This document shows positions 1 through 64,000 of a DNA stretch of 64,000 bases, piece after piece. Position numbers and translations under genes: made by a program. The notes under the pieces are model-generated. The model had not been told where the DNA came from. It made no database searches and saw nothing but the letters and a program-made list of their open reading frames with translations. The stretch is from a virus, in the IMG/VR virus record IMGVR_UViG_3300023179_000076, positions 1 to 64,000 of that record. One strand, written 5' to 3'. How positions within the stretch are numbered: position 1 is the stretch's first letter; each line of letters starts with the position of its first letter.

Positions 1-270
1 GGAACAACAAGAATAAAACCTAAAAGAGGTTGTTTAAAAATAGATGGAACAAGACATAGAGTAAGCTACAGATGCCACATCTCTTTGCCAAATGATATAT
101 CTATTTTCTTTTTAGATAGAAAAAAAATTAAACAAATACCAAGAATTAAATATTTTCCAAAATTATACATAGACAGAATAGAAAAACTTGATTATAAAGA
201 AATGCAGTGTATAACAGTAGACCATAAAGATAGTTTATATCTCACAGATAATTATATTCCGACCCATAAT
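1..270 (+). mobile_element. C-terminal part of a class 3-type intein in phoH
   Basis: This is the tail of an in-frame intein; its start lies outside the window. Block F reads QCITVD with Cys codon 208-210, and block G reads YIPTHN ending at 270, followed by Thr as the +1 extein residue. Cys at block F position 4 and Thr at block G position 5 are two of the three hallmark residues of class 3 inteins. The third (Trp in block B) is upstream and not visible. The block F/G region closely resembles that of the complete intein at 9647-10591 (CISVD, YIPTHN). The visible upstream part is probably the end of a homing-endonuclease domain, but no LAGLIDADG motif is in view. Confidence 0.88.
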
Positions 271-813
271 ACCCACTGTGCTGTTGGTTTAGCTTTAGAA
301 CATTTATTAGAAGATAAAATCAAGAAAATCATAATAACAAGACCAGTTGTTGAAGCAGGAGAAAAAATAGGTTATCTTCCAGGTAAATATGAAGAAAAAT
401 TATTTCCTTATCTTTTGCCTATAGAAGATGAGATAAATTATTTTATTGGCCCAGCACTTAATGCAACGCTCAAACTAAATAATAAAATAGAAATTGTGCC
501 TTTAGGATTTATGAGAGGAAGAAATTTTCATGACTGTTTTATAGTAGCAGACGAATGTCAAAATGCTTCGTATGAACAATTAAAAATGCTATTGACAAGA
601 ATTGGTCAAAACAGTAAAATGGTATTAACTGGAGATGTTTCGCAATCAGATCTTGCTAGACATTTACAGGGTGGTTTTTATGAAATGATAAAAAATCTAT
701 CAGACGTAGACGGTATAGGTATTTCTACACTAACCGACCATGATATTATTCGTAATCCAATAATAGCAAAAATTTTAGCAAAACTAGATAATTATGAACA
801 AGGCAGAAAATAG
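1..813 (+). CDS. phoH: PhoH-like ATPase, 5'-truncated by window edge, interrupted by an intein
   Basis: The reading frame is open from base 1, so the gene starts before the window; a TTG at 85 lies inside the intein and is not the start. Bases 1-270 encode the end of an intein finishing in Thr-His-Asn. From 271 the host protein continues with THCAVGLA, which is the region just after the Walker A loop of PhoH proteins (GTGKT), then IITRPVVEAGEKIGYLPG, a Walker B-like stretch ending in ADECQN, and a sensor region LTGDVSQSD, all diagnostic of the PhoH/RhlH ATPase family. The intein therefore sits between the Walker A Lys and Thr, so ATPase activity requires splicing. PhoH proteins are common in phages; their role there is unsettled (suggested links to RNA metabolism or phosphate stress). 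The end overlaps the following HNH gene by 20 bases. Confidence 0.9.
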   Translation, partial: GTTRIKPKRGCLKIDGTRHRVSYRCHISLPNDISIFFLDRKKIKQIPRIKYFPKLYIDRIEKLDYKEMQCITVDHKDSLYLTDNYIPTHNTHCAVGLALEHLLEDKIKKIIITRPVVEAGEKIGYLPGKYEEKLFPYLLPIEDEINYFIGPALNATLKLNNKIEIVPLGFMRGRNFHDCFIVADECQNASYEQLKMLLTRIGQNSKMVLTGDVSQSDLARHLQGGFYEMIKNLSDVDGIGISTLTDHDIIRNPIIAKILAKLDNYEQGRK

Positions 814-1381
814 CAAGTGTTTATTATTAAATGCTGATTATTCACCATTAAGAATTATTAGTTGGCAAAAAGCTATTATTTGGTCTATCAAGTATGATAA
901 TAATCCAACTTTTAAGATAGAAATTATTGAATATTATAAAGACAAATATATTCAAGGAACTAATGATAAACAATTTAAGGTTCCATTAGTTGCAAAAACG
1001 CAAAAATATTTCAATATTCATAATAGATCATTAAAGTTTTCTAGAAAAAATCTATTTATTAGAGATGATCATACTTGCCAATATTGTGGAATAAGATTTA
1101 ATCAGAATGAATTAACTTACGATCATGTTATTCCAAAAAGTCAATTTCATCCTGACAAAAAGAATGCTACTAATTGGTTAAATATAGCCACTGCTTGTGT
1201 TAAATGTAATAGAAAAAAATCAAATAAAACACCAGAACAAGCAAATATGAAGTTACTTAATATCCCTAAAAAACCATTTTATGAGCCAAGATACTTGCCG
1301 TTAGCTAAAGAACTACCTACTATATACAGTAGTGACTCAGATCAAAAAGAATGGATAAAATATATAGATGGCTATTTTTAA
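794..1381 (+). CDS. HNH endonuclease
   Basis: A 195-residue protein with a C-terminal HNH nuclease domain: two CxxC pairs (CQYC near residue 93 and CVKC near 135) bind structural zinc, and YDHVIPKS supplies the DH of the catalytic beta-beta-alpha metal fold, with the Asn in NWLN downstream. The N-terminus (LLLNADYSPLRIISWQKA) is the standard opening of the HNH family often annotated as 5-methylcytosine-type or McrA-like HNH in bacteria and phages. It starts at an ATG inside the end of phoH and overlaps the next gene by 14 bases. It may act as a free-standing homing nuclease or in genome processing; the sequence does not separate these. Confidence 0.85.
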   Translation: MNKAENSKCLLLNADYSPLRIISWQKAIIWSIKYDNNPTFKIEIIEYYKDKYIQGTNDKQFKVPLVAKTQKYFNIHNRSLKFSRKNLFIRDDHTCQYCGIRFNQNELTYDHVIPKSQFHPDKKNATNWLNIATACVKCNRKKSNKTPEQANMKLLNIPKKPFYEPRYLPLAKELPTIYSSDSDQKEWIKYIDGYF

Positions 1382-1775
1382 TACAAATCGATCTACTTCT
1401 AATGAAGATAAATTTTATTGTTTATTAGGATCCGAAGACTATATAGACGACGATGGATATCCAAGATTGAATAATGAGAATATTTCGAAAGCCATTGCTA
1501 AGATAATATTTTCTAAAAAATCAAAACATTTTGCTGATAATGATAAGTCTTATGGTAGATATTATATTAAATTGGATCCAAATTCAAAAATTTTCAATCC
1601 TAAAAAAATTCTATCTCCTATAGAAGAAAAAAATTCTTTATCATTTATTAATAATATATGTAAAAGTGAATGGGACTTTAAAGAGGTTACTCCACAAGTA
1701 TTTCAAAAATATATAAATTTTCTAAAGACAAAAAATCTATCTTGGCTAAAAGACGCTCAAAGAGATATTAAATAA
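1368..1775 (+). CDS. Hypothetical protein, paralogue of the gene at 2495
   Basis: I do not recognise the family. The 135-residue protein is basic and hydrophilic with no membrane segment. It resembles the product of the gene at 2495-2878 along its length: both have an N-terminal KFYCL/KFFCL box followed by an aspartate-rich stretch (DYIDDDGYPR versus DFIDENNLYR), a central FNP motif, a SLSFINN/SYSFLDN box, and a C-terminus of the form FLKTKNLSWLKDA versus FLSTKNNAWLVKA. The pair therefore looks like an old duplication with the zinc ribbon gene and one unknown gene between the copies. Start ATG overlaps the HNH gene by 14 bases, suggesting translational coupling. Confidence 0.7.
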   Translation: MAIFNTNRSTSNEDKFYCLLGSEDYIDDDGYPRLNNENISKAIAKIIFSKKSKHFADNDKSYGRYYIKLDPNSKIFNPKKILSPIEEKNSLSFINNICKSEWDFKEVTPQVFQKYINFLKTKNLSWLKDAQRDIK

Positions 1776-1778
1776 ATT

Positions 1779-2120
1779 ATGCCAACGTACACTTACCATT
1801 GCGAAAATTGTAATAAAAAATTTGAATTATTTTTTTATATTAAGGATTATATTCCTTCGCCAAAATGTAATTTTTGCAATAGTAAAAAAACAGAAAGAAG
1901 CTATACTGACGATGTTTCTACTATTCAAAACTCAATCAAAAAACATGATACTGAGCTTAAAACGGTAGGAGATCTGGCTAACAGAAATAGAGATCGTATG
2001 AGCGATGATCAAAAACAAAGTCTATACTCCAAACATAATTCTTATAAAGCAACAGAGGATAAAGTCTTGCCCAAAGGTATGAACAGAATCAAGAAACCGC
2101 CAAAAACAAAATGGACCTAA
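1779..2120 (+). CDS. FmdB-type zinc ribbon protein
   Basis: A 113-residue protein that begins MPTYTYHCENCNKKFE and continues to CNFCNSKKTERSY, giving two CxxC pairs spaced about 23 residues apart. This is the FmdB (putative regulatory protein) zinc ribbon, widespread in bacteria and phages. The rest is a hydrophilic, probably helical tail of about 75 residues rich in Lys, Asp and Ser. FmdB-like proteins lack a firm biochemical role; a nucleic-acid or protein binding function is usual inference. It lies 3 bases after the previous gene and 1 base before the next. Confidence 0.75.
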   Translation: MPTYTYHCENCNKKFELFFYIKDYIPSPKCNFCNSKKTERSYTDDVSTIQNSIKKHDTELKTVGDLANRNRDRMSDDQKQSLYSKHNSYKATEDKVLPKGMNRIKKPPKTKWT

Positions 2121-2121
2121 A

Positions 2122-2502
2122 ATGACAGACAATATAGAATCATCTCAATTTTTTACTAAAGAAGAAATAGATATTTATAAAAAACAAATAGACTCTTTAA
2201 AAGATTTTAAGCCAGAAGATCTTTCTGAATATAGTTATATTTTTGATGATCCTAATAATATTAATAAACAAACAGATGCCCAATATGAAATATATATCAA
2301 TCTCACAGCAAATATTCTAAAAAAAATAGAAGACAATAAGTACCCAGAAATTAACACAGTATGCACCAACAGTTACCACATACCGGTTCCATCTGGAGAA
2401 AATTATAATACATATATTAAAAACTTTTTCGAATATGTAGAAAAATGCATGATATCATCGGCTGAAGAAGCAAACCTACCAGAAAAGGTGAAAGATGAGT
2501 GA
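2122..2502 (+). CDS. Hypothetical acidic protein
   Basis: A 126-residue protein of unrecognised family. It is acidic, hydrophilic and predicted largely helical from composition; no membrane segment, signal peptide or metal motif is evident. The first third (FFTKEEIDIYKKQIDSLKDF) reads as an amphipathic helix. It starts 1 base after the zinc ribbon gene and overlaps the next gene by 8 bases, so it belongs to the same translationally coupled early operon. No function is proposed. Confidence 0.6.
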   Translation: MTDNIESSQFFTKEEIDIYKKQIDSLKDFKPEDLSEYSYIFDDPNNINKQTDAQYEIYINLTANILKKIEDNKYPEINTVCTNSYHIPVPSGENYNTYIKNFFEYVEKCMISSAEEANLPEKVKDE

Positions 2503-2878
2503 GGATTATTTATTTACGCCTAAAAAAGATCGTAAGTCATCGGATACAACAAACAAGTTTTTTTGTTTAGAGCAAGATTGTGATTTTATAGATGAAAACA
2601 ATCTTTATAGAAAAAATATTGATGATAATACAGTATTAGCAAAAACAATAAATAAAGACAATCATATTATCTATCAGATTAAAATATCAAATAATAATGA
2701 GTTATTCAATCCGTTTTCTAAGCTCGATAGAGAAAAGAGCTATAGTTTTCTTGATAATGTTGTTAGACCAAGTAATAAATTTATCAATACCAATCAATCG
2801 GTATTTAATTATTATCTTAAATTTTTATCTACTAAAAATAATGCATGGCTAGTTAAAGCAGAAAGGGAGAGATTGTAA
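2495..2878 (+). CDS. Hypothetical protein, paralogue of the gene at 1368
   Basis: A 127-residue protein of unrecognised family that matches the product of 1368-1775 through the KFFCL box near residue 21, an Asp-rich turn, a central LFNPFSKL segment, SYSFLDNVV and the C-terminal FLSTKNNAWLVKAE. The conserved aromatic and Asn-Pro positions suggest a compact folded domain, not a disordered linker. It overlaps both neighbours (8 bases upstream, 1 base downstream as TAATG). Two diverged copies this close indicate that the domain is retained for a purpose, possibly as a heteromer; that is inference. Confidence 0.65.
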   Translation: MSEDYLFTPKKDRKSSDTTNKFFCLEQDCDFIDENNLYRKNIDDNTVLAKTINKDNHIIYQIKISNNNELFNPFSKLDREKSYSFLDNVVRPSNKFINTNQSVFNYYLKFLSTKNNAWLVKAERERL

Positions 2879-3192
2879 TGGCAAAAATATCAAAAAATAA
2901 TATTTACGCTATAAAATATTTATTTTCACAAAATTTTACATTAGAACAGATAGCTGCGGAAACCAATTTATCTATTGATAGTATTCAGGCAATAGTGGAA
3001 TCAGAAAATCTTATTAAGACTAATCAACAGCCAACAGCCAAGGACTTGATGATAAACAAAACAGCAGTTAAGAAAAATAATACTGTTGCTATTATGACAC
3101 AAGAGGCGTCTATGATGAACGATCACAATAAAACAAAGCTGTCTCATTTACAAAAGTCACCAGATCATATATTTAAGCCATTCAACAAATGA
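2878..3192 (+). CDS. Small helix-turn-helix protein
   Basis: A 104-residue protein whose N-terminal half contains a plausible helix-turn-helix: a helix around residues 7-16, then TLEQIAAETNLSIDSIQAIVE at 21-41, with the Ala-Ala-x-x-x-x-Leu-Ser turn typical of sigma-4/LuxR/transposase-like HTH units. The C-terminal half is polar and Lys/Thr rich and looks unstructured. It could be a phage transcription regulator or a DNA-binding accessory of the recombination operon that follows. The start overlaps the previous stop (TAATG) and its end overlaps the next gene by 4 bases (ATGA). Confidence 0.55.
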   Translation: MAKISKNNIYAIKYLFSQNFTLEQIAAETNLSIDSIQAIVESENLIKTNQQPTAKDLMINKTAVKKNNTVAIMTQEASMMNDHNKTKLSHLQKSPDHIFKPFNK

Positions 3193-3611
3193 AATTTATA
3201 TCAAGATACTCCAATAATAAGGAAGTATCAGCTGCCCAATATATCACAGAAATTATTTGTGAAAAAAAGGCAAAACTTGATAAAAAAGATATTCACTATA
3301 AATTTTGGCTAAATAAAGAATGGTCTGCTTTTTATAGAAATCAGATCGCAACAGCCAATAAATTAGTTAAACAATACAGTCCTTTGGCTATAGTAAAAGC
3401 TTTACAAGATAGCAAAACTGTGAACACATATTCGTTGCGAGCGCCAATGCTCAAGGCTATTATAGAGCATCACCAGAAAATTTTAGATTCACAAAACAAA
3501 GAATTTTCAAAAGATATAGACAGATCATCTCATAAAAAATATAAAACAAACAATAATAAAAAATCTAATAATATACTTTCAAAACTAGAGGACATAGATA
3601 ATGAGTCTTAA
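3189..3611 (+). CDS. Hypothetical protein upstream of uvsX
   Basis: A 140-residue, basic, mainly helical protein. The core FWLNKEWSAFYRNQIATANKL (about residues 38-58) followed by a segment with YSLRAPMLKAIIEHH looks like a folded helical domain; the C-terminal 40 residues are Lys/Ser/Asn rich and probably disordered. I do not recognise the family. Its ATGA start couples it to the HTH gene and its end overlaps the start of the recombinase gene by 11 bases, so a link to recombination is possible from context only. Confidence 0.6.
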   Translation: MKFISRYSNNKEVSAAQYITEIICEKKAKLDKKDIHYKFWLNKEWSAFYRNQIATANKLVKQYSPLAIVKALQDSKTVNTYSLRAPMLKAIIEHHQKILDSQNKEFSKDIDRSSHKKYKTNNNKKSNNILSKLEDIDNES

Positions 3612-4614
3612 AGAAGATATAATCAAAAATTTTGGAGATGATATTATATTGTCTGGTAACTCACTGGTAGAAAAAAAGATATTAACTATTCCAATTAGTC
3701 CAGCTCTGGATATAGTTCTAGGTGGTGGAATACCAGAAGGTAGTTTTGTGATATTTACAGGACAACCTAAATGTGGTAAAACTTTGTCATCATTAGACTT
3801 TGCAACCACCGCACAAAAACCAGAATATCAAGGAGATCTAAAGAACCCTAGAGAAGTATACTACCTAAATATCGAAGGTAGACTAAAACAACGAGATCTA
3901 CTTGGAATAAAAGGATTAGATCTGAGCAGATTTCATATTATAGGATCCCAACAAGGTAAAATCTTACACGCCGAAGAATATTTACAAATAGCAGAAAGAA
4001 TTATAAATGAAATTCCCGGCTCTATAGTAATCATAGACTCGTATTCTGCACTATGTACAGAAGCCGAAATTACTAGTGATATGGACAAAATGCAGAGAGC
4101 AGATGGAGCAAAGTTATTAGCCAAATTCTGTAGAAAAGTTTCTAACGTTATTCCTGTTAATAAAAATATTGTGATCGGTATCACCCATTTGATGGGTAAT
4201 CCGACAGGATATGGAGCAGAGTTTAAGGAGAAGAGCGGTCAGGGTATCGCATATCAAACCGATATTAAACTACGAGCAAAAAGTTCTAAGCCATGGTCTT
4301 TAGGAGCAGACGATACTCAGATAGGCCAAGAGGTTGAATGGCAAGTTATTTGTTCCGCTCTCGGTCCTCCGGGAGGAGTAGCAAAAAGCTTTATTCGTTA
4401 TAATGAGGGCATAGATAAGCTCACAGAGCTTGTCAACTTGGCGTCAGATGTCGGAGTTATAAATAAAGGTGGAGCATGGTATACCATCAAAACCAGTAAA
4501 GACTCTCATAAATTTCAAGGGGCAGAAAAAACTAGAATATTTTTAATGGAAAATCCAGAAATAGCAAAAGAGGTCGAAGATTCTGTTAAAAGCTTACTGG
4601 GTATTAAAAAGTAA
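3601..4614 (+). CDS. uvsX: UvsX/RecA-family strand-exchange recombinase
   Basis: A 337-residue RecA-fold ATPase that would coat single-stranded DNA and promote strand invasion for recombination-dependent replication and repair. Walker A is GQPKCGKT (residues 54-61), preceded by the typical GGGIPEGSF entry; the catalytic Glu is in LNIEG (about 92) and Walker B is IVIIDSYS (142-149). The loop L1/L2 region lies around MQRADGAKLLAKF to GYGAEFKEKSGQG. Length is between UvsX (about 390) and the RecA core (about 330), without a long N-terminal domain. A weak SD (GAGG) precedes the ATG. The downstream nuclease-like gene begins on the last base of the stop codon (TAATG). Other RecA-fold proteins such as RadA/KaiC are less likely given the size and replication context. 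Confidence 0.88.
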   Translation: MSLKEDIIKNFGDDIILSGNSLVEKKILTIPISPALDIVLGGGIPEGSFVIFTGQPKCGKTLSSLDFATTAQKPEYQGDLKNPREVYYLNIEGRLKQRDLLGIKGLDLSRFHIIGSQQGKILHAEEYLQIAERIINEIPGSIVIIDSYSALCTEAEITSDMDKMQRADGAKLLAKFCRKVSNVIPVNKNIVIGITHLMGNPTGYGAEFKEKSGQGIAYQTDIKLRAKSSKPWSLGADDTQIGQEVEWQVICSALGPPGGVAKSFIRYNEGIDKLTELVNLASDVGVINKGGAWYTIKTSKDSHKFQGAEKTRIFLMENPEIAKEVEDSVKSLLGIKK

Positions 4615-5033
4615 TGAATATAACTAATTTGGATGGAGGAGTTGTTTCTTGGGCCTTGACAGGCTACGTCTCAAAGGGTAAAATACAAAATAAGTCATCG
4701 TACCATTTGCAAGCAAGAAACCTATTGATTTCTCTTCATCCGACACTACAAATATTAGAAGAGGTTTTGGTACCTATAAGAAAAGGACAAATAGCATATT
4801 TAGATTTCTATCTACCACTATTAAAATGGTGTGTTGAGGTTCATGGAGAACAACACTATAAGTATGTACCATATTATCATGGCAATATGATGAGTTTTCT
4901 TAAAGCTCAAAAAAAAGATAGAGAAAAATCAGAATGGTGCAATATTAATAATATAAGATATATAGAACTACCATACCATGAAAATATAGACCAATGGACT
5001 CAAAGAATAAATTATGAACAACAAATCATCTAA
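4614..5033 (+). CDS. VSR/PD-(D/E)XK-like nuclease-fold protein
   Basis: A 139-residue protein whose centre reads AYLDFYLPLLKWCVEVHGEQHY, i.e. Asp, then Glu-x-His-Gly-x-Gln-His, the arrangement of the VSR/DUF559-like branch of the PD-(D/E)XK nucleases, followed by KKDREKSEWC and IRYIELPY, which matches the later helix and strand of that fold. It could nick or resolve recombination intermediates made by the adjacent UvsX, or be a domesticated homing nuclease. The start overlaps the uvsX stop by one base and its end overlaps the next gene by 20 bases. Activity is inferred from motif spacing only. Confidence 0.6.
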   Translation: MNITNLDGGVVSWALTGYVSKGKIQNKSSYHLQARNLLISLHPTLQILEEVLVPIRKGQIAYLDFYLPLLKWCVEVHGEQHYKYVPYYHGNMMSFLKAQKKDREKSEWCNINNIRYIELPYHENIDQWTQRINYEQQII

Positions 5034-5505
5034 AGAAGAATTACAGTATTGGGATAAAATTTTAGACGAATATGAAAATTCTATAGGCTTATCCGAATTC
5101 TCTGCTAATATTATACCATCGGAAGAAATAAATAAATATACATCAATGAATAGGGACGAAATAGAGAAATTAAGCCCAGAAGATTGTGCGCAAATATCAT
5201 ATAGATTATCCCAATTCTCTTTCTATATACAACGTAGTTTAAATAGAGAAATAGCCAGATATAACTGGGCAGATGAAAATATAAAAGAAGTTATAGCAGA
5301 TGATATCAATAACTATAAAGGATATGGTTATATTGAAAAATCAATACAGGCTATTAAACATAATGAAAAAGCTAATGGCTTGAGTAGTATTAAAAAATAT
5401 GCAAAACAACGCAGCGATAGATTACAATATCTTGCCAATAGCATAAAAAACTTATCCGATGTCATGATTTCCATCCAAAAGAGTAAAAGTAAACATGGAT
5501 CTTAA
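5014..5505 (+). CDS. Helical protein, possible recombination mediator
   Basis: A 163-residue hydrophilic, helix-rich protein. A long central segment (YRLSQFSFYIQRSLNREIARYNWA) followed by AIKHNEKANGLSSIKKYAKQRSDRLQYLANSIKNL has heptad-like hydrophobic spacing, consistent with coiled coils. Two genes upstream is uvsX; small helical UvsY-like mediators that load UvsX on SSB-coated DNA often sit in such places. I see no sequence motif that proves this, so the mediator role is an inference from size, helicity and location. It overlaps the nuclease-like gene by 20 bases and the next gene by 11. Confidence 0.5.
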   Translation: MNNKSSKEELQYWDKILDEYENSIGLSEFSANIIPSEEINKYTSMNRDEIEKLSPEDCAQISYRLSQFSFYIQRSLNREIARYNWADENIKEVIADDINNYKGYGYIEKSIQAIKHNEKANGLSSIKKYAKQRSDRLQYLANSIKNLSDVMISIQKSKSKHGS

Positions 5506-5896
5506 AGATTTATTAAATAATCCAGAACAAATAAAAAATTTAATTACCGTACTTCAATCTTTATTACCGGACGAAAAAGCCGAAAGAAAGGAAGAAACTC
5601 CTTCTGTTGATAGCGAAAATACTAGTCTAACAAATAGTATCCGTACCAAAAATAAAAGACTTCCAGCACAATCAGGTAATAAATTTGAAAAAATGAGCGA
5701 GTTTCATATGCACAAAGATGATAAGCTAATAGATGAAAAATTAGCAAAACATCCACCAGTTGCACGAACAAGAGAATACGAACCAATATCTGTGAAGTGC
5801 AGAGTGTGTGGAAAAACAGAAAATATAAATCCCGCCCTTGTGCATGATAGTCCTTCCCGCTATAAATGTAATAACTGTTCAACAAACGCTGGATGA
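5495..5896 (+). CDS. C-terminal zinc ribbon protein
   Basis: A 133-residue protein with an acidic, low-complexity N-terminal two-thirds and a C-terminal zinc ribbon: CRVCG near residue 109 and CNNC near 128, spaced about 17 residues apart. The segment between (DSPSRYK) is the usual ribbon hairpin. The first 20 residues (MDLKDLLNNPEQIKNLITVL) form a likely amphipathic helix. Zinc ribbons in this position of phage replication operons often bind nucleic acid or the helicase; here only the metal site is visible. The next gene, the replicative helicase, starts 3 bases after the stop. Confidence 0.55.
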   Translation: MDLKDLLNNPEQIKNLITVLQSLLPDEKAERKEETPSVDSENTSLTNSIRTKNKRLPAQSGNKFEKMSEFHMHKDDKLIDEKLAKHPPVARTREYEPISVKCRVCGKTENINPALVHDSPSRYKCNNCSTNAG

Positions 5897-5899
5897 AAA

Positions 5900-7366
5900 A
5901 TGATACTTTGTGATCCTGCCGCAGAAAGAGCGGTATTGTCTGGAATATGCAAATATGGTGAAAATGCATATTTAGATATTGCTGATATTATACAACCATC
6001 AACATTTACTGTTGATAGTAATGTAATGATATATCAAGTAATAAAAGAGATATGTGAAAAAGACCATAGTCCCTCTATAGATATAGCATCAATCCTATCT
6101 GTTGCTCAATCATTAAATTTTGGTCATATTTTATCTCAAAAAAATGAGACTCAACATTTAAAAGCTATTATAGATTTTCCTGTTAATCTAGAAAATGTCA
6201 GAAAATTTGCAGCTAAAATTAGAAAACTACAAATAGCTAGATTACTTAGAGATCAATTAGAAGAAGCAAAAGAAAAATTATTGGATATCACCGGAGCCGA
6301 ACCAATATCGTCGATTATAGGATTGGCAGAAGATAGTATCTTCAATTTCTCGACCCTACTAAATGATACTGATAATAATCCTGTTTGTATAGCTAATATC
6401 GTTGATGATTATATTAATAATATCAAAGAAAATCCAATTGATCAAGTCGGTATATCTACAGGATTTCACGTTTATGATAATGCTATAGGTGGTGGTCTTA
6501 GAAAAGGATCAGTAAGTATTATAGCCGCAAGACCAAAAACTGGTAAGACTCTGCTAGCAGATAATATTGGTTTACACATAGCAAAAAATGTCAAAGTGCC
6601 AGTATTAAATATGGACACCGAGATGAGCACAGACGATCATCTTAATAGGGTTTTGGCCATGATGACAGAAATAGAGATTTCAAGTATAGAAACCGGTAAA
6701 GCATTTGAGTCTCCGGATAAAAATAATAGATTACAAACGGCTCAAAAAGAACTTAAAGATGTTAGACTGTATTACAAGTCAATCGCTGGTAAACCATTTG
6801 AAGAACAATTGGCTATCATGAGAAGATGGCTTGTTAAGGAGGTTGGATTACACCCAGATGGAACAGCCAAAGACTGCGTTATTGTTTATGATTATCTAAA
6901 ACTAATGGATAGTGCAGGAATATCTCAGGATATGAAAGAGTATCAGGTTTTAGGTTTTATGATGACAAGCTTACATAATTTTGCTGTCAGATATAAAGTT
7001 CCTATTCTTGGTTTTATACAATTAAATAGGGATGGTATAACAAAAGAAACCACAGATACCGCCAGCGGTTCTGATCGTATAATATGGTTATGTAGCAATT
7101 TCACTATTTTCAAAAGAAAAAGCGACGAAGAGATCGCCGAAGACGGACCCACTAACGGTAATAGAAAACTTGTTCCTATTATTAGTAGACACGGTGGAGG
7201 TCTAGACGACAATGACTATATTAATTGTCACATGAAGGGCTGGTGTGCAAAAATTGAAGAAGGTAAGACAAGATTGGAATTAGTAAATAATAATACTAAC
7301 ACAGACAAAGGATTTATTGTTAATGACGAGAACAATGATGACGATCAAGAAATCCCGTTCGTATAA
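5900..7366 (+). CDS. dnaB: Replicative DNA helicase, DnaB type
   Basis: A 488-residue DnaB/gp41-family hexameric 5'-3' helicase that unwinds the fork ahead of the polymerase. The N-terminal domain starts DPAAERAVLSGI (cf. n-aaEqavLg in DnaB), and the RecA-like motor domain begins near 185 with STGFHVYDNAIGGGLRKGS. Walker A is ARPKTGKT (210-217), the catalytic Glu is in MDTEMS (241), Walker B is around VIVYDYLKLM (about 324-333), and a Gln-Leu-Asn-Arg motif near 375 corresponds to DnaB motif 4. The acidic C-terminal tail (DDDQE) ends inside the start of the primase gene, so helicase and primase are translationally coupled. Confidence 0.93.
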   Translation: MILCDPAAERAVLSGICKYGENAYLDIADIIQPSTFTVDSNVMIYQVIKEICEKDHSPSIDIASILSVAQSLNFGHILSQKNETQHLKAIIDFPVNLENVRKFAAKIRKLQIARLLRDQLEEAKEKLLDITGAEPISSIIGLAEDSIFNFSTLLNDTDNNPVCIANIVDDYINNIKENPIDQVGISTGFHVYDNAIGGGLRKGSVSIIAARPKTGKTLLADNIGLHIAKNVKVPVLNMDTEMSTDDHLNRVLAMMTEIEISSIETGKAFESPDKNNRLQTAQKELKDVRLYYKSIAGKPFEEQLAIMRRWLVKEVGLHPDGTAKDCVIVYDYLKLMDSAGISQDMKEYQVLGFMMTSLHNFAVRYKVPILGFIQLNRDGITKETTDTASGSDRIIWLCSNFTIFKRKSDEEIAEDGPTNGNRKLVPIISRHGGGLDDNDYINCHMKGWCAKIEEGKTRLELVNNNTNTDKGFIVNDENNDDDQEIPFV

Positions 7367-8492
7367 TCAGCCACAACTTAAAGTACTATCTGATTATTTA
7401 TGTGAAGATATAGATAATCTACTAGACAATTTAAATGTTGGTGAGTATAAAACTTTTGATCGCATGATAGCCATGAGATGTCCAATTCATGGCGGAGATA
7501 ATAATTCTGCTTGTAATTTATATTACAAAGGAGACTCATATAGAGGTAACTGGAAATGCAGAACACATCAATGTGAAGAAACCTTTAAAGGGTCTATTAT
7601 AGGATTTATAAGAGGTTGTTTATCTAAACAAAATGGTTGGACAGGACCTGGGGATCCAACCGTTTCTTTTAACGACGCTGTAGAATACGCCATTAATTTT
7701 ACTAAAAAGAATCCTAGTCAAATAAAAGTTAGTAAAAAAGAAGTAGAAAAAAATAATTTTGTAAATATTGTTAATAATATACAAACAGATATTAGATCTG
7801 TTGATGATACTCCTAAAATCACAAGAGATAAAATAGTAAAGAATTTAAAAATTCCATCAGATTATTTTATTAGCAGAGGATTTTCTTCTGAAATACTTAT
7901 CAAATATGATGTTGGTGAATGTTTAAGTTCCGAAAAAGAAATGGGCGACAGAGCTGTTGTACCAGTATACGACGACACTCACGAGAATATGGTCGGTTGT
8001 TCTGGCAGAAGTATTTTTACTCAATGCTCTAAATGTAAAAGTTATCATAATTTAACAAAAGATTGTCCAAATTCAGATTATTTATGGCAATATTCTAAGT
8101 GGAAACATAATAAGGGATTTAAAACACAAGAGTATCTATATAATCTATGGTATGCAAAAGACTATATACAACAGAATAAAAATGTTGTGCTGGTCGAAAG
8201 CCCAGGAAATGTTTGGAGATTAGAAGAGGCCGGAATTCATAATAGCGTAGCCCTATTCGGCTCTGTATTACAAGAAAAACAAAAATTGTTATTGGATATT
8301 TCTGGAGCAATGAGTATATATATACTTATGGACAATGACGACGCTGGCAAAAGAGCTGCTCAAAAAATCTATGATAAATGTCATAAAACATATAATGTTT
8401 TCTATATTGATATTGATCACAGCGATGTTGCTGATATGTCAGTAGCTGAAGTAAAAGAGATTATTTTACCACAATTAAAAGATAAATACTAA
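7323..8492 (+). CDS. DNA primase, DnaG-like (zinc finger + TOPRIM)
   Basis: A protein of 389 residues from the ATG at 7323, which has AAAGGA 10 bases upstream; an in-frame TTG at 7317 and ATGs at 7335/7338 are alternatives. The N-terminal zinc site is CPIH (53-56) plus CRTHQC (79-84). A primase core region follows, and the TOPRIM motifs are VLVESPG (Glu 292) and DNDDAG (337-342), which hold the catalytic Mg2+. A second zinc knuckle-like cluster (CSKCKSYHNLTKDC) sits inside the core. It synthesises RNA primers for the fork, working with the adjacent helicase. It is short compared with DnaG (about 600) because the helicase-binding C-terminal domain seems absent. Confidence 0.85.
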   Translation: MTRTMMTIKKSRSYNQPQLKVLSDYLCEDIDNLLDNLNVGEYKTFDRMIAMRCPIHGGDNNSACNLYYKGDSYRGNWKCRTHQCEETFKGSIIGFIRGCLSKQNGWTGPGDPTVSFNDAVEYAINFTKKNPSQIKVSKKEVEKNNFVNIVNNIQTDIRSVDDTPKITRDKIVKNLKIPSDYFISRGFSSEILIKYDVGECLSSEKEMGDRAVVPVYDDTHENMVGCSGRSIFTQCSKCKSYHNLTKDCPNSDYLWQYSKWKHNKGFKTQEYLYNLWYAKDYIQQNKNVVLVESPGNVWRLEEAGIHNSVALFGSVLQEKQKLLLDISGAMSIYILMDNDDAGKRAAQKIYDKCHKTYNVFYIDIDHSDVADMSVAEVKEIILPQLKDKY

Positions 8493-9085
8493 TGAATACT
8501 AAAATAATAGCATTTTCTGGCCGTAAACAGTCTGGCAAAACTATTTGTTCAGAATTTTTAAAAGGATTATTATTATCTAATGGATATTCTGATGTTGAAA
8601 TATATAACTTTGCAGATCCATTGAAAGAAGACATATGCATGAACATGTTTGGATTATCATACGTTCAGTGTTATGGCGAAGATCATAATAAGAATGAACT
8701 AGTTGATGCCTATTGGGAAGATAAGCAACTAACAGCTAGAGATTTAATGCAATTAATAGGCACCGACTTATTTAGAAAATTAAATAATAATATTTGGGTA
8801 AATGCTCTTATCAATAAAATTAAAAAGAGTAAACTTCAAGTTGTTATAGTTTCTGATTGTAGATTTCCTAATGAAATAGAAGCTATAAAAAATAATGGAG
8901 GAATAGTATTTCGACTAAATAGAAATCCACACAAATCAGAACATATTAGCGAATCAATATTGGATGCTTGCAGATATGATTGGAATAATTTTAATGCTAT
9001 CATTAATAATGAACATATGACAGTTAGAGAGCAATATGATAAACTTAAAAAACTTATGTTACATTTTAATGTACTACCACAATAA
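8492..9085 (+). CDS. Deoxynucleoside monophosphate kinase
   Basis: A 197-residue P-loop kinase related to phage T4 gp1 type dNMP kinases, which phosphorylate dNMPs to dNDPs for phage DNA synthesis. The P-loop is GRKQSGKT (residues 10-17). NFADPLKEDICMNMFG and the DLMQLIGTDLFR box are typical family segments; VIVSDCRFPNEIEAIKNNGGIVFRL is the Walker B and following strand of the family. The ATG overlaps the primase stop. Substrate range (dTMP, dGMP, 5-substituted dCMP) cannot be read from the sequence. Confidence 0.85.
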   Translation: MNTKIIAFSGRKQSGKTICSEFLKGLLLSNGYSDVEIYNFADPLKEDICMNMFGLSYVQCYGEDHNKNELVDAYWEDKQLTARDLMQLIGTDLFRKLNNNIWVNALINKIKKSKLQVVIVSDCRFPNEIEAIKNNGGIVFRLNRNPHKSEHISESILDACRYDWNNFNAIINNEHMTVREQYDKLKKLMLHFNVLPQ

Positions 9086-9094
9086 TAGGATATC

Positions 9095-11083
9095 ATGATT
9101 ATAACTTATTTCCGTAGTTCGTCTTATAATGCCCATTCTATGTGCGAACAACAATTTTTTTTTGAATATGTACTAGGATGGAGGGGCCCAAGTGGACAAA
9201 AGGCGGATAAAGGAACAATAGTCCATAAAGTTTTAGAAATTCTTGCCATGATCAAACAAGGTCAGCAAGATAAATTATCTCATATAAATGATGACGAATT
9301 CTTAGGTCTTATAGATATAAATGACTATAGTCTTAATACCATAATAGAAAAAGTATACAAGCATTATAGTACCGCTAATAGTCATCATACTTGGACTCTA
9401 AAAGATTATAAGGACTGCTATAATTGGGTTTACAAGGCTATAGAATTTAATGGCGGTATGTTTGATCCTAGAAATCGCACCATTCTTAGACCAGAACAAC
9501 ACTTTGATTTGGTAATAGAAAAACCATGGGCTAAATACGAGTATAATATTAATAATCAAAAACTAGATGGATATTTGGGCTTAAAAGGCACTATAGATCT
9601 TATAACTTTGGCTAATGATAATACTATTGAGGTCATAGATTGGAAAGGATTGCCATTAGATACAAAATTACCTACTCTTGACGGATGGACAACAATTGCA
9701 GATATAAATGTGGGATGTAATGTCTTTGATCAATACGGTAATATATGTCGCGTTGTTGGAAAATCAAAAGTCAAAACAAAAAAATGTTTCAGAGTAACTT
9801 TTGATGACAAAACATCGGTAATTTGTGACGATGAGCATTTATGGAAATTATCTAATGGTGAAACGGTATCTATACAGGATCTAGCTATTGGCGATACTAT
9901 TAATGTGACAAAACCATTAAAATGTAATGAACAATCCCTACCAATAGATCCTTATCTATTAGGAGTCTGGTTAGGAGACGGAAGAAATAGAGGCTGCGAG
10001 ATTAGTGGCAATGATACTGAAATTTTTGAAGAAATACAAGCAAGAGGTTATGAGCTAGGAAAAATTCAAAATGATAAAAGATCAAAAAATAAGACAGTAT
10101 CGATCCTAAATGTGACAAAAATACTAAAATCTTTAAATCTATTGAATAATAAACATATACCAAAAATTTATTTGAGAGCATCTTTTCAACAAAGGCTAGA
10201 CTTACTAAGGGGTTTGATGGATACAGACGGAAATGTAAATCCAATTAGAAAACAAACTGTGTTTACTTCTTGTAATAAAAAACTATCCGACGATGTTAAA
10301 GACCTACTTTTAACCCTTGGGCAAAGACCGAATCAAGCGTGTATTAAAAGAGATACAAATTACAAAAAAAACGTAATCATATATCCTATTTCGTTTCGTC
10401 CAATTGACATTAATCCTTTTCTATTGAACAGGAAAAAAGAACTTGTGGATGTAAATTGGGGATCTGGAAGATCTAGGGTTAGACGAGTTTCTAAAATAGA
10501 AGAATCGATTATACAAAAAACTCAATGCATTTCCGTAGACAGTCCAGACAATACTTATCTGTGTACAGAAAATTATATTCCAACACATAATACTGGACGA
10601 AGACTAGATTGGGCAACAGGTCAAGAAAAAACCCAAGAAAAGTTAGAGAAAGATCCACAACTTAAAATTTATCACTATGCTATTAAAAAATTATATCCGC
10701 ATATTGAAAATGTAATTTTTTCTATCTACTTTATTAATGATGGTGGTCCTTTTTCTATGGTATTTCACGATAGTGATTTAATAGATACAGAGAATATGCT
10801 AAGAGAAAAATTTGATATTATTAAGAAAACAAAACGACCTAAACTTAATAAAACATGGATGTGTAATAAATTATGTCATTTTGGTAAAACCACTTTTGAG
10901 AATACTAATATAGAACCTTTGCAGGAGTATAGAGATGGACAAATATGTCAAAAAGGATCTGTGATGACAAAGTGCGAACAAGTCAAGCACGACCTTGAAC
11001 TTTACGGGATCGATGCTACAATGAGTATGTACAAACACCCGAATCATTCTTTTGGATCTTACAAAGCACCAGGATCAGTATGA
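9095..11083 (+). CDS. RecB/Cas4-type PD-(D/E)XK nuclease interrupted by an intein
   Basis: A 662-residue precursor. Removing the intein (residues 185-499) leaves a nuclease of about 347 residues. The N-terminal segment SSSYNAHSMCEQQFFFEY and GTIVHKVLEIL (40-50) give the Cys and His of the RecB/Cas4 family, and GTIDLI (165-170) plus EVIDWK/TGRR supply the metal-binding Asp, Asp and Lys of motifs II-III. C-terminal cysteines (CNKLCHFG, CQKGSVMTKC) could bind an Fe-S cluster as in Cas4/AddB-like nucleases. The intein is inserted exactly after the catalytic Lys, so the enzyme is inactive before splicing. SD AGGAT lies 5 bases before the ATG. Its end overlaps the polymerase gene (ATGA). Likely a 5'-3' exonuclease or repair/recombination nuclease. 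Confidence 0.85.
   Translation: MIITYFRSSSYNAHSMCEQQFFFEYVLGWRGPSGQKADKGTIVHKVLEILAMIKQGQQDKLSHINDDEFLGLIDINDYSLNTIIEKVYKHYSTANSHHTWTLKDYKDCYNWVYKAIEFNGGMFDPRNRTILRPEQHFDLVIEKPWAKYEYNINNQKLDGYLGLKGTIDLITLANDNTIEVIDWKGLPLDTKLPTLDGWTTIADINVGCNVFDQYGNICRVVGKSKVKTKKCFRVTFDDKTSVICDDEHLWKLSNGETVSIQDLAIGDTINVTKPLKCNEQSLPIDPYLLGVWLGDGRNRGCEISGNDTEIFEEIQARGYELGKIQNDKRSKNKTVSILNVTKILKSLNLLNNKHIPKIYLRASFQQRLDLLRGLMDTDGNVNPIRKQTVFTSCNKKLSDDVKDLLLTLGQRPNQACIKRDTNYKKNVIIYPISFRPIDINPFLLNRKKELVDVNWGSGRSRVRRVSKIEESIIQKTQCISVDSPDNTYLCTENYIPTHNTGRRLDWATGQEKTQEKLEKDPQLKIYHYAIKKLYPHIENVIFSIYFINDGGPFSMVFHDSDLIDTENMLREKFDIIKKTKRPKLNKTWMCNKLCHFGKTTFENTNIEPLQEYRDGQICQKGSVMTKCEQVKHDLELYGIDATMSMYKHPNHSFGSYKAPGSV
9647..10591 (+). 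mobile_element. Class 3 intein with LAGLIDADG homing endonuclease domain
   Basis: A 315-residue in-frame intein. The N-terminal residue is Gly (GLPLDTKLPT), not Cys or Ser. Block B has DEHLW, placing Trp (precursor residue 250) at B:12; block F has QCISVD with Cys 478 at F:4; block G is YIPTHN with Thr 497 at G:5; the +1 extein residue is Thr. This Trp-Cys-Thr set with no Cys1/Ser1 is the signature of class 3 inteins, in which the block F Cys attacks the N-terminal junction directly. The endonuclease domain has two dodecapeptides, YLLGVWLGDGRN and DLLRGLMDTDGN, each with the catalytic acidic residue. It interrupts the nuclease between the catalytic Lys and Thr-Gly-Arg. Confidence 0.92.
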
Positions 11084-12378
11084 CCTATTCTGTTCTTCAT
11101 TGTCATTCGCATTTTAGTCTTTTGGATGGTCTTAATCGTCCAGAACAAATAGCCAATAGATGTTCTAAATTAGGCATTAATTCTTGTGCCTTAACCGATC
11201 ACGGTAACATCGCCGGTTCTGTACAATTCTATCAGAAAATGCGAAATAAAAATATAAAACCAATTCTTGGCTGTGAATTATATATATGTGAAGATGATCC
11301 GAGCATACAAACAAAAGAAAATGCTTCATTATCACATTTTTTGGTATTGGCGAAGAATTTGCAAGGATGGAAAACATTAATAAAGATTGTTTCCGAATCC
11401 AACAGGCCCGATTACTTTTATCATAAGCCACGTTTAAGTCTGGCGAAATTAGCAGAAATACTAGACGGTAATATTATAGGTATCTGTGGACATTTGGGAT
11501 CAACATTAGCAGATAAGATATTATGCGACGAATCCAAAGCTATAGATAATGGATTATCTTTTGTAGATTATATGAAAACTATATTTGGTAATGATAATTT
11601 TTTTCTAGAGACACAACTATTTGATCAAGCATATCTAAAACAACAAACATATTTAACAGATACAATAAGAAGAATCTCTCAATTAAGTAAAACAAAAGCG
11701 GTATGCACACCGGATGCTCATTATTGCGAACAAGATGATGCTATAGATCAAAGAATATTACTCTGTAATAATCTTAAAACAACATTATCAGATATAAATA
11801 CTAAGATGCTTCATAATCAATCTGTACCTATGGAGTGTTTCTTTAAAAGCGATAAATACTACATTCTGTCTCCAGAAGAAATGAAAACTCTTCATAATGA
11901 CGAAGAGATAGAAAACACTTTGTTTGTGGATAGTCTAATAGAAAATTTTGATATACTATCGCCACCTAAATTGCCTAAATTCGAATGTCCCGAAGGATTC
12001 TCTTCGGATGAATATTTAAGAGAATTATGTAGAAAAGGTTGGAAAAATAGAATTATACCGAATATTGACAAATCACAACAGGATATTTATGTTGATAGAA
12101 TAAAATATGAACTACAGGTTTTGCAAAATGCTGGGCTTAGTAGTTATTTTCTAATTGTTCAAGACATACTAAGATATGTTAAAAATAATAATTGGTTAGC
12201 AGGACCAGGACGAGGAAGCGCAGCCGGATGCTTGGTTTCTTATTTAATAGGTATTACAGATATAGACCCTATTAAACACGAATTACTATTTGAAAGATTT
12301 TATTCCGATGGCAGGAATGTAAAAGAACACATATCTTTTCCGGAATTTTCTATACAAACATTTAAAAATGGTGTATAA
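11080..12378 (+). CDS. dnaE: DNA polymerase III alpha (DnaE-like), N-terminal piece: PHP and start of palm
   Basis: A 432-residue fragment of a C-family replicative polymerase. The PHP domain is clear: LHCHSHFSLLDG at 6-17, ALTDHGNIAGS near 37-47 and TPDAHYCEQDD further on. The palm begins with the KYELQVLQNAGLSSYFLIVQDI helix and GPGRGSAAGCLVSYLIGI (375-392), the nucleotide-binding loop. It reaches the LLFERFYSDGRN box that in intact DnaE immediately precedes the catalytic aspartates, then stops at 12378. The rest of the enzyme is encoded by 13189-14073 and 14955-16568. The break coincides with insertion of a homing endonuclease gene. On its own this piece lacks the active-site Asps; the PHP metal ligands are largely preserved. 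Confidence 0.9.
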   Translation: MTYSVLHCHSHFSLLDGLNRPEQIANRCSKLGINSCALTDHGNIAGSVQFYQKMRNKNIKPILGCELYICEDDPSIQTKENASLSHFLVLAKNLQGWKTLIKIVSESNRPDYFYHKPRLSLAKLAEILDGNIIGICGHLGSTLADKILCDESKAIDNGLSFVDYMKTIFGNDNFFLETQLFDQAYLKQQTYLTDTIRRISQLSKTKAVCTPDAHYCEQDDAIDQRILLCNNLKTTLSDINTKMLHNQSVPMECFFKSDKYYILSPEEMKTLHNDEEIENTLFVDSLIENFDILSPPKLPKFECPEGFSSDEYLRELCRKGWKNRIIPNIDKSQQDIYVDRIKYELQVLQNAGLSSYFLIVQDILRYVKNNNWLAGPGRGSAAGCLVSYLIGITDIDPIKHELLFERFYSDGRNVKEHISFPEFSIQTFKNGV

Positions 12379-12400
12379 ACAGTATAATTCCGGAGGCAAT

Positions 12401-13219
12401 ATGAAAGCTAAAATAAAAGACTATAAAAATAAGAGCTATAATTTACTTACTATAATAACTTTAGTTTCGGATAGTAAAGGAGAAACAATTGCTAAGTGTA
12501 AATGTAAATGCGGCAATGTCTGTTATAAGAAACTATCTATGATAAAGATTAACCATGTTAAAAGTTGTGGTTGTTTAGCAAAATCAACTAGATTTACTAA
12601 AAATAGTAAAAAAAAATTATTAAATGATTTCTCTAAATTAGATGCCGCATCAGCTTATTGGCTTGGTTTTATTTTTGGCGATGGAAATATTAGTGATAGT
12701 AATAAGCTACAATTATGCTTGGGATCAGAATCAAAAAAACATTTGATTAAATTTTCTAAATTTTTAATAGGCTCTAATATAGTAAAAGACTACGATAATA
12801 GGTGTACATTTCAATTTACTAGTGATATTTTAGCAAATAATATATCAAAATATGGTATTATACCAAGAAAAACATGGCATAGTACTTTAAAATTACCGTC
12901 GGATCAATTATTATGGCCAGATTTTATAAGAGGATATTGGGATGCTGATGGATGGGTTAGTATAAAAAAACAAACCAATAAAAATAAAGTCTACACTGGT
13001 TACAACATAGGTATATGTTCATATCTTCCAGAAAATTTGGAAACAGTATCCAAAGCCTTACCTGTAAAATATAAAAAACCAACAAAAATAAAAAATAGAG
13101 ACTTGTATCAGTTAATATACCAAAACAAGAGTGAAATTAAAGTTATAGCAAAATATTTACTAAACAATCATTTATATATAGACTACAAATGGAAAAAAAT
13201 TCTACACTTACTAGACTAG
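12401..13219 (+). CDS. LAGLIDADG homing endonuclease inserted in the polymerase gene
   Basis: The ATG at 12401 is preceded by a strong SD (GGAGG, 12392-12396), so it is chosen over the in-frame ATG at 12368. The 272-residue protein starts with a Cys-rich segment (CKCKCGN...CGC), a zinc-finger-like DNA-binding element also seen in other free-standing homing nucleases, and then two LAGLIDADG dodecapeptides: AYWLGFIFGDGNIS (about 84-97) and FIRGYWDADGW (about 173-184). The acidic residues needed for cleavage are present in both. It sits exactly between two pieces of dnaE and overlaps the downstream piece by 31 bases. Almost no non-coding sequence flanks it, so a self-splicing intron around it is unlikely. 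Confidence 0.88.
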   Translation: MKAKIKDYKNKSYNLLTIITLVSDSKGETIAKCKCKCGNVCYKKLSMIKINHVKSCGCLAKSTRFTKNSKKKLLNDFSKLDAASAYWLGFIFGDGNISDSNKLQLCLGSESKKHLIKFSKFLIGSNIVKDYDNRCTFQFTSDILANNISKYGIIPRKTWHSTLKLPSDQLLWPDFIRGYWDADGWVSIKKQTNKNKVYTGYNIGICSYLPENLETVSKALPVKYKKPTKIKNRDLYQLIYQNKSEIKVIAKYLLNNHLYIDYKWKKILHLLD

Positions 13220-14073
13220 TACATGAGATTAAAAGCCAGCCTATAATCGAAAGGTTAGAACAAGAAAAAAATAATAGATTTCTTGAACATGAATGCTCTA
13301 TAGTTCTTTCGGCTCCAGAAAATATATCATACTATAATCATATAATAGTAAATAAAAATATTTTATCCGAAAACACTATTAATAGTTATATAATGTGGAT
13401 ATATGGTATTGTCGATCAGCTTGATAATACTCGTCCAATACAAAGCATTCCAGCCAGAATACAAATGCCAGATATCGATATAGATATCCCAATAGATAAA
13501 CGAGAACAAGTATTAGAATATATAAAAAGTAAATATGGATATGGCAAAGTATCACAAATGATTACTTTTAATACTATGAAAGGTAGAGGGGCGTTAAAAG
13601 ATGTGCTAAGAGTATATGGTAATATATCTTTCGAAGAAATGAATTCTATTACCAAATTTATTCCTGACGAAGCCAAAATAGCCGACGAACTTCAAGAGAT
13701 GAAAGAAGATACCGGAGAAGCCTCGATTATTAGATGGGCTTTAGAGAATAACACAGACAAACTGAAAGAATGGTGCTATATAGCAGAAGATGGTTCGTTG
13801 GCTGGTCCATTATCGAAAAGATTTGAACAGGCCATAAGGCTTGAAGGAACAAAATCCAACCAAAGCAAACACGCTGCTGGTGTAATAATAGGTACCGAAG
13901 ATCTTGCATCTCTGTGTCCTATGGTCTATGATAATAGAAATGATCAGCTGATAGCAGGCATGGAGATGAACGATCTAGAGAGTTTGGGTTTAATTAAATT
14001 TGATATATTGGGTATAGCTTATTTAGACAAAATCATGTCTGTATCAGAATACTTAAAAAATGGAGAACTATAA
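13189..14073 (+). CDS. dnaE: DNA polymerase III alpha (DnaE-like), catalytic palm piece
   Basis: A 294-residue fragment carrying the polymerase active site: QMPDIDIDIP (92-101) has the two metal-binding Asps and IKFDILG (Asp 272) has the third, as in the bacterial PDFDVDF and KFDFLG motifs. Between them are VSQMITFNTMKGRGALKDVLRVYG and the KHAAGVIIG box, all standard for C-family palms. The first 90 residues do not match DnaE well and may be part of a phage-specific palm insertion or of the disrupted junction. The ATG lies inside the end of the endonuclease gene. The piece stops soon after IKFDILG; the fingers are on 14955-16568. Confidence 0.88.
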   Translation: MEKNSTLTRLVHEIKSQPIIERLEQEKNNRFLEHECSIVLSAPENISYYNHIIVNKNILSENTINSYIMWIYGIVDQLDNTRPIQSIPARIQMPDIDIDIPIDKREQVLEYIKSKYGYGKVSQMITFNTMKGRGALKDVLRVYGNISFEEMNSITKFIPDEAKIADELQEMKEDTGEASIIRWALENNTDKLKEWCYIAEDGSLAGPLSKRFEQAIRLEGTKSNQSKHAAGVIIGTEDLASLCPMVYDNRNDQLIAGMEMNDLESLGLIKFDILGIAYLDKIMSVSEYLKNGEL

Positions 14074-14255
14074 TGTTAACAAAAACATTAGATCAAGTTG
14101 CTGTAGGCGAAAATTTTAAAGTTAATAATGTAGAGTATACTAAGATTCAAGAGGTTAGAGTAAGTTGTTGCAGAAGCGCTAATTGTCACGTTGTTGCAGA
14201 TAGTAATCAAAGGACTTTTTTCCCAGGAAACACAGTAGTGGAGACAAATGGCTAA
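14073..14255 (+). CDS. Small conserved-looking phage protein
   Basis: A 60-residue protein. The pattern QVAVGENFKVNNVEYTKIQEVRVSC followed by a Cys-Cys-Arg-Ser turn and a short strand-rich tail resembles small beta proteins found near replication genes in many phages, with the conserved 'G-x-x-F...Y-x-K' spacing. The Cys-Cys and later Cys could bind metal, but no full site is evident. Start overlaps the polymerase piece stop by one base (TAATG) and its end overlaps the exonuclease gene by 8 bases. Function unknown. Confidence 0.55.
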   Translation: MLTKTLDQVAVGENFKVNNVEYTKIQEVRVSCCRSANCHVVADSNQRTFFPGNTVVETNG

Positions 14256-14949
14256 TTTACAAAAAATTTGTGTGTTTGATTTAGAAACGGACGGGGCTAA
14301 TCCCGACCTTTGTAGCCCCGTTCAAATTGCTTCTCTGATAATAGATCCATATAAATTAGAAATTATCAAAGATTCAGAATTTAATATTAATCTAAAACCA
14401 TCCATATTAGATGAAAAACCTGACTATATATATGATGATAGTGATGTTCTTGATTTCCATGCCAAGGTTAGAGGATGTGAAAAAACTAAAATATTAGAGG
14501 ATTGGAAATCTTATCAAAATCAGGATAATGGATGGAAAATGTTTGTGTCTTATTTAGAGAAATATCACATAAGATCAGATAAAAAATCTTGTTTTACAGC
14601 GCCAATAGCCGCTGGATACAACATAAATAGATTCGATCTTAGAATTATAGAAAGACTAAGTACTAAATACAATAATGTCAATAAGGAGGGAAGAACATCT
14701 CTTTTTTATCCACGAGACGTTATAGATTTAATGAATGTGATATTTTATTGGTTCGAAGGAAATAACGAACTAAAAAACTATACATTAGATAATGTTAGAG
14801 AATATTTAGGTCTTGGCAATAGTGGATCTCATGACGCGCTAAACGATGTAAGAGCCACCGCTGATATTCTCATTAGATTTATGAAACTTCATAGAAATCT
14901 TGGTAATAAGGTTAAATTCAAAAACGCGTTCGCCGCAGCTTCTGCATAA
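14248..14949 (+). CDS. dnaQ: DnaQ-like 3'-5' exonuclease (proofreading)
   Basis: A 233-residue DEDDh exonuclease equivalent to the epsilon proofreading subunit. Exo I is VFDLETDG (Asp 11, Glu 13), Exo II includes AGYNINRFDLR with its Asp, and Exo III is HDALNDVRAT (His 195, Asp 200). It would remove misincorporated bases for the phage DnaE-type polymerase. The gene lies between the catalytic and finger pieces of that polymerase, which ties its translation to both. Length is close to epsilon (243). The Ala-rich C-terminus (FAAASA) ends 5 bases before the next polymerase piece. Confidence 0.92.
   Translation: MANLQKICVFDLETDGANPDLCSPVQIASLIIDPYKLEIIKDSEFNINLKPSILDEKPDYIYDDSDVLDFHAKVRGCEKTKILEDWKSYQNQDNGWKMFVSYLEKYHIRSDKKSCFTAPIAAGYNINRFDLRIIERLSTKYNNVNKEGRTSLFYPRDVIDLMNVIFYWFEGNNELKNYTLDNVREYLGLGNSGSHDALNDVRATADILIRFMKLHRNLGNKVKFKNAFAAASA
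14291..14321 (+). other. GC-rich inverted repeat inside dnaQ
   Basis: ACGGGGCT (14291-14298) and AGCCCCGT (14314-14321) form a perfect 8-bp stem with a 15-base loop, 43 bases after the dnaQ start. It is striking in AT-rich DNA because six of eight pairs are G:C. It encodes ordinary residues of Exo I flanks, so it may be accidental; if it folds in the mRNA it could slow translation of dnaQ or mark an RNA processing site. No T-run follows, so it is not an intrinsic terminator. Confidence 0.4.
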
Positions 14950-14954
14950 TATTT

Positions 14955-16568
14955 ATGAATCATCACTATACGTTTGATTGTGGTTGTAAATTTAAGGTAT
15001 TGGACTATACCCAGGATGGTATTCCTAGAATAGATTTCGATGGCAAACTAGAAAATCTAAATCTAGAATGTTCCAAAACATGGGATATGATAGCACAAGG
15101 AAACACAAAAGGCGTTTTCCAATTAGAGTCCAGACTAGGCTCTAGCATGTCCAAAAAACTTAAACCACAGAATATAGAGCAGCTTTCTGCATTGATTAGT
15201 ATTATGCGACCAGGATCGTTAGAGGCATATAGGGAAGGCAAAAGTATTAGTGATCATTATATAGACAAAAAAAATGGTCAAGAAGAATTAGACTATTTTC
15301 ATCCTTCTCTTGAGCCTTCATTAAAATCGACCTATGGCGAGATGATTTACCAAGAACAGGCCATGCAAATCGCTCAGGCGGTGGCTGGATTCGATCTTCA
15401 AGAGGCCGATATGCTTCGTAAGGCTATAGGCAAAAAGAAACCAGAAGAAATGGCCAAAATTAAAGTTAAATTCAAAGATGGTGTTAAAAAACTTAATATT
15501 GTGTCGGAAGATGAGAGCGAAGAAATTTTTGGTTGGATAGAAAAAAGTCAAAGATATAGTTTTAATAAGAGTCATGCTGTAAGCTATGCTATGAATGCAT
15601 ACTCATCAGCATATGCTAAAGCGCACTTCGCGAAAGTGTTTTTTGCATCATATTTAAAGTTCGCAAAAGACAAGATGGATCCACAAAAAGAAATCAAGGA
15701 ATTAATCAGGAACGCCACAGAAATGGATGTTACTGTTTGCGTTCCAGATTTAAGAAAACTTAATAAGCATTTTACCATAAATGATGATAAAATTTATTTT
15801 GGCTTAACAGATATAAAAGGGGTTGGTTATTCGGTATATGATAAGATCATAGAGATAATCAAAAATATTGATCTTAATTCCATATCATGGTATGGCTGTT
15901 TAGTAAAATTACTCAATAAAATAAACTCTACAGCCGCTAAGGCGCTAATATCATGTGGTTCTCTTGATTATTATCATATGTCACGCACACAAATGTTATT
16001 TGAATATGATATAATATCGGAATTAACATCTAGAGAATTAGATCTTTTAGATATAAACCAAAAACATCTAGGACAAGTTTTAGAGAATCTGCTAACTAAC
16101 AGCAAGATTAATACCAAACGAAAAACTAATATACAAAATTTAATTAAGCTATATGAAAATCCACCATACTCATTAAACGATAAAATAGAATGGTTATCTG
16201 ATACAGAAAATGCGTTGCTTGGAGCATCCATTACCTGTTTTAAAATAGATTCATACGATATCAGCATGACAAACTGTGATTGCAAAATGTTTAAACATAC
16301 CAATAATGTTAAAAATATTATTTTGGCTGGTGAAATTAGTAATATAAATTTTGTTAAAACAAAGAATGGGAAAAATGCTGGTGCAGAAATGGCTTTTGTT
16401 ACAATAGAGGACCAATATGCGTCCTTAGACTCGGTCATCTTATTTCCTGATCAATTGTCTAAATACCGAAACTATCTGTTTGAAGGAAATGTACTAATAT
16501 TTCTAGGTAATAAGAGTCCTAAAAAAGATTCTTTTATAGTAGAAAAATGTTTTATACCAAGGTCTTGA
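14955..16568 (+). CDS. dnaE: DNA polymerase III alpha (DnaE-like), fingers, HhH and OB-fold piece
   Basis: A 537-residue C-terminal piece of the C-family polymerase. It opens with a short Cys-containing lead (CGCKFKVLD), then TWDMIAQGNTKGVFQLES and ALISIMRPGSLEA, which follow KFDILG directly in an intact DnaE; next MIYQEQAMQIAQAVAGF, EADMLRKAIGKKKPEEM and YSFNKSHAVSYAMNAY are the fingers and DNA-binding segments. The middle has a helix-hairpin-helix-type region (ITDIKGVGYSVYDKI in pattern), and the last 100 residues form an OB-fold (ILAGEISNINFVKT...FVTIEDQYASLDSVIF-like). Together with 11080-12378 and 13189-14073 it would make a nearly complete enzyme of about 1260 residues. It starts 5 bases after dnaQ, without a visible SD. 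Confidence 0.9.
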   Translation: MNHHYTFDCGCKFKVLDYTQDGIPRIDFDGKLENLNLECSKTWDMIAQGNTKGVFQLESRLGSSMSKKLKPQNIEQLSALISIMRPGSLEAYREGKSISDHYIDKKNGQEELDYFHPSLEPSLKSTYGEMIYQEQAMQIAQAVAGFDLQEADMLRKAIGKKKPEEMAKIKVKFKDGVKKLNIVSEDESEEIFGWIEKSQRYSFNKSHAVSYAMNAYSSAYAKAHFAKVFFASYLKFAKDKMDPQKEIKELIRNATEMDVTVCVPDLRKLNKHFTINDDKIYFGLTDIKGVGYSVYDKIIEIIKNIDLNSISWYGCLVKLLNKINSTAAKALISCGSLDYYHMSRTQMLFEYDIISELTSRELDLLDINQKHLGQVLENLLTNSKINTKRKTNIQNLIKLYENPPYSLNDKIEWLSDTENALLGASITCFKIDSYDISMTNCDCKMFKHTNNVKNIILAGEISNINFVKTKNGKNAGAEMAFVTIEDQYASLDSVILFPDQLSKYRNYLFEGNVLIFLGNKSPKKDSFIVEKCFIPRS

Positions 16569-16592
16569 CAAAACGCTGCCGCTTGGTATAAT
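16565..16592 (+). promoter_or_regulatory. Consensus sigma70 promoter for ssb (extended -10)
   Basis: TTGACA at 16565-16570 and TATAAT at 16587-16592 are exact consensus hexamers separated by 16 bases, with an extended -10 (TGG before TATAAT). Transcription would start near 16599, giving a leader of about 35 bases before the SSB ATG at 16634 with AGGAG at 16621-16625. It overlaps the last codons of the polymerase gene. It is the only such match I found in an intergenic position of the left arm and suggests that SSB is made early and strongly by the unmodified host RNA polymerase. Confidence 0.85.
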
Positions 16593-16613
16593 ATTGTATA
16601 GTTGTAGCGTTTT
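16570..16613 (+). promoter_or_regulatory. Inverted repeat flanking the ssb promoter -10, possible operator
   Basis: AAAACGCT (16570-16577) and AGCGTTTT (16606-16613) are perfect inverted copies 36 bases apart centre to centre. The left arm begins on the last base of the -35 and lies in the spacer; the right arm lies just after the predicted start site. Such placement fits a dimeric repressor site or looping by SSB or another phage protein. The two arms are not both in the transcript, so this is unlikely to be an RNA hairpin. No binding protein can be named. Confidence 0.4.
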
Positions 16614-16633
16614 TACTTTTAGGAGTTTTGAAA

Positions 16634-17002
16634 ATGAATATTACATTGTTGAAGGGTAATCTTGCACGAGATCCTGAGTTAAGAGTTGTTAATCCAAATG
16701 GAAAACAAACTAGTGTGGTAAATTTTACCATTGCTGTTAATAGGGATTATGTAAAATCGAATGGAGAAAAAGATCGAATTACATCTTTTATTAATTGCGA
16801 AGCATGGGATAGCGGAGCCGAAACTATTGCTGAGTCACTAAAGAAAGGTGATCTGGTTATGGTTGAGGGGTCTCTTAGAAACGATACATGGGAAAAGGAT
16901 GGAGTTAAGCATAGTAGTCTAAAGGTTAGAGTTAATAACTTTTCAAAGATTACTAAGCTTAGTAGGTCGAAAACTGAAGAATCAGAAACAGTTGCTTTCT
17001 GA
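16634..17002 (+). CDS. ssb: Single-stranded DNA-binding protein
   Basis: A 122-residue SSB starting at the ATG 16634, which has AGGAG with 8-base spacing; the in-frame TTG at 16628 is rejected. The OB-fold is of the bacterial SSB type: NITLLKGNLARDPELR at the N-terminus, VNFTIAVNRDY, FINCEAWDSGAETIAESLKKGDLVMVEGSLR and a final strand VRVNNFSKI. The C-terminal tail is short and acidic and ends in VAF, where bacterial SSBs end in acidic-Pro-Phe; the terminal Phe may be kept for partner binding. It protects single strands at the phage fork. It has its own strong promoter and is followed by a hairpin. Confidence 0.92.
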   Translation: MNITLLKGNLARDPELRVVNPNGKQTSVVNFTIAVNRDYVKSNGEKDRITSFINCEAWDSGAETIAESLKKGDLVMVEGSLRNDTWEKDGVKHSSLKVRVNNFSKITKLSRSKTEESETVAF

Positions 17003-17022
17003 CCAACACTAAAGGAATGTAT

Positions 17023-17059
17023 ATAGAATATTGGGGGTGAAATATCCCCCGTATTCTAT
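17023..17059 (+). terminator. Long hairpin between ssb and the glycosyltransferase gene
   Basis: ATAGAATA (17023-17030) pairs with TATTCTAT (17052-17059), and inside it GGGGG (17033-17037) pairs with CCCCC (17046-17050), with an 8-base loop and a small TT/G internal loop. It lies 21 bases after the ssb stop and ends 6 bases before the next ATG. There is no clear T-run after the stem, so termination may be partial; alternatively it protects the ssb mRNA 3' end or occludes translation of the next gene, which has no SD. Confidence 0.6.
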
Positions 17060-17065
17060 TCCATA

Positions 17066-18709
17066 ATGGCAAAATCTAAATTAAAAATATTGATGTGTTC
17101 CGAAGCTAGTTTCATAAATTCTGGTTTTGGAAAATATGCAAAACAGATATTATCAAGATGGCATAAAACCAATAAGTATAGTATTGCAGAGTTTGCCTCA
17201 TACGGAATGGTAAATGATCCAAGAGATAAAAATATAGACTGGATTTATTATGCTAATGCTGTGCGAGATAACGATCCTAGATATAAGGAGTATATGTCTA
17301 GGACAGATAATCAATTTGGAAGATGGAGATTCGAAAAGGTTCTATTAGATTTTAAGCCAGATATTGTGGTTGATGTTAGAGATTTTTGGATGAGTGGGTA
17401 CCAAACCCTATCCCCTCTAAGACCTTATTTTCATCATATTCTCATGCCCACGGTAGACTCTGCTCCACAGCAAGAAGAGTGGGTAGATGTATTTCTATCA
17501 ACAGATGCTATTTTTACATATAGTGATTGGGGCGCTCAAATCCTTAAACAGCAAACTAATGATAAAATAAAATATATTGCCACAACTAGTCCTGGTGTTG
17601 ATTTAGATATTTTTAATATTAAGGATAAAAATAGTTGTAGACAAATTCTGGGTATAGATAATGATGTATTTATAGTTGGTTCTGTTATGAGAAATCAAAA
17701 AAGAAAACTGATTCCAGAGCTTTTAGCTTCTTTCAAAAAAATATTATCTATTTTTGAGAAAGAAAAACGATCCGATAAAATATTTCTATATCTTCATACA
17801 ACATATCCGGATATGGGATGGGATATTCCTGAGTTACTAAATGATCATCAAGTATCTAACAATGTTCTTTTTACATACCTATGTAAGAACTGTTCCAATA
17901 TAGAGAGTTGCGTATACTCTGGACCTCAAAAAGTATGCTCAAAATGTTTTAATAAATCATCGCAATTTCCATCTGTATCTCAAGGCGTTACTGACGAACA
18001 ACTTAGTATAATCTACAATACATTTGATTTATATGTTCAATATGCTATATGCGAAGGATTTGGTATGCCACAAGTCGAAGCTGCTGCCTGTGGTATCCCT
18101 ATAGCAACTGTCGAATATAGTGCTATGGTAGATATTATATCAAAGTTAGAAGCATATCCAATAAAAATTAAAACATATTTCAAAGAACTCGAAACAAAAG
18201 CTATTAGAGTATATCCAGATAATGATTGCCTAATTGATATTATACTAAAAGAATTAGATAAACCAATATCTATTAGAAATAATAATAGAATTCGAATAAG
18301 AAATTTAACAGAAAAATATTATAACTGGGATAATATTGCAAAAATTTGGGAGAATTATTTTGATAATCTAGACTTTAGATCAGACTGGTCCAAGCCTCTA
18401 CCAATCTTGCGTAAAGCGAGCATATCTAATAAGGATTCTAATTTTTCACAATTCATTAACCTATGCAATAATACGATGAAGAATAGTGAACTTTTATCGT
18501 CTTTCAAGTTTTTGAATATGCTTCAGAATGCAGACTATGGTTTCCATTATGTATCTCCAACACAAATCTCTGGATATGGTATAAATAATTTATGCGATCA
18601 TATCAATACTATGATAGATAATAATAATAGATCAGAAGAAGTCAGACAAAAAAATATTAAATTTGAAGAAGACTTTATACAATATGCACATTTAAAGAAT
18701 GATATATGA
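17066..18709 (+). CDS. Glycosyltransferase, GT-B fold (family 4-like) with inserted zinc knuckle
   Basis: A 547-residue protein. The N-terminal Rossmann half starts LKILMCSEASFINSGFGKYAKQIL, the typical acceptor-side opening of GT4 enzymes. The donor half has SPGVDLDIFN, GSVMRNQKRKLIPELLASF and ICEGFGMPQVEAAACGIPIAT, the E-x7-E nucleotide-sugar site of family 4 (about residues 330-350). Between them are cysteines in the pattern CKNC...C...CSKC (about 273-293), a zinc-knuckle insertion not present in standard GT4. The C-terminal 150 residues are helical and unassigned. It would move a sugar from an NDP donor to an unknown acceptor (DNA base, virion protein or host surface). First gene of a tightly overlapping cluster. 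Confidence 0.8.
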   Translation: MAKSKLKILMCSEASFINSGFGKYAKQILSRWHKTNKYSIAEFASYGMVNDPRDKNIDWIYYANAVRDNDPRYKEYMSRTDNQFGRWRFEKVLLDFKPDIVVDVRDFWMSGYQTLSPLRPYFHHILMPTVDSAPQQEEWVDVFLSTDAIFTYSDWGAQILKQQTNDKIKYIATTSPGVDLDIFNIKDKNSCRQILGIDNDVFIVGSVMRNQKRKLIPELLASFKKILSIFEKEKRSDKIFLYLHTTYPDMGWDIPELLNDHQVSNNVLFTYLCKNCSNIESCVYSGPQKVCSKCFNKSSQFPSVSQGVTDEQLSIIYNTFDLYVQYAICEGFGMPQVEAAACGIPIATVEYSAMVDIISKLEAYPIKIKTYFKELETKAIRVYPDNDCLIDIILKELDKPISIRNNNRIRIRNLTEKYYNWDNIAKIWENYFDNLDFRSDWSKPLPILRKASISNKDSNFSQFINLCNNTMKNSELLSSFKFLNMLQNADYGFHYVSPTQISGYGINNLCDHINTMIDNNNRSEEVRQKNIKFEEDFIQYAHLKNDI

Positions 18710-19674
18710 ATATTCTATATATAGGTCCTTATAGATCATTAAGTATCGATGGTTATTTGTCTTTGAATCTATTATTGAATTTAAAGGATCTGAAACAATA
18801 TACTGTGACAGCTAGACCCATATTTATATCAAATAGAGTTAATAATCTAGCCAGCAAATTAAATGATACAATTCTGTCAATGGAAAATCATCAGTCTAAA
18901 TCTTTTGATCTATTAATACAAAACACAGAGATCAATACTATTTCTTATAATTCTAAGATACCATATCATATCTTTTTTCCTAATTATAAAGATATTATTC
19001 CTGATGATAGTATATCACAAAAATATATATTTCTAAGTAATAGGGGATTGCTATTATATAGTAATAATATTCATAAAAAATTATTAGAATATCTTAATAT
19101 TGATAATGGTTTATTTCTTAATAACAATATTAATAATAAATTATTATCTCCAACAAATAATATATTTAATTTAGGTATCTATAATAGATATAAAAAATAT
19201 TATACCATAATTCAATCCAATATAGATTATGATACAAAAAAAATAATTGTAGATTTTATTAAACTTAATCAAGAAAATAATTGTTTGGTATTATTTATAC
19301 AAGATATTGATCAGGAAATGCTCAATAAATGCAATGAATATATAAAGAGCGTGTATAAAAAATTTGAAATCAATAATACTATTTCGAAAGTTATAATTGT
19401 TCCCACATTGTTAAACGAAACGTCCATCAGATCAATACATAATACTGGTGATATCTATATACACAAAGACAATGATCTTCATCTTATGCTTGCTAAAGAA
19501 TATGGTAAACATATTGTATTAAATACATCTAATGTTACTATACAATGGGATCAAAACGATCTGCATAAATATGGTAAATTAAAAAATACACAAGATATCG
19601 ACCTTTTATCTGAGAAAAAATATCCCAGTTTAAAAAACAATCTTAGCGAAATTATAGATGCCTATGTTAAATAA
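18706..19674 (+). CDS. Glycosyltransferase-like protein, GT-B-like
   Basis: A 322-residue protein, very Asn/Ile/Lys rich. It begins MNILYIGPYRSLSIDGYLSLNLL, a nucleotide-binding-fold opening like that of GT-B enzymes, and carries a second Rossmann-like half (NIFNLGIYNRYKK onward, KVIIVPTLLNETSIRSIHNTGDIYIHKDNDLHLMLAKEYGK) where GT4 proteins have the sensor region 'D.y...s..EG.g....EA'. The catalytic Glu motif is replaced by HLMLAKEYG, so activity is uncertain. ATGA overlap with the preceding gene indicates coupling. Called GT-like by fold pattern and cluster context. Confidence 0.5.
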   Translation: MNILYIGPYRSLSIDGYLSLNLLLNLKDLKQYTVTARPIFISNRVNNLASKLNDTILSMENHQSKSFDLLIQNTEINTISYNSKIPYHIFFPNYKDIIPDDSISQKYIFLSNRGLLLYSNNIHKKLLEYLNIDNGLFLNNNINNKLLSPTNNIFNLGIYNRYKKYYTIIQSNIDYDTKKIIVDFIKLNQENNCLVLFIQDIDQEMLNKCNEYIKSVYKKFEINNTISKVIIVPTLLNETSIRSIHNTGDIYIHKDNDLHLMLAKEYGKHIVLNTSNVTIQWDQNDLHKYGKLKNTQDIDLLSEKKYPSLKNNLSEIIDAYVK

Positions 19675-20509
19675 TTTAGCCTGTTCAAACATTATTAATA
19701 ATTTACTAGATAATAAAACCATATACTATATTGGTAAAAAGAACATATTTTTTTATATGTTAAATGTTAATTCTGATTATAATATCATTACCGAACCATC
19801 TCAACCTTTTTCAGCTATCTTATCCGACGATCCTTTGTTTTATTCTCAAAACATAGAAAAGCTGTCTTTAGAATATAATGTAAATAGTGTTCTGGTATTC
19901 CATGATCCACCATCAAATATAATTAAAAAAGAAGATAAATATATCCTAGATAGAAAACTAAGAAATAGTCATAGAATATTTTTTAGTAAAACTATTAAAG
20001 AGTTATGGAACATGGACAATAATTGTCATATTCTACAATATGGCCTACCAGAGAATATTGATATGACAAAAGATAAAGACATTTTAATATTAAATATTGA
20101 TCATAGTAATGTCAATATAGAGCTATATAACTATATCAAAACATTAGCAAATAGTTGTGACATATTAAATAAAAACGATATTAGTTCTTATGAAGATATA
20201 TTAAATATAATATCTAAATATAAAATATGTATTGTAACACAAGGTCAATACGACGCTATCCTTAGTTCTACTTTAAATTGTTTTGTTTTAACAAATATTC
20301 CATTATCTCAAGAGTTTTATAATCCTCTAATAAAAAATATCAACAATAAAAATATAAACGAGCAAATAAAATCCATACTAGAAAACTATTCTTTACCAAA
20401 AGAAATACAATCTTATTCTAATACATATATAAATATAAAAAATATGCAACATAATATAAATCAAGTTTTTAATCAAGTCTTTAAAAGAGTATATATTTAT
20501 GAGCCGTAA
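19658..20509 (+). CDS. Hypothetical protein of the glycosyltransferase cluster
   Basis: A 283-residue protein of unrecognised family, extremely rich in Asn, Ile and Lys. Alternating hydrophobic strands (TIYYIGKKNIFFYML, VNSVLVFHDPPSN, KICIVTQGQYDAILSST) read as a Rossmann-like alpha/beta fold, and HDPPSN resembles the loop seen after strand 4 in GT-B-like proteins. An ATG at 19658 is followed by another at 19664; both overlap the previous gene. It may be a degenerate or highly diverged glycosyltransferase; no catalytic motif is visible. Confidence 0.45.
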   Translation: MPMLNNLACSNIINNLLDNKTIYYIGKKNIFFYMLNVNSDYNIITEPSQPFSAILSDDPLFYSQNIEKLSLEYNVNSVLVFHDPPSNIIKKEDKYILDRKLRNSHRIFFSKTIKELWNMDNNCHILQYGLPENIDMTKDKDILILNIDHSNVNIELYNYIKTLANSCDILNKNDISSYEDILNIISKYKICIVTQGQYDAILSSTLNCFVLTNIPLSQEFYNPLIKNINNKNINEQIKSILENYSLPKEIQSYSNTYINIKNMQHNINQVFNQVFKRVYIYEP

Positions 20510-20903
20510 TATCAACATATCCATCACAGAACCTTCTGATAAAAACACTATTCACATAAATGATCTTGCATCAATAATTAACTATTCTTGCGATAGTATT
20601 AAAGTTGCGTGTTTAGAATTCTTACCAGAGAATGCCCATGGACAGGTTATTAATATATTATTATCTAAGCTAAAACCTCTTGGAAAACTCATTATTACAA
20701 TTAATAATGTTACCAGTATCACTAAAAATTTTATGGCTGGAAGTATGTCATATCAAGATTTCTTAACCTTTTTTCAGAATAAACAAAGCTTACTGTCTAT
20801 AGATAGTCTTTATACATTTATAGACTTTAATACTTTCGATATTATACATATAAATCAAGAAGAATATTTTACAACACTATTCTTAGAGAGAAAACAGTTA
20901 TGA
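20499..20903 (+). CDS. Methyltransferase-like (truncated SAM-MTase fold) protein
   Basis: A 134-residue protein. The order 'INDLASII' , 'ACLEFLPENAHGQVINILLSKLKPLGKLIITINN' and a C-terminal strand-helix segment follow the second half of class I SAM-dependent methyltransferases (after the SAM-binding Gly-rich loop: acidic end of strand 4, helix, then the L-K-P-x-G-x-L strand 5). The N-terminal SAM-binding half is missing, so it is unlikely to methylate alone; short MTase-like proteins of this layout occur in phage glycosyltransferase clusters. It overlaps its neighbours by 11 and 4 bases. Confidence 0.5.
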   Translation: MSRNINISITEPSDKNTIHINDLASIINYSCDSIKVACLEFLPENAHGQVINILLSKLKPLGKLIITINNVTSITKNFMAGSMSYQDFLTFFQNKQSLLSIDSLYTFIDFNTFDIIHINQEEYFTTLFLERKQL

Positions 20904-21622
20904 GAAATACACTATGTCAAGACTGTTATTTCGCTAAAAAAACAACATCAGACGATAAAGCGTGTTTTTTTGATATTCCAACAATAATAAAAGATATTCA
21001 CAATATACGTATTGATAATGAATTTAATATTATAGAAAACTATCAGTGCAGATATGGAATAAGTAATAAAATATACAAAGAAAATATTGATAAATTTCAT
21101 TCTGTGGATCTTATAGAATATATTAAACAACAAAACACAATTCGCTACTCCATCGCAGTTATTCTAGACAAATCTCCAGATACTGATCTGCTGATAAACA
21201 ACTTAAATAATCTATCTATTAAGCCATACTATATAACCATAGTCTGTTATAACAATACCGAAAATTTAACAAAAAAAATCAACAATCTTGGTATTAAATA
21301 TAAGATCCATAAATTTTTAGAAGATATTCCTGGACCACAAGCTCTTCACATTGCACTGGAAACAAATAAGAAAAATATCCAAAATGTGTTGTGGATTCTA
21401 ACAGAAGCAGGATTAGATCATGTTGTTAAGAACGATAGCATACAAGAAATCAATTATTTGGTGAATGTGGAACAAAAATCTATTCATTATTATAAATGTT
21501 CTAATATAGATTCAAATATTGATGGCGTTTTTATAGGCACAGATAACTATAAGCTTTTCTCAAAAAATATAGACTATACTATAGAACAAAATACGAATAT
21601 ATTATTTGATTATTATGATTGA
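20900..21622 (+). CDS. GT2-like protein with N-terminal Cys cluster
   Basis: A 240-residue protein. The first 50 residues hold a cysteine set C6-x2-C9, C22 and C49 (LCQDCYFAKK, ACFFD, YQCRYG) that could bind zinc or an Fe-S cluster. From about residue 80 the strand-helix pattern YSIAVILDKSPDTDLLINNLNNLSIKPYYITIVCYNN is that of the first half of GT2 (GT-A) transferases, which often begin 'vsVvip..n....l...l.sl'. The later DXD-like metal site is not obvious. Cys-clusters fused to GT2-like domains are seen in other phages; the acceptor is unknown. ATGA overlap upstream. Confidence 0.5.
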   Translation: MRNTLCQDCYFAKKTTSDDKACFFDIPTIIKDIHNIRIDNEFNIIENYQCRYGISNKIYKENIDKFHSVDLIEYIKQQNTIRYSIAVILDKSPDTDLLINNLNNLSIKPYYITIVCYNNTENLTKKINNLGIKYKIHKFLEDIPGPQALHIALETNKKNIQNVLWILTEAGLDHVVKNDSIQEINYLVNVEQKSIHYYKCSNIDSNIDGVFIGTDNYKLFSKNIDYTIEQNTNILFDYYD

Positions 21623-22283
21623 TATACTAATAATAACTCCAGAAATAACGAAAGGAATGAAATCTATAGGATCAAAGTGTTTACTTAATCTAAAAAAGAA
21701 TATGAGTGTTTTGGAATACCAAATTAGTCAGGCTCAAAAAATAAATAAAATATCTAATATAACAATTAATATAGGTTTTGATTATGATAAGATTATTAGT
21801 AAGCTTTATAGATATAAAAATATTAATTTTTTAATTAATAACGAATATGAGCATACTAATCAAGCACAAAATCTTATAACTTATATTAATAAGTATAGAC
21901 CAAAAAATTTGTTAGTAATCAACAGTGGAATACTGATTAAAGACAAAATTATAGATAAAAGCTTTCTAAATAATGAGTCAAAAATATTTATGCTTAACAA
22001 GCCTAAAAAAAATTTTACAATAGGATCATCATTATCTACAAATCTCGAATATCTTTTTTTTGATATGGAACAGTCGTGGTCGGAGATAGTCTATTTTAAT
22101 AATTTGGCCATAGACACCTTCTTGTCATGCGATAGTTCTATGTTTAAACAAATGTATCTGTTTGAGGCTATCAACTTTTTACTACAAAAAAATATTGTGT
22201 TTAAGAAAATTTATATTAACAAAAATAACATAATGAAAATAAATAATGCTAAAGATATTACAAGCGCCAGGATATTTATATGA
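21615..22283 (+). CDS. Sugar nucleotidyltransferase-like protein
   Basis: Start chosen at the ATG 21615, which overlaps the previous stop (ATGATTGA); an in-frame TTG at 21606 is less likely. The 222-residue protein begins IDILIITPEITKGMKSIGSKCLLNL, corresponding to the Gly-rich nucleotide loop and Lys of NTP-transferases (normally GxGxRL..K.L), then SVLEYQISQAQKINKISNITINIGF and a TN-containing loop (YEHTNQAQNL), as in GlmU/RmlA-type enzymes. Residues LLVINSGILI stand where the catalytic Asp (GD) is usual, so this may be inactive or altered. It could make the NDP-sugar used by the adjacent transferases. Confidence 0.55.
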   Translation: MIDILIITPEITKGMKSIGSKCLLNLKKNMSVLEYQISQAQKINKISNITINIGFDYDKIISKLYRYKNINFLINNEYEHTNQAQNLITYINKYRPKNLLVINSGILIKDKIIDKSFLNNESKIFMLNKPKKNFTIGSSLSTNLEYLFFDMEQSWSEIVYFNNLAIDTFLSCDSSMFKQMYLFEAINFLLQKNIVFKKIYINKNNIMKINNAKDITSARIFI

Positions 22284-22993
22284 ATAATTTATTAGTACAG
22301 TATAAAAACATTAAATTTATTAATAATATAGGTTTATCTAGCACTGATTTTTGTAATAAGATAGTTACAGAAACTAAGAATAATCTATATAAACTATATT
22401 ATACTTATAATTTTAGTCATGTAATTTTCATAGCGTCAATGATGGAACAGGAAGAATATCAATTTATAGATGATTTTGGTAAAAATATAAACATATTCGT
22501 ATATAATGATAATAATATTCAATTAAGAAAAAACTTAAATATTAAAAAGATTTTGCAAAAAGATAAAAATCAATCCGAGTATGATACAATTAGTATTCCT
22601 AAATTAGTTAACAATGAGCTATTTTTTTCTTCTCCAGATCAAACAATAAAGAATAATCATATTATATCTTTTCTAGATAGTATTGATTCTTTGCCGAATT
22701 GGCTACATAATTTTTTATATCCAACAAGCAAACTACCTATTAAATTATTCAATAATAATACTATTATTCATCCTCAAAATTTAGGGCTCGTCTCCGAAAA
22801 CGATAAAGCCTTATTGCTGCGACAGTCTAAGTACTATTTAGCAATAAATGATGATTATGTTCCAGAAGCGTGGGCGAGCCAGTGTTTAGTTTTGTCGAAA
22901 GATGATCTTGAAACCTTACAGCCCACAACTTATAAAAATAGTAAAAGTTTTCAATCGTATTCTAATTTTTTAAAGGTACTATTCCGTGAATAA
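22280..22993 (+). CDS. Hypothetical protein of the glycosyltransferase cluster
   Basis: A 237-residue Asn/Lys/Ile-rich protein of unrecognised family. The C-terminal segment (KYYLAINDDYVPEAWASQCLVLSKDDLETL) resembles the end of GT-B sensors where an exposed Glu-Ala-x-Ala-x-x-x-x-x-Leu binds the donor, in the pattern 'pEa.asq.lvl', but the N-terminal half is unlike known folds to my eye. It may be a donor-domain-only glycosyltransferase relative. ATGA overlap with the previous gene. Confidence 0.4.
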   Translation: MNNLLVQYKNIKFINNIGLSSTDFCNKIVTETKNNLYKLYYTYNFSHVIFIASMMEQEEYQFIDDFGKNINIFVYNDNNIQLRKNLNIKKILQKDKNQSEYDTISIPKLVNNELFFSSPDQTIKNNHIISFLDSIDSLPNWLHNFLYPTSKLPIKLFNNNTIIHPQNLGLVSENDKALLLRQSKYYLAINDDYVPEAWASQCLVLSKDDLETLQPTTYKNSKSFQSYSNFLKVLFRE

Positions 22994-23444
22994 AAAAAGC
23001 ATAGGCTTTATGATCATTAATATAGAAAATAATGAATATTATGATAATATTCTAAAAAATATTAAACTTTTGATAGATAACAATCCCTATTATAATATTG
23101 TAATATTCAATAGTAATTGTGACAAAGTATTAACATATAATATACCAATATTACATCTTTCCCATGCTAAGTTTTTTAAAGGCGATTTATGGACATTCGA
23201 TTTGGTTAGTCTTATTATATCGAAAAAATTTCCAAATATTAATAAAAAGATATTATACTGTAATGATATACCATGGATTAAAAATAGAAATAATCTATAC
23301 AATGAATGGAAAGATATCTACAATGATATAGATTTTGTAGCTTCTAACCAATATATATATGATATATATGATATGTCTTGGAGAAAACCATTAGATATTA
23401 TGGAGAGTTTTAATTATGAAAAAATACAACACATCTTACGATAA
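22986..23444 (+). CDS. Hypothetical protein, GT-A-like, probably truncated by the downstream endonuclease gene
   Basis: A 152-residue protein beginning with a GTG (22986) that overlaps the previous gene by 8 bases. It has the strand-helix alternation of a nucleotide-sugar-binding fold (SIGFMIINIEN, YNIVIFNSN, KKILYCNDIPW). The frame ends at 23444, 29 bases inside the endonuclease gene that begins at 23416, and its last residues do not look like a natural C-terminus. I infer that insertion of the homing endonuclease cut off the original 3' part. Function unknown. Confidence 0.45.
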   Translation: MNKKSIGFMIINIENNEYYDNILKNIKLLIDNNPYYNIVIFNSNCDKVLTYNIPILHLSHAKFFKGDLWTFDLVSLIISKKFPNINKKILYCNDIPWIKNRNNLYNEWKDIYNDIDFVASNQYIYDIYDMSWRKPLDIMESFNYEKIQHILR

Positions 23445-24228
23445 TTTGTCTGACCAAGACAAAAAAGATCTAATTCTATCTCTATATTCTGAACAAGGTA
23501 AAAGTTTTGCAGATATAGCTGTTATGTATGACACATACGCTAATAGAATAAGGAGAGATGCTAAAAAATTAAATATTAAAATACGAGATAAGAGCGAAGC
23601 TCAAAAAAATGCTCTAAAAACTGGTAAGCATTCGCATCCAACAAAAGGGAAAGAAAGATCTCAAGATACAAAACAAAAGATAGGCATGGGCGTATTAAAT
23701 GCATGGGAAAATCTAGAAGATGATGAAATACAAAAAAGAAAACTTCAAGCTAAACAAAATTGGGAAAATTTAGACGATAATACAAAAGAGAACATTCTTA
23801 AATCTGCTAATACCGCGGTCAGAGCCACAAGTAAGGTAGGATCAAAACTAGAAAAATATCTACATAAAAGACTATTAAATGACGGATACAAAGTAGAATT
23901 TCATAAAGAACAAACTCTGGTGAATACGAGGTTGCAGATTGATCTGTTCGTTCCTAGTATAAATCTAGCGATAGAGGTCGATGGTCCATCTCACTTTACC
24001 CCTGTTTGGGGTCAAGAATCATTAAAAAGAAATAAAAATTATGATAATAAAAAAGAAGGACTAATAATTGGTAAAGGATGGAATTTATTGAGGATCATAC
24101 AAACCAAAGATTATTCTGATGCTCGCGCCTTCTTAATTTATGATCAAATACTTCAAATTATAAAAACAAATCATTCTAACCTTATTTCTGGGCAACAGAA
24201 ATTTACTATAAAGGATACCAATGGCTAA
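23416..24228 (+). CDS. VSR-like (EDxHD-type) homing endonuclease with NUMOD and HTH segments
   Basis: A 270-residue modular endonuclease. Residues 28-54 read as a helix-turn-helix (SFADIAVMYDTYANRIRRDA). Two NUMOD3-like DNA-binding segments follow (SEAQKNALKTG, HPTKGKERSQDTKQKIG at about 60-90). The C-terminal nuclease domain has SKLEKYLHKRLLNDGYKV (Glu 145), LQIDLFVPSINLAIEVDGPSHF (Asp 176, Glu 187, Asp 189, His 193) and IIGKGWNLLRI, the arrangement of very-short-patch-repair-like homing nucleases of the I-Bth0305I type. It is inserted between a truncated unknown gene and the annealing-protein gene, which it overlaps by 8 bases. Confidence 0.78.
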   Translation: MKKYNTSYDNLSDQDKKDLILSLYSEQGKSFADIAVMYDTYANRIRRDAKKLNIKIRDKSEAQKNALKTGKHSHPTKGKERSQDTKQKIGMGVLNAWENLEDDEIQKRKLQAKQNWENLDDNTKENILKSANTAVRATSKVGSKLEKYLHKRLLNDGYKVEFHKEQTLVNTRLQIDLFVPSINLAIEVDGPSHFTPVWGQESLKRNKNYDNKKEGLIIGKGWNLLRIIQTKDYSDARAFLIYDQILQIIKTNHSNLISGQQKFTIKDTNG

Positions 24229-24949
24229 AAAAGATAAGAACGAAACAATTGAGAATACCGAAGATAATATCGTTGAAAAGAAAATTCCAACTATTGCTGA
24301 CTTAGATTGGACGGACTATGTTCTTGGGCTTTTATCAGACGACGAGAAGATTGCTGGTAATCCAACAACGGATGGTTTAAGACGTATTTTTGAAACCGTT
24401 CTAAATTGCAGATTAATATCGTCAACAAGTTCGGTTGTTCAGTCTCCTAGTCCAGAAAATGAAAAAAGAGCAACGGTCATACATTCCTTATCTTACTGTT
24501 TAAATCCAGCTGTTCAGGACTTAAACGGTTTAAATATTGTGTCTGTGGATGGCTCTGCGGACGTTTACTGGGGTAACTGCGATAAAGTATACCGTAATCA
24601 TCCCGTTGCTGTTGCGGAAACTAGGGCAGAAGGAAGAGCCCTAAGAAGAGCGTTAAGACTACGCAAAGTAGTAGCGGCCGAAGAATTATCAAAAGATATA
24701 GAAGACCATCCTGATCATGATACAGTAAATAAGATTAGTAACCAACAAATTAATTTTATAGACGTTTTGGCTCAGAGATTAAACATTAATGTTATCAAAT
24801 TATTAGAACAAAATAATATGGAGACTAAGAATATTTATAGTTTGACACATGAGAGTGCGGTTGATATAATAAGATTATTATCAAAATACCAACAAAATAT
24901 TGATAGTATACCACAAGATATTTTAGGCTACTCTAACGAATGGAAATAA
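24221..24949 (+). CDS. Probable single-strand annealing / ssDNA-binding recombination protein
   Basis: A 242-residue protein with SD AAGGA 5 bases before the ATG. The segment VAVAETRAEGRALRRALRLRKVVAAEE (about residues 128-154), which follows YRNHP, has the Glu-Thr-Arg-Ala-x-Gly-Arg-Ala-Leu-Arg pattern found in Rad52/Sak/Erf-type annealing proteins of phages, and the preceding antiparallel strand pattern (ATVIHSLSYCL, IVSVDGSADVYWG) fits their beta sheet. Such proteins anneal complementary single strands during recombination-dependent replication, which agrees with UvsX and nucleases in the left arm. The C-terminal 70 residues are helical. Family membership is judged by eye, so moderate confidence. 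Confidence 0.5.
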   Translation: MAKKDKNETIENTEDNIVEKKIPTIADLDWTDYVLGLLSDDEKIAGNPTTDGLRRIFETVLNCRLISSTSSVVQSPSPENEKRATVIHSLSYCLNPAVQDLNGLNIVSVDGSADVYWGNCDKVYRNHPVAVAETRAEGRALRRALRLRKVVAAEELSKDIEDHPDHDTVNKISNQQINFIDVLAQRLNINVIKLLEQNNMETKNIYSLTHESAVDIIRLLSKYQQNIDSIPQDILGYSNEWK

Positions 24950-24952
24950 TTT

Positions 24953-25276
24953 ATGAAAGTACTATATAAAGCTAATGATAAATTACAATTTGAATTAGAA
25001 GGCAGCGGGCAAAAAGAAATATTTAAAGAGCTTGCTCTAATCCAAGAAATTTTTGGAGAAGCCAAATGTGGTATGTGTGGTAGCACCAATATTAAGTTTG
25101 TTGTTAGAAATGTTGATGGAAATGATTACTATGAATTAAGATGTTCTGATTGTGGTGCTATCTTAGCATTTGGTCAGCACAAAAAGGGTGGAACATTATT
25201 TCCAAAACGTAAAGATGATAATGGAAACTATCTTCCACATAGTGGATGGCACAAGTGGACTAAAGATAAAGAATAA
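24953..25276 (+). CDS. Zinc ribbon protein
   Basis: A 107-residue protein with a central zinc ribbon: CGMCGSTNIKFVVRN and ELRCSDCGAIL, two CxxC pairs about 24 residues apart (about residues 41-68). A basic, Gly-rich tail (FGQHKKGGTLFPKR) ends in PHSGWHKW. I recall the same ribbon plus 'GW.KW' ending in small phage proteins next to annealing proteins, which suggests a nucleic-acid-binding helper. Last gene of the rightward arm; it ends on the base before the convergent gene's stop. Confidence 0.55.
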   Translation: MKVLYKANDKLQFELEGSGQKEIFKELALIQEIFGEAKCGMCGSTNIKFVVRNVDGNDYYELRCSDCGAILAFGQHKKGGTLFPKRKDDNGNYLPHSGWHKWTKDKE

Positions 25277-25639
25277 TTACCATCGATTCATCGGACATTG
25301 CTCGTTAACCAAGCTTAATTTATTAATATAATTACGTGTTCTATTTACTGGACATCCGCACTGTGAGCATATTGAGTTCTTAAAAAATTCACAGCTTTCG
25401 CAAATTTTAAAACGTCTTTCTATTTCATCATCAGAAGCGATATCTTCATTATTTATTGTTTTATCCAATATATCCGTAGACAAGCCCCTTAGTTCCTTAA
25501 TGAAGTCTGGTTGATCAGAATCGATATCTATTGCGGAACATGGAAATATCGGAGCATCTCCATCATTTGTCGAAATCTCTATACCGCATTTACTGCATTT
25601 ATATATATTGTTATTTTTTAATATGAAATTACAAAACAT
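25277..25639 (-). CDS. Small protein with N-terminal and C-terminal Cys clusters
   Basis: A 120-residue protein. The N-terminal CSKCG near residue 16 and the C-terminal set CESCEFFKNSICSQCGCPVNRTRN followed by QCP form two likely metal sites. The C-terminal pattern C-x2-C-x7-C-x2-CGC...CP..W is seen in small zinc proteins of phage late regions. It is the last gene of the leftward late operon and abuts the convergent zinc ribbon gene. Its role is unknown; a virion or assembly accessory is possible by position. Confidence 0.5.
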   Translation of the reverse strand: MFCNFILKNNNIYKCSKCGIEISTNDGDAPIFPCSAIDIDSDQPDFIKELRGLSTDILDKTINNEDIASDDEIERRFKICESCEFFKNSICSQCGCPVNRTRNYINKLSLVNEQCPMNRW

Positions 25640-25643
25640 TTAA

Positions 25644-28600
25644 TTAGAGCTGTACAGCATCGTCTCCTAATGGTGGTTCTGGAATTATTTTAGGCTTGGT
25701 AAAAAATTCATATGGAATTAATTCCCATAAAAATTGACTAATCATGTCATTGGTTTTAATTTCTATACCATCAACAGATCCATAGAATGCCCTATACATC
25801 ATTTCATTCATTAATTGGAAAAATAATGGGGTCGAAGACGGAATTAATGTGTTTGTACTATTATCTATTTCCATACATTTCCAATAATGGAAATCATTGT
25901 TAATGATATTTACTCCGCCGCTAAATGCTCCAGCGCTAACAACTGTGAAAGGATCTAAGGGCTCTAGAGCAGATCTTCTAGGATATGCTCTGTATGGAAC
26001 CTCTATACCATATCTAAATATGGTAGATAGCATATCCATTCCTCTTACTAGTCGTGGTAATTTTCTAATTTTAACTTTTAAATTATTGATATTGTCTAAA
26101 TTACAAACATTATAGATTTTAACAGATTGTTCCACCCTAATTCCTTGACTTAGCAGGCCGTAACCGTTTGGTGATCTCGATTCTCTACTAGCGAGAGCTG
26201 GAATACCACCTTCTTTTCCAAACTCATTCACGTCTCCATCCGAGGTGGTTTTTATAATAGCTTTACCATTATTATTTTCTACTTCTGTAAGTAATATGTC
26301 GTATGTTTCAAAAGCGGTTACGAGTATTTCTTTATTGTCATAAGCAAGATCTAGATTTTCTGTATCTCCATTTATATGATAATCTCTTCTCGATACCCAT
26401 TCTTTCCAATATATTGGTAATCCTTGTTGTCTAAGTTTATTCTCTAAATTAGTTTTTTTAGAATTTATAATATTTTCATTAATTTCATATATATAAGATT
26501 CATAAGATGGTCCTCTGCCAGAGTTTTTATTGCTTTTTTTGAAAGTAACATGATCCCCTATATTATTTTGTATAGATTGTCCTCTTAATCTTATACAAAT
26601 ATTGTTGCTTGGTAATAATGGTGTGCCAGCAATAGTTTGTATAAATGGTGTTCCTCTACATATATATTCTACCTTTTTGAGCACCTTGGGTCTTAATTCT
26701 TCCGCTATGCTGCAAGATTGATGTGGATCTAAGTTGATCCAGTAGTCGTCATTATTTTTCTCATAATTGATATCATAAACATTAAAACTACGCATCCATT
26801 CAAATGGTGTTATTAAAGAGATTTTAGCTATTTCTTGTCCTCTAATGCCTGATGTGTTTCTAGTAAAAGCTCTTCTAATATTTAGAATATTATCTTTTTC
26901 TATTTTTTGTATTTCTTCTTGTATTTTTATTTCAATATTATTAGTATCTTCGGAAATAATATCTCCAATAATAGTATTATTATTAATTAGATTAATTTCA
27001 GCTGTTTGCTTGATACTTATTTCACTTAATAATCTTAATATATCTTCTTTTTCTTTATAAAGTACTCTTAAAGCATATTCCGTTCTTTTTTTATGAATGT
27101 TATAATTTGATAATGCTACTAAGTGTTTATTTATATAATTTAAGTTTCTAGATTCTAAGATTTGATTAGTTTGATTATCCACCCCTATGCTCTGTTCTAG
27201 ACTAGGATATTCTCGTTGGTCTTCTAAAATATTTAGCCTAGCTATAAGATAATTATATGTTGTATCTGACATTTCTTGTCCAATAGGTTGGTCTGGACCT
27301 AGTCCCTCTCCATTTATTGGAGTTATAGTTTTTTTAATTTCCAAATCATCTTCTATACTGATATTACCAATTAATGGAATATTTTCTTTTTTAAGTTGAT
27401 TATTCTTAATATAAAATAGAGAATATGTAGATTCAATATTGTTAAAAACATACTCTAATTTATTTTTTATGGCATCATCTAAATTAGTTTCTTGAACTAT
27501 ATAATTTTTTTGATTCATTATTTCTGGTATATCTATAATTTTATGTGGATATCCAATAGACTCCGATGAAATTATAATATTATTATTAATAGTAATTTTT
27601 GGTTTTTTAAATTTATCATTAATATGATTATTTAATATATTATCAAGCTTTTTAATATTATTATATGATGGAACTGTATTAAGTATATTTTTATTTCTAA
27701 AATTAGATCCGTTCCCATATGATCCTATACTATGTGTGGTCTTTAATATTTCTGGGGGATATTGTGTATTAATACTGTCTTTTTCAAAAGCATATTGATT
27801 TAATGGACTTTCTTTATTATCAAAAGATGACGATAGATCAAAAACAACAACAACATTATCTTGCGGACTTATAAAATCGACTCCAAGCATTGACCTATCC
27901 ATTTTTAATACGCTATATGGTTTGTAGTCTTTATAGATTAGAGCTTTTGCTATAACTTTTCTAGTATATGTTGGCCCGGTAGCTCGTTGTAAAATAGGTT
28001 GCGGAGTATTGTCTTCTGTTGGTAATCCTGGCGTAGTTTCCGGACCGATTGGTTCTTCTATGATAGGATCTGGTTCCAGATTATTACCACTTACATCTAC
28101 ATTATCATTAAGAGAAAATATTTCATAGGGTATTTTACCATTTAAAATAATTATTTGGTTACCTGTTGCATTGACAGTAAAATTTGAAAAAATATTATTT
28201 GTACGATAAATATCTTGATTATTAAAAAGAATATTGTTATCAGAAATATAATCTAGATTACTATTTATTAACAATGGATTGCCTGTCAATAAGGTCCACT
28301 GATTATCTGTAACAGAATAGATTCCATTCTGGCATGATTCCGTAGCGTTAGATTCATCGTCTATCGAAAAAGAAACATCTACCAGATCATATGAGTTATA
28401 AGACGTATTATTATATGTTATCGGACCAACCAAAGAGACTGCGCTGCTACAAGGTAACGATAACGACTTAATATACTTATCGTCTATCAAATCCCTAATA
28501 TCTGTTACAAAATCAAATGTAAATCTAGATAATATAGGAAATGAATTTTTATTTAATTTAATATATGTATATTGTTTTTGAGATAAAACAGGAGTATTGA

Positions 28601-31600
28601 TATATTTAAATATCGAAGCCTCTGCTTTATACCAGAATACGCCATCTTTACTAAAATTAATTAATATTTTTTCTGGACTACCAAAAGGATATCTACTATA
28701 GTCTTGATGAAAAATATCATGCGAAATATCTTGTTGATATTCAGCTGCTCTAATACTACTAAAATATGCGACAAGAGCCCCATATGCACTATCCAAACCT
28801 GGGCCTGATCCAGCTATTCCGGCACCTATTCCGACCAGACCGGCTCCGCTCATGCCAGCCATTCCTGCTATAATTGTCATTATATTTAAAATTGCATTTG
28901 TTGGAAAATCAACAAGATAGCCCGGCGTCGGAGATCCTAATTGATCTAGTTTAGCGGATTGGCATAGACTATAGTCATAAAAAAATATATTAGGAGCATT
29001 AATATTACTAAATGGTAAAAGATGTTTATGATTCTTAAGATTTGCTATAAAACTATAGCCAGCATATTTAGGTTTATTAGAATAATCTATTAATGCTAAT
29101 GCTTCATTATTTCCGTAGGTATGACACGAGCTTAAATTAGGCATTGTTGGTTTAATGACATCATTTACATGTAATAACAGATCCCAGCTACATAGAGCGT
29201 TATCAAATTGACTAGTATTAATTTTTCCAGCAAAGTCATAGGCGTTCGTAAACATCATAGAGCTGACATTATTGTTTAACGGAAACATATCGTCAGATTC
29301 GTCATATACCGTTATGTTCAAAGAAAAAGAAGTTTGACTATCGTATCTAGGTCTACCAACCGGTACGTTTACTCCTATGCAAGAAGAATTATGAAATAAT
29401 GGCTTAGCCCTATATTTTGCAAAGCTATTATTGACTATATTTATTTTATTAGTAGTCATAATATTTTGATAAATAGCAGCCTGACGATCCGAATAATATA
29501 TCGAGCTTGTTGTTGGTTTAATACTATCATTATTACCAATAATATATTGATTATTATATGGCGGAGCGGTTTGATTATCTATATCTATTTCGTCGAATAC
29601 TGCATTGCCAGCGCCATATCGAAGACTGCTTTGAGATATCGAGCCAACACCAGACCCTTTTGTTGCAAAGCTCTTGTCATACAGAACACTGTATTTATTT
29701 GCATTATCCGAAAAAGTTAAGCTTAAATTCATACTATGATTTTGAATATATTCTTGATTTAACAAATATAACACTTGTGGTTTTAGTACATCTTCAAAAG
29801 CTTCATTTTCTATTTTAACAGGATCATAGACCGTATTCATTATGGTTAGTATACGAAGATAATCGTCAAAATCATCATTACCTAATGGAATAAAAGATAA
29901 ACTGTTTTTAAAATTTACATTACCATCACCAGCCCTTGGTCTCCAATTATTAAATTTAGTATATCCATTACCCAATAGCCTATAAGGGCCATCCACAGTA
30001 GTTCCTACTGTTTGATCAATAAAAGTATTTGCTTCAGGTTTTATAGCAGACTCTAGAGGAAAACGAGGAGGATCCTTACACTTAGCATCACATATTCTAG
30101 CATACTCATCTGTACACGGACTTAAAGCTAATGATATGGCTATATCTTTTGTATTAACATAATTTAAAAAATTTAATTTTACTTCAAGATCTTGAATAGT
30201 AAAATCTAATACTCTTGGATTTCTTATACCTTTCCATTCTCCAGTAGGATCAGGGACTCCTTTGTAATAACCTCCTTCTGATTTTGATCCGTCTGGTTTT
30301 AAACAATTTGGTTGAGGCAGACCAGAGGAAATATCTCCTGTTTCTGGATCTATATTATCTCTCGGGGTTGTTAGAGTCCTAAAAAAGTTATTAACCTCAT
30401 TAGGAATGGGACTAATTGGATATGCTGGTCCGGATTGAGTAAAAAGATAATTAAAACTATTATTCATAGTATCACTAGTAAAATTGAATTCATCCATAAC
30501 CGGATTTGAATTAGAATTAATTCTTCTTTCTATTCTTTTGGGTACTCCTCCTCCCAATATTCTATATCCATGAGCATCATTTATGCCAGGTGTATTATTT
30601 GGATATTGATCTGTAGTGTCTCTATGTAGTTGATTCAGCCATTCCCATTCTGGTGGCACATCAGGTCTGCATGGTGTTATATTTATATTGCATGGCTGGG
30701 TATATGGTAAAAATTGAGCATCAGGAATTACGCCTAAATTAATTGTAGACTTACATATTTTAGGTAATATATACACAATATCATTTTCTACAATATATCC
30801 TTCATTATTCAAGTTTGTAATGCTTGGGCCGGTAAAACTAAATGAGTCTCTTGCGCCAGGATTAAATTTTAACACGCTAGATGTATTTCTAACATTGTTA
30901 TAGTGGATACTATCGTGTGGAATCCATCCGCTTTGAGGATGAAAAACCCCTTTGTTGAAAGATAGATAACTAGAAGTTGATTCTGGTAAATAGTCCTCGA
31001 AACAATATTTCTTTTTACCAAAAGGGGCTTCTTCTCCAGGCTTATCGGCAGAATAATATAAGGGTCTGCCCGTAATAGCCGGAAAAGTTTGTTCTGGACC
31101 TATATGATCTGGAATCGTAGAAATATCTAGAGTATTAATTATATTTTGATCATAACCACCATAAGATTTAATTGGTGGACTATAATCTGTAGATATTGGA
31201 GGAAGAGTATAATAACGAAATATTTGTTCTAGACCATCTGCTTTACTAATACCCACAAGAGAGAAAGCGACTTCTGTTCCTCCAGCACCGCCTTTGATCC
31301 TATTCCAAACATTTCCATTACTATATAATTGTGGTAAATAGAAACTAAAACAATCAGCACACTTAGGATCATTATTAATTCTGGTATTTTCTAATATTAT
31401 TTTATCTAATCTATATTTTGTATTATTTAAACTATATTCCAATATTAATGTGCTTGGATCAGATGATCCTTTATTATCAAACATGAATTGGAACATTGGT
31501 AAATTAACCAATAGTTGAGGTCTTTGCTTAATTTTTTTGATATACAAATTAGTATCTACTGGCCAACATAGTCCATTTGCATTCAAAGCAATTTTATTAA

Positions 31601-33758
31601 ATTTTGGCACTATAATCCTTAAATTATCTTGATTAAGATAAATAGGCAGGCTCTCTTTTTGTTTAATATAAAATTCGTCCGATGGTTCTGGAACAAATAT
31701 TTCTTCTGGGTCTGGATCTGGCGGTATTGCATTTTCATTGGTTCCAGCAGCTCGCCAATCTGCAATCACAGGAGCTGTAACATAAAAGGTTTTAATCTTT
31801 ACAAAGGTACCATATGGTGTTTTTATAGTGCATTTTATTTGATATCTACCAGATTGGCTAGGCCAAACATATGCCTCTGTTGATCCAATAAAAACATCAG
31901 TAGATATATCATATCCCGATAAGTCTGTAAATCTTCCATTCGAAACCACTATTGCTGGGCCACTATTGGGAGAAATATACATTTTTATATGATCAATAAA
32001 AAATATGGGTGGTCCGCTAACCTGCTCCCATCTGCATTGAATATAGTCTTTTGCAATAATTTCCGATGGAACAAAAGGATCCTCTGCGTATCTATATGTA
32101 TCTAACTCGAAATCGTCTGTAACAACATTAAACTTTATCAGCTCTGTAAAAAATTTAATAGATCTATTAAACTTAAATAAAACATTAAAAGGACTATTTT
32201 CTGATGAAGGATTAATATTTTCTGGATGATTAGGAATATTACAGGTTTTTTCCATTACAAGATTGATTTTATTTTTTCTACTATTTTTTATCTTTGGCAT
32301 ATATGCATTCATAGCATATAATGGTCTTGGCCGAGCGTAACCTCCTCCATCTTGCCCCAGCCCAACATCTGTTTGTGGCAATGGAGGACCAATAAAAGAT
32401 ACCTTAGATTCTTCTTCATTAAAATTTGTCCCAACAGTTAAGCCACCAATCTTAATATTTTGATTAGCAACAACATGGGTATTCTTAATATTTTTATCTA
32501 CCAGATAGGCTCCTACTTGATTCACAACAATATTAGCGCCATGTCTCAATGGCTGTGTGCTATATATCGCGCTATTATTAGATAATTGTAATTTTAATCC
32601 ATATTTTTGTATTATTTTTAATTTTAGATCATGTAAATTAAAGATTATATTAGTATTTAAAGTATTTTTTATATCGTCTATTAAACTTTTTGATTCTAAA
32701 TACTGCACTGTTTTAATTAATGCATTTTGCAGATTAGTATCTAGTATATAGTTATTGCTAATGTCTCTAATTTTTTTATTTGATAGTCTACTAATAGAAA
32801 ACTCATCTATATATGGACTTGTGGCTAAATATTTGGCTAAATTTTTATAGCATCTAGCGATATTAAGCTGTCTTTTTTCAAAATCTTTCGCATTATCTAA
32901 TGTTATTCTATGATAACAAGCATTATAGACTTGATAAAGAGATGATGGGCAAAATGCTTTTGGTTCTAAATTTCTTCTACTTTCATCTAAATTTGTATAA
33001 TAACTATATACATCTCCATTTGGTACCCATAATAAATATTTACTACCATTGATGATAATATCGGATTCTTGGTAAACAGTAGATGTTGTTTGAAAAGATC
33101 TATTTTCTGCACTATGATTATTAGTTATGGTAAATAATGGAGTGGTTCCACCACCCAAAGTATTTATTTTAACAAAATTATTATAAGGATTATTATCACT
33201 ATAATTAAAAGCAATAGTATTACTGGTAAATCTATGAGATATTTTAGTATTATCTCCAAGCTCATATAATGTTTCGTTATCTATTTTAATAAAAATTCTA
33301 CCATTAAATAATAATCTACTATTATTTGGAAAAGTGTCTATAGGCGACGGACTGGATAGCGGCGTTGGCAATTTTTTAAACCACAACAACAAACCTTTCA
33401 CAGGAAAATGCGATGATAATGGATTATTTAATACCCAGTCAGCCACCATCTCTCCATTTTCAACATTCCAAAAATTAAATCTTGGATTTTTTAAAGACAA
33501 AAAATCTTGAATTCCTAAAAAGTTATAACTATTATTGTATCCAGAAATATATCCTAAATCAGATAGTAGTTTATAGGCACAATATTCTCTACTATTGTCA
33601 ATATTAATAAATAGTGGTGTCCAAATATTATCTTCATGTGTTGTATTTGTAATCAACGAAGATATAGCATTAAAATTTAATATAGCATCCTTAACGGATG
33701 ATTCGAAATCGATCATGTCCTCTAAAAAACTTTTGTTATAAACTATACAGTTATTCAT
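25644..33758 (-). CDS. Giant virion protein, 2704 residues, probable baseplate or tail-tip component
   Basis: No full-length family is recognised. The protein is beta-rich, Asn/Ser/Tyr rich and has no signal peptide. A PKD/Ig-like domain is suggested near residues 560-690 (RWEQVSGPP, WPSQSGRYQIKCTIKTPYGTF). Residues about 1622-1654 form a Gly-rich hydrophobic stretch (TIIAGMAGMSGAGLVGIG onward) that could insert in a membrane. Around residues 2140-2230 is a helical, Glu/Lys-rich segment likely to be coiled coil. Cysteine-rich parts recur (CDAKCKDPPRFP). The ATG overlaps the stop of the 2242-residue gene (ATGA), placing it in the tail operon. Size and context suggest a baseplate wedge/hub or receptor-contacting protein. 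Confidence 0.65.
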   Translation of the reverse strand: MNNCIVYNKSFLEDMIDFESSVKDAILNFNAISSLITNTTHEDNIWTPLFINIDNSREYCAYKLLSDLGYISGYNNSYNFLGIQDFLSLKNPRFNFWNVENGEMVADWVLNNPLSSHFPVKGLLLWFKKLPTPLSSPSPIDTFPNNSRLLFNGRIFIKIDNETLYELGDNTKISHRFTSNTIAFNYSDNNPYNNFVKINTLGGGTTPLFTITNNHSAENRSFQTTSTVYQESDIIINGSKYLLWVPNGDVYSYYTNLDESRRNLEPKAFCPSSLYQVYNACYHRITLDNAKDFEKRQLNIARCYKNLAKYLATSPYIDEFSISRLSNKKIRDISNNYILDTNLQNALIKTVQYLESKSLIDDIKNTLNTNIIFNLHDLKLKIIQKYGLKLQLSNNSAIYSTQPLRHGANIVVNQVGAYLVDKNIKNTHVVANQNIKIGGLTVGTNFNEEESKVSFIGPPLPQTDVGLGQDGGGYARPRPLYAMNAYMPKIKNSRKNKINLVMEKTCNIPNHPENINPSSENSPFNVLFKFNRSIKFFTELIKFNVVTDDFELDTYRYAEDPFVPSEIIAKDYIQCRWEQVSGPPIFFIDHIKMYISPNSGPAIVVSNGRFTDLSGYDISTDVFIGSTEAYVWPSQSGRYQIKCTIKTPYGTFVKIKTFYVTAPVIADWRAAGTNENAIPPDPDPEEIFVPEPSDEFYIKQKESLPIYLNQDNLRIIVPKFNKIALNANGLCWPVDTNLYIKKIKQRPQLLVNLPMFQFMFDNKGSSDPSTLILEYSLNNTKYRLDKIILENTRINNDPKCADCFSFYLPQLYSNGNVWNRIKGGAGGTEVAFSLVGISKADGLEQIFRYYTLPPISTDYSPPIKSYGGYDQNIINTLDISTIPDHIGPEQTFPAITGRPLYYSADKPGEEAPFGKKKYCFEDYLPESTSSYLSFNKGVFHPQSGWIPHDSIHYNNVRNTSSVLKFNPGARDSFSFTGPSITNLNNEGYIVENDIVYILPKICKSTINLGVIPDAQFLPYTQPCNINITPCRPDVPPEWEWLNQLHRDTTDQYPNNTPGINDAHGYRILGGGVPKRIERRINSNSNPVMDEFNFTSDTMNNSFNYLFTQSGPAYPISPIPNEVNNFFRTLTTPRDNIDPETGDISSGLPQPNCLKPDGSKSEGGYYKGVPDPTGEWKGIRNPRVLDFTIQDLEVKLNFLNYVNTKDIAISLALSPCTDEYARICDAKCKDPPRFPLESAIKPEANTFIDQTVGTTVDGPYRLLGNGYTKFNNWRPRAGDGNVNFKNSLSFIPLGNDDFDDYLRILTIMNTVYDPVKIENEAFEDVLKPQVLYLLNQEYIQNHSMNLSLTFSDNANKYSVLYDKSFATKGSGVGSISQSSLRYGAGNAVFDEIDIDNQTAPPYNNQYIIGNNDSIKPTTSSIYYSDRQAAIYQNIMTTNKINIVNNSFAKYRAKPLFHNSSCIGVNVPVGRPRYDSQTSFSLNITVYDESDDMFPLNNNVSSMMFTNAYDFAGKINTSQFDNALCSWDLLLHVNDVIKPTMPNLSSCHTYGNNEALALIDYSNKPKYAGYSFIANLKNHKHLLPFSNINAPNIFFYDYSLCQSAKLDQLGSPTPGYLVDFPTNAILNIMTIIAGMAGMSGAGLVGIGAGIAGSGPGLDSAYGALVAYFSSIRAAEYQQDISHDIFHQDYSRYPFGSPEKILINFSKDGVFWYKAEASIFKYINTPVLSQKQYTYIKLNKNSFPILSRFTFDFVTDIRDLIDDKYIKSLSLPCSSAVSLVGPITYNNTSYNSYDLVDVSFSIDDESNATESCQNGIYSVTDNQWTLLTGNPLLINSNLDYISDNNILFNNQDIYRTNNIFSNFTVNATGNQIIILNGKIPYEIFSLNDNVDVSGNNLEPDPIIEEPIGPETTPGLPTEDNTPQPILQRATGPTYTRKVIAKALIYKDYKPYSVLKMDRSMLGVDFISPQDNVVVVFDLSSSFDNKESPLNQYAFEKDSINTQYPPEILKTTHSIGSYGNGSNFRNKNILNTVPSYNNIKKLDNILNNHINDKFKKPKITINNNIIISSESIGYPHKIIDIPEIMNQKNYIVQETNLDDAIKNKLEYVFNNIESTYSLFYIKNNQLKKENIPLIGNISIEDDLEIKKTITPINGEGLGPDQPIGQEMSDTTYNYLIARLNILEDQREYPSLEQSIGVDNQTNQILESRNLNYINKHLVALSNYNIHKKRTEYALRVLYKEKEDILRLLSEISIKQTAEINLINNNTIIGDIISEDTNNIEIKIQEEIQKIEKDNILNIRRAFTRNTSGIRGQEIAKISLITPFEWMRSFNVYDINYEKNNDDYWINLDPHQSCSIAEELRPKVLKKVEYICRGTPFIQTIAGTPLLPSNNICIRLRGQSIQNNIGDHVTFKKSNKNSGRGPSYESYIYEINENIINSKKTNLENKLRQQGLPIYWKEWVSRRDYHINGDTENLDLAYDNKEILVTAFETYDILLTEVENNNGKAIIKTTSDGDVNEFGKEGGIPALASRESRSPNGYGLLSQGIRVEQSVKIYNVCNLDNINNLKVKIRKLPRLVRGMDMLSTIFRYGIEVPYRAYPRRSALEPLDPFTVVSAGAFSGGVNIINNDFHYWKCMEIDNSTNTLIPSSTPLFFQLMNEMMYRAFYGSVDGIEIKTNDMISQFLWELIPYEFFTKPKIIPEPPLGDDAVQL
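28794..28895 (-). other. Gly-rich hydrophobic segment in the 2704-residue protein
   Basis: About 34 residues encoding I/A/G/M/L only, with GxxxG-like spacing (AGMAGMSGAGLVGIGAGIAG). This resembles glycine-zipper or fusion-peptide-like membrane-inserting helices found in some phage tail proteins that open the host inner membrane. It is flanked by polar, ordered-looking sequence. Membrane insertion is inference. Confidence 0.45.
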
Positions 33759-36700
33759 GGTCTAGCAGACGAAAGTGTCCATTTTCCATTGATAAAAATA
33801 AAAATTCCTTTGGTCCCAACAGATGCTGATAGTCCTAATGGATTGGAATAAGATATAACAAAAACTGGTGCTTGTCCAGCTCTTCTTCCAGATACATAAT
33901 GTGCTTCTATTCTTGCTTGATTACCTGTTCCTATTGTTCCTATTGCTGTCACAGACGGTTTCCCTATAGGCTCATAAAAACCACTAAATCTGTCGTATCT
34001 GCACAATAGCTTGGTTCCTCTTGGTGCGGTATAGCCCGTTTTATCTATAACATATACTAATCTTCTATATCCATTTTGCACAGGTTCTTTATTATATTCT
34101 ATATCATCAATAAAAGCTCTTGTAGAATATGTACTATCATAATCGTCTTCTTTAATCATGTCGCTTTCCAATGTAACATAAATATTTCTATATGGACATT
34201 TATTTTCTGTTTTATTTTCTAAAAATTCTTGTAGTGTTGATATGTCTGTTCTATTAGTTACTATAAATGGCGGCAAAATCTCTTCTTTGCAGCCTCCGCC
34301 ACTAGCATCCCATACTCTTCTCTCATTATCCCATCTAACATCGATTGGACCAACAGGCCAAAGATCAGGCCTTTCTGCCCAATTAAGATAGAATTTTTTA
34401 GATGGTTTATTTTTTTTGGTCCATTTTCCATTTCCAGTATTTATACCATTTCCGGTGCCTTTCCATTCGTATCTTGTTGTAATTATATCTCCTAATGGAG
34501 CAGTGTCTCCGGTTGATACTTCGTATTTACCAAATATTTCTAAATTATTCGAACCAAACTTATTATTTCCAGTATCGGAAACAAGCTGAAATCTCAACTG
34601 TCTTCCTTTATCGTCTATGCTATATGGCATATCATAAGCATTTGGTATAGGATATCCATCGGTGTCGAATCCCCAACCATGCATCATTAATGGGCCTCTC
34701 AAAGCTAAAAATCTTTGATTGAGCAACACATTAATATTTTCTAGTTCTTTGACTTTAGTATCAAATCTAGAAAAATCAGGATTATGTCCATTTCTATAAG
34801 TGTTAATATTGGTATTTATATAAAAACTTTCTTCGGTAGGATTGTATTCTCCTCTACTAATAGCTCCGATAGAATGTCTACATCGATCAATACCAGAAGC
34901 GTATGGATTTCTAAATTCTCCAGACGAAACAACTATTGGATTTAAACTATATAAATTAATATCCGGTAATCCTGTTTCACTATCTGGAAATTTATCATTT
35001 TTCTTAATATCTATCTTTGCTCTACTACAAACAGGGCAGGGAATTTGTATATCTGCTGGTGTTTTATCGTCATAAAATGTAGTTGTTAATGCCTCTCCAG
35101 CATTAGTATGATAATCAATATGCGGTATTGTAATATATCTTTTATTATAGCAATATGGACAAGTTGTATCAGTATTTCCGTTTCCTACTGGAACACCGCT
35201 ACCGGCCACATATGTACTAATATTAAAAGTTCTATTATATTGTGTTGGATAAAAAGAAACCGGAGACATTAGTCCATCCAAACTCATAGCAGCTTTACTA
35301 TTATATTGTTGTAATAATTCAGCTCCTATTTCCTTTCCCATCACAGCCCCAACCCAAGAATACATTCTTTTTTGATTTAAAAATCGTTTTCGATCTTCAG
35401 TAGTCTTTCCAATTGGTAAAGGGTTGTCGCCAATATCTTTAATCAAATTAGTATTAATATCTTTCCACCAAACTGGATTTTTTAAACTAGTAATATTTTG
35501 TCCAACAAAAATCTCTATTGGGCTTTCATTATATAATTCTGTTTTAAATTTATCGATACCAAATGGAGTTCTACCTGTTCTTGCTTGTTTTAGTGTTTTT
35601 AATCTTGCTGATTCAATTTTACTAGTTAATCTATTTTGTACATTAGCTATGGCTTTTTGTAATTTACTTGTATCATTATTAAATTCTCTGATAGCATCAG
35701 CATATGTTTTGCTATATAAACCTGTTTTTGGATTGTACGTTTGAAACTGATACGTTGTGGTTACGCCAGCAACACCTACTTGTATACTAATATTAGATAT
35801 TAGTGGACCATCAGACGATACTCCTCTATGATCTATTCTTATACAATCATATGTGATTTCTCTATATCCATTTCTTTTAGTATCAAAAAAAGTATTTGGA
35901 ACATATCTTACTCTATAGTTATCATTATCAAATCTATATTGACCTGCTGGTGGCGTAAAACTTGGATTATCAAAAAATATTCCACCCAAACCAAATATTG
36001 GCGGGCCTACAATAGATACGGAGCCTCTTTCTAACACTGTTTGATAATTAACATCAGCATTTAATCTATATCCGACAGCACGATCCAAGGCGCTAGATGA
36101 TCCATATTTCCATGGCACTAGCTCGGGATCATATTCTACTTTAGAATGATGAATTAAATTATTGATATACGGCTGCGCAATAAAATTATCAGCATAATTT
36201 GTCCAAGGCCCATAACAGAATTGATTACTAACTAATGGGATAGCAAAAAAGTAAGGATGAGCAGCTCTTGGCGCCATCCTCGCATGATCAACACTAGGAT
36301 TAGCTTTTGGTCCTGTAGCTACCAAATACCTAGAATCTATTTCTGGTACAATGTATTCTTTTAAATATCTAATATAATCCACTTCTGTTTTTAAAATATG
36401 CATATCACTTAATATTTGCTCAGCTCGTTGCTGATCTCCATTATCTAGCGCCTCATTTCTTTCTTCTCTAAGATTTTGTAATTTATTTTTTACTTTCATA
36501 TAAATGAGGCTATCTTCTATAGCTATATTTGCTATAATAGATAATCCAGGATCTTTTACATAAGCTAAACTGGTATCAAAAACATCTAATTTATCAACTG
36601 TCATTATTGCTCTAGGATCAGTAAGATTAATAATATTTCCAAAAACAATTTTATCATCGTTAGCTTTTATAAATAATTTAGATGATCTTGGAGATGGTCG

Positions 36701-39700
36701 TCCGAATGGCTCTTTTTTTGACGAGACAGGAACAATAATATAATCACTATCAGCCTCTCCTGATAAATTAGATATATCTAGTGAATGAACACCAAAAGTA
36801 AGCAAAGACATATTTAATATTGACTGTTGAGCCTCATTGATAATCGATGGCCACTGATCAGCCAATGTGGCTAATCCTGTGACAGTTGGGTCTTGTAAAT
36901 ATTCCTTGATACTTTTATTAATACTAGCCCACATATTATTCCAAATAAGTTGCATTCTTGCCCTATCTAATCCGCTGATACAGTTAATGGTCGTTCCAAA
37001 CTCTCTAAGTTCTTTCTGAGCCTCTAATTCTCTATTATGTTTTTTTACTATATCATTTAATATTGTTCGTATCCTATTTTCGGCTGCTATTTGAGCAACA
37101 CTAGCTAATTCAGCATCTGACTGATCCAAATTATCTATAATATCATCAATTTCATTAGCAGCTTCACTTAAACTATCGAGCATTCGTTGTCCAATACTAT
37201 TGTCTCCTTCTCCAAATAATCTTCTTATTCTTTCTTGACGATCTCGTTCACACCATCTTTGTCTAACATCGTCAATATTTAAACTATTATTATATCCAGC
37301 TATTGGCGTTATAAGATTATTATCATCAGTAAAAATTTTTGATGCATTTGAACCAATCATAACACAATCATCTATAAAATTGCCAGGCTCTTCCCAGGCC
37401 CCCTCTGCCAACGCATAATTTTTAAAGATCTTATTACTACCAGCATAAACCGCAATACTACTATACACTCCGGGAATTCTAATACTACTATATTGCAAAT
37501 CTTTGTATAAGATCATATCCGGTAACTTAACCATATACTGTTTACCATAATATTTATCAGCTAAATTTTTAATAAATTCGCAAACTATTTGTAAATCTTT
37601 AATAAAATTATGATTTAAATATAAATTCCAGTTCATATTCAAATCTGTTTTTGCTGCATTACCAGGTATAGAGTTAACACCTTCATGGTTTACATTTCTC
37701 TCTCCGACACCTCCTCTGTGAAGGCCGCTACCACCTTTTATATCATCGTCATCAACACTATTATATGTTGTAAGATCTTCATTAGCGAATAATTCGCCTT
37801 TAAGTTGATAAGCTGAAACTAACATCAGAAATAAATCTGGTTTACTGTATTTGCTTTTTGCTAAGCAGTATGCCAAATAACTGTTAAAGTCAACTTGTGC
37901 CGCCCTCATCTCACTTTCTGTAACAGTAAACCCTGGTTTATTATAAGAATATCTTCTTTTTGGATCTGTTCCTAAAGGTTGCCAAGATCCTTCAGCAGCA
38001 TCTCCTGTTGCTGGATTCGGTGTAGAGTTTGATCCCGAATTTGTGCCACCGGCACCAGCTCCAACTTCTCCCCTATCTAATCCAGCTCCCATAACATCCA
38101 TAGTTAATCGATTTTTATTAAATATACTACTATCATATAGAGGTAGTGGCTCGCCTATATTAACTTGTGGTAACTCATGCATATAAAAACTAACAACTAT
38201 TTGATTTGTCCATATATCAAGATGTACTGGTCGTATGCTTCTAAATTCATTAGCATCATCAGCTGGTGGTAATTGCTCTTCTAGGGTTCTGCCAAAATAT
38301 GGACATATCCAATCATTATGTAAATTCAGATATCTGCTAGCAGGAGCATCGAAACCAGTAATTGGTACGAAACCTCCATCGCTAAAATCTGGAATTTTAT
38401 CCATCGTGGGGTCTTGAGACGACTGATTACCTCCTGGTAGTTCTGGATTATCGGAACAAGAATTATTTGATTCTTCTCTAGACTTACTAGGACATGGTGT
38501 TGGAACAAAATAGACGCATGTAGTATCAATATAATGAGTATCTAAAGTCTCATCGCCTGACAATTGTCCTGGAGTACAAGGCTCTTTCGGTTGACTAGGC
38601 TGCACATCCTTATTTAGATCATCTTCTCTAACAATATAACTTTTATACTCAGATAAATAAATATTACTATTTTTATAATTTCCTTTTATAATTTCTTCAC
38701 TTAGTCCTATAGCGCTAACTTCAATATCTTTCCACTGACTATCTAGACTGGTGAATCTAGTATCTCTTTCAGTGTCGTTAGTGTTTAATCTATTTCCTAT
38801 ATACGGACCCAAACTTAAAGTTGAAATATATGGATGACGTGTTGACATAACATCAGGAACTCGTGCTTTATTAGATGGTCTATTTAAAGTAATAAATTTT
38901 TTAAGAATAGGATTATAAATATAATTAGTTTGAGCATATGGTAGTCTATAGTTTTTAACCTGTAATAATCGTTGCTGAGGTCCGCCTATAATAAATTTAT
39001 GAGTAACATTTTCATTAACATCTTGACCAAAATTACTAGATGATATATTGTATTGTTGGTTTTCCAAATTTGTAACAATAGAACGTATATTGTATGGTGA
39101 TCTATATTCGGTTCTATCAACAGTCATTATTTTAATAACAAACTGATATAGACCATCACTATCAATAGCTGGTATAACTCTTGTAGTGTAATCAGTCCCA
39201 TTTGCTGATACTAATTGATTTAAGAAAGAAGATATGCTTTGTGATCTATTTTCAATTCTATAATCCGATATTAATCCACCAATATCTGACAAATCAAGAC
39301 TAAAAGTATTATATAATGGTGGAGGATTATCTATAATATTTCTATTAGTTCCTATTGTTGGTGTTATAATACCAAATGATTTAATATCTTGAATATTTCC
39401 ATAAATATCTGCCATAGATTTTGTAAGTATTCGTCCAAACGGAGAAAAAGCAGCATCTCTGTCCAATCTAGTATGAGAAGATGTTAGAGCCGCTAGTCCA
39501 GACAACACGTCTATTGCTCTTAATCCATTTTCATTTTTATTGGATCCTCCAAAAAAATCTATTCCAAAACTTTCTAAAAATCCATATACATTAAAGATAT
39601 TTGGAATATTTCCTTGACTTAATAATCCATTATAATTAAAATTATTTAAATTAATATCATTAACAGGAGTTCCTTTACCAAGTCCCTGCGATCCGAAGAT

Positions 39701-40483
39701 AGATCCTCCGTAAGGATCCAATATTATCCAACAATTATCCAATAGATTTTCAAAACCCTCTATTGTTACACTATATGTTATTCCTCCTGGTCTGTTATTT
39801 CTTTCCCAGTTTTTAACTAATCCTATAAATTCAAAATTATCAAATTTAAAATATACTGGAGTATTTATAATATCATAAGTCCATAAACCATTGGCGCCGG
39901 GAGTATTAAGGGGTTGTCCATTATGGCCAGCGCTTCGAGATATGCCTCCGCCTGGCTGTACTTTGGTGCCTGTTGCAAAGAATCCTGGATCTCCATGCAT
40001 CCAATATTTGGAAACAAATCTATTATTTATCCATTCATAATATATTTTACCAGGAACATTTTTTTCTTTTGGCGGATCAGGAGTCCCATCCTGTTTGGTT
40101 CTGTTAGGATTATAAGGATTTCCTAATTCATCCACATAACAATCATTGCCAGAGCATTCATAGTAATGATTGGGCAAATAAGATAAATCATTATAGTGTG
40201 GAATATTATAGAAATCTCTACCTAAACTTCTATTTCCATTATGCCCACTAGGCAATGGAGATATTTGAGGTTCGCCTGGTAAAGGAGCTGACGACTCGTC
40301 ATGAAGATGTCCATAGTCCGCTGGTTGGTTTTGATAAAATTTTCTAAAAGGAACTTGACCAAAAGGCTGAACATCTTCTATTAACTCAACAGTGAGACTA
40401 CTACGATTCCCACCCCAGCCAACACTACTACTATAACCAATAACACTAGCTCCTAAAAATAGTGTTTGTCCTACAACCTTCAT
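33755..40483 (-). CDS. Giant baseplate/hub-like protein, 2242 residues, with internal zinc ribbon
   Basis: Start ATG 40483 has a TAGGGAT upstream and lies 2 bases after the previous stop. The N-terminal 250 residues (MKVVGQTLFLGASVIGYS..., then FEFIGLVKNWERN and TYSVTIEGFENLLDNCWIIL) have the strand pattern of tail hub proteins that set up a beta-barrel like gp27/gpD. Residues 1180-1400 are strongly helical (DNLDQSDAELASVAQIAAEN). Near 1773-1818 is a zinc ribbon (CPYCYNKRYI ... CPVC). Frequent Pro-Gly and aromatic loops suggest a multi-domain scaffold. It is probably a central baseplate protein, contacting the tape measure side; no single family covers it. Confidence 0.6.
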   Translation of the reverse strand: MKVVGQTLFLGASVIGYSSSVGWGGNRSSLTVELIEDVQPFGQVPFRKFYQNQPADYGHLHDESSAPLPGEPQISPLPSGHNGNRSLGRDFYNIPHYNDLSYLPNHYYECSGNDCYVDELGNPYNPNRTKQDGTPDPPKEKNVPGKIYYEWINNRFVSKYWMHGDPGFFATGTKVQPGGGISRSAGHNGQPLNTPGANGLWTYDIINTPVYFKFDNFEFIGLVKNWERNNRPGGITYSVTIEGFENLLDNCWIILDPYGGSIFGSQGLGKGTPVNDINLNNFNYNGLLSQGNIPNIFNVYGFLESFGIDFFGGSNKNENGLRAIDVLSGLAALTSSHTRLDRDAAFSPFGRILTKSMADIYGNIQDIKSFGIITPTIGTNRNIIDNPPPLYNTFSLDLSDIGGLISDYRIENRSQSISSFLNQLVSANGTDYTTRVIPAIDSDGLYQFVIKIMTVDRTEYRSPYNIRSIVTNLENQQYNISSSNFGQDVNENVTHKFIIGGPQQRLLQVKNYRLPYAQTNYIYNPILKKFITLNRPSNKARVPDVMSTRHPYISTLSLGPYIGNRLNTNDTERDTRFTSLDSQWKDIEVSAIGLSEEIIKGNYKNSNIYLSEYKSYIVREDDLNKDVQPSQPKEPCTPGQLSGDETLDTHYIDTTCVYFVPTPCPSKSREESNNSCSDNPELPGGNQSSQDPTMDKIPDFSDGGFVPITGFDAPASRYLNLHNDWICPYFGRTLEEQLPPADDANEFRSIRPVHLDIWTNQIVVSFYMHELPQVNIGEPLPLYDSSIFNKNRLTMDVMGAGLDRGEVGAGAGGTNSGSNSTPNPATGDAAEGSWQPLGTDPKRRYSYNKPGFTVTESEMRAAQVDFNSYLAYCLAKSKYSKPDLFLMLVSAYQLKGELFANEDLTTYNSVDDDDIKGGSGLHRGGVGERNVNHEGVNSIPGNAAKTDLNMNWNLYLNHNFIKDLQIVCEFIKNLADKYYGKQYMVKLPDMILYKDLQYSSIRIPGVYSSIAVYAGSNKIFKNYALAEGAWEEPGNFIDDCVMIGSNASKIFTDDNNLITPIAGYNNSLNIDDVRQRWCERDRQERIRRLFGEGDNSIGQRMLDSLSEAANEIDDIIDNLDQSDAELASVAQIAAENRIRTILNDIVKKHNRELEAQKELREFGTTINCISGLDRARMQLIWNNMWASINKSIKEYLQDPTVTGLATLADQWPSIINEAQQSILNMSLLTFGVHSLDISNLSGEADSDYIIVPVSSKKEPFGRPSPRSSKLFIKANDDKIVFGNIINLTDPRAIMTVDKLDVFDTSLAYVKDPGLSIIANIAIEDSLIYMKVKNKLQNLREERNEALDNGDQQRAEQILSDMHILKTEVDYIRYLKEYIVPEIDSRYLVATGPKANPSVDHARMAPRAAHPYFFAIPLVSNQFCYGPWTNYADNFIAQPYINNLIHHSKVEYDPELVPWKYGSSSALDRAVGYRLNADVNYQTVLERGSVSIVGPPIFGLGGIFFDNPSFTPPAGQYRFDNDNYRVRYVPNTFFDTKRNGYREITYDCIRIDHRGVSSDGPLISNISIQVGVAGVTTTYQFQTYNPKTGLYSKTYADAIREFNNDTSKLQKAIANVQNRLTSKIESARLKTLKQARTGRTPFGIDKFKTELYNESPIEIFVGQNITSLKNPVWWKDINTNLIKDIGDNPLPIGKTTEDRKRFLNQKRMYSWVGAVMGKEIGAELLQQYNSKAAMSLDGLMSPVSFYPTQYNRTFNISTYVAGSGVPVGNGNTDTTCPYCYNKRYITIPHIDYHTNAGEALTTTFYDDKTPADIQIPCPVCSRAKIDIKKNDKFPDSETGLPDINLYSLNPIVVSSGEFRNPYASGIDRCRHSIGAISRGEYNPTEESFYINTNINTYRNGHNPDFSRFDTKVKELENINVLLNQRFLALRGPLMMHGWGFDTDGYPIPNAYDMPYSIDDKGRQLRFQLVSDTGNNKFGSNNLEIFGKYEVSTGDTAPLGDIITTRYEWKGTGNGINTGNGKWTKKNKPSKKFYLNWAERPDLWPVGPIDVRWDNERRVWDASGGGCKEEILPPFIVTNRTDISTLQEFLENKTENKCPYRNIYVTLESDMIKEDDYDSTYSTRAFIDDIEYNKEPVQNGYRRLVYVIDKTGYTAPRGTKLLCRYDRFSGFYEPIGKPSVTAIGTIGTGNQARIEAHYVSGRRAGQAPVFVISYSNPLGLSASVGTKGIFIFINGKWTLSSARP

Positions 40484-40484
40484 T

Positions 40485-42491
40485 TTAATGATCCCTAAAA
40501 TCTCTTGTTATTGAAAGCTGCTGATATGTCCAGCTAACATTTCTAGAATACTTTCCAGTAGTAGGATTCCATGTTTCACCGTCCTGAGATGTATACACCA
40601 AACCTTCTCTCTGTGTGGGTTCATTAGGCAAGAACTCACTTGGAGAATATGGTCTATGTGCCTCTATAATTTTTTCAATAGTTTGGAAAAGATAGCCGCT
40701 TTTATGCATTGGACATGCTGGACTATTAATAGATAATTGATTAATACCTGTTATTGGCATTATTCCTATTTCTACACTAATTGTTTTTCTGGGTAAAGAT
40801 CTTCCAGTTCTTTGTATTATTGGGCCCAAAGCCCTACCTATAATATTTAATTCTGTGGTACTATCTACAGGATTATCATAATTCACACTAATATTTTCAC
40901 TAATTACGCCACTAATAATTGTTAATCTAGTACTATATTCATAACTATAATTTATTGTGCCTTTTCTTGGATCATGGCCTTCGCTTGTATTTATTGGAAT
41001 AGTACTAAGTAAAGTTTCTTTACTATATATGGGATTATTAGGAATAGTTGGAGGATTTGTAGTATAAGATGGTGTGTAGGTTATTGTTCTATCTGAACTA
41101 TTAACAGCTAAGCACGCTCTCCTATATAGCATTGGCTTGATGTGTTCTAACCAAGCATTACGAGCATTATCGTATTTGATACTTGATATAGACTGCGACA
41201 AAAGATTCGATGATGGCGATCCAAAAGCTGGTGGCGAAACAATATCTAAAGAATTATAAGTATTAGCATTAGATTGAGCATTAACATTGTAAGCATCCAA
41301 TCTTAACTGAGAGTCTATATCTCCACCATTACCAGTGCCACTAACTAAGACTCCACTATTTGTCATTAATCCTTGATTTGATATAGCTAAACCGACTATA
41401 CTACCAGCTACTCTTACTGTTCTAATATAATCTTCTCCAGTAGATGTTTCTAATGTATAAGTTTCGGTATATGGAACTCCACTAGGCATCGCCAGCCAAG
41501 TATCATTAATTTCATATGTGCCATTATATATATCAATATTAATTGTTCTATTATGATTAAAAGCAAATAAAGTTTGATCAAATGGATTTTTAAAATATGG
41601 AGAACTATTATTTGATATGTCAGATGTTTGAAAACTCTTTTTTGCCATATTCTCAACCCAAGTTTTAGCAAAAACATAGGGTTTTGTATTTTCATTATAT
41701 AATTCGGATCTAGATATTTTTCCAGTTGGATCATTTGGTCTGACAGACCCTTTAGCAGATAATCTTCTAGTTATACGAAACTGCGGAATATTGATAATTT
41801 GTAAAGAATGTGTTTCTGATGATGGTCCTCCAGGAGCGCTAAACGATGTTGGTCCGGCTCCGGGCGGTCTATTAAGTTTAGGATTACTATACTCATATTT
41901 TCCTGTTACTGATTTATTAAAACTTGTATATGTATTATCGTCTAAAGGCTCTATATTCCATGTGTCCTGTCTTTCTGTAACAAATGCCTCTATCGCATCG
42001 TCACCGCTTCCACTCCACAATCTTTCTGATCCTTCTAGACTAATTGTATAGTCCGCAGTTTGCACCCAATTATCTTCTGTATTATTAATTTGTATATCTC
42101 GTACCCTTAATCCACTTATTTCATGTAATATTTCAGAACCGCACTTAAATTTAAGAACACCATACGGATCATCTGTAAAAATTTTTCTTAATCCACTAAC
42201 ACCAGCTATGATGCCACTAAATCCTGGCATTGCTTTATTAGTATCTACGCCGCCAATATTTTGACCTTCTGGCCATCTAAGAATTTTACCAATAAGAGTT
42301 ACATTTGTTGTTACGCTTTCGGCTAGATCATTACCATTATTATTAAAACTATAACTAATATCAACAACAGGCACTGGTCCAGTTATAGAATGAATATCGG
42401 TACCATTATAATTTATTACTATCCTAGGTGTATTCCCAACACTCTGAGTAGTAAAATTATCTTGTTGTAAATTTAATTGATTATATACCAT
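40485..42491 (-). CDS. Structural protein, 668 residues, probable baseplate component
   Basis: A 668-residue beta-rich protein with no recognised family. The N-terminal part has a strand-turn pattern (RIVINYNGTDIHSITGPVPVVDISYSFNN) and a domain ending in DNWVQTADYTISLEGSERLW that resembles the strand-rich first domain of the adjacent 2242-residue protein (TYSVTIEGFENL), suggesting two related hub-like domains in neighbouring genes. The C-terminus reads YSRNVSWTYQQLSITRDFRDH. Located 9 bases before the propeller gene in the transcribed direction of the operon and 2 bases before the 2242-residue gene. Probably part of the baseplate. Confidence 0.5.
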   Translation of the reverse strand: MVYNQLNLQQDNFTTQSVGNTPRIVINYNGTDIHSITGPVPVVDISYSFNNNGNDLAESVTTNVTLIGKILRWPEGQNIGGVDTNKAMPGFSGIIAGVSGLRKIFTDDPYGVLKFKCGSEILHEISGLRVRDIQINNTEDNWVQTADYTISLEGSERLWSGSGDDAIEAFVTERQDTWNIEPLDDNTYTSFNKSVTGKYEYSNPKLNRPPGAGPTSFSAPGGPSSETHSLQIINIPQFRITRRLSAKGSVRPNDPTGKISRSELYNENTKPYVFAKTWVENMAKKSFQTSDISNNSSPYFKNPFDQTLFAFNHNRTINIDIYNGTYEINDTWLAMPSGVPYTETYTLETSTGEDYIRTVRVAGSIVGLAISNQGLMTNSGVLVSGTGNGGDIDSQLRLDAYNVNAQSNANTYNSLDIVSPPAFGSPSSNLLSQSISSIKYDNARNAWLEHIKPMLYRRACLAVNSSDRTITYTPSYTTNPPTIPNNPIYSKETLLSTIPINTSEGHDPRKGTINYSYEYSTRLTIISGVISENISVNYDNPVDSTTELNIIGRALGPIIQRTGRSLPRKTISVEIGIMPITGINQLSINSPACPMHKSGYLFQTIEKIIEAHRPYSPSEFLPNEPTQREGLVYTSQDGETWNPTTGKYSRNVSWTYQQLSITRDFRDH

Positions 42492-42499
42492 ATTTTATA

Positions 42500-43834
42500 T
42501 TAAATATTTTTTTGTGTCCAAGAAATTCCACTATCATTACTAATATATACTTGTCCATTCATAACCGACGCTATCAATTTAGTACCATCGCTATTGCTTG
42601 CTATGCTAGTCCAGCTTCTATTGCTTTCTCTAGCTGTCCAAGAAATCCCGCTATCTGTGCTTGTATATATTTGGCCTCCACTATGTGTCGCAACAAGTTT
42701 TGTGCCATCACTACTACCAGCAATACTAGTCCAATATCTTGTGGATTCTCTTGCTGTCCAACTAGCTCCAGTGTCTGTGCTTGTATAAATATTTGTATTG
42801 ATTCCAACAACAGCCATTTTGCTTCCATTATCACTAATGGTTGCTTCTTGCCAAGAACCATCTGGTAGACTTATAATTGCAGAAGAATTAACACCAAAAT
42901 TTATACTCTTATATATCTTGTTACCAGTAGTTTCACCCCCTAGTATTATGCTACCATCAGAATCGCTTGCTACAAAAGTCCAGGCTCTGGATATAGACAT
43001 AGTTGACCAATTATCGCCAAAATCATCACTAATTAAAATTCTACCATTCTCAATAGCAACCATAATATACCCACCATCTTTGCTAATATAAACATCAGTA
43101 ATACCAAATCCTTCCGAGATACTTTTATTTGTCCAAGTAATACCGCTATCACTACTTATATAAATATCATTATTATCAAGACTTGTTGATGCTACTATTT
43201 TAGTCCCATCCGCGCTCATAGACACACTGTTCCATGAATCAATATTATTTCTAGGTGTCCATGATAAGCCACCATTTGTGCTAGTATAAATATTGCCAAA
43301 TGATGCTACTGCCACCAATGAATTACCGTCGGCACTGCTAGCCACAGCACTCCATTGCCTACTACCTAAGCTGGTTGAAGTTACAGTTGGTGTTGGTGTT
43401 AAAGTTCTTGTTGGAGTTTTGGTTGGTGTTATACTTGGTGTTGGTGTTTGTGATGGAGGTATATAACTAGGAGTAACAGTTGGGGTTACAGAAGGAGTTA
43501 CTGTTACTGTTGGTGTGGGAGTAGGTATAGGAGGATCACAACTATTATAATCTGGACATTTAATAAAATTACTATAAGTTAAACTATTATTTTCATTAAT
43601 ATCAAAAACATTAACTTCTAATAATAGATTGCTAATTCTCGTATCTTTAGTGAGTAAAACAAAGGCATTTTTAACAGAACTAGCTGCTCTAAAATTAAAA
43701 GAATATTTATCTAAATTAGCATTATATTGATTTTGAGCGTAGTGTATTTTATAGGTTACAAGATACTCGTGACATATTAATAAATTATTTAATTGAATTG
43801 GAATAACATCTGTAGAAACAAAAATATCTGTCAT
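42500..43834 (-). CDS. Asp-box beta-propeller adhesin on a Thr/Pro stalk
   Basis: A 444-residue protein with SD AAGGA 7 bases before the ATG. Residues 1-100 form a small beta domain ending in CPDYNSC, like the Cys caps in the neighbouring genes. Residues 101-157 are an almost pure Thr/Pro/Ser linker. Residues 158-444 hold seven repeats of 40-42 residues, each ending in an Asp-box-like S-x-D-x-G-x-x-W (near 184, 226, 268, 309, 351, 391 and 431); the fourth is degenerate. Seven blades make a closed sialidase/sortilin-type propeller. Such propellers on phage tails bind glycans or proteins. It has no catalytic sialidase residues that I can see, so binding is more likely than hydrolysis. Confidence 0.75.
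   Translation of the reverse strand: MTDIFVSTDVIPIQLNNLLICHEYLVTYKIHYAQNQYNANLDKYSFNFRAASSVKNAFVLLTKDTRISNLLLEVNVFDINENNSLTYSNFIKCPDYNSCDPPIPTPTPTVTVTPSVTPTVTPSYIPPSQTPTPSITPTKTPTRTLTPTPTVTSTSLGSRQWSAVASSADGNSLVAVASFGNIYTSTNGGLSWTPRNNIDSWNSVSMSADGTKIVASTSLDNNDIYISSDSGITWTNKSISEGFGITDVYISKDGGYIMVAIENGRILISDDFGDNWSTMSISRAWTFVASDSDGSIILGGETTGNKIYKSINFGVNSSAIISLPDGSWQEATISDNGSKMAVVGINTNIYTSTDTGASWTARESTRYWTSIAGSSDGTKLVATHSGGQIYTSTDSGISWTARESNRSWTSIASNSDGTKLIASVMNGQVYISNDSGISWTQKNI
43364..43534 (-). repeat. Thr/Pro-rich stalk, tandem low-complexity repeat
   Basis: Residues 101-157 of the propeller protein consist of TPTP, TPSVTPT and PTKTPTRT units, giving a GT-rich + strand with repeats of GGTGTT. 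This is typical of extended, possibly O-glycosylated stalks. The base composition is unlike the AT-rich neighbours on both sides, and such repeats expand and contract easily, so length may vary between isolates. Confidence 0.7.
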
Positions 43835-43852
43835 ATCTTAGTCCTTAGTTGG

Positions 43853-44992
43853 TCAATCGCACGAATCACTTCTACAAGCTAATCCAACAGTGTCATGAAC
43901 CTTTATATTTGTATTTGTATGAATCAGTTCAACAGTTAATAAAGTTTGAGCATAATCAGTAAGATTGGTACTCATTACAGTATTTATTTTTCCATATCCG
44001 CCACTCCCAAAATAAATCTCCCCACTACTTGGGCTAAATGTTAAAAACTGTGTGCCGCTAGAAGGAATACTATCAAAATTATAAGTATATTTTTCTCCAG
44101 GAATAGCATTACTAACATTAACGCTCATAAATTTTTGACCTTGACAACATCCTGGTTCTAGCGTTATTAATGGAGATCCACTAAAAACAATATTAGCGTA
44201 TCTAACACATGGTAGACAATTATCGCATTCTATAGCGGTCTCTTTACTAGTTGCTAAATCACCACACTCCGATAGTATACTCAGTGTTAAATTCGTATGA
44301 AGTTTTTTATTATTAAAATCTTTCTCAGCCATACTATCAAGAGTATATGGTAATAAATTCGATGTTCCGCTGGGACAATTTCCGGAAGGATAGCAAAACA
44401 TTAATTTGCTAACTATAGTTTCTGTTCCATCTTGTGACGCAATAAATGATCCGCTAATGGGTTTTAATATGCTAGGCCAATTACTATCATTACATGTAAA
44501 ACTATAATTATATTTCGCATTAGGTAATAATCCACTAGCTATCCCAGTAATACTAACTATATTAGATGACGTTAAAGTAATTTTACTAGGAATAGTTTCG
44601 CAGTTTTGACTGCCACATCCAGAAATATCAACACCCATTTGATAAACGCATCCCGAGCATTTAACAAGTTGAACCGGAGATTGAATAATTGACCCATCTC
44701 CCAAACTAGTGACTTTGGCAGATATATTCGTGAATACTTCGTCTGTTTGATACCCACAAGTTAATAGATCATAATCTAAATAGTTTTGATTGTGAGATGA
44801 TCCTGTTGTGGGTAAAAATATAATAGTAGTATCTATATTTCTAGTTTTACTTGTTGCTGTAAAAGAACCGCTAGGAGGCAACGCTATAACGGGCCAATTC
44901 CCACCAAGTCCGACTATATCGTATCTATAATCTTCTCTTTTTATTAATCCACTAACTGGAATAGATAGATTAAAGTTATTATTTTTTTTCAT
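43853..44992 (-). CDS. Adhesin-like protein with repeated Cys-capped beta modules (second of pair)
   Basis: Start chosen at ATG 44992 (AAGG 9 bases upstream); a TTG at 45013 would overlap the previous gene. The 379-residue protein has about three copies of a 110-130-residue module, each with a Y-x-Y strand, NWP-like turn (in two copies), SG-x-(F/I) strand, F-x-P-x-(S/T)-G loop and a terminal Cys pair (KCSGC, ECDNCLPC, ACRSDSC). The first copy lacks the N-terminal strand. The same module is present twice in the preceding gene. No known domain name is assigned; an Ig-like beta sandwich is likely. A role as tail-tip adhesin is inferred from context. Confidence 0.55.
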   Translation of the reverse strand: MKKNNNFNLSIPVSGLIKREDYRYDIVGLGGNWPVIALPPSGSFTATSKTRNIDTTIIFLPTTGSSHNQNYLDYDLLTCGYQTDEVFTNISAKVTSLGDGSIIQSPVQLVKCSGCVYQMGVDISGCGSQNCETIPSKITLTSSNIVSITGIASGLLPNAKYNYSFTCNDSNWPSILKPISGSFIASQDGTETIVSKLMFCYPSGNCPSGTSNLLPYTLDSMAEKDFNNKKLHTNLTLSILSECGDLATSKETAIECDNCLPCVRYANIVFSGSPLITLEPGCCQGQKFMSVNVSNAIPGEKYTYNFDSIPSSGTQFLTFSPSSGEIYFGSGGYGKINTVMSTNLTDYAQTLLTVELIHTNTNIKVHDTVGLACRSDSCD

Positions 44993-45003
44993 AATTAAAA
45001 ACC

Positions 45004-46215
45004 TTATAAGCAATCATTACAATATATTGTTAGTGGCGTGCTATATACACTACTGCTGTTTTGAAATAAATAATATGGCTCCGTACATGTGTTTGGGGTA
45101 ATTTTTAGAACAAAAGATGTGTAATAAGATTCTATAAATTTTGGATCAACAGTATAATCTAAAACAGAAGAATCCGTAGATGGACAAAGACCAGTTGTTG
45201 GACAGAATGTTAGTCTTGATGTTAGTGTAAAGTCTTCATTTGGCCTGTAAGAAGTTATAACTCCACTAATTGGTGTTATAAACATAGCTGGCCAATTGCC
45301 ACCAATACCAACATATTCATAAGTATAATTTTGTGTCGGTTCCAAATTAGATATTACAGAAGAAACATTGACAGTGTTTGTGGATGTAAGATCTATAGAT
45401 GGACTATATTGTTGTAAATTAATGCGTACTCTTGGTAAGCAGTCTTTGCACTCCATTGTGATAGGATTACTCTTAACAGTTATACCACTAAAAGATACTG
45501 GTTTTATTTCTAATTCGAATGTACTATATAAATCTATCTCATTAAAGTTAGGACATCTATTTTTAATATTGCCCATAATTATATCTGGATCAATTACACA
45601 AGAACAACAGGAACCAGAAGTTGCACAAAAAGATAAAACTGAACTTAATTTAGCCTTATCTGTTGATGGCCTAATTATTCCGGATATTGGCGATATGGTA
45701 ATTGGCCAATTTGCAGATAAGCCCTTGTACTCATACGAATATGTTTCATATTGTTGAAGCTGTCCTATTTCTGGTTTTATTACAATACTATTACCAGAAT
45801 TAGCTGAAAGAGAAATATTATTTATTCCTGTTATAATTGGAGCTAGACTATTATCAGTAAATCCTGCTACGGCATCTCCTAATATGGGAACAATTATTGG
45901 TAGACTATCTAAATTTCTTACTATGACATAATAAGATTCTTTTGAATCTAATTGTGTAAGAGTTGAGTCGGGGTGCGGTTGATAGCCGATATTATTATTT
46001 CCAAGAGAATCTGTTAAGGAAACCCTACGAGTCCAAAATACTGGAATATTATCATTTATATTTTGACTACCATATATGGAGTCTATAGATTGTATAAATG
46101 TGTTATATTGTGATAACAATATTGGATTATTGCTGAATTCCTCTGGAATTTCCATTAGGTTTAATGGTTCAGATCCAGCGTATGTAAAAATATAAAATTG
46201 ATTATTAATAATCAT
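45004..46215 (-). CDS. Adhesin-like protein with repeated Cys-capped beta modules (first of pair)
   Basis: A 403-residue protein. Residues 1-125 form a first, different domain (with TYAGSEPLNL and DSLPIIVPILGD). Then two copies of the module at about 125-262 and 263-403: TYSYEYKGLSANWPITISPISG / NYTYEYVGIGGNWPAMFITPISG-type strands, an FCATSG / FCPTTG loop, and a closing Cys pair (ECKDCLPRVR, YCNDCL). The C-terminus stops in the Cys pair exactly where another module begins in the next gene, so the two genes may derive from one split repeat protein. No signal peptide; part of the tail operon. Confidence 0.55.
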   Translation of the reverse strand: MIINNQFYIFTYAGSEPLNLMEIPEEFSNNPILLSQYNTFIQSIDSIYGSQNINDNIPVFWTRRVSLTDSLGNNNIGYQPHPDSTLTQLDSKESYYVIVRNLDSLPIIVPILGDAVAGFTDNSLAPIITGINNISLSANSGNSIVIKPEIGQLQQYETYSYEYKGLSANWPITISPISGIIRPSTDKAKLSSVLSFCATSGSCCSCVIDPDIIMGNIKNRCPNFNEIDLYSTFELEIKPVSFSGITVKSNPITMECKDCLPRVRINLQQYSPSIDLTSTNTVNVSSVISNLEPTQNYTYEYVGIGGNWPAMFITPISGVITSYRPNEDFTLTSRLTFCPTTGLCPSTDSSVLDYTVDPKFIESYYTSFVLKITPNTCTEPYYLFQNSSSVYSTPLTIYCNDCL

Positions 46216-46269
46216 ATAAATTAATATCTCAAAAGTAATTTAATTATAAGTAATATACACCTAAGTCAT
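46216..46269. other. Short intergenic gap in the late operon
   Basis: A 54-base gap, AT-rich, between the 403-residue and 300-residue genes. I see no clear sigma70 promoter, T-run terminator or strong hairpin in it. It is one of the few gaps in the right arm. Confidence 0.4.
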
Positions 46270-47154
46270 CTACGAAATATTTACTAAGCAAATAGAGGAG
46301 TTGATTACTCTACCAACACCATATATATCAGCAACAGAGGGAATCGGGGCAGCTGTATTTTTATCTACTATAACACTAATATTTTTTAAGGGTAAAAAGA
46401 CCTCAATATCATCATCCAACAGGTCTAATCTAACAAATTTCACAATAACTTGTTCGTCATAAGTTTGCGTCCAGTTATTTGATTTATTTAGAATAGTATA
46501 ATTATTTTGTATAATTTTATTAATTAATTGTTCACTATTTGCACATGTCAAAGACCTGGAAAAAATATAAGTTCCAGAATAATTATTTAACGAAACATTT
46601 AAATTTTCTGATAATTCAATATCAGTCGAACTACCCTGAATAAAGCTTCGAATTGACACTGTTTTATCTTCCGGTATTCCAGGTCCTTTAACAATCATTC
46701 CAGATAATAAAGAAGCAGTAGCATTAGCATCATTCATTCTGAGAATAGATCCACCATTAGGACCAACGCCTTCTGATGTTGTCCAACTCAACAGTCTTCC
46801 TTTGAAACTAAATTCTGAAACTGGAGAACATATAACTAAGATATAATCATTATAAATAATATTATTATATTGATCTTTAATAACAGTTTGAATCAATGAC
46901 TGTGTTTCAAAATTATGATTAGCTTTTATTTTAATATTAACAGTTGGTGAGAAATTTTTGTTTTTTATTATTGTATATGCGGGATTTTCCGGAATAAATG
47001 AAACAGTCGGTGGGGATAATGTTGGTAAAACTGATGAAACTTTAAAATCAATAATATAAATGTCTTTATTTGGCAAAGATTGCGGTACTTGTGGAAATAC
47101 TAGCAATATACCAGACTCACCATCTGATAAACTAAAATTCTTTATATTTATCAT
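46270..47154 (-). CDS. Hypothetical tail protein, about 294 residues
   Basis: Start chosen at ATG 47154, which forms an ATGA overlap with the preceding gene's stop and has GGAAG 7 bases upstream; an ATG at 47172 would give a longer overlap. The protein is beta-rich, begins MINIKNFSLSDGE and has an Ig-like middle (TVNIKIKANHNFETQSLI, ILVICSPV) and a segment with GMIVKGPGIPEDKTV that resembles the 'G-x-x-V-x-G-x-G-I-P' turn of beta-helix/fibre spacer domains. No family is recognised. Position suggests a fibre or fibre adaptor. Confidence 0.5.
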   Translation of the reverse strand: MINIKNFSLSDGESGILLVFPQVPQSLPNKDIYIIDFKVSSVLPTLSPPTVSFIPENPAYTIIKNKNFSPTVNIKIKANHNFETQSLIQTVIKDQYNNIIYNDYILVICSPVSEFSFKGRLLSWTTSEGVGPNGGSILRMNDANATASLLSGMIVKGPGIPEDKTVSIRSFIQGSSTDIELSENLNVSLNNYSGTYIFSRSLTCANSEQLINKIIQNNYTILNKSNNWTQTYDEQVIVKFVRLDLLDDDIEVFLPLKNISVIVDKNTAAPIPSVADIYGVGRVINSSICLVNIS

Positions 47155-47693
47155 AGTGATGCTTCCAAACATTTAAGTGTGATTATTTGTTCAGTAATAG
47201 TTGTTAGATTAGAATCACTAACTATAAATTTAAACATACTAATATTATTATAGTTTGTATTTTTTATAGAAAAATTAATTGGTATAACAGCCTTCCTAAT
47301 ATTTCTTGTGATTCCATCGACAGTTTCTGTATATGCTTCAAATCTCGGATCAGAGATGGATATTAATTCTGATCCAGAATTTTGTGTTAGTTCTATAAAA
47401 TCAAAATTATAAATAAAAGGTTCGCTTTTTAATTTATCTATTTTAACAATAATATTATCTCCAGCACAACAAAATTTATCTATATTAGATATATTAGTAT
47501 TATTATACTCAAATGATATAATTGGTAAAGGTTCAAAACATATTTTTTGTCCTATCCATTCCATAATTGAACCATCCACTAATTTTGTATATAATTTACC
47601 TGTTTTACTGTTTATAACTAATTCTCCAACAGCTATTTGATCTGGTGCTGGAAAACCTGTTCCGGTTTCATCTCTTTTAAGTTGAAGTCTCAT
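47151..47693 (-). CDS. Tail fibre protein with N-terminal hyaluronidase-type/fibre anchor motif
   Basis: A 180-residue protein with AGGAG 9 bases upstream of its ATG. The N-terminus MRLQLKRDETGTGFPAPDQI with AVGELVINSKTGKLYTKLVDG is the 'R-R-...-P-...-L-x-x-G-E-x-x-x-N-x-x-x-G-K-x-x-x-x-x-x-D-G' motif found at the base of many phage tail fibres and major tropism-like proteins. The rest is a beta domain with a Cys pair (KFCCAG) similar in layout to the Cys-capped modules downstream. It likely attaches the adhesin chain to the tail. The ATGA overlap with the 858-residue gene indicates coupling. Confidence 0.6.
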   Translation of the reverse strand: MRLQLKRDETGTGFPAPDQIAVGELVINSKTGKLYTKLVDGSIMEWIGQKICFEPLPIISFEYNNTNISNIDKFCCAGDNIIVKIDKLKSEPFIYNFDFIELTQNSGSELISISDPRFEAYTETVDGITRNIRKAVIPINFSIKNTNYNNISMFKFIVSDSNLTTITEQIITLKCLEASL

Positions 47694-50266
47694 ATGCTAC
47701 ACACTCCTGTGAATAAAATAACACCAAAATCCCAATTACCTAAGATATCTTCTGCTTCTTGTATTTCTTCTGCTGTTTGAGTATTATTATCAATAACAGC
47801 CTCACCTTCTTCTGGATCAATTTCAATTATGGTCAAGCCAGAAGAATATAAAAATGAATATGCGCTAGGCCCGCTGGTATTCCATGCACTAATTCTATAT
47901 AAATAATCTTTTCTACTAGATAAGCCTGTTATAGTCTCGTCGGTATCTGTGATAAAATTATTTCCAGATGGTAAATTATAATAGTACCAAGTATTACCAT
48001 AATCTTCTGATTCTTCTATCACATAACCAGAAAACGCTGCTTCTCCACCAAGTCCTAATTGGGCGCTATCGCCCCAAGATAAATTAATTTGAGAAATATT
48101 AGTATCTATAACTTCTCTAGTTCCAGATAGTGATATGGGAGAAGTTGGTACGGTTGTATTTGTTACAAATATTGATGTGGCTTCGGAATAAGATCCGATA
48201 CCAACTTTATTTTGAGCAGCTACTCTGAAAATAATATTGCTACCAACACTTTTGATAGTACAAGATTGTTGATTGGATATTCCTCTATCAATATAGGCCG
48301 TGCTGTTTGGGGCTGTATCCTGAGCGTTAGTCCAAGTTGATCCATCGTCTAATGAAAATTGAATATGATACTTAATAATACTACTATTTCCATCGTTTGT
48401 TGGAGCATCCCACTGAATTGAATATTCGTAATTACCGGCACCGGCATTGTAATGACCAACAGACCCTCTAACATTCAATGGTCTAGATGGTACCGTTGGA
48501 TTGGTTCTTGGTGTTCTAGATACAATTTTTCCATTACTATCTATAGTTAATAAAGCATTAGCAATATATTTTCCTGTATTATCTTGAGATGGTGCAGGTT
48601 TTAAATATATGTCTTCTGTCGTTATTGTTGTAGAATATGTGTGTCCACTTATTGTTAAATCTGCATATGTAGATAATGTAGAATTTCCACTTGGTATACT
48701 AGATAAAATATATGATCCACTAGTATTTATACTAATTTTAGCTTTATCATCAAAACTCCATCCAGATGGAATAGTTTTATTTCTATCTAAATATCTACTA
48801 AATACAACACCAGATGGGGATCCTATAACAGAATTTTCGATATTAGCGTCTACTTTAAAGGCTGGTTCTAAACCTTTAGGAATATAATTTTCATTTAGTT
48901 CATATATATCACTAACATAATTATTATATGGAATAGTTTTTTTACCATAAATTAAGAAATCAATATTTTCTCCAAGCATATTGAATGAAGTAAAAATATT
49001 TGGTCTTATACTAATATTATTAGATGTTGATGGTTTAAAAGTTAAATTTGTAGCATCTGGACACAATAGTGGATCTATAGCATCCGGAGACAACTGCATA
49101 GGTAAATAGCCGCCTTTTGTAACAGAAAAAGCGAATCCATTCTGATCTAAGAATGTGCTTTGTAATAATGGATCAGATGGACACATGTGTACTATTAAAA
49201 CAGGAACAGGTGTTGGGGACTGTCCGACGCCAACAGTTTCCATAGGGTCAAAAATTTCTGTTGACTCAAAAATATCTGTAAAGTCATACGGACCTATAAC
49301 CAAGCCAGTCGGAACAGATTCTGCAAATGGAGAAATATCAGTGGTGGCGAATTTACTAAAAATATATTGTCTTTCTTCTCCATCCCCACCCAAATTTTCT
49401 AATCTTATAGTATCCAAACCGTCACCGAACTCCTTAATTATCTGCTCTATACTTGTGACAGCTGGATATGGAGACCATGTTCTATCAGATAAATAAAATG
49501 CTATTCTATTATTAGATAAAAATGATACCGGTCTTCTTGGAAATCTAATCCACGATAAACCAACATCTTCTAATCCCTCATATGGGACTTGTGAATCATA
49601 ATTTTCCCTTAGATATGTGGCTGGTTTCCACTGAGCAACATTACCGGAACCATTATGAGTTAATATATATCCTTTATAAGATTCAAGATCATTATTTGGT
49701 CCTAACACAATACCACTATTGGCCTGTATAGCAACATTTGTACTTATACTAGCAGGAAAAAGAATATCTCCTTCAGCATCTGTTGATTCAGGTACTAAAT
49801 TAATATAATCGAATGTGTCAATTTTTCTAGTTGTGGGAACAACGACGCCATTTTGTATAAATTGAGGAACAAGATATAATAGCGATCCTGGAGAACCTCC
49901 TGGAAAAGATAGAAAATTACCAGTATTATATACGATATAATCAGTAGAAATTAGTGTTGAGTCATCTTTTTTAATTACTATTCCACTATTAACACCAGAA
50001 TAAAATGGAATAATACCTCCAGTAGCATTAATTTTACCAAAATTTTCTGCCAAAATAGTATTTGCTCTAATACCACTTGTATCTACAAAAGATCGACTAA
50101 TTAACTTTATGCCGCTGTTAGCTGCTAAGAACATACTACCGCTAGCTGCTAAACTAACATGATTACTACTTAATAGATTATAATATACTCCATCTATTTT
50201 ATTATTTCCTGTTTGAATATTAACACCAGGCCAATTACGTGGATTTAGAATATTATACCATAACAT
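47690..50266 (-). CDS. Tail fibre-like protein with two fibronectin III domains, 858 residues
   Basis: SD AGGA lies 6 bases before the ATG. The N-terminal part (GSMFLAANSGIKLISRSFVDTSG, THNGSGNVAQWKPATYL) reads as repeated beta spacer of a tail fibre. Around residues 383-490 is a segment shared with the 1188-residue protein (KGGYLPMQL, SIRPNIF, NIDFLIYG, AFKVDANI). Two fibronectin type III domains follow at about 590-705 (PSRPLNVRGSVGHYN; SIQWDAPTNDGNS; FRVAAQNKVGIGSYSEA) and 708-810 (INLSWGDSAQ; YLYRISAWNTSGPSAYS). The C-terminal tail is acidic and helical. FN3 domains on phage virions are thought to bind surface carbohydrate weakly. Confidence 0.7.
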   Translation of the reverse strand: MLWYNILNPRNWPGVNIQTGNNKIDGVYYNLLSSNHVSLAASGSMFLAANSGIKLISRSFVDTSGIRANTILAENFGKINATGGIIPFYSGVNSGIVIKKDDSTLISTDYIVYNTGNFLSFPGGSPGSLLYLVPQFIQNGVVVPTTRKIDTFDYINLVPESTDAEGDILFPASISTNVAIQANSGIVLGPNNDLESYKGYILTHNGSGNVAQWKPATYLRENYDSQVPYEGLEDVGLSWIRFPRRPVSFLSNNRIAFYLSDRTWSPYPAVTSIEQIIKEFGDGLDTIRLENLGGDGEERQYIFSKFATTDISPFAESVPTGLVIGPYDFTDIFESTEIFDPMETVGVGQSPTPVPVLIVHMCPSDPLLQSTFLDQNGFAFSVTKGGYLPMQLSPDAIDPLLCPDATNLTFKPSTSNNISIRPNIFTSFNMLGENIDFLIYGKKTIPYNNYVSDIYELNENYIPKGLEPAFKVDANIENSVIGSPSGVVFSRYLDRNKTIPSGWSFDDKAKISINTSGSYILSSIPSGNSTLSTYADLTISGHTYSTTITTEDIYLKPAPSQDNTGKYIANALLTIDSNGKIVSRTPRTNPTVPSRPLNVRGSVGHYNAGAGNYEYSIQWDAPTNDGNSSIIKYHIQFSLDDGSTWTNAQDTAPNSTAYIDRGISNQQSCTIKSVGSNIIFRVAAQNKVGIGSYSEATSIFVTNTTVPTSPISLSGTREVIDTNISQINLSWGDSAQLGLGGEAAFSGYVIEESEDYGNTWYYYNLPSGNNFITDTDETITGLSSRKDYLYRISAWNTSGPSAYSFLYSSGLTIIEIDPEEGEAVIDNNTQTAEEIQEAEDILGNWDFGVILFTGVCSI

Positions 50267-50278
50267 ATTTAATTCCTA

Positions 50279-53200
50279 TTAATAAAAATAAGGACCTATA
50301 AATATACCGCTTGGTCTACACCAGTACGGAATATTATTTGTTTCTATAAGTAGTGGGTCTTCACAATCTAATGATTCTCCATTACCATTTGGTGGATAGG
50401 GAGGCTCTGTTTCACCATATACTCCATCTTTTCTAACAGAAGCTGTTGAGTTTGACCAATACACATTGCTGTTAGATCCACCTGTTTCATTTTGTTGTGG
50501 TGGTGGATCTCCATCTACAATTGTTTGTCCACTAATAGTTTCTTCAGTTGGTACTTCTGGCTCAAATCCAATATCGCTCAGTGAAGAAGCAATTGTTCCG
50601 TCTCTCACTATAAGTTTATCAACAACTAGCCAACCACTTACTGTTAGATCCGCCAAAAGTTGTTTGGGAACAACTGTTGAGTTAGTATTTTGAGATTGAG
50701 TAGTAGTTATCTTTTCTGTTGCAACAATATATGGAGTGTCTGTATTTATGGTCACAACCGGTTTGCCAGAAACAAGTACGGCTGGTACTGGTTGAAAATA
50801 TGCTGCTTTATGCCACTGATGAATATTGGGTAAGAAATACTTCTTATTACTATTATGTGTTATTAAATAACTATTATTTTCTCTTAGTAAACTATATGCA
50901 CCATCGTCCAAAATTTCATCAATTAATTTATCAGCAAAATCTATACCAGAAGGAGTTCCGTTATGTAGCCAATTAACAAATTTTATAGCATTAATATAAC
51001 TAATAAAATTTACTGGCTTATTAGCCATGTTCAATTTTGTAGTATAAGAATATGAAGAACCATTAGTATTTCTAAGTATACCGCCGCTATCTTCAGTATC
51101 CATCCTAGTATCATACAATCCACTACTAGTATAATTTATTCCTGTGGCAACAGCATTAAGATATCTAGCATATTGAGCATTAGTTGTTTCGTATGTACTA
51201 ATTCTATAGTTTCTATCAACATATCCTAAATTGAATATATTTTCTGTGTCATACGATTCTTCAGATGACCTAAGATATAGACTATCTGTGTCCGCAATGT
51301 TATATGCGTCGTTAATTGTTTGAAAACTAAAATTTAGAATAGATCCTATTGGTGAACTATCTGTTATATTGGATACGCTGGCGATTCTAAATCCTATATG
51401 ATTATACCCACTAGTTATAACTGCGGGTTCAATACTTTTTAGATATATTGGATCATGTGTTTCTGTTGATCCACCAGCAGCATATTGAATAGAATTATTA
51501 GAATCAATAGGATCTGGCTCTAGCCACTCTGCAACGTTTCCATTTTGGTCATATGTTCCATAATGACTACTAATACCATTGGTTCCAACAGATGATACTA
51601 TACCACTAAAAACATTATTACTACTATTATATTTAAAATTAGCAGAACTAAAGTTATTATTTATTCCGCTACCACCAATATTAACTGGTATGGATGCTAT
51701 TGTATTATTTTCAGTAGCATAATTATAATATATTCCAGATATTTGTGTTTTTGAGCCAACATTAGCATATACTTTAAAAGCCGGTATGGTATCCGTACCA
51801 TATATACTAAAATCAATATTTTTTTGTGCTGTATTAAAAATTGTTTCAAAATTAGGTCTAATACTAAGCCTAATAGATGTTGAGTCGGAATCTATATCTG
51901 TGGTACTCTTTTGTATTGTTAAATAGCCACCCTTTGATATGGAAAAAACTGATAAGCTATCAACACTATTACTTGTTACATTTTGGTTTAGAATTAATTC
52001 TGAGATACTATTTTGATCCATTACCATATCGGTAATAGTTCTATATATAGTATTATTTCCATTAATAATTTCTACTTGATCGCCAATACTAAATTCTTCT
52101 GATGGAACACTATCATCAAAAATTACTTGTTTTAAACATATTGTGCATGATCTGCGTTGATATTTGTTCCATACAATATCTTTTTCTGTTAAGAAATAGT
52201 CGTCTGTATCATAAACGCCAACAACATTATTGTTAATATCTGTGGTTAAAAATTTATTACCAGAAATATTATTAAAAATAAAACCATTATTACCACTATT
52301 TATTGTTATTCCATCTAATGGTACAATAGTTTTATTATTAGATAATACCAATATACTACTACTAGCAATATTTGGTAATGTTATTGTGTTTGCTGATATA
52401 TTATTAGCTGATACTAATCCATTACTAGTTACAGATCCAGAACCAAAGAACAGTGTATTAAAATTAAATGTTATATTATCTGTACTGTTATTAAGATTTA
52501 TATATGTGTTGGGTGTTCCAATAATGGCTGATGATGCTGCTTTAGCTTCAATATTGGATCCAGATAATGATATATTTCCATTATTATTAATATTAAGTTG
52601 CTTACTATTATTATATCCAATATTAATATTACTTAAATCTCCAGAAACTATATTTTGTTGATTATTTCCAGAAGCAACGCTTAATACCAAACCACCATAT
52701 CTGTTTGTTGGACTAGAAGCCAAGCCCCTAACCAGAGCATAGTCTGTTTGAACATTGTTAGAATCTTTACCAGCCAAATTTAATATGGAGCATATTGTAT
52801 TATCGGACAGAGATGATGATGGCTTGTGATAAAGAGTTAGTTTAGCTGGTTGGCAGCTTGTTCTATTTTCTAATCTTAGTATTTCGCTACAACTATAATT
52901 TACAACATGAAAAATAGTTTGAGGTCTGGACCCAGATGGAATATTAATACCAACTCTACCATCATAACTAAAAAATAAATTTCTATATGGTTGTCCACTA
53001 CCGTATACTATAAAATCGCTAGCTTGATAATCTTGATTAAATATTGTATCTGCTGAACCAGAAGTTGGTATAACAGTATGGGCCAGAGACTCTGAACTAG
53101 ATCCTAATAGTAGCTTATTAGTATCGCCAGAACTCCAATATGCTTCTGATCCTAGTAGTCCATTCGATCCATCATTATATTGAAAAGAATATGCTGCTCC

Positions 53201-53845
53201 GCCAGGATTGCTTTGAGCAGAAAAAGTTGGATTAGACAACAAAGCATAATCATAGTGATCGTTCTCATTTAATATATACCAAGTTTGTCCATCGCAAACT
53301 AGCCTGGTTGAATTTTTTGTTGACTCAAAAATTGAACCATCATTATTTCTAATAATTACATTATGAGCAGACGAGATGGGTTTAATATCGACAACTACAT
53401 TTCTAGCATTGTTAGATTGAGGTAATACACAATCAATATTTTTATCGTTGTTATCTACCAAATAAATGCTTGTTACATTATCAATAGTAAAATGATCATT
53501 TTTAAGAATAACATTATTAAAACTAGTATTAAAATTAGTATTATTTACAAAGAGATAGAATTCATTTTCATTGCCAGTAAATATTACTGACTTATTATTA
53601 TTTGATGAGCTAGATATTTCAATTTTTTTAATATTTAATAAGCTATCAACAAATTGAACTTCGCCAACTCCAATTTCCCATTTATATCCATCTTTGATAT
53701 TTCGAATTAAATATGGTATAAAATATCCAATACTATCTTGTTCTAATAATTTATAGCCTGCTATGGCTTTATTGGGAACAATAATATTTTGATTAATAGA
53801 GCAATAAAAACCTATATTATTAAATATTTTAGTTATTTTATTCAT
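50279..53845 (-). CDS. Tail fibre-like protein with circularly permuted FGE/C-type-lectin-like domain, 1188 residues
   Basis: A single open frame. The N-terminal 200 residues are an unassigned beta domain (WEIGVGEVQFVD, VCDGQTWYILNEND), followed by fibre-like repeats (RVGINIPSGSRPQTIFHV, SIRPNFETIF, NIDFSIYGTDTIPAF; the latter shared with the 858-residue protein). At about 745-825 comes the C-terminal half of an FGE-sulfatase (SUMF1/EgtB/PvdO) domain: HYGTYDQNGNVAEWLE and NHIGFRIASV. At about 845-1020 comes the N-terminal half: YRISTYETTNAQYARYLNAV, MANKPVNFISYINAIKFVNWLHNG, FLPNIHQWHKAAYF. In known proteins the order is reversed. A Gln/Thr/Val-rich beta tail closes the protein. This fold is a common scaffold for variable ligand binding; no reverse transcriptase is in the window. 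Confidence 0.75.
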   Translation of the reverse strand: MNKITKIFNNIGFYCSINQNIIVPNKAIAGYKLLEQDSIGYFIPYLIRNIKDGYKWEIGVGEVQFVDSLLNIKKIEISSSSNNNKSVIFTGNENEFYLFVNNTNFNTSFNNVILKNDHFTIDNVTSIYLVDNNDKNIDCVLPQSNNARNVVVDIKPISSAHNVIIRNNDGSIFESTKNSTRLVCDGQTWYILNENDHYDYALLSNPTFSAQSNPGGAAYSFQYNDGSNGLLGSEAYWSSGDTNKLLLGSSSESLAHTVIPTSGSADTIFNQDYQASDFIVYGSGQPYRNLFFSYDGRVGINIPSGSRPQTIFHVVNYSCSEILRLENRTSCQPAKLTLYHKPSSSLSDNTICSILNLAGKDSNNVQTDYALVRGLASSPTNRYGGLVLSVASGNNQQNIVSGDLSNINIGYNNSKQLNINNNGNISLSGSNIEAKAASSAIIGTPNTYINLNNSTDNITFNFNTLFFGSGSVTSNGLVSANNISANTITLPNIASSSILVLSNNKTIVPLDGITINSGNNGFIFNNISGNKFLTTDINNNVVGVYDTDDYFLTEKDIVWNKYQRRSCTICLKQVIFDDSVPSEEFSIGDQVEIINGNNTIYRTITDMVMDQNSISELILNQNVTSNSVDSLSVFSISKGGYLTIQKSTTDIDSDSTSIRLSIRPNFETIFNTAQKNIDFSIYGTDTIPAFKVYANVGSKTQISGIYYNYATENNTIASIPVNIGGSGINNNFSSANFKYNSSNNVFSGIVSSVGTNGISSHYGTYDQNGNVAEWLEPDPIDSNNSIQYAAGGSTETHDPIYLKSIEPAVITSGYNHIGFRIASVSNITDSSPIGSILNFSFQTINDAYNIADTDSLYLRSSEESYDTENIFNLGYVDRNYRISTYETTNAQYARYLNAVATGINYTSSGLYDTRMDTEDSGGILRNTNGSSYSYTTKLNMANKPVNFISYINAIKFVNWLHNGTPSGIDFADKLIDEILDDGAYSLLRENNSYLITHNSNKKYFLPNIHQWHKAAYFQPVPAVLVSGKPVVTINTDTPYIVATEKITTTQSQNTNSTVVPKQLLADLTVSGWLVVDKLIVRDGTIASSLSDIGFEPEVPTEETISGQTIVDGDPPPQQNETGGSNSNVYWSNSTASVRKDGVYGETEPPYPPNGNGESLDCEDPLLIETNNIPYWCRPSGIFIGPYFY

Positions 53846-53846
53846 A

Positions 53847-56800
53847 TTATGTGAATCTTCTAGGATCTATATCTATATTAAAATCTATAGTATCGTTTTG
53901 TGGATTTTTTGCTTTAAGATCCGCAAACGCGCCTCGGATGGCAGATATAACTATTCCGGCTATATCTGGTCGTAATTGATTCAATACTGTATCTCCATTA
54001 ATTGTGACAACAACATCGTGTTTTCCTGTTATAGTAATTTGTGGTGGTATATAAATATTACTAAGTATATTAGCAATATTATTTAATCTATTAACAAAAT
54101 TATCAATACTAGCAAGATCAGCCCCATTATTAGATACACCACCACCAGCATTGTTTGGTTGTTTTAGACCAGACAGTGCTTTATCAAAAGCTTCTGTTAT
54201 ACTACTACTAACGGCTCCTACTAGACTATTTAAATATTTGGTAAAATCAAAAGATGGAGTAGCAGAGCCTGCGGACCCCATTAAGCCTCCAATAAATTTA
54301 TATTCTGGAATATATCCACCTTTATTTAAATAATTAACTATTCCACCTCTGCTATAATTACCATTATTAATAGCTTCAAGAACAGGCTTATATTTTTGAG
54401 TTGAATCCCTATTAACTACAAATTCACCAGGTGTCAACATAGCCGGAACAGTATCAGTACCTCTTGGTTTAAAATTAATTAGTCTACCATTATTAGCATA
54501 TATTAATCCACCAGCTTGATGATGTTGAACATTTTCTGATTTCATATCCATATCATGCAAGTATTTCTTTACTGCAGTCATCATAGTATTATGCACACCC
54601 GTAGCGAAACCAGCAACTGCTTGATCTCCTTGATGAGCAGCGTTCAATAAAGTCTGAAGTGTTGTTTCTTGCATTTTAATAAATGCATTTGGATCACTAA
54701 ATGCAATATCTAAACCAGATGGTTGAATTTCTCCACTAATACCACGAAAACCCAACATATCTCTGGTTTGTTTTGGGTCTATCTTATTGGGGTAGGCGAC
54801 TCTAACAGGAGCAACTTGTTCCATGGTTGGCATAGCAGCACCAACCAATGGATCTTCGATCTGAACACGACGATATTTTTCTAGATATGTATTTAATGCT
54901 TGCTCTTGTATTGTGCCTGGAGGAATTAAAGGTTCTGCTGGAGCAAATTTAGATATATTCGCATTTAATTTATCTAATAACTCTTGAGATACTGGTTGAT
55001 TTTCAAAATTTTTGCTAGCTTTTTGAACTAATAATTTTGCCTCTGGACTTAGAGTGTTGCTCAAAACACTAACATTACTAAGAACCTGGTCTAAAGTTTT
55101 ACCCGATTGTAATTCTGCTACAACATTACCTTGTAAATATGCTATAATTCTTCTAACATCTTCCTGAGTATAATATCCAAGTCCTTGATTTCCCCAACCC
55201 GGTCTTCTAGCATCCATATTCTCTGGTATAGCGCCGGGTAAACCCGTTCTAGGGGATATCCCCTCTGATCCACCACTAATAGTTCGTTTAGAAAGTGTTG
55301 GAGTTTCTCCTTGTTGAGTATTGGTATACTGTTCTGGAAAATTATTTTCTCGGGATGCTCTAATGGCACTAAATACCTTTAAATCTTCTCCATCAATTCC
55401 GGCCATGCGCAACATGTCACGATTAATAACGTCGTCACCAATCAATAGTTGAGCTGCTTTTTCAAATTGTGTCACATCTTCTGCTGTAAATTGTCTTTGA
55501 CCATAGCCAAATGCTCCAGTGCCGCCTCTGCCGGATGCTGGCATTCTTTGTGATATTCGATCCTGGATGATTTTTTCAGCCCATTTGGTTCTAGCTTCTC
55601 GTATTTGAGCACGACCAAAAGTGGCGCCACCGACCATAGCAGCGAGTATTTGATTTGTATTAAGCTCCCACAAGCTTTTTGGCACATGAGGATCGTCGGG
55701 GCTAGTAACTATCATCTCGCCAGCATTAGTCAATACCTGAACACCGGCATCTGATGCTCCAGAAGCTATGGCTGCTACAGCCCTATCTGTCCATGCTCTC
55801 TTTGATGTAAGAGTCTGTGCCTCTCTAACAATTCCAGAAACACCAGCTCGATAACCAGCTTGAGCTAAACTAGCACCCATGGGAACTATAGATCCTGCTG
55901 TTGTAGCATATGGATTAGCTTCTTTAATTTCATCAAATCTTTCTTTAACGCCAATGGCTTCTTCTAATTTGCCCATTCCAAAACTTGTAGCAGCATATGT
56001 TGCGCCATATACTATTGGTATAGCTAAAGCATAAGCTACTGTCCCCCACGGGGGAGCAGCAGCCATAGGAGACAATGCTGTTGATGCGGCACCAGCTGCT
56101 TGCGAAGCGGCTAAATGAGCAACTGTAGATTCTCCAGCAGATATACCAAAGGCTGTAAGAGTACTATTTTCTCTAGCCTTTTGCCTATCTTGTCTTCTTC
56201 TGGTTTCTTCGACAGCATAGGCTAGTTCAGCCCATGTAACATTGGTATATGGTATTGTGTCATCTTGACTAAACTTATTTCTTTCCAAATCTTCTAGATT
56301 AATATTTCTCATTGATCTGGGTGCATCAGATTTCCAAATACTAGGATCGACAGTATAAACACCGGGAGCTATTTCTTCGAGAGTGGGAGATATGGGGCTG
56401 GGCCGATTATCTCTACGAGAACTATCAGAAGTCATATCTGTATCTAAATGCATTCCGCCAGCCGCATAAATAATCCCGCCCTTACTATAGCCTTTACTGC
56501 CAGAGTTTATGGCTTTGAGTAATGGTAGATTAGCTTTTGTTGCGGCCCTATTAATCACAAATTCACCAGGCGTTAACATGGCCGGAACAGTGTCTGTTCC
56601 TTTTGGTTGAAAATTTATCAGCCTACCAGTACTAGCATAAATCAATCCGCCTCTTGCTTTATTAATAGGTTCCTCGATCTCTAATTGTAATTGATCGAAT
56701 AATCGCTCGCTGTCCGGTAATACCCCGTATTTATTTCCTGTTAAAAAAGCATGTGCTGGTTGAGCTGTTAGTCTTCTAAAACCATCAAAATTATTTTTAT

Positions 56801-59800
56801 TGAATGGTTGTGATAGTTCTTCTTGAGATTTTGCAAAATCTGCTCCTAAGTTTAAATATTTATCCTGATAATCAGTATACCACTCTTTTAAGATATCAAT
56901 ACTTTTAGCAGCTGTGAGCGCTGTGGGATCTCCGTAATCAAATACAAGATTTCCATTTTGATCCGTTCCTTTCTTATATAGTTCTTCCAAAACGCTTAAG
57001 TATTTTTCACTTCTAAAAGTTGGGGTAGCAAATACATTTCGTGGATTTAAACCTATATCCATCACATCTTTATACGACTGAGGAACAAGTTCCTTGTCGC
57101 CTTGAAGAAGAGTGTCCCCACCATCTTCATAAATTCTAGCCTGTGAACCACTAATCTTAAGTTTTTCTTTATCTTCATCACTTAGTGTTCCGGCAAAAGC
57201 TGTTCCGCTTTTTAATGCTATTTCTCTATTAATAATATTTTTGATTGGACCTTCAGCAGATTTTGGATCCAAATAATCAACATAGGCTGCTTCTTTTTTA
57301 TCTTTAAATCCAGGAACAGGAATCTGTGGAGATTTTTTAGGATCTGTAAAATACTTATTATTAATTGGTAATCCTAATCCTTTAAGAAATTGAGGAGTAT
57401 CAAGATCAGTACCTTTATAAGTTCCTTTATATAATTCTACAAAAAATGCTCTATAAGCATAATTTTTTAACCATTCTGGATTAGTTAATCTTTGATCAGG
57501 AACTGTTTTTGATAAATCTTTAGATAATTTAGTTTCATTATCATTAAGTTCTCTAATTATAGAGCGAACATCTTCTAGTTTAGCTGGTTTAGCAGATTTG
57601 ATCCCGATTGCTTTTTTACCAATATCATAAACTGCTCGTGCAATACCAACTTTTTTAGCATTTGTAAAAGCATCTCCTGTTTCTAGTTTTATTTTAGGTT
57701 TGGTTTTAGCAGTATCTACAGCTTCATTCTTAAATACTTCTGCTGCTCTATCTTTTAGATTTTCTTTAAACTTTAGAGCATCGACCTCCATATCTGTTAC
57801 TACAGACGGAACAATATACGGAACAAAATCTTGTAATACCGACTTATATTGATTGCCTAACTCAGATTCAACACTATCAAAACCACCCATAGGATCAGCA
57901 AACATGTATTTGAAAGTTTTTTCGGCTCCTATTAATTTTCCAGTTTTATTATCATATTGATTAGTATTATTTTTTAATTGATTATTAAAATTTTGCCATT
58001 GATTTTCTGGAATAAATAACTTATCTTGTGACATTTCTCCAAAAGGAGATCTATTATTATCTTGTTTATCTATAACATAATAATTAATTGGTTCTCCAAC
58101 AAATTGTCTTTTTGATGTATCGTATCTTGTGCCTCTTGTGATTTTTCTGTAAAAAAACCAAGGCGCTAAATCTTTTTCTTTTCCGTATTCTATAGGTGGA
58201 CTTAAAGTATCAAATAGTTTTTGAGGCTTGGGTCCGAATTGTGATTTACCAGATGATACAAAATTTTCATGAGTGATATCAGTAACATTAAAGTCTTTAG
58301 ATAGCCACGGATACGAATCAATTCTATTTCCTGTTTTTAGATCTATCAAATCAATAAAATTATCTGTATCAGCTTTAAAATCATCATTTATAGGCAACAA
58401 ATCTGCCAAATTATTTCCATTATTCTTTGATTTTTCTAATTTAGTTTTGAATTTATCTATTTGATTTTGCCATTGATTTGCTCCAATATTATATAAAGTT
58501 AAAGGTAATAGTTTGCCCTTAGCTTTTTGTCCATCTAAAATATTTTCATCTTCATCCCCTAATTCTATAGAGAATAATTTTTTATTTGCAAAATCTTCTA
58601 GTAAACTTATAATTGTTTTTTTATTTTGAAATTTTGAAGATGCTACAAATTTTTCTTTATCCATATTTTCAATGACTCGTTCTAAATTAGCATAGTTTTG
58701 TTTTGTAATGGATAAGTCCGCAAAAGCCTGCGAATAGTCAGATAGTAAACCGCCTGAGCCTCCTGCCGATTTATAATCTGTAAGATTCTCAATTTTTACC
58801 CCACCTCCGGTATTTGAGAATACTCCTTGAGGCATTCGACTAAGATTAATTGGATATGCCGCTGACTCCGAAATTTTATCTTTGCTTAAAAGATATTTTT
58901 TAGTTGAATCACTAACAGCTAAATTGTCTATAGACGCTTCGGAATTCGGATACCCAAAAAAAGCTCGTGGTATTTTTATATCAAGGACACTGTCTTTAAT
59001 TCTTGGAATAAATTTATCTTGAGTGGTAATATCCTTATCCAATATATTTTTATCAATTAAATTTAATATATTTTTATAAATAGGTTTATTTTTTTCTAAT
59101 TGCTGTTTTGTTATCGGTTTTTCATCACTAGACAAAAATTTGGATGTATCTAATAACGATTTGATTATTCTTTCAGCTCCTAAACCATTATACATATAGG
59201 AGTTTTTATCATTAACATCTATACTATTACCAACATAAGAAGATCCGGGAACTATGTTAAAATTACTATTTGGTACTGGTTTTTTAATTATTTTTTGTGT
59301 AAACCAATTTCTCTCTGCTGGAAACTCAATATCTTGTGTATATTTTTTATATGCTCTGGCGGGAGTTAATAGAAGTTCTTTTTGGTCGTCTGCTTTTGGT
59401 TCTTTTTTAACTTCTGGATAAGATTTTGATGTTTGTAGCTCGGTTTTGTCTCGTTCTGATGATTGATATAATTTTTGTTTATCTGGTGTTGTCCAATTCT
59501 CTCCAGGTACAATACCACCATCTTGTAGATAATTAATCTTTCCTCCTCGACTACTATTAATACTTTGTAATAATGGTAAATTACGTCTAGTCGAAGCTCT
59601 ATTAACAACAAATTCTCCAGGAGTTAACATAGCCGGTACGGTGTCCGTACCTTTTGGAGCAAAGTCTATGGATGCTCCATTACTGGCATAAACGATACCT
59701 CCGGTAGCAAATCCTGATGCTTTTTGATTATTTGCTACTAAATTTTTTAAATTAATAATTTCTAATCTAATATCATTCAATATTTTCTCTTCAAATGTAA

Positions 59801-62800
59801 ATTTAGTTTCTTGAAGTGCAACTTTTAATTTTTCAGCAGCATTTTTTGCTGTATTTTCTGACATTAATTCTTTGATTTCGCCTAATCTAGCATTTGCGCT
59901 AGCTTGTAGGCTAACTCCTTGCTTATAAACACTAATAGCTTCTTGCATCTCCGGATCACCTTCCGGATTTCGTAAACTATCCAAAACTTGTGCAAACATT
60001 GGGGTAACGCCCTGTCCACTTTCAAGCAACATACTTTCTAGTACATTAGCTCTTAATTCATTTTGTTTAGCTCCTTCTCCCAATAAGGGGGCTATCATAT
60101 TAAAAGATTGTAAACTCTCTGATCTTTGTTCAGCGGTTGTTCCGCGATTTACAATACCTCTCATATTATTATCTAATCTGTTCAAAGAACTATTGAATTT
60201 ATTAAGCTCTTCGGAATTTGATGTTACAATTTTTTCTATTAAATTAGCGCCTGACTGCCTTTTTGCTTGAATTTCTTGTATTTTAGCTAATGCAGCACTA
60301 GCTATCTCACTACTTTCGGCTAGATTTTTAAGCGCATCAAAATTTTGTCGTAATGCTAAATTATTATTACGAAGTCTATCTTGCATAGTCTTAAATTCAT
60401 CCTCTGCTGACGGTCCTTTTGCTGCGGCAGAATCCGAGGCTTGTTGTAATGTTTGTCTAGAATTTTCTAAATTTTGAATATTTCTAGATATTCTAACAGG
60501 ATCTGTTTCTCCTCCTGTTTGTCTTCGTGCTTTATCTAATGTTTGTGTCAAGGTTTCTCTTAAACTAATTTCTCTTCCAAACACTTTAGATAATTCATTA
60601 TTTGATGAAGTAATAATATCTGATGCTTTATTAAAAGCCTGATTTGCTTCTAACTGAAGATCTATCATAGTATTCATAGCATTAGCATATTCATTTACTG
60701 CATTCTGATAGAATTCCATAGCCCTAACAGCACTTTCCTGTGCTCGTTTAGCAGCTTCTATTTGTTTTGTTAAGCCTGGAACTTTTTCTGCTATTTCATC
60801 AAAATTAACTTGGTCTAAATCTCCTTTAGTGCTAATATCTTTGAGAGCGCTCTGAATTTGTTTACTAAAAGATGGAACTAAACTATCAGGAATTTGTAGA
60901 TCTCTTAATTGTTTATCTAAATTAGATCTAATTCTAGCTAACACTTTTTCATTAGTTGCATTTGGATCTTCTTTACGTGTTCTATTAATTGTTTGTAAGA
61001 TAGTATCTTCTAGTTGACCAGCACCAATATTAAGAATTGATGATATTGGTTGGCTCGCTGATCCAAAAAATGAACCAGCAAAATTTACAGCCTTATCTTG
61101 TTCTTCTTGGGAGTATACACCTCTGTTTTGTAGTACATTAATGGCTTTTAAGTTAACCTGTCCAGCTTTAGCATTGCCATTTAAAGAAGCAGTAGCTAAT
61201 TCAGCGCTATTAGATAGTTGTTGAATTTTGAAAGATGCCTTATTTATTGACATCTCCATATTAGAATATATTCTTTCCATACTATTAACAAACGTATTAA
61301 CGCCCTTATTTAATTTTTCAAATTCTATTTCTCTAGCAACTCTAGCGTTATTTAATATGATTTGTTTTTCCGCTTCTCTTGCTATTATTCCATCTATTAT
61401 TTTTTTTCTCTGGTCATCATCTAAATCTGCTCTAGCTTGGGTTTCTATAATTTGTTGTGCTACGATAGGATTTGATCTTGCGATAGTGTCAGCAAATTGT
61501 GAAACATTACCATTAGCGTCTTTTATAGAGGCTAATATTTCATCTTCTGATTTTTGACCACTTCTCATTTGCTGTTCAAAAACTCTAAATATATTATCTG
61601 CTAATGGCTTAAACATTGCTGATTGCTGTTGTGCCAATCCAGGGGCTAAAGCAAACATATTTGATTGTCTATTTAGAGCTGCTTGTTCATTAGCTGACCT
61701 ATTGCTGAATATTTTAGTATCATACATGCTTGATCCACTCAATGCTTTAAAAATAGCATCTGGTATTCCAAGAGCAAGAGCATTAGCAGTCATTCCTATT
61801 GGAGCATTACCAAGTGTAGTAGATTGCAAATATGCTCCAACTCCTTGTTGTTGTAAAATCATGCTTCTTTGTGTTGCTTCTGATCCAGAAAAAGCCATTG
61901 CATCTATAATATTTGTCCAAAACATAGCCGGTACTTCCGTATCAATCTTTAGTCTTGCCATAGCAGCAGATATTCCAACATTTATTTGATCTGTTATATC
62001 TTTTAGAATACTTAACTTAGTCATATCTTTACTAAATTCATCAAATAGTATAGATATTCTATCCAAGCTTGTTTGTAGTTTTTTACTAGCTAATTCTTTA
62101 TCAAATTCTCGTGCCGCATTATAAGCATCTTTAAATGCTGCTGCTAAACTTATAGCGGCGGTTGCTGCTATTCCAAATGGTCCAGTTAATACTTTTGTTA
62201 GTCCAGGCAAAACTGATCCTGCTAATTTTCCTATTCCTGTACCACTAAATATAGTAGAAGTAGATAATTCTTTTAATGTTTGAAGACTTTGGCCAATACC
62301 AACCGCTAATGTTGAGGCTGTGGATGTTCCACTAGAAATTGCTGCTGCTGCCATTGCTGCGTTTCTGCTTTCTGTTGCATCTATAAATTTAGCTATAACA
62401 CTACCAGCAGCTCCTATAGCTAAACCAAATTTACTAAATTTTGCAGATATTTTATCGATTTCCTTAAATAGTTGTTGAGTTTCTCCTCTGGATTTTAATG
62501 CTTCTCCTGTGGCTCCTTTAATTTGTTCTGGTTGTATCTTATTTTGAGCAGCAATCATTGTCGCTGCTCTGGATACAATTGCTTCATCGGTTGATATATT
62601 CTTTATAGCATCAGTTAAACTTTGAACATTAAAAGCTTGTGTTGGAGTAGCCCCCTGTTTTAACTGATCCATAATATCTTTTAGTATTTTATTACTATCA
62701 CCAGCAAAATTTTCTCCTAGAATATTTTCAAGAGTATCTCCTATACTTTCTTCTAGTTGTGAAATATCTATAGCTTTTCTCTCTTGTCCTTCTTGATTAG

Positions 62801-64000
62801 CATATTCTCCTTTTGCTTCTCTAGCGCTTATATTTTCAAGACTTTGTTTAGCATCAAATAATTGTTCTTGAAAACTATCTAAAGCTCTAGGAAGATTATT
62901 CTTAAATTGTTCAGCTAAATTTAAAGCCTGATCAGATAATGACTGAGAATATTCCTCAAGACTTTGTCCGGCTAGTCTTGCTCTCAAAGCCAAATAATCG
63001 TTCGCTGTGGCAGCAGCCTGGGCCTTATTTTTTGTTTCGGAAATTTGTGATATTATATCTTTTATATTGGTGCCTTGTCCTAGATCAGTCACATCAAATG
63101 CTTGTAGTCCTCTAGATCTAATAGTCTCGCTAAGTGCTTGTTGTCTTGCTTCTTGTGTGGACGGCACCTCTGGTCCTAGTACATTGCTAAAATCTTGCTC
63201 CATAATATTGATTGATCTAGTATCAATTTCTTGTTGTAACCCAGATATATATTCTTCTGTGGATTGATTAGCTTCTTTAGCTCTTTGAGCTAATAGTTCT
63301 TGTAGTATTATTTGTTGTTGAGCAGCTTTATTGGCCTGTATGGTAGCATCAACAGCTTGAAATTTTAGCCTAGCTTCATCTTGTATCGCTTGCTTATCTT
63401 CTCTGGACGATGCTGCTCTGTATAATGGGTCATATTCTGATTTGATTCTTTCTTTTGACTCTATTCTTTGAGCAATTGCTTCGTTTTCTACTGCTGCTAG
63501 TTTTTGCTCGGCAGATTTGGGTACGGGAGGTGGGGTTGGTGATAAAGAAGATCTGTTTCTGCGACGAGGGCGTGGTGGAGTAACTGTATATGTTGTTGTT
63601 GATTTTGGAGGCTCTATAGGAGCAGGATTTTGATATGTATCTATTGCTTTATTTAGAGCATCAATATAATGAGTCATTATAGCATCAACTTCTGCCGTTG
63701 TTTTTCCTTGTTTAGCCAAAGACACGACTACTGCGCGGTAGCTTTGCACCATCAAACTAGCATCGTCTAATGTTGCATCGATAGTACTATGATATCTATC
63801 TAAAGTCTTTGCTAAAATCGGAGCCACTTTGTCTATCTCTTGCCAGGCTGAATAGCTATTACTTATCATTTGTTCTGTAGTTCTAAAGCTATCTACTAAT
63901 AATATTGCACTTGTCTTTAGAAATCCAAGATCAGGCATGAGCGTCCGAATACCAGTTGTGTCTTTTCTTCCATAAGAAACCTTATCACCGTCTTTAAATC
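53847..64000 (-). CDS. Tail tape measure protein (at least 3363 residues), 5' end outside the window
   Basis: The frame is still open at the window edge. The first in-window ATG (63938) lacks a good SD, and the upstream residues (FKDGDKVSYGRKDTTGIR) look like protein, so the true start is probably beyond 64000. N-terminal 500 residues are helical and coiled-coil rich. Near residues 500-630 are hydrophobic segments (KFGLAIGAAGSVIAKFI, GPFGIAATAAISLAAAF) and another set near 2580-2630, typical of tape measures that cross the inner membrane during injection. A motif KGTDTVPAMLTPGEFVVNR occurs three times (about residues 1433, 2455 and 3165). Tape length sets tail length in siphoviruses and myoviruses; this one implies a long tail. 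Confidence 0.9.
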   Translation of the reverse strand, partial: FKDGDKVSYGRKDTTGIRTLMPDLGFLKTSAILLVDSFRTTEQMISNSYSAWQEIDKVAPILAKTLDRYHSTIDATLDDASLMVQSYRAVVVSLAKQGKTTAEVDAIMTHYIDALNKAIDTYQNPAPIEPPKSTTTYTVTPPRPRRRNRSSLSPTPPPVPKSAEQKLAAVENEAIAQRIESKERIKSEYDPLYRAASSREDKQAIQDEARLKFQAVDATIQANKAAQQQIILQELLAQRAKEANQSTEEYISGLQQEIDTRSINIMEQDFSNVLGPEVPSTQEARQQALSETIRSRGLQAFDVTDLGQGTNIKDIISQISETKNKAQAAATANDYLALRARLAGQSLEEYSQSLSDQALNLAEQFKNNLPRALDSFQEQLFDAKQSLENISAREAKGEYANQEGQERKAIDISQLEESIGDTLENILGENFAGDSNKILKDIMDQLKQGATPTQAFNVQSLTDAIKNISTDEAIVSRAATMIAAQNKIQPEQIKGATGEALKSRGETQQLFKEIDKISAKFSKFGLAIGAAGSVIAKFIDATESRNAAMAAAAISSGTSTASTLAVGIGQSLQTLKELSTSTIFSGTGIGKLAGSVLPGLTKVLTGPFGIAATAAISLAAAFKDAYNAAREFDKELASKKLQTSLDRISILFDEFSKDMTKLSILKDITDQINVGISAAMARLKIDTEVPAMFWTNIIDAMAFSGSEATQRSMILQQQGVGAYLQSTTLGNAPIGMTANALALGIPDAIFKALSGSSMYDTKIFSNRSANEQAALNRQSNMFALAPGLAQQQSAMFKPLADNIFRVFEQQMRSGQKSEDEILASIKDANGNVSQFADTIARSNPIVAQQIIETQARADLDDDQRKKIIDGIIAREAEKQIILNNARVAREIEFEKLNKGVNTFVNSMERIYSNMEMSINKASFKIQQLSNSAELATASLNGNAKAGQVNLKAINVLQNRGVYSQEEQDKAVNFAGSFFGSASQPISSILNIGAGQLEDTILQTINRTRKEDPNATNEKVLARIRSNLDKQLRDLQIPDSLVPSFSKQIQSALKDISTKGDLDQVNFDEIAEKVPGLTKQIEAAKRAQESAVRAMEFYQNAVNEYANAMNTMIDLQLEANQAFNKASDIITSSNNELSKVFGREISLRETLTQTLDKARRQTGGETDPVRISRNIQNLENSRQTLQQASDSAAAKGPSAEDEFKTMQDRLRNNNLALRQNFDALKNLAESSEIASAALAKIQEIQAKRQSGANLIEKIVTSNSEELNKFNSSLNRLDNNMRGIVNRGTTAEQRSESLQSFNMIAPLLGEGAKQNELRANVLESMLLESGQGVTPMFAQVLDSLRNPEGDPEMQEAISVYKQGVSLQASANARLGEIKELMSENTAKNAAEKLKVALQETKFTFEEKILNDIRLEIINLKNLVANNQKASGFATGGIVYASNGASIDFAPKGTDTVPAMLTPGEFVVNRASTRRNLPLLQSINSSRGGKINYLQDGGIVPGENWTTPDKQKLYQSSERDKTELQTSKSYPEVKKEPKADDQKELLLTPARAYKKYTQDIEFPAERNWFTQKIIKKPVPNSNFNIVPGSSYVGNSIDVNDKNSYMYNGLGAERIIKSLLDTSKFLSSDEKPITKQQLEKNKPIYKNILNLIDKNILDKDITTQDKFIPRIKDSVLDIKIPRAFFGYPNSEASIDNLAVSDSTKKYLLSKDKISESAAYPINLSRMPQGVFSNTGGGVKIENLTDYKSAGGSGGLLSDYSQAFADLSITKQNYANLERVIENMDKEKFVASSKFQNKKTIISLLEDFANKKLFSIELGDEDENILDGQKAKGKLLPLTLYNIGANQWQNQIDKFKTKLEKSKNNGNNLADLLPINDDFKADTDNFIDLIDLKTGNRIDSYPWLSKDFNVTDITHENFVSSGKSQFGPKPQKLFDTLSPPIEYGKEKDLAPWFFYRKITRGTRYDTSKRQFVGEPINYYVIDKQDNNRSPFGEMSQDKLFIPENQWQNFNNQLKNNTNQYDNKTGKLIGAEKTFKYMFADPMGGFDSVESELGNQYKSVLQDFVPYIVPSVVTDMEVDALKFKENLKDRAAEVFKNEAVDTAKTKPKIKLETGDAFTNAKKVGIARAVYDIGKKAIGIKSAKPAKLEDVRSIIRELNDNETKLSKDLSKTVPDQRLTNPEWLKNYAYRAFFVELYKGTYKGTDLDTPQFLKGLGLPINNKYFTDPKKSPQIPVPGFKDKKEAAYVDYLDPKSAEGPIKNIINREIALKSGTAFAGTLSDEDKEKLKISGSQARIYEDGGDTLLQGDKELVPQSYKDVMDIGLNPRNVFATPTFRSEKYLSVLEELYKKGTDQNGNLVFDYGDPTALTAAKSIDILKEWYTDYQDKYLNLGADFAKSQEELSQPFNKNNFDGFRRLTAQPAHAFLTGNKYGVLPDSERLFDQLQLEIEEPINKARGGLIYASTGRLINFQPKGTDTVPAMLTPGEFVINRAATKANLPLLKAINSGSKGYSKGGIIYAAGGMHLDTDMTSDSSRRDNRPSPISPTLEEIAPGVYTVDPSIWKSDAPRSMRNINLEDLERNKFSQDDTIPYTNVTWAELAYAVEETRRRQDRQKARENSTLTAFGISAGESTVAHLAASQAAGAASTALSPMAAAPPWGTVAYALAIPIVYGATYAATSFGMGKLEEAIGVKERFDEIKEANPYATTAGSIVPMGASLAQAGYRAGVSGIVREAQTLTSKRAWTDRAVAAIASGASDAGVQVLTNAGEMIVTSPDDPHVPKSLWELNTNQILAAMVGGATFGRAQIREARTKWAEKIIQDRISQRMPASGRGGTGAFGYGQRQFTAEDVTQFEKAAQLLIGDDVINRDMLRMAGIDGEDLKVFSAIRASRENNFPEQYTNTQQGETPTLSKRTISGGSEGISPRTGLPGAIPENMDARRPGWGNQGLGYYTQEDVRRIIAYLQGNVVAELQSGKTLDQVLSNVSVLSNTLSPEAKLLVQKASKNFENQPVSQELLDKLNANISKFAPAEPLIPPGTIQEQALNTYLEKYRRVQIEDPLVGAAMPTMEQVAPVRVAYPNKIDPKQTRDMLGFRGISGEIQPSGLDIAFSDPNAFIKMQETTLQTLLNAAHQGDQAVAGFATGVHNTMMTAVKKYLHDMDMKSENVQHHQAGGLIYANNGRLINFKPRGTDTVPAMLTPGEFVVNRDSTQKYKPVLEAINNGNYSRGGIVNYLNKGGYIPEYKFIGGLMGSAGSATPSFDFTKYLNSLVGAVSSSITEAFDKALSGLKQPNNAGGGVSNNGADLASIDNFVNRLNNIANILSNIYIPPQITITGKHDVVVTINGDTVLNQLRPDIAGIVISAIRGAFADLKAKNPQNDTIDFNIDIDPRRFT
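54340..54514 (-). repeat. Tape measure GTDTVPAMLTPGEF repeat, copy 3
   Basis: Encodes GGLIYANNGRLINFKPRG then TDTVPAMLTPGEFVVNRDST and GNYSRGGIVNYLNKGGY. It precedes the C-terminal 200 residues of the tape measure. Boundaries are approximate. Confidence 0.7.
56475..56657 (-). repeat. Tape measure GTDTVPAMLTPGEF repeat, copy 2
   Basis: Encodes GGLIYASTGRLINFQPKG then TDTVPAMLTPGEFVINRAAT and a Gly/Ser-rich end with GGIIYAAGG. Same architecture as copies 1 and 3, protein similarity about 60-70 percent by eye in the core. Boundaries are approximate. Confidence 0.7.
59520..59707 (-). repeat. Tape measure GTDTVPAMLTPGEF repeat, copy 1
   Basis: Encodes GGIVYASNGASIDFAPKG then TDTVPAMLTPGEFVVNRAST and LLQSINSSRGGKINYLQDGG. 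This Gly-rich linker plus TPGEF box is widespread in phage tape measure proteins and here recurs three times, separating large internal domains. Boundaries are approximate. Confidence 0.7.

Follow-up and report, generated by a model that had tools for sequence, protein, structure and literature searches.

Several phage tail or spike proteins with a known or presumed role in contacting the receptor contain beta-propellers. Gp45 of phage phi11 and P2 of PRD1 are receptor-binding propellers of this kind and gp131C of PhiKZ is a putative one (PMC4901313). The propeller of Gp45 has a cavity that could take GlcNAc, and gp131C is a seven-bladed protein of the baseplate periphery for which a receptor role has been speculated (PMC4901313). 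The endosialidase of phage K1F is a tailspike propeller loosely tied to the Asp-box cluster, in which source sortilin is also described, with a propeller of ten blades (PMC3797127). Phage receptor-binding proteins have been described as modular, with a conserved N-terminal anchor and a variable C-terminal part that swaps among close relatives (PMC10684548). Tentaclins are phage adhesins, presumed to be flexible, whose head is variable (PMC10743442).

The protein described here, 444 residues long, is encoded in a window of 64,000 bases (the whole stretch of DNA analysed), which is part of a 77,280-base virus record. It resembles Gp45, P2 and gp131C in having a propeller in a tail-gene setting. 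In contrast to it, both Gp45 and P2 have five blades, the stem of Gp45 is helical, and the portion of the source used here mentions no Thr/Pro stalk (PMC4901313). K1F is a six-bladed enzyme, whereas the window protein has seven predicted blades and no RIP motif. As in modular tail fibres, a near-identical N-terminal part bears different tips in close relatives (PMC10684548), but the joint here is a Thr/Pro stalk of 56–212 residues and the base gave no Pfam match at E≤1. In tentaclins the C-lec head is N-terminal and the Ig anchor C-terminal, the reverse of the present order of N-terminal base and C-terminal head (PMC10743442). A literature search by titles and the opening lines of abstracts found no Thr/Pro-stalked Asp-box phage propeller. 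The window protein is probably a modular tail adhesin whose recognition head can be exchanged, and the ligand of that head probably lies on the host surface.

Architecture and predicted fold

The gene occupies positions 42500–43834 on the minus strand, one frame spanning the whole interval. A first-pass annotation of the same DNA had described seven evenly spaced Asp-box units with similar first and last blades, joined by about 55 residues of Thr/Pro to a small Cys-containing base, and each of these elements was recovered. The base domain (43541..43834, minus strand; residues 1–98) is marked by Cys21, Cys93 and Cys99, which are invariant across the three bases of alignment A4. It is followed by a 56-residue stalk (43373..43540, minus strand; residues 99–154) that consists to 64% of Thr and Pro. 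These two residues make up 36 of the 56 positions 101–156, compared to 38 of the 388 elsewhere in the protein. The remainder is the Asp-box propeller (42503..43366, minus strand; residues 157–444), delimited by its boxes, by Pfam and by the predicted model.

The boxes start at residues 185, 227, 269, 310, 352, 392 and 432, with spacings of 42, 42, 41, 42, 40 and 40 residues. Repetition of S.D.G..W at about 40-residue spacing, the hallmark of Asp-box propellers, is therefore present. The strict pattern is matched by five of the seven boxes, one more has N replacing D, and the fourth is degenerate (SINFGVNS). Residue shuffles of the propeller part gave an expectation of 0.016 strict boxes and, in 20,000 trials, never more than two. 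Over 39 columns, blade 1 is 54% identical to blade 6, 41% to blade 7 and 38% to blade 5, but just 15–23% to blades 2–4; blades 1, 5, 6 and 7 are mutually 31–62% identical and blades 2–4 have diverged further. Two Pfam families passed their cut-offs on the propeller, Sortilin-Vps10 (41.9 bits, cut-off 33; best stretch at profile positions 2–107 of 446) and BNR (27.3 bits, cut-off 27). PSII_BNR, the profile of the YCF48/HCF136 family, was not among the four Pfam families matched at E≤1, and reached 14.1 bits (cut-off 27) in the protein of L009, one of the loci fetched from related or other viral records (L-numbers). PHROG 15511, of unknown function, aligns to residues 100–401.

A single-sequence AlphaFold2 model was discarded (mean pLDDT 37.7) and a run fed with the 23-row alignment A5 was used instead. 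This alignment consists of the window protein, L009, L017, L053, L055 and 18 hand-picked propeller stretches, drawn from a list of 30 limited to loci with five to eight clustered boxes. The mean pLDDT rose to 78.2, with 224 residues at 90 or above. Ten-residue blocks across the propeller (residues 161–444) averaged 74–98. The base was modelled poorly (block pLDDT 36–64, partly beta), residues 101–150 scored 41–50, and regular secondary structure is absent from about residue 100. With VIA-align, residues 157–443 were superposed on the designed seven-bladed nvWrap-T (7bie_A) with a Z of 32.9 and an rmsd of 2.3 over 278 aligned residues, and further propellers scored closely behind. The model thus predicts a propeller that closes with seven blades, in agreement with the closed ring that the first-pass annotation had left to structure prediction to refute. 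The top Foldseek rows were GH74 xyloglucanases, nvWrap-T and G-beta subunits; YCF48 came at rank 23 (5ojp_B, TMt 0.72). Neither phi11 Gp45, PhiKZ gp131C nor K1F was present among the best 50 matches of each PDB structure search, which does not speak against a relationship.

The earlier likening to sortilin and sialidases does not extend to membership. Seven repeats and a seven-bladed model exclude the protein from the ten-bladed Sortilin/Vps10 family. Sialidases (GH33 and endosialidase) have six blades and a RIP motif, against seven blades and no such motif here. GH74 xyloglucanases are glycan-cleaving enzymes with two propellers in tandem, and a single one was found in the window protein, which speaks against membership of that family too. 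What it shares with GH74 and YCF48 is the bacterial seven-bladed Asp-box fold, predicted in its model and, for GH74, accompanied by a match in the blade motif. It is unlikely that the propeller is an enzyme cleaving surface polysaccharide in the manner of an endosialidase or a GH74 xyloglucanase. GH74 enzymes are both sequence and fold neighbours (PDB sequence E 0.0014, residues 369–441), and the NCBIfam F510_1955 glycosylhydrolase profile gave 62.3 bits against a cut-off of 175. However, the PDB sequence match is confined to the repeat motifs of the last two blades, and blade number, lack of the RIP motif anywhere in the 444 residues and the single propeller all argue against an enzyme.

The fold had also been regarded as eukaryote-like and rare on phages, a view that had to be abandoned. 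Apart from the published phage propellers, a blade scan returned at least 40 viral loci with similar blades (two contigs counted double). Among the 40 loci listed, 37 have five or more boxes in their best frame (loose pattern) and five (L013, L017, L020, L024 and L041, of which L020 and L024 are identical) have at least 20 Thr or Pro in some 30-residue stretch. A viral structure library yielded 186 models at E≤0.001, including giant-virus proteins and other propeller types. Among 14 named prokaryote control genomes, the Sortilin-Vps10 profile matched in four, in two of them above cut-off. The L041 protein (1781–5731, plus strand; 1317 aa) is a relative of the product of a 403-aa gene of the window. 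Its propeller has seven boxes by a loose pattern, and it also carries a Thr/Pro stalk, another stalk and a HELGHALGIGIYW motif similar to that of zinc proteases; it matched no Pfam protease at E≤0.01.

Genomic setting and the slot in relatives

Between 63938 and 25277 all long ORFs lie on the minus strand, and the opposite strand holds short overlapping frames only. The phage-tail setting proposed earlier was borne out by two tape-measure-like genes upstream in the same run: one codes for 3363 aa (53847..63938, minus strand; phrog_25241, E 8.9e-17), and the other was scored in L004 (phrog_28, E 9.8e-25). The run also includes an fn3-bearing protein (47690–50266, minus strand) and a 1188-aa ORF (50279–53845) with an FGE-sulfatase-type domain (50798–51262, minus strand; 38.6 bits, cut-off 23.3). 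By tblastn, related FGE-type stretches are also present in L041 and L058, and visual inspection shows such stretches following Thr/Pro stalks in L070 and L077. A 2242-aa protein (33755–40483, minus strand) contains CPYC and CPVC pairs, zinc-ribbon-like by eye, and had no Pfam match at E≤0.01. In a comparison with L007, identity is 81–94% per 500-base bin over 35000–42499 and 95–100% in the flanking stretches 30500–34999 and 43500–49499, a pattern which suggests recombination inside the genes for the 668-aa downstream neighbour and the 2242-aa protein.

Elsewhere in the window, DNA polymerase III alpha (11080–16568, plus strand) is broken into three ORFs, carrying PHP and the first part (11080–12378), the next part (13189–14073) and the finger part (14955–16568). 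The first break is occupied by a LAGLIDADG/HNH-like endonuclease ORF (12368–13219) and the second by a polymerase-exonuclease-like ORF (14248–14949). No tRNA gene was found in the 64-kb window. Annotated phages gave no match for the 444-aa protein or its 668-aa neighbour, and 23.5 kb of tail-run DNA had no close counterpart in the annotated phage collection. The L055 protein weakly matches 13 Vibrio phage records (best E 4e-4), and the 'outer capsid protein' of VP2 appears in the viral structure search as well. An Alphaproteobacteria label is attached to L071, a 3.1-kb contig of a metagenome bin, and gives no evidence on the host.

The gene lies between a 386-aa neighbour upstream (43853..45013, minus strand) and a 668-aa neighbour downstream (40485..42491, minus strand), which flank this slot in relatives too. 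Searching with the base alignment gave 11 records. In all eight of those covered by tblastn (L009, L050 and L053–L058; the search left out L051, L059 and L060), the base sits between homologues of these two neighbours. Several numbers denote the same records (L009 is L052, L050/L051 are L002/L003, L056 is L017), and L053, L054 and L057, identical across 16,321 bases, were counted as one. The downstream gene is 57–90% identical in base-bearing records (tblastn) and 38% in L070, the most distant locus, which was inspected as an ORF list. The idea that the base is an extra copy of repeats in the neighbouring proteins was dropped, as hhalign gave no significant match (E 0.33 and 0.021, probabilities 0.2 and 2.2).

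What follows the base in this slot differs among the records. In L009 a base 61% identical to that of the window precedes a stalk of 91 residues and a tip of 426, in which two Asp boxes were counted; Sortilin reached 31.3 bits, below its cut-off. In L053 the stalk is 159 residues long and there are four boxes; in L055 it is 124 residues long, and the pattern used picks out six boxes in the tip. L056 combines a 212-residue stalk and six boxes with a BspA-type leucine-rich part slightly under cut-off. In L067, cut by the contig end, a stalk and another tip stand ahead of the 668-aa gene. The same slot holds a 3147-aa frame (stop to stop) in L058 (3276–12689, plus strand), and the frames of L059 and L060 are as long. 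A subtilase domain scores 142.9 bits in the L058 frame, which further contains fn3, two FGE-type stretches and weak matches to propellers, and whose base homologue is split in two halves in reversed order.

Exchange and loss of the tip

Tip exchange is most evident between L053 and L056. Their bases are 99% and their downstream genes 98% identical, against 36% for the tips. The DNA is 92% identical up to a point inside the stalk and 97% identical from just past the gene, and between these flanks it matches from stalk to stalk only. The window and L009 differ likewise, with 61% identity in the base, 89% in the downstream gene and 26% in the tip; their DNA shows no match over 42513–43508, and the nearest 500-base bins are 71–89% identical. 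When the five intact proteins are compared pairwise, tip identity falls below that of the downstream gene in all 10 pairs and below that of the base in 9, the exception being the window and L056 (tip 42%, base 41%). These tip identities are rough, as tips of unequal length were aligned globally, and L058–L060 were left out of the table because of their split base.

Between the window and L053, L055 or L056, base (39–41%) and tip (34–42%) have diverged about equally, with 71–77% in the downstream gene, which points to general fast change of the gene and not to tip exchange. Tip-specific change is clear from the sequences for the pairs L053/L056, L053/L055 and L055/L056 and those with L009 only. 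A conserved N-terminal part with a variable C-terminal tip is accordingly found for L053/L056 and the L009 pairs, and weakly for the window against L053, L055 and L056. The idea that stalk DNA serves as the recombination joint between different stalked genes found no support: by longest exact match, one of 28 pairs, the orthologous L053/L056, exceeded all 40 synonymous-codon shuffles, and the next, L056/L076, was equalled by one of the 40.

The tip can also be missing. In L002 and L003 a stretch of 937 bp corresponding to 42564..43500 (limits ±2 bases), nearly all of the stalk and propeller, is absent; the deletion is out of frame and the reading frame stops after 112 codons. Behind it a remnant of the last blade is kept, out of frame, which indicates that tip loss is the derived state. 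The two records differ at 11 of 16,395 positions and represent one lineage. L071, the metagenome-bin contig (3,140 bases), matches the window at 98.2% identity from end to end; a frameshift of one base in blade 4 reduces its frame to 310 codons. With the tip deleted in one close lineage and frameshifted in L071, it seems dispensable at least sometimes.

These losses could be read as decay of an accessory gene whose tip was once useful and has no current role, an explanation that has a small chance of being right. The 120-kb tip-less L002 record contains, elsewhere, a separate gene for a propeller-like protein on a Thr/Pro stalk (L076, 420 aa; 21.8 bits for the Pfam EPTP repeat, cut-off 21), which fits with decay as well as with an exchangeable head. 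Of the 288 propeller codons, 10 are different in L071 and the window (5 alter the residue), as against 0 of 98 base codons, numbers too few to weigh. However, the window has an uninterrupted frame, as do L009/L052, L053, L055 and L056 with their different tips; L002 and L003 count as one lineage, and the L071 frameshift may be an assembly error. Deletion and frameshift show that the tip can be missing; uselessness does not follow.

Role of the putative head

Two further explanations are improbable. YCF48 is a photosystem assembly factor that binds a D1 peptide, and the nearness of its seven-bladed fold would suit a propeller that docks a protein, for assembly or for holding a tail part, instead of binding a receptor. 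A free C-terminal end on a flexible stalk and the exchange of whole tips would, however, be unexpected for an assembly part, and such a role has very little likelihood. That the virion adheres to mucus, extracellular matrix, particles or other matter outside the host is hardly more credible: the stalk is mucin-like in composition and Ig-bearing phage adhesins, the tentaclins, have been proposed to bind gut cells (PMC10743442), but there is no sign of an animal setting. The sole relative with a site in its record title, L071, has 'Lanier' there, presumably Lake Lanier. Of the ligands put forward in the first-pass annotation, host glycans are plausible for the putative head, and nothing in this analysis pointed to extracellular matrix.

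A modular tail adhesin is favoured, because an anchor, a flexible stalk, a free head and turnover of that head together form the pattern of phage receptor-binding proteins, for which the propellers of phi11 Gp45 and PhiKZ gp131C provide a parallel. Since relatives keep the base but carry another head or none, the protein looks like an exchangeable surface grip. The conserved base would anchor it to the tail, the flexible Thr/Pro stalk would keep the head clear of the tail, and the propeller at the free end would bind a surface ligand, most likely a glycan or protein of the host cell. The tip would act as an exchangeable cassette, swapped or lost while the base and the neighbouring genes are retained, and its exchange may alter recognition. 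Against the adhesin stand the poor model of the base, whose profile found no match to the neighbouring tail proteins, the near-equal divergence of base and tip between the window and L053, L055 or L056, and the occasional absence of the tip, and other genes of the run, for instance that of the 1188-aa FGE-type protein, could encode the main receptor binder.

A wider proposal, which is put forward tentatively, is that the locus serves an undescribed group of phages as a dedicated slot for exchanging heads. A conserved socket with a Thr/Pro stalk of variable length would take seven-bladed propellers, propellers with leucine-rich repeats and other heads. Several stalked heads would be present per genome, headed and headless forms would coexist, and recognition would shift by swap or drop of a whole head.

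If the tip is a recognition head, L053 against L056, together with the tip-less L002, would offer natural comparisons for the role of the propeller head. Asp-box propellers would then be a reusable head among environmental viruses rather than a eukaryote-like oddity.
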